A DNA stretch of 21,313 nucleotides from a virus: positions 1 to 21,313 of the IMG/VR virus record IMGVR_UViG_3300025131_000505, one strand, 5' to 3'. Position 1 is the stretch's first letter. Each line of letters opens with the position of its first letter. The notes under the pieces are model-generated. The model saw only the letters and a list, made by a program, of their open reading frames with translations, had not been told where the DNA came from and made no database searches. Positions 1 to 21,313 of this stretch are shown piece by piece. A program made the position numbers and the translations under genes.

Positions 1-6
1 AGGTGA
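1..6 (+). promoter_or_regulatory. Shine-Dalgarno site for the first gene
   Basis: AGGTGA lies seven bases upstream of the ATG at 14, a normal spacing for a bacterial ribosome binding site. It supports that ATG as the start. Nothing upstream is visible, so it is unknown whether a gene ends just before the window. Confidence 0.6.
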
Positions 7-13
7 AACAAAA

Positions 14-1015
14 ATGAGCGACGAAGTAAAACAAATAGATAAAAATAGAAAAGCAGATGCCGTTCAGGCACTTATAGATGAACTGGCGGCTGGCGGTGAT
101 TTATATGAAGGATATTTAGGCTTTAACCGCATCACGCCAAATTTAAGCAATTTTAAAGGTCGCGTCGTCGCCACCAGCGACCACGGCGCAGCCGTTATAT
201 TAATAGATGACGATCCAATTTACGGCGCCGATGGTGCTGATTTTGCTTCTCGTGTTTCGATTGTGGCTGGTTTAAAGGGTCACGCTTTACATGAGGATGA
301 TTTGATTGAACAAGTTCAGCCAAACCTTGACGCAGCCGGCGTTTATGTTTCTCAGAGAGCAATAACACAAGAGCCATGGAATTTAGTTAGCCCAGTTGGA
401 AAACACAGTGAAGAAAATGATTTTGGAAAATCTAAGAAACGGCATGGCACTGGCAAAGGGACATGGTATAAGGCCCAATCAGATGTTACAGCATATGCAG
501 ATACAGTTCAATTGGTGGCTAGAACAGGCGGCATAAACTTATATGCCGGCGCCGTTGATAATAGTTTATCAAATGGAATTCTTAACGACGGCTTTCTTGG
601 GGTTAATTTAATTGCTGGAAACAGAATTGACGATTACAGTGCTGCCAGTACATTGAACATCAATGAAAATTATCAGGTACCTGCTTTTTCTTTGCAGCCG
701 CTAGTTAAAGGACATAGTTTGCAGAGATATTTAAATCGAGTAGCTAAACACTTGCAAAATCAAGCAAGTGAAAACTTTTCTAGAGAGATAAAAAATACCA
801 TAACAGAGTTGGGCGATATTGTTGCTTTACTTACTGGCTACACGTCCATACCCGCCGGCCTTATCAAAGTCGGCCTTCTCCTACCTAAAGTTCTGGGCAT
901 AATAAACAGCCTTGGAAAGGCAGGAACAGAAATGTACAATGCCACGCTCGCGGAAGTCAATTCGTCAGGCCCCTTCACTGAATCATATTTAAGCAGATAT
1001 AACAAGACAAATTAA
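14..1015 (+). CDS. uncharacterised phage virion-type protein, 333 aa
   Basis: A 333-residue acidic, soluble protein with no signal peptide and no cysteine. I do not recognise a named function. A central segment (about residues 165-179, VQLVARTGGINLYAG) is followed by a 'FLGVNLIAGN' strand and then by 'SLQPLVKG' before a helical C-terminal third. From memory, this order (a VAR-G-aliphatic strand, an 'I-AGN' strand, 'LQP-VKG', then helices) occurs in structural proteins of marine tailed phages. Residues about 270-310 are hydrophobic and rich in Gly, Leu and Ile, and may pack in a helical bundle. The start is backed by AGGTGA at 1-6. The stop codon abuts the next gene's ATG (TAAATG), so the two are probably translationally coupled. 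Being upstream of gp25/gp6 suggests a tail, hub or baseplate-associated role, but this is inferred from position only. Confidence 0.85.
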   Translation: MSDEVKQIDKNRKADAVQALIDELAAGGDLYEGYLGFNRITPNLSNFKGRVVATSDHGAAVILIDDDPIYGADGADFASRVSIVAGLKGHALHEDDLIEQVQPNLDAAGVYVSQRAITQEPWNLVSPVGKHSEENDFGKSKKRHGTGKGTWYKAQSDVTAYADTVQLVARTGGINLYAGAVDNSLSNGILNDGFLGVNLIAGNRIDDYSAASTLNINENYQVPAFSLQPLVKGHSLQRYLNRVAKHLQNQASENFSREIKNTITELGDIVALLTGYTSIPAGLIKVGLLLPKVLGIINSLGKAGTEMYNATLAEVNSSGPFTESYLSRYNKTN

Positions 1016-4000
1016 ATGGCAAAAAAAGCAAAAAGATGGTGTGGTGAAGAGAAGTGGGAATATATGCCCCCCAAGTATCTTCAAAAAGATGACAAGTGTC
1101 TATTTCTTAAATACTTGCCAAGTGCTGAACAATATAAAAAACTTTCACCAGACGAAAAATCAAAATTAGATTTTGAGTTAATCGCTTCTATCGCATATAT
1201 AAGAAGTATTAAGCCCGCCGGCTGTCCAGATACGCATTTAGGCAACAAAGTGACCGCTAAGTGCAACCCGTGGTTAGAAATCTCTTATTTCTTTAAGCTT
1301 CGAAGAGAAGAATATCAAGCTATTTCAACGCCAAAACAAAGAGCAAAGAAAGTAGAAAAAAAGCCAGTTGCCGCCACCGGCAATCCTGCCAAACAAAAAA
1401 CAACTAGCTGGTATGGTGCCGTCTTGGGGGCCGGCGGAACCTTTAATGCCGCCGTAGAAGAAGCTGTTGGCGGCGTAGTAACTGAAGCCGAGGAAGTTTT
1501 AGGAGAAGTTACTAGTAATGAATATGTAAAAGGCGCTATGAAATATGGATCCATAGCCCTTGCAGGATATGAAAGTTATGCCGATCATTATAATGATTAT
1601 GTGGATTATAAAGCCGCAAAACTTCTTGCTGCAGCCGGCCATACAAAGTGCAAATTTGATGATGACGGGCAAGGCGGCCTTATGGGGACAGACGCTGCAA
1701 CAAAGTGTAAGACTTCGGCAGACTGTCGGGCCCTAGGCTTGACTAACCATATTTGTGTTGGCGGCGAAGGGGAGTTGGGCGCTTCCGACGCTGGTGCCGC
1801 GGCCCTCGGCATACCAACTGCAGCGCTTGGCCGAGCCATTGAGGGTACTATTAGTTCTGGGTTCGCTAAAGCTAATCTAGAAGTGTGTTTGAACAAGTGT
1901 AGTGTGGCAGAAAGCCTCACCAAGCTTCACGCCGGCGCAGCGGTGGCAGCCGGCTTGGCCGCCGAGCATGATGGCGCCAAGTGCAGAGAGCACTGCCGCG
2001 AGGCCGCCAAAGGTGCTCAAGGCATTTGCCAACCCGGATGTGCCGCACCGACATTTATTGATTTTTTTGATCAGTCGGCAGATCCAAGGCCAGACTTTTT
2101 TGAACTCTTAGACAGCCTTACGAAGCCACCAGTAAACCCAGCAGCTTGTCTCGTTTCGAATTTAGAAAATTTCTTTTATGTTGTTCCGTGGCAATATTGG
2201 TTAATGAAAAATCTTGATAGTATGGTTGATACCCTATTATCAGAATCCGGCACGGAGATAGATAAATTAAATGATATAATAAAAACCCGCACTGTCTGTG
2301 GCACCGGAGGTGGTTTAGAATTAGACATTGAAACTATAAAAGCCGGCGCCCAATTGCCAAGCTTGACTGGTATTATTGACGGCCTTGAAATATTTCCTTT
2401 ACCAAGTCTTCCATATATGGAATGGCCACCCCCCGGCCTTCCTTCGATATTAAAGCTTCTTCTTGATCCTTTGCAGATCTTAAAAGTAATGATTATGGAT
2501 ATGATATGTTATTCGATATGTTTGATTATTAATCCAATCATTTATAGCGTTTTGGCTTTGATGAACGAAGACATAAAAAAAATTGAGAACAAAGCAGACG
2601 AAAATAGCAAAACCACAACGATTTCTCTTCCATATGGAACAAACATAAATATGAAAAAATCAGATGTAAACGAGTTTGTATCTGATGAAAATTTGCGAGA
2701 GGCATATGATTTTGGATATGTTGTTTTAGAAAATCCAAATGAAGCTACCGGCAAAACAAGTATTAATGCCAATCACCAACATGTATTTCAATTAGATCGG
2801 AACGGCAACGGTGTCGCTTTGGAAGTCTGTCATCCGATGTCAAATTATGTTTGTCATAAACACGAGATAATAAACTGGACTGTTCAATCTGGACGAAGCC
2901 CATGCTATCCAGATTGCCGTCAAAGATACGGCTACGATGGTGTTCCATCACACCTCCATATTATACCCCCCAATGCAGTTAATGCGCTGGTTAGAGAATA
3001 CATAAATGTGGTTAATTACGAAGAAAAAATGACCGTAAAAGATTTGATAACTCTTTTAGCTGGCGATGCATCGTGCTATGTAAAGGGCATCTTAATTACG
3101 ATCGGCAAACAAGAAAAATATAAAAGCTTGCAGTTGTATACCACCGGAAAGATTTTACAATTTTGGAAACATCTAGGCAACAATATGGACATATTTTCAT
3201 TTATTGAAAGTTCCAAATTAGATTGTACTCCGGATATTTGCCCTACTCCGATAGATGAAGAATTATTAAATCAACTTTTAGCAGAGATGGATAAGGTCTG
3301 CAGTTTGATGAAAAAGCCAGAAGATCTTCTTCCGATTACACCAGAAGACATTAAGGCTATGTCCTTGGCGATTGGCAACAAAATGTTGCAGGACGCCGGC
3401 TTTGGAGATTCGAAACTAGATCCAAACGACGAGGGGGCAATTATACCATCTAAAACAAGACTTACTAAGGCATTATCAGAGAAATGTGAATCGGTTGAAC
3501 GCCATTTGTGCAATTCGTTCGTGAACCCGTTATGCCTGATCCCGTTTGGTTTAACCACTAAGGATGCGTCCACCATCTTCGATGGATATTTTTCACACTT
3601 CGAAGGTGATATAGATGAGTGGATCGAAAAATATGGCGACAGCGAAGACACTGCGAATAAAATTGGCATGAACGACGACCTCCGTTACGAAATTGCCAAC
3701 GAATGGTGCGGCGGCAAAATCAGCGCCAAGGCCGCAGCTAAAAAGCGGGCCAAAAAGCAGGCCGCCGCCAAGAAGAAGAAAGAGGAAGAGGCTAAAAAAG
3801 GAAGTGATGCTGCAAAAGCCTCTGATAAAAAATGCCCACCCGGTATGAATGTTGGCGCACCCAAATCCAACAAGATCGCCGGTGATAAGCCTTGTTTGTT
3901 TGTTAATGCAAAAGGAGCACCATGGACTTCAAATGAGGTACATAAGTATAGCCATTCGTCGGCAGTTAAGTATGTTGACGTTGTAAAATCACTTGATATT

Positions 4001-4219
4001 TTGACCGGTACAGATGAGGACGCGCTGTACGCCACCATTGATAGCATGACGCCAGAAGAAAAAGACTGGGTCTGCCAGCGCGCTGTATTTACTAGTGGCA
4101 AGGGCATATCTGGTCCCAACAATTCAAAGTGGAGTTTAATGTGGAATATATGCGACGATTTAGACGAAGGGCTTGAACAAACCCTCTTGGCCGACAAGCT
4201 CGGGTGCAAATGTAAGTGA
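1016..4219 (+). CDS. cysteine-rich protein with HxH motifs, 1067 aa, putative virion component
   Basis: Not assignable to a named family. I count 36 cysteines in 1067 residues, against none in the upstream neighbour and two in the gp6-like protein. Visible parts: an N-terminal Cys/Lys region (1-125); an Ala/Gly/Cys-rich stretch (about 200-345) with close Cys pairs such as KCREHC; a strongly hydrophobic segment at residues 481-515, able to form one or two membrane or buried helices; three HxH motifs at 587-589, 614-616 and 646-648, with cysteines at 605 and 613; a Lys/Ala/Glu-rich tract (about 901-939), probably helical or disordered; and a Cys-containing C-terminal domain ending in CKCK. HxH motifs bind iron or other metals at phage spike and fibre tips (T4 gp37 and P2 gpV are known cases), so metal binding is plausible. 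There is no Shine-Dalgarno site; translation probably couples to the upstream stop (TAAATG). A spike, puncturing or membrane-contacting role is inference. Confidence 0.8.
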   Translation: MAKKAKRWCGEEKWEYMPPKYLQKDDKCLFLKYLPSAEQYKKLSPDEKSKLDFELIASIAYIRSIKPAGCPDTHLGNKVTAKCNPWLEISYFFKLRREEYQAISTPKQRAKKVEKKPVAATGNPAKQKTTSWYGAVLGAGGTFNAAVEEAVGGVVTEAEEVLGEVTSNEYVKGAMKYGSIALAGYESYADHYNDYVDYKAAKLLAAAGHTKCKFDDDGQGGLMGTDAATKCKTSADCRALGLTNHICVGGEGELGASDAGAAALGIPTAALGRAIEGTISSGFAKANLEVCLNKCSVAESLTKLHAGAAVAAGLAAEHDGAKCREHCREAAKGAQGICQPGCAAPTFIDFFDQSADPRPDFFELLDSLTKPPVNPAACLVSNLENFFYVVPWQYWLMKNLDSMVDTLLSESGTEIDKLNDIIKTRTVCGTGGGLELDIETIKAGAQLPSLTGIIDGLEIFPLPSLPYMEWPPPGLPSILKLLLDPLQILKVMIMDMICYSICLIINPIIYSVLALMNEDIKKIENKADENSKTTTISLPYGTNINMKKSDVNEFVSDENLREAYDFGYVVLENPNEATGKTSINANHQHVFQLDRNGNGVALEVCHPMSNYVCHKHEIINWTVQSGRSPCYPDCRQRYGYDGVPSHLHIIPPNAVNALVREYINVVNYEEKMTVKDLITLLAGDASCYVKGILITIGKQEKYKSLQLYTTGKILQFWKHLGNNMDIFSFIESSKLDCTPDICPTPIDEELLNQLLAEMDKVCSLMKKPEDLLPITPEDIKAMSLAIGNKMLQDAGFGDSKLDPNDEGAIIPSKTRLTKALSEKCESVERHLCNSFVNPLCLIPFGLTTKDASTIFDGYFSHFEGDIDEWIEKYGDSEDTANKIGMNDDLRYEIANEWCGGKISAKAAAKKRAKKQAAAKKKKEEEAKKGSDAAKASDKKCPPGMNVGAPKSNKIAGDKPCLFVNAKGAPWTSNEVHKYSHSSAVKYVDVVKSLDILTGTDEDALYATIDSMTPEEKDWVCQRAVFTSGKGISGPNNSKWSLMWNICDDLDEGLEQTLLADKLGCKCK
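2774..2959 (+). other. HxH/Cys-His cluster, putative metal-binding module
   Basis: Within the 1067-residue protein, HQH (587-589), CH at 605-606, CHKH (613-616) and HLH (646-648) fall inside 62 residues. Between the first two lies an 'LDRNGNG' turn, the kind of Asp/Asn/Gly loop common in beta-rich or calcium-binding folds. The spacing and the alternating histidines suggest metal coordination. The specific metal and fold cannot be told from sequence. Confidence 0.45.
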
Positions 4220-4295
4220 CGGATGTATTTCTTAGCGCAATTGGTTAACTTTAGCATTGAATAACTAATTAATAGACGAATGGAACAATCAAAAA
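4220..4295 (+). other. 76-base AT-rich intergenic gap before the gp25-like gene
   Basis: This is the longest gap between genes in the window. It holds no hairpin followed by a T-run, so no intrinsic terminator is apparent, and no convincing promoter. A GGA at 4282-4284, eleven bases before the ATG at 4296, is a weak ribosome binding site candidate. A transcription start here is possible because this is the only larger break in an otherwise packed array, but the sequence does not prove it. Confidence 0.4.
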
Positions 4296-4670
4296 ATGGC
4301 TTCAGGTTTTTCAGTTAAATTACCATTGATATATGATAATGAGGATGGCCCATATCGTTTGACAAAAACTCTTGCAGAAAATATTAAACAAAATTTTAAG
4401 CATTTGATTTTGACGAACCCGGGCGAACGGTTAATGGTGCCGGATTTTGGAGTGGGGTTTAGTCGAATTTTATTTGAGAATTATACTAGTGAAACGATTG
4501 AAGAATTACAGGGGAGATTGTATGAGCAAACTGCAAAATATCTTCCATTTATTAATATAAGAGATGTGAAGACTTCATTTGAAGATCATGTACTACATGT
4601 ACAAATATCGTATATAATAGAATCTCTTAAAATCTCAGATGCTATTACGGTCGATTTAACTCAAAAGTAG
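4296..4670 (+). CDS. gp25: gp25-like baseplate wedge protein
   Basis: A 124-residue protein of the T4 gp25 / GPW_gp25 family (T4 gp25 is about 132 residues), which bridges the baseplate wedge and the start of the sheath in contractile tails. Its hallmark is visible: residues 41-52 read NPGERLMVPDFG, matching the family's 'T-x-GER-x-x-x-P-x-FG' core, in which the Glu and Arg are the conserved pair. N-terminal residues 1-20 hold 'LPLIYDNEDGPYRLTKT', the usual short strand leading into the helix. The protein is full length, with no frameshift. It lies nine bases upstream of the gp6-like gene, the expected partner, since gp25 and gp6 contact each other in the T4 wedge. The start at 4296 gives the family-length protein. 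Confidence 0.92.
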   Translation: MASGFSVKLPLIYDNEDGPYRLTKTLAENIKQNFKHLILTNPGERLMVPDFGVGFSRILFENYTSETIEELQGRLYEQTAKYLPFINIRDVKTSFEDHVLHVQISYIIESLKISDAITVDLTQK

Positions 4671-4672
4671 GA
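4669..4672 (+). promoter_or_regulatory. Shine-Dalgarno AGGA overlapping the gp25-like stop codon
   Basis: AGGA overlaps the TAG stop (4668-4670) of the upstream gene and sits seven bases before the ATG at 4680. It fixes the start of the gp6-like gene and implies coupled translation of the two wedge proteins. Confidence 0.55.
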
Positions 4673-4679
4673 AAAATAA

Positions 4680-6467
4680 ATGGCAAAAAAATCACCTCCA
4701 GTAAAATTAACAAATAGAGATTTTTCTAGCATCAAGCAAGACTTAGTTGAATATGCTAAGGTCTACTACCCAGATACTTTTAAAGATTTTAACGAAGCTT
4801 CTTTTGGCGCTTTAATGTTGGATATGGTTGCATATGTAGGTGATATGCTTTCCTTTTACTTAGATTATCAAATGAATGAATCATTTATTGATTCTGCGAT
4901 TGAAACAAAGAACATTATTAAGCTGGCAAAGCAGCTAGGATATAGACACCCCGGGGCTCACTCTTCAAGTGGCAAGTGTGCATTTTATATTACAGTAGAT
5001 GCGAGCAGCGGCGCCCCCGCAAGCGAAAATGTGCCTATTCTAAATAAGGGTTCTGTATTTTCTGCAATGGGCGGCGCCGTCTTCACACTAGCAGAAGATG
5101 TTGATTTTTCACGATCAGGCGCTGATATTGTTGTAGCTGAAGTTAATACTGACGGCCAAGCAACTAAGTTCGCTTATAAGGCTTATGGAACTGTGATCTC
5201 TGGGAAAGTTGAAACTGAACTTATAACGGTCGGCGAATATGAAAGGTTTATGAAAATTCCTCTTTCTATTTCAGATGTGACTGAAGTTGTTTCCGTTATT
5301 GATTCTGAAGGTCATGAATTTTATGAAGTAGAAAACCTGTCACAAAATATTATTTATAAAGAAGTGCGAAACACAATTGATAGTACAGCAGAGCACGCCC
5401 CATATATTTTACAGGAAATATCAGTACCTCGCAGGTTTACAGTAGAACACACCATTGACGGCGACACCTTTTTACAATTTGGTTTTGGTTCAGAGGCAAA
5501 TCTAAAACAAGATAAATTTCCAGATCCATCAGATGTTGTATTAAATTTCCATGGAAAAAATTATTATTCTGATAGCTCTTTTGATCCTAGTATTTTATTA
5601 ACGACGGATAAACTTGGTGTGGTACCATCAAAGGGAAGAATGGCAATAACTGTTAGAAGTAATTCCGCTAGCAATGTTAATGCAAAAGCTGGCGCCCTCG
5701 CAAGTGTTATTAATGCTAATTTTACTTATAAGAATCCAAAATTAAGCACCACCGCTCGTTCTTCTATTTCTGTGTCTCTTGAGGTTGATAATGAAGAAGC
5801 GATCACTGGGCAAACAAAATTATTAACAACGGAAGAGATCAGGGTAAGAGCGTTAAGCGCCTACTCATCTCAGAATAGAGCAGTAACAAAACAAGACTAT
5901 ATGAGTTTGGTCTACAGAATGCCATCTAATTTTGGTTCTGTAAAAAGAGCAAATGTCGTACAAGACAAAAAATCTATAAAAAGAAATTTAAATTTATTTG
6001 TTATATCCGAAGATTCTAATGGTAAGTTGATAGAAGCTTCTTCTACTGTAAAGAACAATCTTCGCTCTTGGCTGAACAAATATAAAATGATAAACGACAC
6101 AGTTGATATTTTAGATGGCCGCATTGCTAATATTGGAATACAGTTTGAGGCAATAGGAAACCCAGAGAAAAATTCAAATGAAGTTTTGATGGTTTGCTTG
6201 AATGCACTAAAGAATGAATACAGTGGCCACTTCTATTTTGGCCAGCCATTTTATATTTCCGATATATACAGAATTTTAAATGACCTTCCAGAGGTGCTGG
6301 ATGTAAAGACAGTTAAGATTATAAGCCAGTACGGCACTAACTATTCTGGTACAGAGTATGAGGCAGAGGCAAATGTCTCAGTAGATGGAAGATTTATTAA
6401 AGTGCCAGAAGATGTTATTTTGGAAGTAAAATATCCCAACACTGATATAATTGGAGTCGTGGTATAA
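4680..6467 (+). CDS. gp6: gp6-like baseplate wedge protein (baseplate J family)
   Basis: A 595-residue homologue of T4 gp6 (about 660 residues), the protein that dimerises between neighbouring wedges and closes the baseplate ring. The N-terminal part has the family signature 'FNEASFGALMLDMVAYVGD' at residues 37-55, followed by 'LSFYLDYQMNESF', as in gp6 proteins of marine T4-like phages. The C-terminal baseplate-J-like half runs from 'KQDYMSLVYRMPSNFGSVKR' (404-423), through a strand-helix region with 'NLNLFVISE' and 'GRIANIGIQFEAIG', to a 'FYISDIYRILNDLPEVLDV' segment near the end. No break or insertion is visible. The stop overlaps the next start by one base (TAATG). It lacks the GCCGGC-rich pockets seen in other genes here, as expected for a conserved core gene. 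Confidence 0.93.
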   Translation: MAKKSPPVKLTNRDFSSIKQDLVEYAKVYYPDTFKDFNEASFGALMLDMVAYVGDMLSFYLDYQMNESFIDSAIETKNIIKLAKQLGYRHPGAHSSSGKCAFYITVDASSGAPASENVPILNKGSVFSAMGGAVFTLAEDVDFSRSGADIVVAEVNTDGQATKFAYKAYGTVISGKVETELITVGEYERFMKIPLSISDVTEVVSVIDSEGHEFYEVENLSQNIIYKEVRNTIDSTAEHAPYILQEISVPRRFTVEHTIDGDTFLQFGFGSEANLKQDKFPDPSDVVLNFHGKNYYSDSSFDPSILLTTDKLGVVPSKGRMAITVRSNSASNVNAKAGALASVINANFTYKNPKLSTTARSSISVSLEVDNEEAITGQTKLLTTEEIRVRALSAYSSQNRAVTKQDYMSLVYRMPSNFGSVKRANVVQDKKSIKRNLNLFVISEDSNGKLIEASSTVKNNLRSWLNKYKMINDTVDILDGRIANIGIQFEAIGNPEKNSNEVLMVCLNALKNEYSGHFYFGQPFYISDIYRILNDLPEVLDVKTVKIISQYGTNYSGTEYEAEANVSVDGRFIKVPEDVILEVKYPNTDIIGVVV

Positions 6468-8833
6468 TGGGTATAAAAAGATTTACAGCGTCAATTGATA
6501 CAACTATTACAGATGCTTATGCAGAAAATCTCTCTACTAGGGCGACATCTTCAAATATGGGCGCATCTGATATTTTAGAGACATTTTCAATTTATGGACA
6601 AAGAACGACTGAATCTTTAGAAAGAAGCCGAGTGCTTCTTAAATTCCCAATTGAAGAAATCACATCTTCCAGAGCTAGCGGAATTATTCCAGCAAGCGGC
6701 AGCGTCAGCTTTTTCTTAAAAATGTTCAATGCAGAACATTCCGAAACAGTACCTAGAGACTTCACTATGAGCGTTGCGGCACTAAGCCAATCGTGGCACG
6801 AGGGCCAAGGCTTAGATATGGAAGATTACTCTGATGGGGGCATCGGAGCTAGATCCCGCCGCGGCCCGGGCATTGGTGCAACATGGAATCACAGGTCAAC
6901 AGGTTTGTTTGCTTCTGCTTCTATTGATTTTGACGGCTCAGATGCTATTTTAAAGGTAGCTGATAATGCTTCACTTTCTTTTGGCGATGCCGCTGATGAT
7001 GAGGCTTTTTCATTAAGTGCTTGGGTTAAGGCGGATACTTTAACGGCAGAACGACCTATTATTTCCAAATGGAATACCAATAAAAGAGAATGGTATCTTT
7101 CGATCACTTCTGCTGGTAAAATTTATTTTAAAATATATGATGAATCACTCACCGTGGCTTGCGAACGACAAACCGCTGCATCAACAATTTCTACAGGCAC
7201 ATGGTATCACATTATTGCAACATACGATGGTGCCGAAAGCAGGGGCACAACATCAGATTGTTCTAGCACCGGCACTAAATGTGTTAATAATAATGGCTTA
7301 AAGGTGTACCTAGATGGCACACTTACAATCGATGGTACGGCTAATTCTTCTACGGCTTATGTTGCTATGGAAAATGATGATGAAACATTAAAAATTGGCA
7401 ACAGATATGATGTTGCCGCGGGAGCTAACAGGTATTTTGATGGTAGAATAACTGAAGTCGCGATTTGGGACAAAGAATTAATTCAGACAGAAATTAATCA
7501 AATTTATAACAAAGGTTGCCCAGTAAGCCTTCTTGGCTGCAACAGTGATGCAAGTTCAAATTTGGTTGCTTGGTGGCGCATGGGTGGCGATAAACAGGAC
7601 GCATTGGACAGTTCAGCATACACTTTTGGCACTGGCAATAGAATTGTAGATCAAGTAAGTAACCCAAACTTTATTGCAACTGGCAGCGGCTTTCAGGCTT
7701 CATCTGCCGATATCAAAACAGATACATATCCAAACGCATGCAGCTTTGCTGACAAAGCAAAGTGCTGGGATCAAGCAGGCGGTTCAATAGACACGGGATC
7801 GCTCAACACATCTTTCTTTACAAAGAGTTTTACAGACGGTATTGAAGATTTGGAAGTCGATATTAGTTTCTTGGTGGAAGAGTGGGCCAAAGATACAACT
7901 GGAAGCACCGGCCGTTATAATCACGGTGTAGGTGTATTTCTTTCCGGCAGCGCAGAGGATGGTGGAAATAAAAACTCTTACTACACAAAGAGATTTTTTG
8001 GAAGAGAAAGCGAATTCTTCTTCAGGCGCCCAGTCATTGAAGCTAGGTGGGATAGTGTCAAAAAGGATTCGTCAAGCAGATTTTACTTAAGCAGTTCGTT
8101 ATTGTCAACCGACAATTTAAACAAATTATACCTCTATAATATTGTTAAGGGACAAGCCAAGGGGATCCCCGGCTTGGCCACCGTTGGCGACAAAATTATG
8201 GTTACTTGCTACCAAAAGCTGGGAGGAGCGCCCATTACATTACCGCTCGGCGGCGGCGTCGTTACGGCTGATCAACACAATGTTACTGGTCAACATTTCG
8301 AAGCCGGCATATATACTGCTTCTTTTGCATTTACTAGTTCGAATGTACCTTCATTTTATGCCGTGTGGCATTCCGGGTCTGTTGCCCACGAAGGAACACA
8401 GTTTCATACAAGCTCCCTTATCACGGTAAAGAAGTATGATGCATCAGATTATAATCCTAAGCCATCTTATGTAACATCAATTTCTAATTTCAAGTCAGAA
8501 TATTCTAGAGTGGAAACAGCCAGATTTAGAATATATGTCAGAGAAAAAGATTGGAATCCAACTATTTATACAAAAGCAAAAACGGATCCCGAGACAAATA
8601 TTGTTGATTCAGCTTATTTTAAAGTCGTCCGACTATCTGATAATTACATTGTGGTGCCTTATGATACTGGCAGTGCCTCTGGGACGATGATGTCTTATGA
8701 TTCGCAAGGAAACTATTTTGATTTAGAAATGGGAATGTTTGAGCCAGATTACGCATATGGATTTAAATTCTTACTTAAAGTTAATGGCCAATTTGTGGAA
8801 CAAGAAGAAGTTCATAAATTTCGGGTAGAATAA
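6467..8833 (+). CDS. virion structural protein with inserted LamG-type domain, 788 aa
   Basis: A 788-residue protein following gp6 directly. The outer parts (about 1-145 and 430-788) resemble a structural protein I recall from marine phages. They include a beta-rich N-terminus with 'SWHEGQGLDMEDYSD' near residue 109, 'DGIEDLEVDISFLVEEWA', 'YYTKRFFGRESEFFFRRPVI' followed by EARWD, 'LYLYNIVKGQ' and 'AVWHSGS', then a C-terminal beta domain ending 'VEQEEVHKFRVE'. A LamG/concanavalin-A-like domain (about 146-375) interrupts the first domain, between a 'TWN' strand and a 'CWDQAGG' strand (433-439). Seven of its cysteines lie in and just after this insert. A GGAG at 6453-6456 sits ten bases before the ATG, which overlaps the gp6 stop. 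By position it may replace T4 gp7/gp8-type wedge proteins or anchor fibres; function is inferred. Confidence 0.85.
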   Translation: MGIKRFTASIDTTITDAYAENLSTRATSSNMGASDILETFSIYGQRTTESLERSRVLLKFPIEEITSSRASGIIPASGSVSFFLKMFNAEHSETVPRDFTMSVAALSQSWHEGQGLDMEDYSDGGIGARSRRGPGIGATWNHRSTGLFASASIDFDGSDAILKVADNASLSFGDAADDEAFSLSAWVKADTLTAERPIISKWNTNKREWYLSITSAGKIYFKIYDESLTVACERQTAASTISTGTWYHIIATYDGAESRGTTSDCSSTGTKCVNNNGLKVYLDGTLTIDGTANSSTAYVAMENDDETLKIGNRYDVAAGANRYFDGRITEVAIWDKELIQTEINQIYNKGCPVSLLGCNSDASSNLVAWWRMGGDKQDALDSSAYTFGTGNRIVDQVSNPNFIATGSGFQASSADIKTDTYPNACSFADKAKCWDQAGGSIDTGSLNTSFFTKSFTDGIEDLEVDISFLVEEWAKDTTGSTGRYNHGVGVFLSGSAEDGGNKNSYYTKRFFGRESEFFFRRPVIEARWDSVKKDSSSRFYLSSSLLSTDNLNKLYLYNIVKGQAKGIPGLATVGDKIMVTCYQKLGGAPITLPLGGGVVTADQHNVTGQHFEAGIYTASFAFTSSNVPSFYAVWHSGSVAHEGTQFHTSSLITVKKYDASDYNPKPSYVTSISNFKSEYSRVETARFRIYVREKDWNPTIYTKAKTDPETNIVDSAYFKVVRLSDNYIVVPYDTGSASGTMMSYDSQGNYFDLEMGMFEPDYAYGFKFLLKVNGQFVEQEEVHKFRVE
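6902..7593 (+). other. LamG / concanavalin A-like jelly-roll domain inside the 788-aa protein
   Basis: Residues about 146-375 show the usual LamG order: 'SIDFDGSDAILKVAD' (edge strand), 'FSLSAWVKAD', 'ISKWNTNKREWYLSI', 'GTWYHIIATYDG', 'GLKVYLDGTL', 'TLKIGNRYD', 'FDGRITEVAIWDKEL', then 'LVAWWRMGGD'. The tryptophans, the W-H-I-x-A-T-Y-D-G strand and the 'V-Y-L-D-G' turn are diagnostic. Such domains usually bind carbohydrate or other surface ligands; the ligand is not predictable here. Confidence 0.85.
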
Positions 8834-8835
8834 TA

Positions 8836-11800
8836 ATGAGCATTAAGAAGCTTTTTCACAACAAGAAACAAGAGATTGGTTCTGTAAAGGGGCCCGTCAA
8901 AGCATCACTTTCGAAGTTTACTGCCTCAATTGAATCAGCAGATTTAATTGAAGCTCACCAGTCAAGCTCTCTTATATTTGAACCAAATGTAAATTTTGAT
9001 AAGCCAGAGAACTTTGTTAAATTTGGCTCAGCAGAAAAATATTATTCTAATGCGATTAAAAGAATTTATAAGCAGTATCCATATGACGATACAAATGCAG
9101 CAAAAATTCAATTTTTAAATGGCCTTACCCCACTTGAAAGATATGTCTATGAACACAACTACCCAAGAACTAATGGGTTTGTTTTATTCAACACGCCGGC
9201 TCAAGACAGCTATACTGGAACGGCCGCCGCCTCTTACAAAAACTCTACTACTCACGAATATGTCACTTTTAATGGCTGGTCAGTAAACAGCCTATATGAT
9301 CTTTCAAATAAACGAGAGAACGCCCTTTCTATTGATTTTGCTAGCGGCTCTACGATTGAATGGTGGATGAAAAAACCGGGCGGCAGTACATACGGCGGCA
9401 GCGACAATCAGGTTATTTATGACTTAAGAGACAGTGAAAACTTAGCCCAGCTTATTGTTCACTTGCAGCAGGCTGGCACAAACGACCAGATTACTTATAA
9501 AATTAATTTTGGTAATGGCGCCGGTAGTTGGCAGAGTAGAATTGATTTAGATTTAAATACCGGTGTAGATTGGAGTGCTGATGAGACTTGGCATCACTAT
9601 GCGTTGGTTCAAAATTCATCTTCGGCGGAAGGATTCAGGGTGAGACTTTATGTTGATGGAGCTTTATCAGACGATAGATTTACTCAAGCCGGCGTAGATT
9701 TTGCCGGCAGCGCATACGACAGCGGCGAATTCGTTTTCCCCGGCTCTATAACTGGTTCGTTGCAAGGCACAATTGGCGCTTTAGGTGGTGCCGACAAAAC
9801 CGATGCTGCTTTGGGCTGGGGTAAATTATCAGCATCGATCGATGAATTTAGAGTTTGGAAGACTGAAAGAACATCGGAGCAAGTTGGAAGAAACTATATC
9901 GCGCCGGTTCACGGCGGCGTCATGTCATCTTCTGTTAATAGAGATTTGGGCGTGTACTTCAAGTTCAACGAAGGCGCCACGAATGAAAATACAGATGTTA
10001 CAGTTTTAGATTATTCCGGAAGAGTTTGTAATGGAACTTGGACGGGATATAGCACAACCCCCACCGGTGATGAGGCAATGCGCCAAACTGGTTCGGCGAT
10101 GGTGTTGTCTGGCAAAGTGGACCGCGAAGAAAAAGACCCGATTATTTATAGTTCACACGCAGATGTACAATCTTTAATAAGCGAAAAAGAAACATCTGGA
10201 TCACAATATGATCTTGAGAATTTTTCAAGTTTGCACAACTCAATGCCTAGGTGGATAACAGAGGAAGATGAAGACGGCGGCGAGCTAGGTCAAATTCTGC
10301 AAGTAATGGGCAGCTACTTAGATACTCTGCATGGCCAGATTGGTGAGTTCGTAAACATCAAGGAACCTTCATATCCAGTTTCCGGAAGCAAACCATATCC
10401 ATTTTCTAATAAGCTTTTGAACTCTTTAGGATTTGAAGTACCAGAAGCGTTCGTAGATGAAAACGTCTTTCAAAGCATTACATCCAGAGACAATAAAAGA
10501 ATTTTTGAAGAGAAAGTATACAATTTAAAACAACTAATTTATAGAAACATTTATAACAACCTTTCCTTTATCAACAAGTCAAAGGGCACTGAAAAGTCTT
10601 TTCGTAATATATTTAGATGTTTTGGCGTTGATGACGAGTTAGTAAATTTAAATGTTTATAGCAACAATGAAGTTTTCACTTTAGATGATGATTTTGCAAT
10701 TACATATACAAAAAGAAAAGCAATAGACTTTTCTGGAATTAGCGGCTCTCACAGATCGGCAACGATTTATCAATTTCCGGTGACGATGGGCGGATATGAT
10801 CACGGCTATATTTCCTCTTCGGCAAATAGTTATACGCCGCTGACAGCAGAAGCTGAAATCATATTTCCCAAGTTTGAGCATTTATCACAATCGATAGAAA
10901 CACTTACGACTTCATCATTGTTTGGATGCCACACATCAAACGCAAAGCATGCCGAGACAACTTATAGAAAAGCCGCGGCCGGCTGGGCTGGTGACTACGA
11001 TGTTGCGGCATATGCCATTCGTTCAGTAAACGATTCAGATGCAATTTATTTTCGACTTACCTCTTCAATGATGGGTTTTGATTTGACTTCTTCGGTGTTT
11101 CCCACATCTGCATCGAGCGGCGGCAGCAGAGTATATGACAACTCTAAGTGGAATTTTGCTTTCCGAGTCAAACCAGAACATTACCCGTTTGAGAACGCTG
11201 TAACCGCAGCACTTGGCGGCCTAGTACCGGCACAGAAATATATTAGAAAGACTGTTGAGTTCTATGGAATTAGTTCAATCGGCGGCCAAATAATACATGA
11301 GTTTGCAGTTTCGAAATCTATTAATCAAGATGAGCCGGATGGTGCCCAACAGGGCAGAGGCATTGGACACTTCTTAACTGGCGCTTACAAAAGATTTTAT
11401 ATTGGAGCGGAAAGAACTAACTTTACCGGCTCTGTTGTTAATAAATCTGATGTTAAGTTTTTAAATTTCCGAGTTTGGGGTGATTATCTAACAGACGATG
11501 AAATTAAATATCACGCTAGAGACCCGGATAACTTTGGCCGCTCAAGCCCTTATCAGAACACTTTTGTTTTTGAGACAGGCAGTGCCACCTATCCACTTGG
11601 CACCAACAGCGTGACTGATGAATACATTCCTAGAATTGACACATTGGCTTTGCACTGGGACTTTAACAACATAACGGGTAGCGAAGGAACAAGAATTGTT
11701 GAAGTGCTCGATAGGACATCTGGCTCTCTTGATTTAAAAACAAGGTATGTGGGCCAGTCTTATGGTGAGTTAATAAAGGCAAACCACCCCGGCAGTGGAT

Positions 11801-14800
11801 CATTTTTTGATTCCGGGGCTGATCCGTTTTCATTAGAGTTTGTTCCAACATCGCGACAAAGATTACCAGAGCAACTACAAAGCTCTGATATGATTAAAGT
11901 TTTAACTCGTGACCAAGCAGTGCTTAGAAAGAATATGAAACCAACGAACATGTTCTTTGCAGTCGAGATGAGCATGTATGATATTATATCTAAAAACATA
12001 CTCAACTTCTTTGCGGGTGTTGAAGACTTTAACAACTTAATTGGTGAGCCAGTAAATGCTTACAGAAGCAACTATAAGGCTATGGAGAAGCTAAGACAGT
12101 TGTTTTTTGAAAAAATTAACAATAGGCCAGATGTAGAAAAGTTTGTCAGCATGTATAAGTGGCTTGATTCTGCATTGGATGCTGTGCTTATAAATCTATT
12201 TCCCGCTTCTGCAGCATCAGCAGACAAAGCAAGAACAATTATTGAAAGCCATGTTCTGGAAAGAAATAAGTACAGGCATCGTATACGAGAGATTAATTCC
12301 GCCGGCTTTTCCGGGGATATCCCCTATGTTGAGCCGGCGAGGTTACAAGTATCACCAGAGACTAAAGTTCCGAGTAAACAATATGTGCAGAAGGCCAGAA
12401 AGCCTATGCCGACTTTAACAGAAGATGATCTTGTAGCTCCACCACTTCATACAAAAACGAATACAAAAGAAGCAAAAAAACAAGGGGATAAATTTCAAAC
12501 ACAGAAAGGCTCCGGCGCGGCCATTGCGTCATCGAAGAGTCAGACACATGATGCAAAAGATCCATATGGCTCAAAGCAGGGCCCAGATAAGGGTCTTGCC
12601 TCAAACAGAGTAACATTTATTAATAGCACTCCATCGACACAAATTATATTAGGAGTGTACACTCACGATGAATCAAAGGCGCCCGATTGGCATAGTTATA
12701 AGGAAGAGCCGTTTAATGCTCCATTTTCAATTGCTAAAACAGCTGCTTTAGATGACGCTATTAAATGTGCTACTGCGACAGATGGCACTGAAATTAGCAT
12801 TGCTGTGCCTGTGCCCATTTCTGATCACCCTGTACAAACGGGTGGTATTAAAATCAAAATTAAAACAAGGGCCTACGGCGCCGGCAACGCCGGCCCCGCA
12901 GCAAATGAGATTTTTGTCAAGATACAAGGTAGTCAAGCAGCAACTGCACAAATGATAGCGCATGCCATTAATGGTGAATTAGAACCAGCAGGAATTGAGC
13001 CGTTTGATCTTGATAAACAATTGGATCCGGACATTATATATGGTGAATATTGTTTAAGCGAAAATGATGCTAGTGGTTATGACCACGAACAAGGCGAGTT
13101 TAAGAGATCGGCAATCGGTGTCGCCGGCATAAGTGCTAGCGCCGGCGCATCAGCAAATGAATTTAAACTTACTGCAAATGCTGGTAGAGATGGTGCAAAC
13201 ATTATATTATCTGGAAGTGTAAACCTAAGAGCTTCAAGTTCGACGTTCGCCGGCGCCGGCGATGTCAACATAGAAGCGGATACATTTAGAACACAATTGT
13301 GGTCTAATTTCTTTGGATCGGCAAAAACTGCTGGTCCATTTACACTTCCAGAATTTCATTTAGGACTTGATATAAAAGACACAGATAACACAAAAGAAGG
13401 CAGAAAAACTGAATTAAATAAAAAATATGATGCACATAAGGCATCTTTTGTAGAAGGTGATGCCGCTAGAGACGGGTTGTTTATTGCATTTAACACTGGA
13501 AGCACAAATAAAGAAACTGGTCTACGCAGATTGCGCCCACTGCCCGGTGCTGAATCTGCGGCTAATAATTCGCGTTTAAAACCTGTGATTGTTTATGATC
13601 GCGAACATACAGGCGATAAAGGAAGCCAGAAAAGATTACCATTCACAGTTATGAGTTCTACTGTTGAAGGTGGTTATTCTTCTCAGTTGAATAAAGGAAC
13701 TGCCGCATCACAGTGGACAAAGGTTTCTTTAGAAGACAAACATAAAGACACTTATGGAGATTTTATTGATGCTCCAATGCAAGGCACTTGGACTCGTGAA
13801 AACGTTGGTGGAAATTTATACAGGCATAACAATTTGCTTGTTACAAATTCTATAGTTGCTCGTGGTAAATCTAGGGTTGAGGGATATCATATTACGATCA
13901 ACCCAAGCAAAAACTCTGCAATTCTTACAAACCCAAGAGTTTTTGAAGGAGCACACAACTCAATTTATGCAAACGGTGCGAGGCTAAAAGATGTAAAAAG
14001 ACCAGTAAATATTCAGAATCTAAGCTCCTCTGGCTATGCATTAAATAACACAACTGTTGCTGGCACTGGGCCTTCAAAAGAAAATTTTGGTTCTGCAGTA
14101 AATTCAAATTATAATAGAGACTATGAAGTAGTTTCTATAAACAATAGAAAAAGCAACAATAGATATTTTAGGACACAAGGCGGCGTTACGGCTTCACAAA
14201 CTGCTTTCGGCGCATACGGCCAGTTCTGGTGGGTTCCTGATACAAAGAGCTTTACGCCAGCAACTCTACACGCCTCTACTTTTAATAGGGCGGTTGACTT
14301 TATTAAACAAGACAGAGAAAACACCGGCAGCACCAAAACAGTTTTTGTTTCAAAGTTTTCTGCACCCGGCGGCGCAGCAGAACAAGGTGCTGGCTTCACT
14401 GATATTGAATCTAATCAGTATTCGCCATATAGTGCATTGCCATACAGAAACTTAGTTTTGAGAAGAGCATTAAATAAGGTTTGGTCTAGACCAGCCGGTT
14501 CGCAGGGAACTGATAGCTTGTTTGGAACATCTTATGCTAATTTCCACAAAACACAAAGAAATGATGGCGTAAAGATTACCGGCTCATCTATGGATCCATT
14601 GACGAGGAAGATGGACAAAGACAGTTTGTGGGTTTCGCACGCCATCCCTCGTAATGATTTAGGCTATACTTGGATTAGAAAATCTTGGATTGGAACAATT
14701 AATTCAGATCTGACTGTGTCTTCAACTCTAGGAAATGTTTCTCATATAACATCTAGCGATTTCGCGGTGTTGCTTGGGTTTACTTCTTCGGCAGACACCA

Positions 14801-17800
14801 TAACATTTGTTTCGGGTGGCGAGATTGGGGCTGCATTTCATACTGCCCCCGCACCCGGGAATCAGACGGTTGGCATACAAATTGGAAGAACAACGATCCA
14901 TAGCTCTATGGTTAATTTTACTCCGACTGACTTTGTTGGAACCAATATTCTTATATCTGAGCCGTTTTCTGCTAGTCAAGCATTAACAGGACCGCTTGCG
15001 ACACCAGCAGGCCAGCTTGTTTATACAAGCGGTGATAATATTTTGGGATATCCGGGCGGCGGCAATCGTCTTAACAATTATTTAAATCCGAACTTCGTTG
15101 CTAGCTTTGCACAAGCCGCTGGCTGGTCTCCAAATGCCGATCAGGGCACAGAACCATATGTTTTTAATATGCTTATGTTAAATAGAAATGGCCCATATGG
15201 ACACCCAACGTGGAAGCAAATAAGAACCGGGGAACATAAAATAGCTCGATGGCTTCGCAAAAAGAATATATATCAAAATACACGAACCGTTTATAACAGT
15301 GAAGCTCAAAGGTGGGAAGACAAAGTAAGCGAAATTAGACAAAGCCCAATAACTTCGAAGTTTAAGCCTGTGAGTCAGGGATATAAAGATTTTTCAGTTA
15401 AGTATTCATTTGGAAACGATTTTCACTTTTTTACAAAAACTTATAACTCTGCTTCTAACAAACTTATTACAAACGAAAGAGAGTGGGGCATCTCGCCGGA
15501 TTATGAAAAGTCTGCGCTGTATGAAGAAAGCGACACTAGTTGGACAATGTTGAAATACACAGAGACGGTATTTCCGAAAGATGAAAACGTCTATAGAGAC
15601 CGCTGCAGAAAGAAAACAAGATATGATTTCTTCTGGGATGATAGCTTAACAAGTAGAGTCGCACAAGACGCTGGTAAACTTGAAACAGACGGAATGAAAA
15701 ATAGCCAAGGTATACATGTGGGTAAAAACAAAGGCGGCGCCGCAGCCTCTGATTCATTTATGTCTGTGTGGCCAATGGATATGCAAACTTCATCGGCCGT
15801 TACAAAAGAGAAGTCTGGTGAATTAATGAGAATGGATAATGTGTATAATGCAGACATATCAGATCATTTTGCTATGCCAGATAGTTCTAGTGCAAAATTT
15901 GGCAGAGCTTATGGCGCCTGTCGCCCTGAAAATTTAGTCCACCAGCAAGCTGGCAAGGGGCCCTTCTTTAACAATTATCGTGATTATTCATGGGACACAA
16001 TTTTAATTGGCCAAGATTATTCGCAGTTATCAGAATTTAATATTACTAAGCATATCAACAATGTTATTATAAATTACCGTTCAGATTATTATCAAGATTT
16101 TTATAATTTAGATTTAACAGGTAGTAGTATTTTATCATCAAGTACAAAAAGCTTTTTAGAAACATATAGCAACGCAGAAGAATTTGTGCATTTAGACAGA
16201 GTGACTGATTTATATGGTGCCCCAACTGAAATTTCAATCACATTTAAGGCTATTAAAAAGCTCTTACCAAAAGAAGGGTTTTATCCTGTACAAAGAACAA
16301 TACAGTTGGCAAGAGAATTTTCAGGTTCTTATTCGGAAGAAAATCCAATTATCGGCATAAGTGCACCAGAGGGGGAACTTGGAGTGTGGGAAGGCCCATT
16401 TACATCCAGCAACCCAGCTAAAACTGGTCACTGGAGAACAGTGCTTGAGCCATTCTATGCGCCCGGCATCATGTACAATACAATTAAAGCCGGAATTGCT
16501 GTTGATTATCCAATTATTGATCAAAGAACAATGGATACTGATGAATTTACAAGAACGACCGGATCGGCCGGCCCCCCAGCGACAACGCACGGGCCCAATC
16601 CTACGATGCATTGTTCTGCTTCATATACTTCAAGAATGCCATTTGAGGCAATTATTGAACCCTATCTGTGGTCGCAAAAAATAATAGGATCCGCTAGTGT
16701 AGGTATTAATCCATACAATGCGCCGAATGCGGAACATTTACCCAAGAGTGTTATGAGGCTATATGATATGGATCCAGAATTAATTATCGACAGTACTGGA
16801 ACTATTCAACAATCAAATGGTGTTTATGAAACACACGCTCATAACTTTTTTGCAGAAGTGCCAAATTTCTTTTTAGAGAACGGCCTATCAGTTATTAAAT
16901 CTAAGCCAGAATCGACATGGAAATTCCCCGGCCCGTTATCATCTTCGGCTGATGGAGTAAAAAAGTGGGAAATGGAAATTTTTATAGAAAAGCCAGATAT
17001 GTGGTTTATGCACGATGGTATGGGCTATTTCGGTCACTGGCCCTATGTACATCATCTTCCATCTTATTATGGTATGTATCCATGGGACACTTGCAAAGAG
17101 TCGGGTGCCAGTGTTAGGCCCTGTATAAACAATACCATCGCAAACGGCCGCCAAAACAAATATAACAAAGCATCGTTGAGAATCACATTTGACCCAACAG
17201 CTATTTTTGAAAAGTATCCTGAAAGATTAGCAAGAGGAACATTTACATTAGATGATATTATTAATAATAGTGTCGTTGAATATAGTAATCTTCGCTGGGA
17301 GCAGGCCGGTGCCGATGCTAAAACGGGGATGAGCTTAACTGCGAGTGTAGAAGTTTTTAATATTGTCGGCACCGAAGCGGGTAAAAATCAATGGGCAATT
17401 AATACAAAATTTGAAACACCAATGTATAATTTTGCCAAATGCGATGCGACTCCCGCGTATGTGGTTGGTGGGTTTGCCAATGCTAACTGCGCCACCGCCA
17501 GCGTTCCAGATATGCAATATGGCGGAACATATAGGGGAATATGGCATCAGTATGCCCAAATTCCATCTCCTAATGCTTACGATTTGCTTCGCTTTGGCGT
17601 GAAAGACGCGATGCCACGCCAAGCCGCAACAAATGTCAGCAGGACCGGCTCTTTGGCAGATGCGTGCGGATTTTCTGTAGCACCAATTGAATTAGGAAAA
17701 ATTGCAAAATCAAAACTAATTTACGAAGGCGTGGCTGTAATACCATTCTATACGGATCAAGACACCAAAGAGGAAAAATTCTTTGAAATTCCCGTCGCGA

Positions 17801-19674
17801 CATTTGAAAAGAGCTATGAGAGAGCATCGAAGGGGATAATTAAAACATCGATTGACGACATGGTATATAAGCAGGCAATTGGTCGATATGTGTTGCCCCC
17901 AAAGTATGATTTTTGTAGAATAAGAAATAAATCTAAAAAACCATTTGTTAAGTCAAGCGACTTCCTTCCGGCAATTGCGCCTTTTGCTATGTATATTTTT
18001 GAGTTCTCTCATAAGCTCACACAACAAGACCTGTCAGATATATGGCAAAATGTAATGCCTTCTGTTGCTCAATATGCCAAGAAGCAGGATCTTAACATCC
18101 AACATCCGATTACTAATGGTGAAATATTTGGCCCAGACATGCTTAAGTATAATGGGCTTAAAGAAATACCAACAAATGTAAGATGGAAAATTTTTAGAGT
18201 GAAACAGAGAGCAAACAATGATTACTACCAGACTGTGGAAAATTATGCCAAGGGCGCCCCACAAAGCACAGGGCAAAATGATTTTGGTGCAAACTGGCCA
18301 TACGACTTCTTCTCTTTGGTTGAATTGGGAAAGATGGACGTGGAACTAGGGTTTGAGAGGAACACACAACCCTCTAGAGGATTAAAGAGCGGCACCGCCA
18401 AGAAAAGAAAGCCACCAAATAGAATAGAGCTTAAAGCGGCCGTATTAAAAGAGATTATTAAGGAAGAAAGAAAGATAAGCGACTCTGGCGTGTGTCGCGA
18501 CAGATTTGCTTTGAACTATTCTGAAAAAGGTAAATGTGAGTATCCACACTTAGAGGAAGCTATTCCAAGCTACGAAATGGAACACGATCTCTTATGCACA
18601 GATCCAGATGCAGACAACTTTAACAAGAGATTGCCTTGTACATATTCTGAAGAGAAATTGATGAACTTTGGCCGGCCCCAATTGGTTAATTGCCAAAACG
18701 GTGCAATAAACATTGGAGTAGGCAATATTGAGTCCAGCACATTATCTATAGTGGATGCAGACCCGGGCCAAGCTGAAACGCTTAAGGTAGACTATGAGCT
18801 AAGCCCAGTTTCGGGCTGGAGCTTCATAGAAACAGAGCAGAATTTCAATGGCGTTGATGCTCAAGATATTAATATGACAATTGGGCCGATATCAGACGAA
18901 CAAGTTGGAAATTACTATTTGTCAATTCAGGGCACTGATGAAGATGGAAATAAGTCTGCAAAGTGTGTAATGACGATTGTTGTTAATGGTGCAGACGGAG
19001 CACCCGGGTTGTTGCCTGATGTTGGAGTCACTGGCGCGCCACCAGCCGAAGTACCTGTTAGAGGTCGAGCAGCACTACTACCAGTCGAATTAAGGCCAAG
19101 AACACGCACTTCTCCTGCGTTGCCAACTGTTGGCGTTGTACAGCCACCGCTTGTCCCGCCGCCCGGTACCAACACAGTACGAATCATCGGCGGCACTTTA
19201 GAGGTCGCTGGCACCGGCCCCGCTATGACTGCAACTGTAGTGGCACCAGCTATAGCCCCCGGCGCATTTTTAGAACCAGAAGACTTTGAACCAGAGTTAA
19301 GCCCGGGCGTCCCACTACTAGAAGAAGGCGTGGCAATAGCGCCACCAAACAGCATGGTGAACAGAGATCAGGTTTTTGATAGGGCAACAATGGAAACAAT
19401 CCACAACAAGCAGAGATTAGGCGATTTTGCCGACGTACCATTCGTTGCAACGAATGCTGCCCCGCTCCCGGTCCCAGCAGCAGCTTCAAGCACCAAACCC
19501 GAAGCTGAAAAGAGGGCCGCCCAGCTAGGTTGCGCAGGCTCGCACCAGATGCCTGATGGAAGCTTTATGCCCTGTAGAACTCATGAAGAGTTTGTTGCTG
19601 CAGTTAGCCCGGGCTTGTTTGGGTTTGGGTCTGCGGTTGCAACAGACGACAATACTGGTGACGGAGGATATTAA
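8836..19674 (+). CDS. giant multidomain virion structural protein, 3612 aa
   Basis: One uninterrupted 3612-codon frame, likely a baseplate or fibre-associated virion protein. Parts in order: N-terminus 1-115 with 'FGSAEKYYSNAIKRIYKQYP' and 'YPRTNGFV'; LamG-like 141-405; a tail-protein-like core with 'NKSKGTEKSFRNIFRCFGVD' at 580-599; second LamG-like 622-973; helical region 1019-1149 with 'DFNNLIGEPVNAYRSNYK'; Lys/Gln-rich linker about 1186-1257; inserted Ala/Gly-rich module 1295-1479; a long middle with 'FSAPGG' (near 1840), 'YSPYSALPYRNL', 'LMLNRNGPYGHPTWKQIR', 'KLLPKEGFYPVQRT', 'APGIMYNTIKAGIAVDYPI' and 'HNFFAEVPNFFLENG'; C-x13-C pair 3220-3268; Ig-like 3283-3385; Pro/Ala/Val-rich tail; Cys/His motif 3566-3583. 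The middle blocks resemble large structural proteins I recall from marine phages. T4 gp7, the syntenic wedge protein, is only about 1030 residues. There is no Shine-Dalgarno site; the ATG is two bases after the upstream stop, so coupling is likely. Exact function is unknown. Confidence 0.88.
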   Translation: MSIKKLFHNKKQEIGSVKGPVKASLSKFTASIESADLIEAHQSSSLIFEPNVNFDKPENFVKFGSAEKYYSNAIKRIYKQYPYDDTNAAKIQFLNGLTPLERYVYEHNYPRTNGFVLFNTPAQDSYTGTAAASYKNSTTHEYVTFNGWSVNSLYDLSNKRENALSIDFASGSTIEWWMKKPGGSTYGGSDNQVIYDLRDSENLAQLIVHLQQAGTNDQITYKINFGNGAGSWQSRIDLDLNTGVDWSADETWHHYALVQNSSSAEGFRVRLYVDGALSDDRFTQAGVDFAGSAYDSGEFVFPGSITGSLQGTIGALGGADKTDAALGWGKLSASIDEFRVWKTERTSEQVGRNYIAPVHGGVMSSSVNRDLGVYFKFNEGATNENTDVTVLDYSGRVCNGTWTGYSTTPTGDEAMRQTGSAMVLSGKVDREEKDPIIYSSHADVQSLISEKETSGSQYDLENFSSLHNSMPRWITEEDEDGGELGQILQVMGSYLDTLHGQIGEFVNIKEPSYPVSGSKPYPFSNKLLNSLGFEVPEAFVDENVFQSITSRDNKRIFEEKVYNLKQLIYRNIYNNLSFINKSKGTEKSFRNIFRCFGVDDELVNLNVYSNNEVFTLDDDFAITYTKRKAIDFSGISGSHRSATIYQFPVTMGGYDHGYISSSANSYTPLTAEAEIIFPKFEHLSQSIETLTTSSLFGCHTSNAKHAETTYRKAAAGWAGDYDVAAYAIRSVNDSDAIYFRLTSSMMGFDLTSSVFPTSASSGGSRVYDNSKWNFAFRVKPEHYPFENAVTAALGGLVPAQKYIRKTVEFYGISSIGGQIIHEFAVSKSINQDEPDGAQQGRGIGHFLTGAYKRFYIGAERTNFTGSVVNKSDVKFLNFRVWGDYLTDDEIKYHARDPDNFGRSSPYQNTFVFETGSATYPLGTNSVTDEYIPRIDTLALHWDFNNITGSEGTRIVEVLDRTSGSLDLKTRYVGQSYGELIKANHPGSGSFFDSGADPFSLEFVPTSRQRLPEQLQSSDMIKVLTRDQAVLRKNMKPTNMFFAVEMSMYDIISKNILNFFAGVEDFNNLIGEPVNAYRSNYKAMEKLRQLFFEKINNRPDVEKFVSMYKWLDSALDAVLINLFPASAASADKARTIIESHVLERNKYRHRIREINSAGFSGDIPYVEPARLQVSPETKVPSKQYVQKARKPMPTLTEDDLVAPPLHTKTNTKEAKKQGDKFQTQKGSGAAIASSKSQTHDAKDPYGSKQGPDKGLASNRVTFINSTPSTQIILGVYTHDESKAPDWHSYKEEPFNAPFSIAKTAALDDAIKCATATDGTEISIAVPVPISDHPVQTGGIKIKIKTRAYGAGNAGPAANEIFVKIQGSQAATAQMIAHAINGELEPAGIEPFDLDKQLDPDIIYGEYCLSENDASGYDHEQGEFKRSAIGVAGISASAGASANEFKLTANAGRDGANIILSGSVNLRASSSTFAGAGDVNIEADTFRTQLWSNFFGSAKTAGPFTLPEFHLGLDIKDTDNTKEGRKTELNKKYDAHKASFVEGDAARDGLFIAFNTGSTNKETGLRRLRPLPGAESAANNSRLKPVIVYDREHTGDKGSQKRLPFTVMSSTVEGGYSSQLNKGTAASQWTKVSLEDKHKDTYGDFIDAPMQGTWTRENVGGNLYRHNNLLVTNSIVARGKSRVEGYHITINPSKNSAILTNPRVFEGAHNSIYANGARLKDVKRPVNIQNLSSSGYALNNTTVAGTGPSKENFGSAVNSNYNRDYEVVSINNRKSNNRYFRTQGGVTASQTAFGAYGQFWWVPDTKSFTPATLHASTFNRAVDFIKQDRENTGSTKTVFVSKFSAPGGAAEQGAGFTDIESNQYSPYSALPYRNLVLRRALNKVWSRPAGSQGTDSLFGTSYANFHKTQRNDGVKITGSSMDPLTRKMDKDSLWVSHAIPRNDLGYTWIRKSWIGTINSDLTVSSTLGNVSHITSSDFAVLLGFTSSADTITFVSGGEIGAAFHTAPAPGNQTVGIQIGRTTIHSSMVNFTPTDFVGTNILISEPFSASQALTGPLATPAGQLVYTSGDNILGYPGGGNRLNNYLNPNFVASFAQAAGWSPNADQGTEPYVFNMLMLNRNGPYGHPTWKQIRTGEHKIARWLRKKNIYQNTRTVYNSEAQRWEDKVSEIRQSPITSKFKPVSQGYKDFSVKYSFGNDFHFFTKTYNSASNKLITNEREWGISPDYEKSALYEESDTSWTMLKYTETVFPKDENVYRDRCRKKTRYDFFWDDSLTSRVAQDAGKLETDGMKNSQGIHVGKNKGGAAASDSFMSVWPMDMQTSSAVTKEKSGELMRMDNVYNADISDHFAMPDSSSAKFGRAYGACRPENLVHQQAGKGPFFNNYRDYSWDTILIGQDYSQLSEFNITKHINNVIINYRSDYYQDFYNLDLTGSSILSSSTKSFLETYSNAEEFVHLDRVTDLYGAPTEISITFKAIKKLLPKEGFYPVQRTIQLAREFSGSYSEENPIIGISAPEGELGVWEGPFTSSNPAKTGHWRTVLEPFYAPGIMYNTIKAGIAVDYPIIDQRTMDTDEFTRTTGSAGPPATTHGPNPTMHCSASYTSRMPFEAIIEPYLWSQKIIGSASVGINPYNAPNAEHLPKSVMRLYDMDPELIIDSTGTIQQSNGVYETHAHNFFAEVPNFFLENGLSVIKSKPESTWKFPGPLSSSADGVKKWEMEIFIEKPDMWFMHDGMGYFGHWPYVHHLPSYYGMYPWDTCKESGASVRPCINNTIANGRQNKYNKASLRITFDPTAIFEKYPERLARGTFTLDDIINNSVVEYSNLRWEQAGADAKTGMSLTASVEVFNIVGTEAGKNQWAINTKFETPMYNFAKCDATPAYVVGGFANANCATASVPDMQYGGTYRGIWHQYAQIPSPNAYDLLRFGVKDAMPRQAATNVSRTGSLADACGFSVAPIELGKIAKSKLIYEGVAVIPFYTDQDTKEEKFFEIPVATFEKSYERASKGIIKTSIDDMVYKQAIGRYVLPPKYDFCRIRNKSKKPFVKSSDFLPAIAPFAMYIFEFSHKLTQQDLSDIWQNVMPSVAQYAKKQDLNIQHPITNGEIFGPDMLKYNGLKEIPTNVRWKIFRVKQRANNDYYQTVENYAKGAPQSTGQNDFGANWPYDFFSLVELGKMDVELGFERNTQPSRGLKSGTAKKRKPPNRIELKAAVLKEIIKEERKISDSGVCRDRFALNYSEKGKCEYPHLEEAIPSYEMEHDLLCTDPDADNFNKRLPCTYSEEKLMNFGRPQLVNCQNGAINIGVGNIESSTLSIVDADPGQAETLKVDYELSPVSGWSFIETEQNFNGVDAQDINMTIGPISDEQVGNYYLSIQGTDEDGNKSAKCVMTIVVNGADGAPGLLPDVGVTGAPPAEVPVRGRAALLPVELRPRTRTSPALPTVGVVQPPLVPPPGTNTVRIIGGTLEVAGTGPAMTATVVAPAIAPGAFLEPEDFEPELSPGVPLLEEGVAIAPPNSMVNRDQVFDRATMETIHNKQRLGDFADVPFVATNAAPLPVPAAASSTKPEAEKRAAQLGCAGSHQMPDGSFMPCRTHEEFVAAVSPGLFGFGSAVATDDNTGDGGY
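9256..10050 (+). other. first LamG-like domain of the giant protein
   Basis: Residues about 141-405 follow the LamG pattern: 'ALSIDFASGSTIEWWMKKPG', 'VIYDLRDSENLAQLIVHLQ', 'DETWHHYALVQNSS', 'FRVRLYVDGALSDDRF', 'IGALGG', 'LSASIDEFRVWKTERTSEQV', 'GVYFKFNEG'. The 'W-H-H-Y-A-L-V' strand, the 'Y-V-D-G' turn and 'IDEFRVW' are typical. It sits between the conserved N-terminus and the conserved core, so it looks like an insertion. Confidence 0.8.
10699..11755 (+). other. second, divergent LamG-like region of the giant protein
   Basis: Residues about 622-973. Recognisable strands are 'KWNFAFRVKPEHYP', 'KTVEFYGISSIGGQIIHEFA', 'KRFYIGAERTNF', 'VKFLNFRVWGDYLTDDEIKY' and 'LALHWDFNN'. The 'F-R-V-W-x-x-x-L-T-x-x-E-I' strand-turn is the equivalent of 'IDEFRVWKTERTSEQV' in the first domain. 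The fold call rests on this pattern only and is weaker than for the first domain. Confidence 0.6.
12718..13271 (+). other. inserted Ala/Gly-rich beta module in the giant protein
   Basis: Residues about 1295-1479. The order is a beta strand pair, 'GIKIKIKTRAYGAG', 'EIFVKIQGSQAATAQMIAHA' (strand then helix), 'ISASAGASANEFKLTANAGR' (strand, Gly turn), 'ANIILSG', 'GAGDVN'. The same order occurs in the protein at 19706: 'SVTFTYDN', a helix 'ATEAVHRAIAAAIAV', 'NLNMSITPANSD', 'SFTIGQEGDVARSA'. I recall comparable strand-helix-strand 'A-x-x-I-A-x-A-I-N' modules inside marine phage structural proteins. The DNA is GC-rich: 33 of 60 bases at 12841-12900, against 16 of 60 just downstream at 13381-13440, and it holds six of the window's 26 GCCGGC sites. 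Confidence 0.55.
18493..18639 (+). repeat. pair of C-x13-C mini-repeats near the C-terminus of the giant protein
   Basis: Two short repeats have identical cysteine spacing: 'CRDRFALNYSEKGKCEY' (Cys 3220 and 3234) and 'CTDPDADNFNKRLPCTY' (Cys 3254 and 3268), 34 residues apart. Both read C-x-D-x-x-A-x-N-[YF]-...-C-x-Y. This matches the 'C-T-D-P-x-A-x-N-Y-...-C-x-Y' repeat known from many marine bacterial surface proteins. A disulphide- or metal-stabilised mini-domain is likely; its role is unknown. Confidence 0.65.
18685..18990 (+). other. Ig-like or PKD-like beta-sandwich domain in the giant protein
   Basis: Residues about 3283-3385 contain 'LVNCQNGAINIGVGN' (first Cys strand), 'TLKVDYELSPVSGWSFIE', 'MTIGPISDEQVGNYYLSIQG' and 'SAKCVMTIVVNGADG' (second Cys strand). 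The 'D-x-x-V-G-x-Y-Y-L-x-x-x' run before the last strands is the tyrosine-corner pattern of Ig-type folds. Such domains decorate phage virions and often bind cell surfaces weakly. Confidence 0.6.
19531..19584 (+). other. C-terminal C-x3-H-x9-C-x2-H motif of the giant protein
   Basis: Cys3566, His3570, Cys3580 and His3583 frame the segment 'QMPDGSFMP'. The spacing could coordinate one zinc ion. It comes after a long Pro/Ala-rich, probably disordered stretch (about 3389-3555), so it would be a small structured cap near the end of the chain. I recall similar 'MPDG-x-[WF]-MP' endings in marine phage proteins. Metal binding is inferred. Confidence 0.45.
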
Positions 19675-19705
19675 TAAACGCTGAAGAGTATTTATAGAGA
19701 AAGAT

Positions 19706-21313
19706 ATGGAATTTTTTGACAAAAAAGAAGAAGTGATGGATATTGTCATGACCCGCCGCGGCCGCGAGTTATATGCTATTGGCGAGTTTGTTCCAGCATA
19801 TTATGCTTTTTGCGATGATGAAATTATTTATGAAGCTGCAACTGTAACCGGTTCGGATCAAGTGTACACAACCGCTGCCGGCGCCACTATTGAGGGTCTT
19901 TCAACCATGGACGACGTAGATGCCCTTGAGTTAGTGTTGGAAGACGCTCTTGGCAATTCAGTGACTTTTACTTACGACAATAGTAAAGACGAGACAGAAT
20001 CGACTGCCACCCTAATAGGAACAGCCCTTACGGCAACAACGAATGCAAAAGCGACAGAGGCCGTCCATCGCGCCATAGCCGCGGCAATTGCGGTCGGCCC
20101 GGCCAATTTAAATATGAGCATTACTCCTGCGAATTCTGACCACCTCGCAGCCGCTACGTCCTTTACAATAGGACAAGAAGGCGATGTTGCTCGCAGCGCT
20201 GCAGCTTTCCTAACGACAATAGAAGTTCCAACGCACATTAAAGTTAACGGAGCTAGTTCCGGCACGGATGGAGTTTTTGCTAGAACAACAACAACCTACA
20301 AGGGCGGCATTCAGCTAGAAACTCAAAACAGAACAGCACAAAGAATCAAAGATGTCCCTAGACTAAAATTGCAAAGTGGAACTCAAGCAGCGATGGGCCT
20401 CAAGGGTCATATGACTTCATCTATATTTGAACCAAGATTTAAAATTTTGGGGAAATCATCGAACATCGATGAAGAAGCCCCCGCTTGGCAAATTAAGGTT
20501 GTCAACGAACGAGGCTTAATGTCAGGATCTGTCAAGTTTGTGCCAACAGAAATGAGCGGCGCAATTGACCCCGCCAGCAGAGTGCCCATCTTTAAAGACC
20601 CTGTTAAGACAGATGGGCAAATGTTAACAAAATATAATGGAGAAATAATTCCCCAAATTAGTATTTATTGTGATTATGATGTACAAATTGTAGATGTTAT
20701 AAAACACCTTTTGTCAGAGCAGGAAACCGCGACTTACAAGAAGCTTGTAGAAGCAGAGAAAACTAATAAAAACCTAGAATCACAAGTGGCTTTAAGCAAC
20801 TTTAAAAATACAATACTTGGCCCACACGGCGGTAGTTTGGCAATGATGCTTAAAAAGTCATCAGACGATGTTGTTTTAGACTTCGCTGAAAATAATGTCG
20901 ACTACACGGGCTATACTTTAGAAGTTTATGAATATCAGTATAATAAGGCTAACGACATAACTGGCATGAGACAATTGAATTTTTCAGACGAACACCATGG
21001 CACAAATTTTGTTGAATATTTCTTTGACATCTCTACAGACAAAGAGGCAGAGATAGATTTGCAAATTGAGTTTGTTGATGAATCATTGTTTGAGGGGTTG
21101 GAAGAGGAAGATATTGTAGATTGTCCACCCGGGCAATTGCCCACTGCGACGGCTGCACAAGTCAAGCCTCCCCTCGGCGTTGGCGAGATACCTGCTACAC
21201 CGCCGCCGCTGCCACAAAGACGCCGCGGCGCAGCTGAAGAACACATCGGGTATACAACTGAAGAAAAAATGGCCAAAAAAGGATATTATAAAAACAACTC
21301 TGTGTCCGAAGGC
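19706..21313 (+). CDS. virion structural protein with inserted module, partial (open at window end)
   Basis: The frame runs 536 codons without a stop to the window edge. The N-terminus 'MEFFDKKEEVMDI' with 'RGRELYAIGEFVPAYYAF' and 'CDDEIIYE' (residues 1-43) matches the start of a structural protein family I recall from marine phages. In that family, a short 'ETQN-x-x-x-x-RI-x-x-x-PRLK' segment follows quickly; here it appears only at about residues 205-220, after an insert of about 155 residues. The rest (about 220-475) is beta-rich with 'PAWQIKVVNE', 'EIIPQISIYCDYDVQ' and 'NFVEYFFDISTDKEAEIDLQ', then an acidic stretch and a Pro-rich segment (CPPGQLP ... PPPLPQRRR). The start is chosen because the family begins at this Met and an AG-rich GAGAAAG lies just upstream. 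The 31-base gap holds no terminator. A tail or baseplate role is inferred from neighbours. Confidence 0.85.
   Translation, partial: MEFFDKKEEVMDIVMTRRGRELYAIGEFVPAYYAFCDDEIIYEAATVTGSDQVYTTAAGATIEGLSTMDDVDALELVLEDALGNSVTFTYDNSKDETESTATLIGTALTATTNAKATEAVHRAIAAAIAVGPANLNMSITPANSDHLAAATSFTIGQEGDVARSAAAFLTTIEVPTHIKVNGASSGTDGVFARTTTTYKGGIQLETQNRTAQRIKDVPRLKLQSGTQAAMGLKGHMTSSIFEPRFKILGKSSNIDEEAPAWQIKVVNERGLMSGSVKFVPTEMSGAIDPASRVPIFKDPVKTDGQMLTKYNGEIIPQISIYCDYDVQIVDVIKHLLSEQETATYKKLVEAEKTNKNLESQVALSNFKNTILGPHGGSLAMMLKKSSDDVVLDFAENNVDYTGYTLEVYEYQYNKANDITGMRQLNFSDEHHGTNFVEYFFDISTDKEAEIDLQIEFVDESLFEGLEEEDIVDCPPGQLPTATAAQVKPPLGVGEIPATPPPLPQRRRGAAEEHIGYTTEEKMAKKGYYKNNSVSEG
19835..20302 (+). other. inserted Ala/Thr-rich module in the partial structural protein
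   Basis: Residues about 44-199 lie between two blocks that should be nearly adjacent ('CDDEIIYE' and 'ETQNRTAQRIKDVPRLKLQ'). The insert holds 'ALELVLEDALGNSVTFTYDN', a helix 'KATEAVHRAIAAAIAV', 'LNMSITPANSD' and 'TSFTIGQEGDVARSAAAFL'. The order matches the module at 12718-13271. Its DNA is GC-rich (39 of 60 bases at 20041-20100) against 14 of 60 at 20641-20700 in the host part of the same gene, which supports acquisition from elsewhere. Confidence 0.55.

Follow-up and report, generated by a model that had tools for sequence, protein, structure and literature searches.

P0001, a 1067-residue protein encoded on viral DNA directly upstream of the baseplate genes gp25 and gp6, is probably a cysteine-rich baseplate protein of a contractile tail, into which a putatively metal-stapled, single-chain module with six histidines has been inserted. 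It would represent the compact form of a protein whose slot follows the spike/needle genes and precedes gp25/gp6. Its core may be pictured as a cysteine-rich scaffold held by disulphides or metal, one loop of which would have received a module of roughly 70-80 residues containing three HxH motifs. The window (the whole stretch of DNA that was analyzed) comprises the entire 21,313-base virus record, which is probably a fragment because one open reading frame runs off its end. The source viruses are uncultured contractile-tailed phages, probably marine ones. The features of P0001 and its immediate neighbours are as follows.

14..1015, + strand: P0002, 333 residues, conserved as the neighbour upstream of the slot
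1016..4219, + strand: P0001, cysteine-rich protein of the baseplate cluster (1067 residues, 36 Cys), placed by slot synteny
1649..2041, + strand: N-terminal Cys-bearing region (residues 212-342), mostly an insertion relative to the homologues
2141..2722, + strand: core part A (residues 376-569), common to five homologues, with invariant C378, C428, C498 and C502
2450..2563, + strand: hydrophobic helix region (residues 479-516), around C498xxxC502
2723..2962, + strand: inserted triple-HxH module (residues 570-649), with His 587, 589, 614, 616, 646 and 648
2963..3343, + strand: core part B (residues 650-776), common to five homologues and weakly to giant slot proteins too, with invariant C687, C737, C742 and C762
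3716..3832, + strand: Lys/Ala-rich linker (residues 901-939), lineage-specific
3821..4216, + strand: C-terminal Cys-bearing region (residues 936-1067), shared by the window and the related locus L005 only
4296..4670, + strand: gp25-like sheath initiator/baseplate wedge protein (Pfam GPW_gp25, E 2.4e-10)
4680..6467, + strand: gp6-like baseplate wedge protein (PHROG 219, E 7e-26), the synteny anchor

The preliminary description had singled out P0001 for its cysteines, for three HxH motifs inside 62 residues, for a 35-residue hydrophobic run and for a Lys/Ala-rich tract. The count of 36 cysteines was reproduced and corresponds to 3.37% of the protein, compared with 0-1.0% in the remaining six proteins of the window; the pairs in residues 212-342 include CLNKC, CREHC and CQPGC. 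The HxH motifs (H587-Q-H589, H614-K-H616 and H646-L-H648) span exactly 62 residues, an arrangement matched by 2 of 20,000 composition-preserving shuffles of P0001. A hydrophobic stretch is present as well, but it is looser than described: residues 479-516 are broken by D484, K490 and D495, the longest uncharged part counts 22 residues (496-517), and the maximum 19-residue Kyte-Doolittle mean is 2.11. The Lys/Ala-rich tract was found at about residues 901-939, though the closest homologue has none.

Both genes directly downstream of P0001 were confirmed as gp25 and gp6 by the profile matches listed above. Anchoring on gp6 retrieved 17 related viral loci in a first scan, while 80 were listed in a second. 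Of about 75 related viral loci, most have this slot between a gene of about 330 codons and gp25/gp6, which agrees with the earlier assignment of P0001 to the virion region. From these loci, 75 slot proteins (67 distinct, a few probably mispicked) were gathered by a simple length rule; they range from about 600 to 3000 residues, and in some loci (e.g., L006, L028, L029 and L030) at least two genes occupy the slot. Where enough flanking sequence is available, the usual order is a late-sigma-like gene, a gene for about 100 residues, the spike-slot gene, a gene for about 310-390 residues, the slot protein, gp25 and gp6. The late-sigma-factor-like assignment derives from a single PHROG match (E 4e-5). 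Two genes upstream of the slot, a VanY domain is encoded in L007 (E 6.5e-11) and a weak DUF2272 match was found in L002 (E 0.004), and a chitinase-annotated gene lies near gp25 in Microcystis phage Mel-JY01. The window itself starts just before the 333-residue gene, and the spike gene is located outside it.

The best cultured relatives of gp6 are about 31% identical. No match to P0001 was detected by BLAST among the Immutovirus slot genes (L022), and tblastn searches of GenBank phages with P0001, P0002, P0008, P0014, the L036 giant protein and module fragments returned no usable match. As GenBank phages yielded no P0001 homologue, the presence of P0001 in the virion, which we infer, rests on synteny.

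Further downstream, the protein encoded after gp6 (6467-8833) carries a LamG/ConA lectin-like domain (PF13385, E 2.7e-21) at residues 176-344, whereas its counterparts in L002 and L006, with 475-525 residues, apparently lack this domain. The 3612-residue giant tail protein at 8836-19674 ends in DUF3721 (PF12518, E 2e-10; residues 3553-3583), a small Cys-bearing domain. In L005, gp6 is split into two adjacent reading frames (6995-8782), probably by an assembly frameshift.

Five slot proteins are homologous to P0001; their E-values against the core profile are about 1e-41 or lower. The closest, from L005, has 926 residues, 29 cysteines and three HxH motifs and is 45% identical to P0001; the 602-residue protein of L006 can be aligned with residues 293-569 and 650-776 but has nothing that corresponds to the part between, and those of L028, L029 and L030 join the family by profile. 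The six-way alignment contains 26 invariant columns, nine of which are cysteines: the eight in the well-aligned core given above for parts A and B, and C231 in a poorly aligned region. Between P0001 and its L005 homologue, 25 of the 29 aligned cysteines are kept versus 43% of the other residues; the p-values for cysteine conservation (3e-6 by Fisher test, and 1e-8) are somewhat optimistic, because alignment scoring favours Cys matches. The features of P0001 are thus more than chance. The hydrophobic helix is also kept in the relatives, where its 19-residue maximum is about 1.3-2.1; in several of them it is charged, and it is borderline for a membrane span.

The eight cysteines that all six divergent homologues retain, in spacings that include CxxxC and CxxxxC, might bind an iron-sulphur cluster or zinc and so form the functional core of the protein, the HxH module being a dispensable add-on. 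Lambda gpL offers a comparison, as it likewise has conserved cysteines in a protein of the tail-tip region, and an iron-sulphur cluster is coordinated in tail tips of the gpL type, as cited in PMC11945409. No sequence match links gpL to P0001, and Pfam, PHROGs, NCBIfam and PDB gave no similarity to gpL or Fe-S families, the sole PHROG exception in the gpL/tail-tip test being a 16-residue match at E 0.014. Disulphides, moreover, account for the cysteines equally well, and we consider an Fe-S or zinc core unlikely. The CYPDC stretch also matched PHROG 8845, which was put down to chance.

The HxH stretch of P0001 is an inserted domain, since four of the six aligned proteins lack exactly the residues from about 570 to 649. 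Within it, the three HxH motifs are accompanied by D594 and G597-N598-G599, that is, by a D-x-x-GNG element after the first HxH, and by CYPDC at 630-634. An iterated profile located the same module in P0001, in its L005 homologue and in the giant proteins of L002 (with its near-copy L001), L003, L050, L060, L065, L083, L099 and L101. In the L030 virus, the slot protein lacks the module, which is found instead near the C-terminus of a 369-residue protein adjoining a homologue of P0007. The six histidines, the aspartate and GNG are invariant in all ten members of the module family and in all 11 representatives when head and portal-like proteins are included, while only a subset carries a CYPxC pair, located after the second HxH and before the third. 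With six HxH histidines invariant in 11 representative relatives, the earlier suggestion of metal stabilization gains support in the form of a probable, predicted metal site.

Recurrence of the module was assessed by scanning viral contigs for DNA encoding only GHxH-x4-D-x2-GNG, which gave 98 distinct sites among the matches listed; this set contains redundancy and was chosen by the leading Gly, so its counts hold for this sample alone. At 71 of these 98 listed sites, two further HxH follow downstream in frame, compared with 2.0% of shuffled tails, and 70 of the 80 listed viral sites with a second HxH have exactly three. In bacterial genomes all three HxH occur at 5 of 120 sites, and pattern matches there are mostly chance. 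Relatives of fused head protease-capsid polyproteins account for 45 of the 71 triple-HxH sites among the matches listed. Further sites of this listed set fall in two other S78-related proteins, two giant slot proteins and one portal-like protein; the rest are mixed or without assignment, and the nine labelled 'tailfib' include matches resting on HxH repeats alone. In L281 (1810-4560) and L234 (5231-8233), the module lies between Peptidase_S78 and Phage_capsid in a single fused reading frame (Pfam).

A protein of L296 (1-1278, - strand) carries the triple-HxH module together with a D12-class DNA methyltransferase domain, and the module is therefore not confined to structural proteins. Proteins of about 600 residues with a membrane-like N-terminus, a similar GHRHRxxLDxxGNG and further HxH motifs were noted on the bacterial contigs L144, L148 and L201, two of which have planctomycete titles. 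Among named families, positions about 119-188 (of 199) of PHROG 15223 match the module (E 6.5e-4 to 5e-3) in the portal-like protein, a head protease and one other protein. This family is named for a protease and the module is not described in it; the giant baseplate proteins match it weakly (E 0.014 at best). YmaF (PF12788) and YHYH (PF14240) are, like the module, short and rich in repeated His motifs, but match it no better than noise (E 0.11 and 0.13, from a single member each).

A module that moves between unrelated structural proteins could be a metal-free domain for protein-protein docking or host attachment, with the histidines serving in packing or pH sensing. Exactly three HxH pairs per unit and six histidines that stay invariant across very different proteins, however, form the pattern to be expected of a metal site, and a metal-free role appears distinctly unlikely to us.

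A model of an 89-residue module fragment reached a mean pLDDT of 80.9, with the second HxH in a strand and the first and third at single-residue bridges. Foldseek found no match to this model at E<=0.001 in PDB or BFVD; the top BFVD row was A0A1B1IWS3, a 1288-residue protein (probability 0.99, TMq 0.50, E 0.12). VIA-align returned four rows (Z 2.2-2.5), of which two were the phi92 piercing protein, including the top row (Z 2.5 at 5.0 angstroms); these rows were treated as noise. The module thus has no confident known fold by Foldseek or VIA-align. The AlphaFold2 model of full-length P0001, built from six aligned sequences, was unusable (pLDDT 38).

The relation of P0001 to the giant slot proteins was examined by comparing its core, without the HxH stretch, to profiles of slot proteins of at least 900 residues with hhalign. 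Core-region matches recurred in one middle region of the giants, the best with a probability of 89.7% (L036), several at 60-85% and many lower. The giant proteins (L002, L036, L060, L099 and others) share with P0001 the slot upstream of gp25/gp6 and the weak core matches in the same order, and several share the triple-HxH module. They differ in their length of about 1600-3000 residues, in a lower cysteine content (the median of all slot proteins is 0.7%) and in the placement of the module, which, where present, lies towards the C-terminus rather than in mid-core. On these profile matches, the compact core and the giant slot proteins are probably distant homologues.

HxH metal sites are already known in phage virion proteins. 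Trimeric spikes and fibres hold iron in an octahedral site of six histidines, to which each chain contributes one HxH (PMC6116203), and HxH motifs in the T4 gp37 tip, P2 gpV, the phi92 spike and R-pyocin fibres are, like the module, part of virion proteins (PMC6116203). Whereas these trimers assemble six histidines per metal ion from one HxH of each identical chain, a single P0001 chain carries all three HxH together with an intervening D-x-x-GNG, giving six histidines in total for a predicted metal. No sequence similarity was detected between the module and the trimeric proteins, and P0001 matched no solved HxH spike or fibre among PDB sequences.

PAAR and gp5.4 spike-tip proteins are small, His-rich, metal-binding phage parts encoded near spike genes. 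Unlike these, the P0001 module is an internal insertion in a large protein and is also present in head proteins. No PAAR profile, nor any Pfam family at E<=0.1, was found in P0001, and the remote homology search against PAAR, spike and needle proteins that the preliminary description had proposed brought up no similarity by sequence in Pfam, PHROG or PDB. Rows for purple acid phosphatase and scorpion toxin were rejected as chance.

Iron-binding HxH motifs have been reported in marine phage tails and proposed as iron ligands (PMC11705849), and the module might mainly load virion iron for host entry (the Trojan Horse or Ferrojan scheme) rather than act as a structural staple; copies in head protease-capsid and portal-like proteins would not face a receptor, and we judge this role improbable. 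Most improbable is the envelope-piercing or channel-forming part suggested earlier, with a hydrophobic helix that enters the membrane and an HxH stretch that works like a spike tip or PAAR protein: P0001 does lie near spike genes and gp25/gp6, HxH iron sites occur in the P2 and phi92 piercing spikes (PMC6116203) and the helix is kept in relatives, but a piercing role is made unlikely by a module that is optional in the family (missing in four of six) and common in head protease-capsid polyproteins, with a further copy in a portal-like protein, and the lack of similarity to piercing families, the noise-level phi92 row and the charged, borderline helix of the relatives also speak against it.

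A baseplate protein with an inserted metal staple is therefore the reading we retain as probable, and one metal ion held by six histidines of one chain would be its simplest form. The six invariant histidines, contributed by three short strand segments, would jointly hold a single divalent ion (Fe2+ or Zn2+), making the module a single-chain counterpart of the octahedral six-His site of trimeric spikes and fibres. The ion would staple a small beta knob and may thereby strengthen or order the surrounding virion protein during assembly.

More tentatively, and with rather more doubt than belief, the module could be a mobile and general building block of tailed-phage virions, in which a metal staples or times assembly. 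Inserted into baseplate, portal-like and head protease-capsid proteins, it would let one chain do the work of three. The literature searched yielded no description of a recurrent single-chain triple-HxH module common to baseplate and head proteins, and nothing on HxH in connection with prohead proteases or on YmaF in phages; such absence is no proof of novelty.

The signature HxH-x4-D-x2-GNG followed by two more HxH could serve to annotate many unnamed phage proteins, and the module, at about 80 residues, is a small and testable protein. Should each chain bind one metal ion, the virions of many uncultured phages would contain metal as an integral structural component, both in the head and in the tail. 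This, if true, would have consequences for our view of virion assembly and stability, and for proposals that marine phages are iron ligands.
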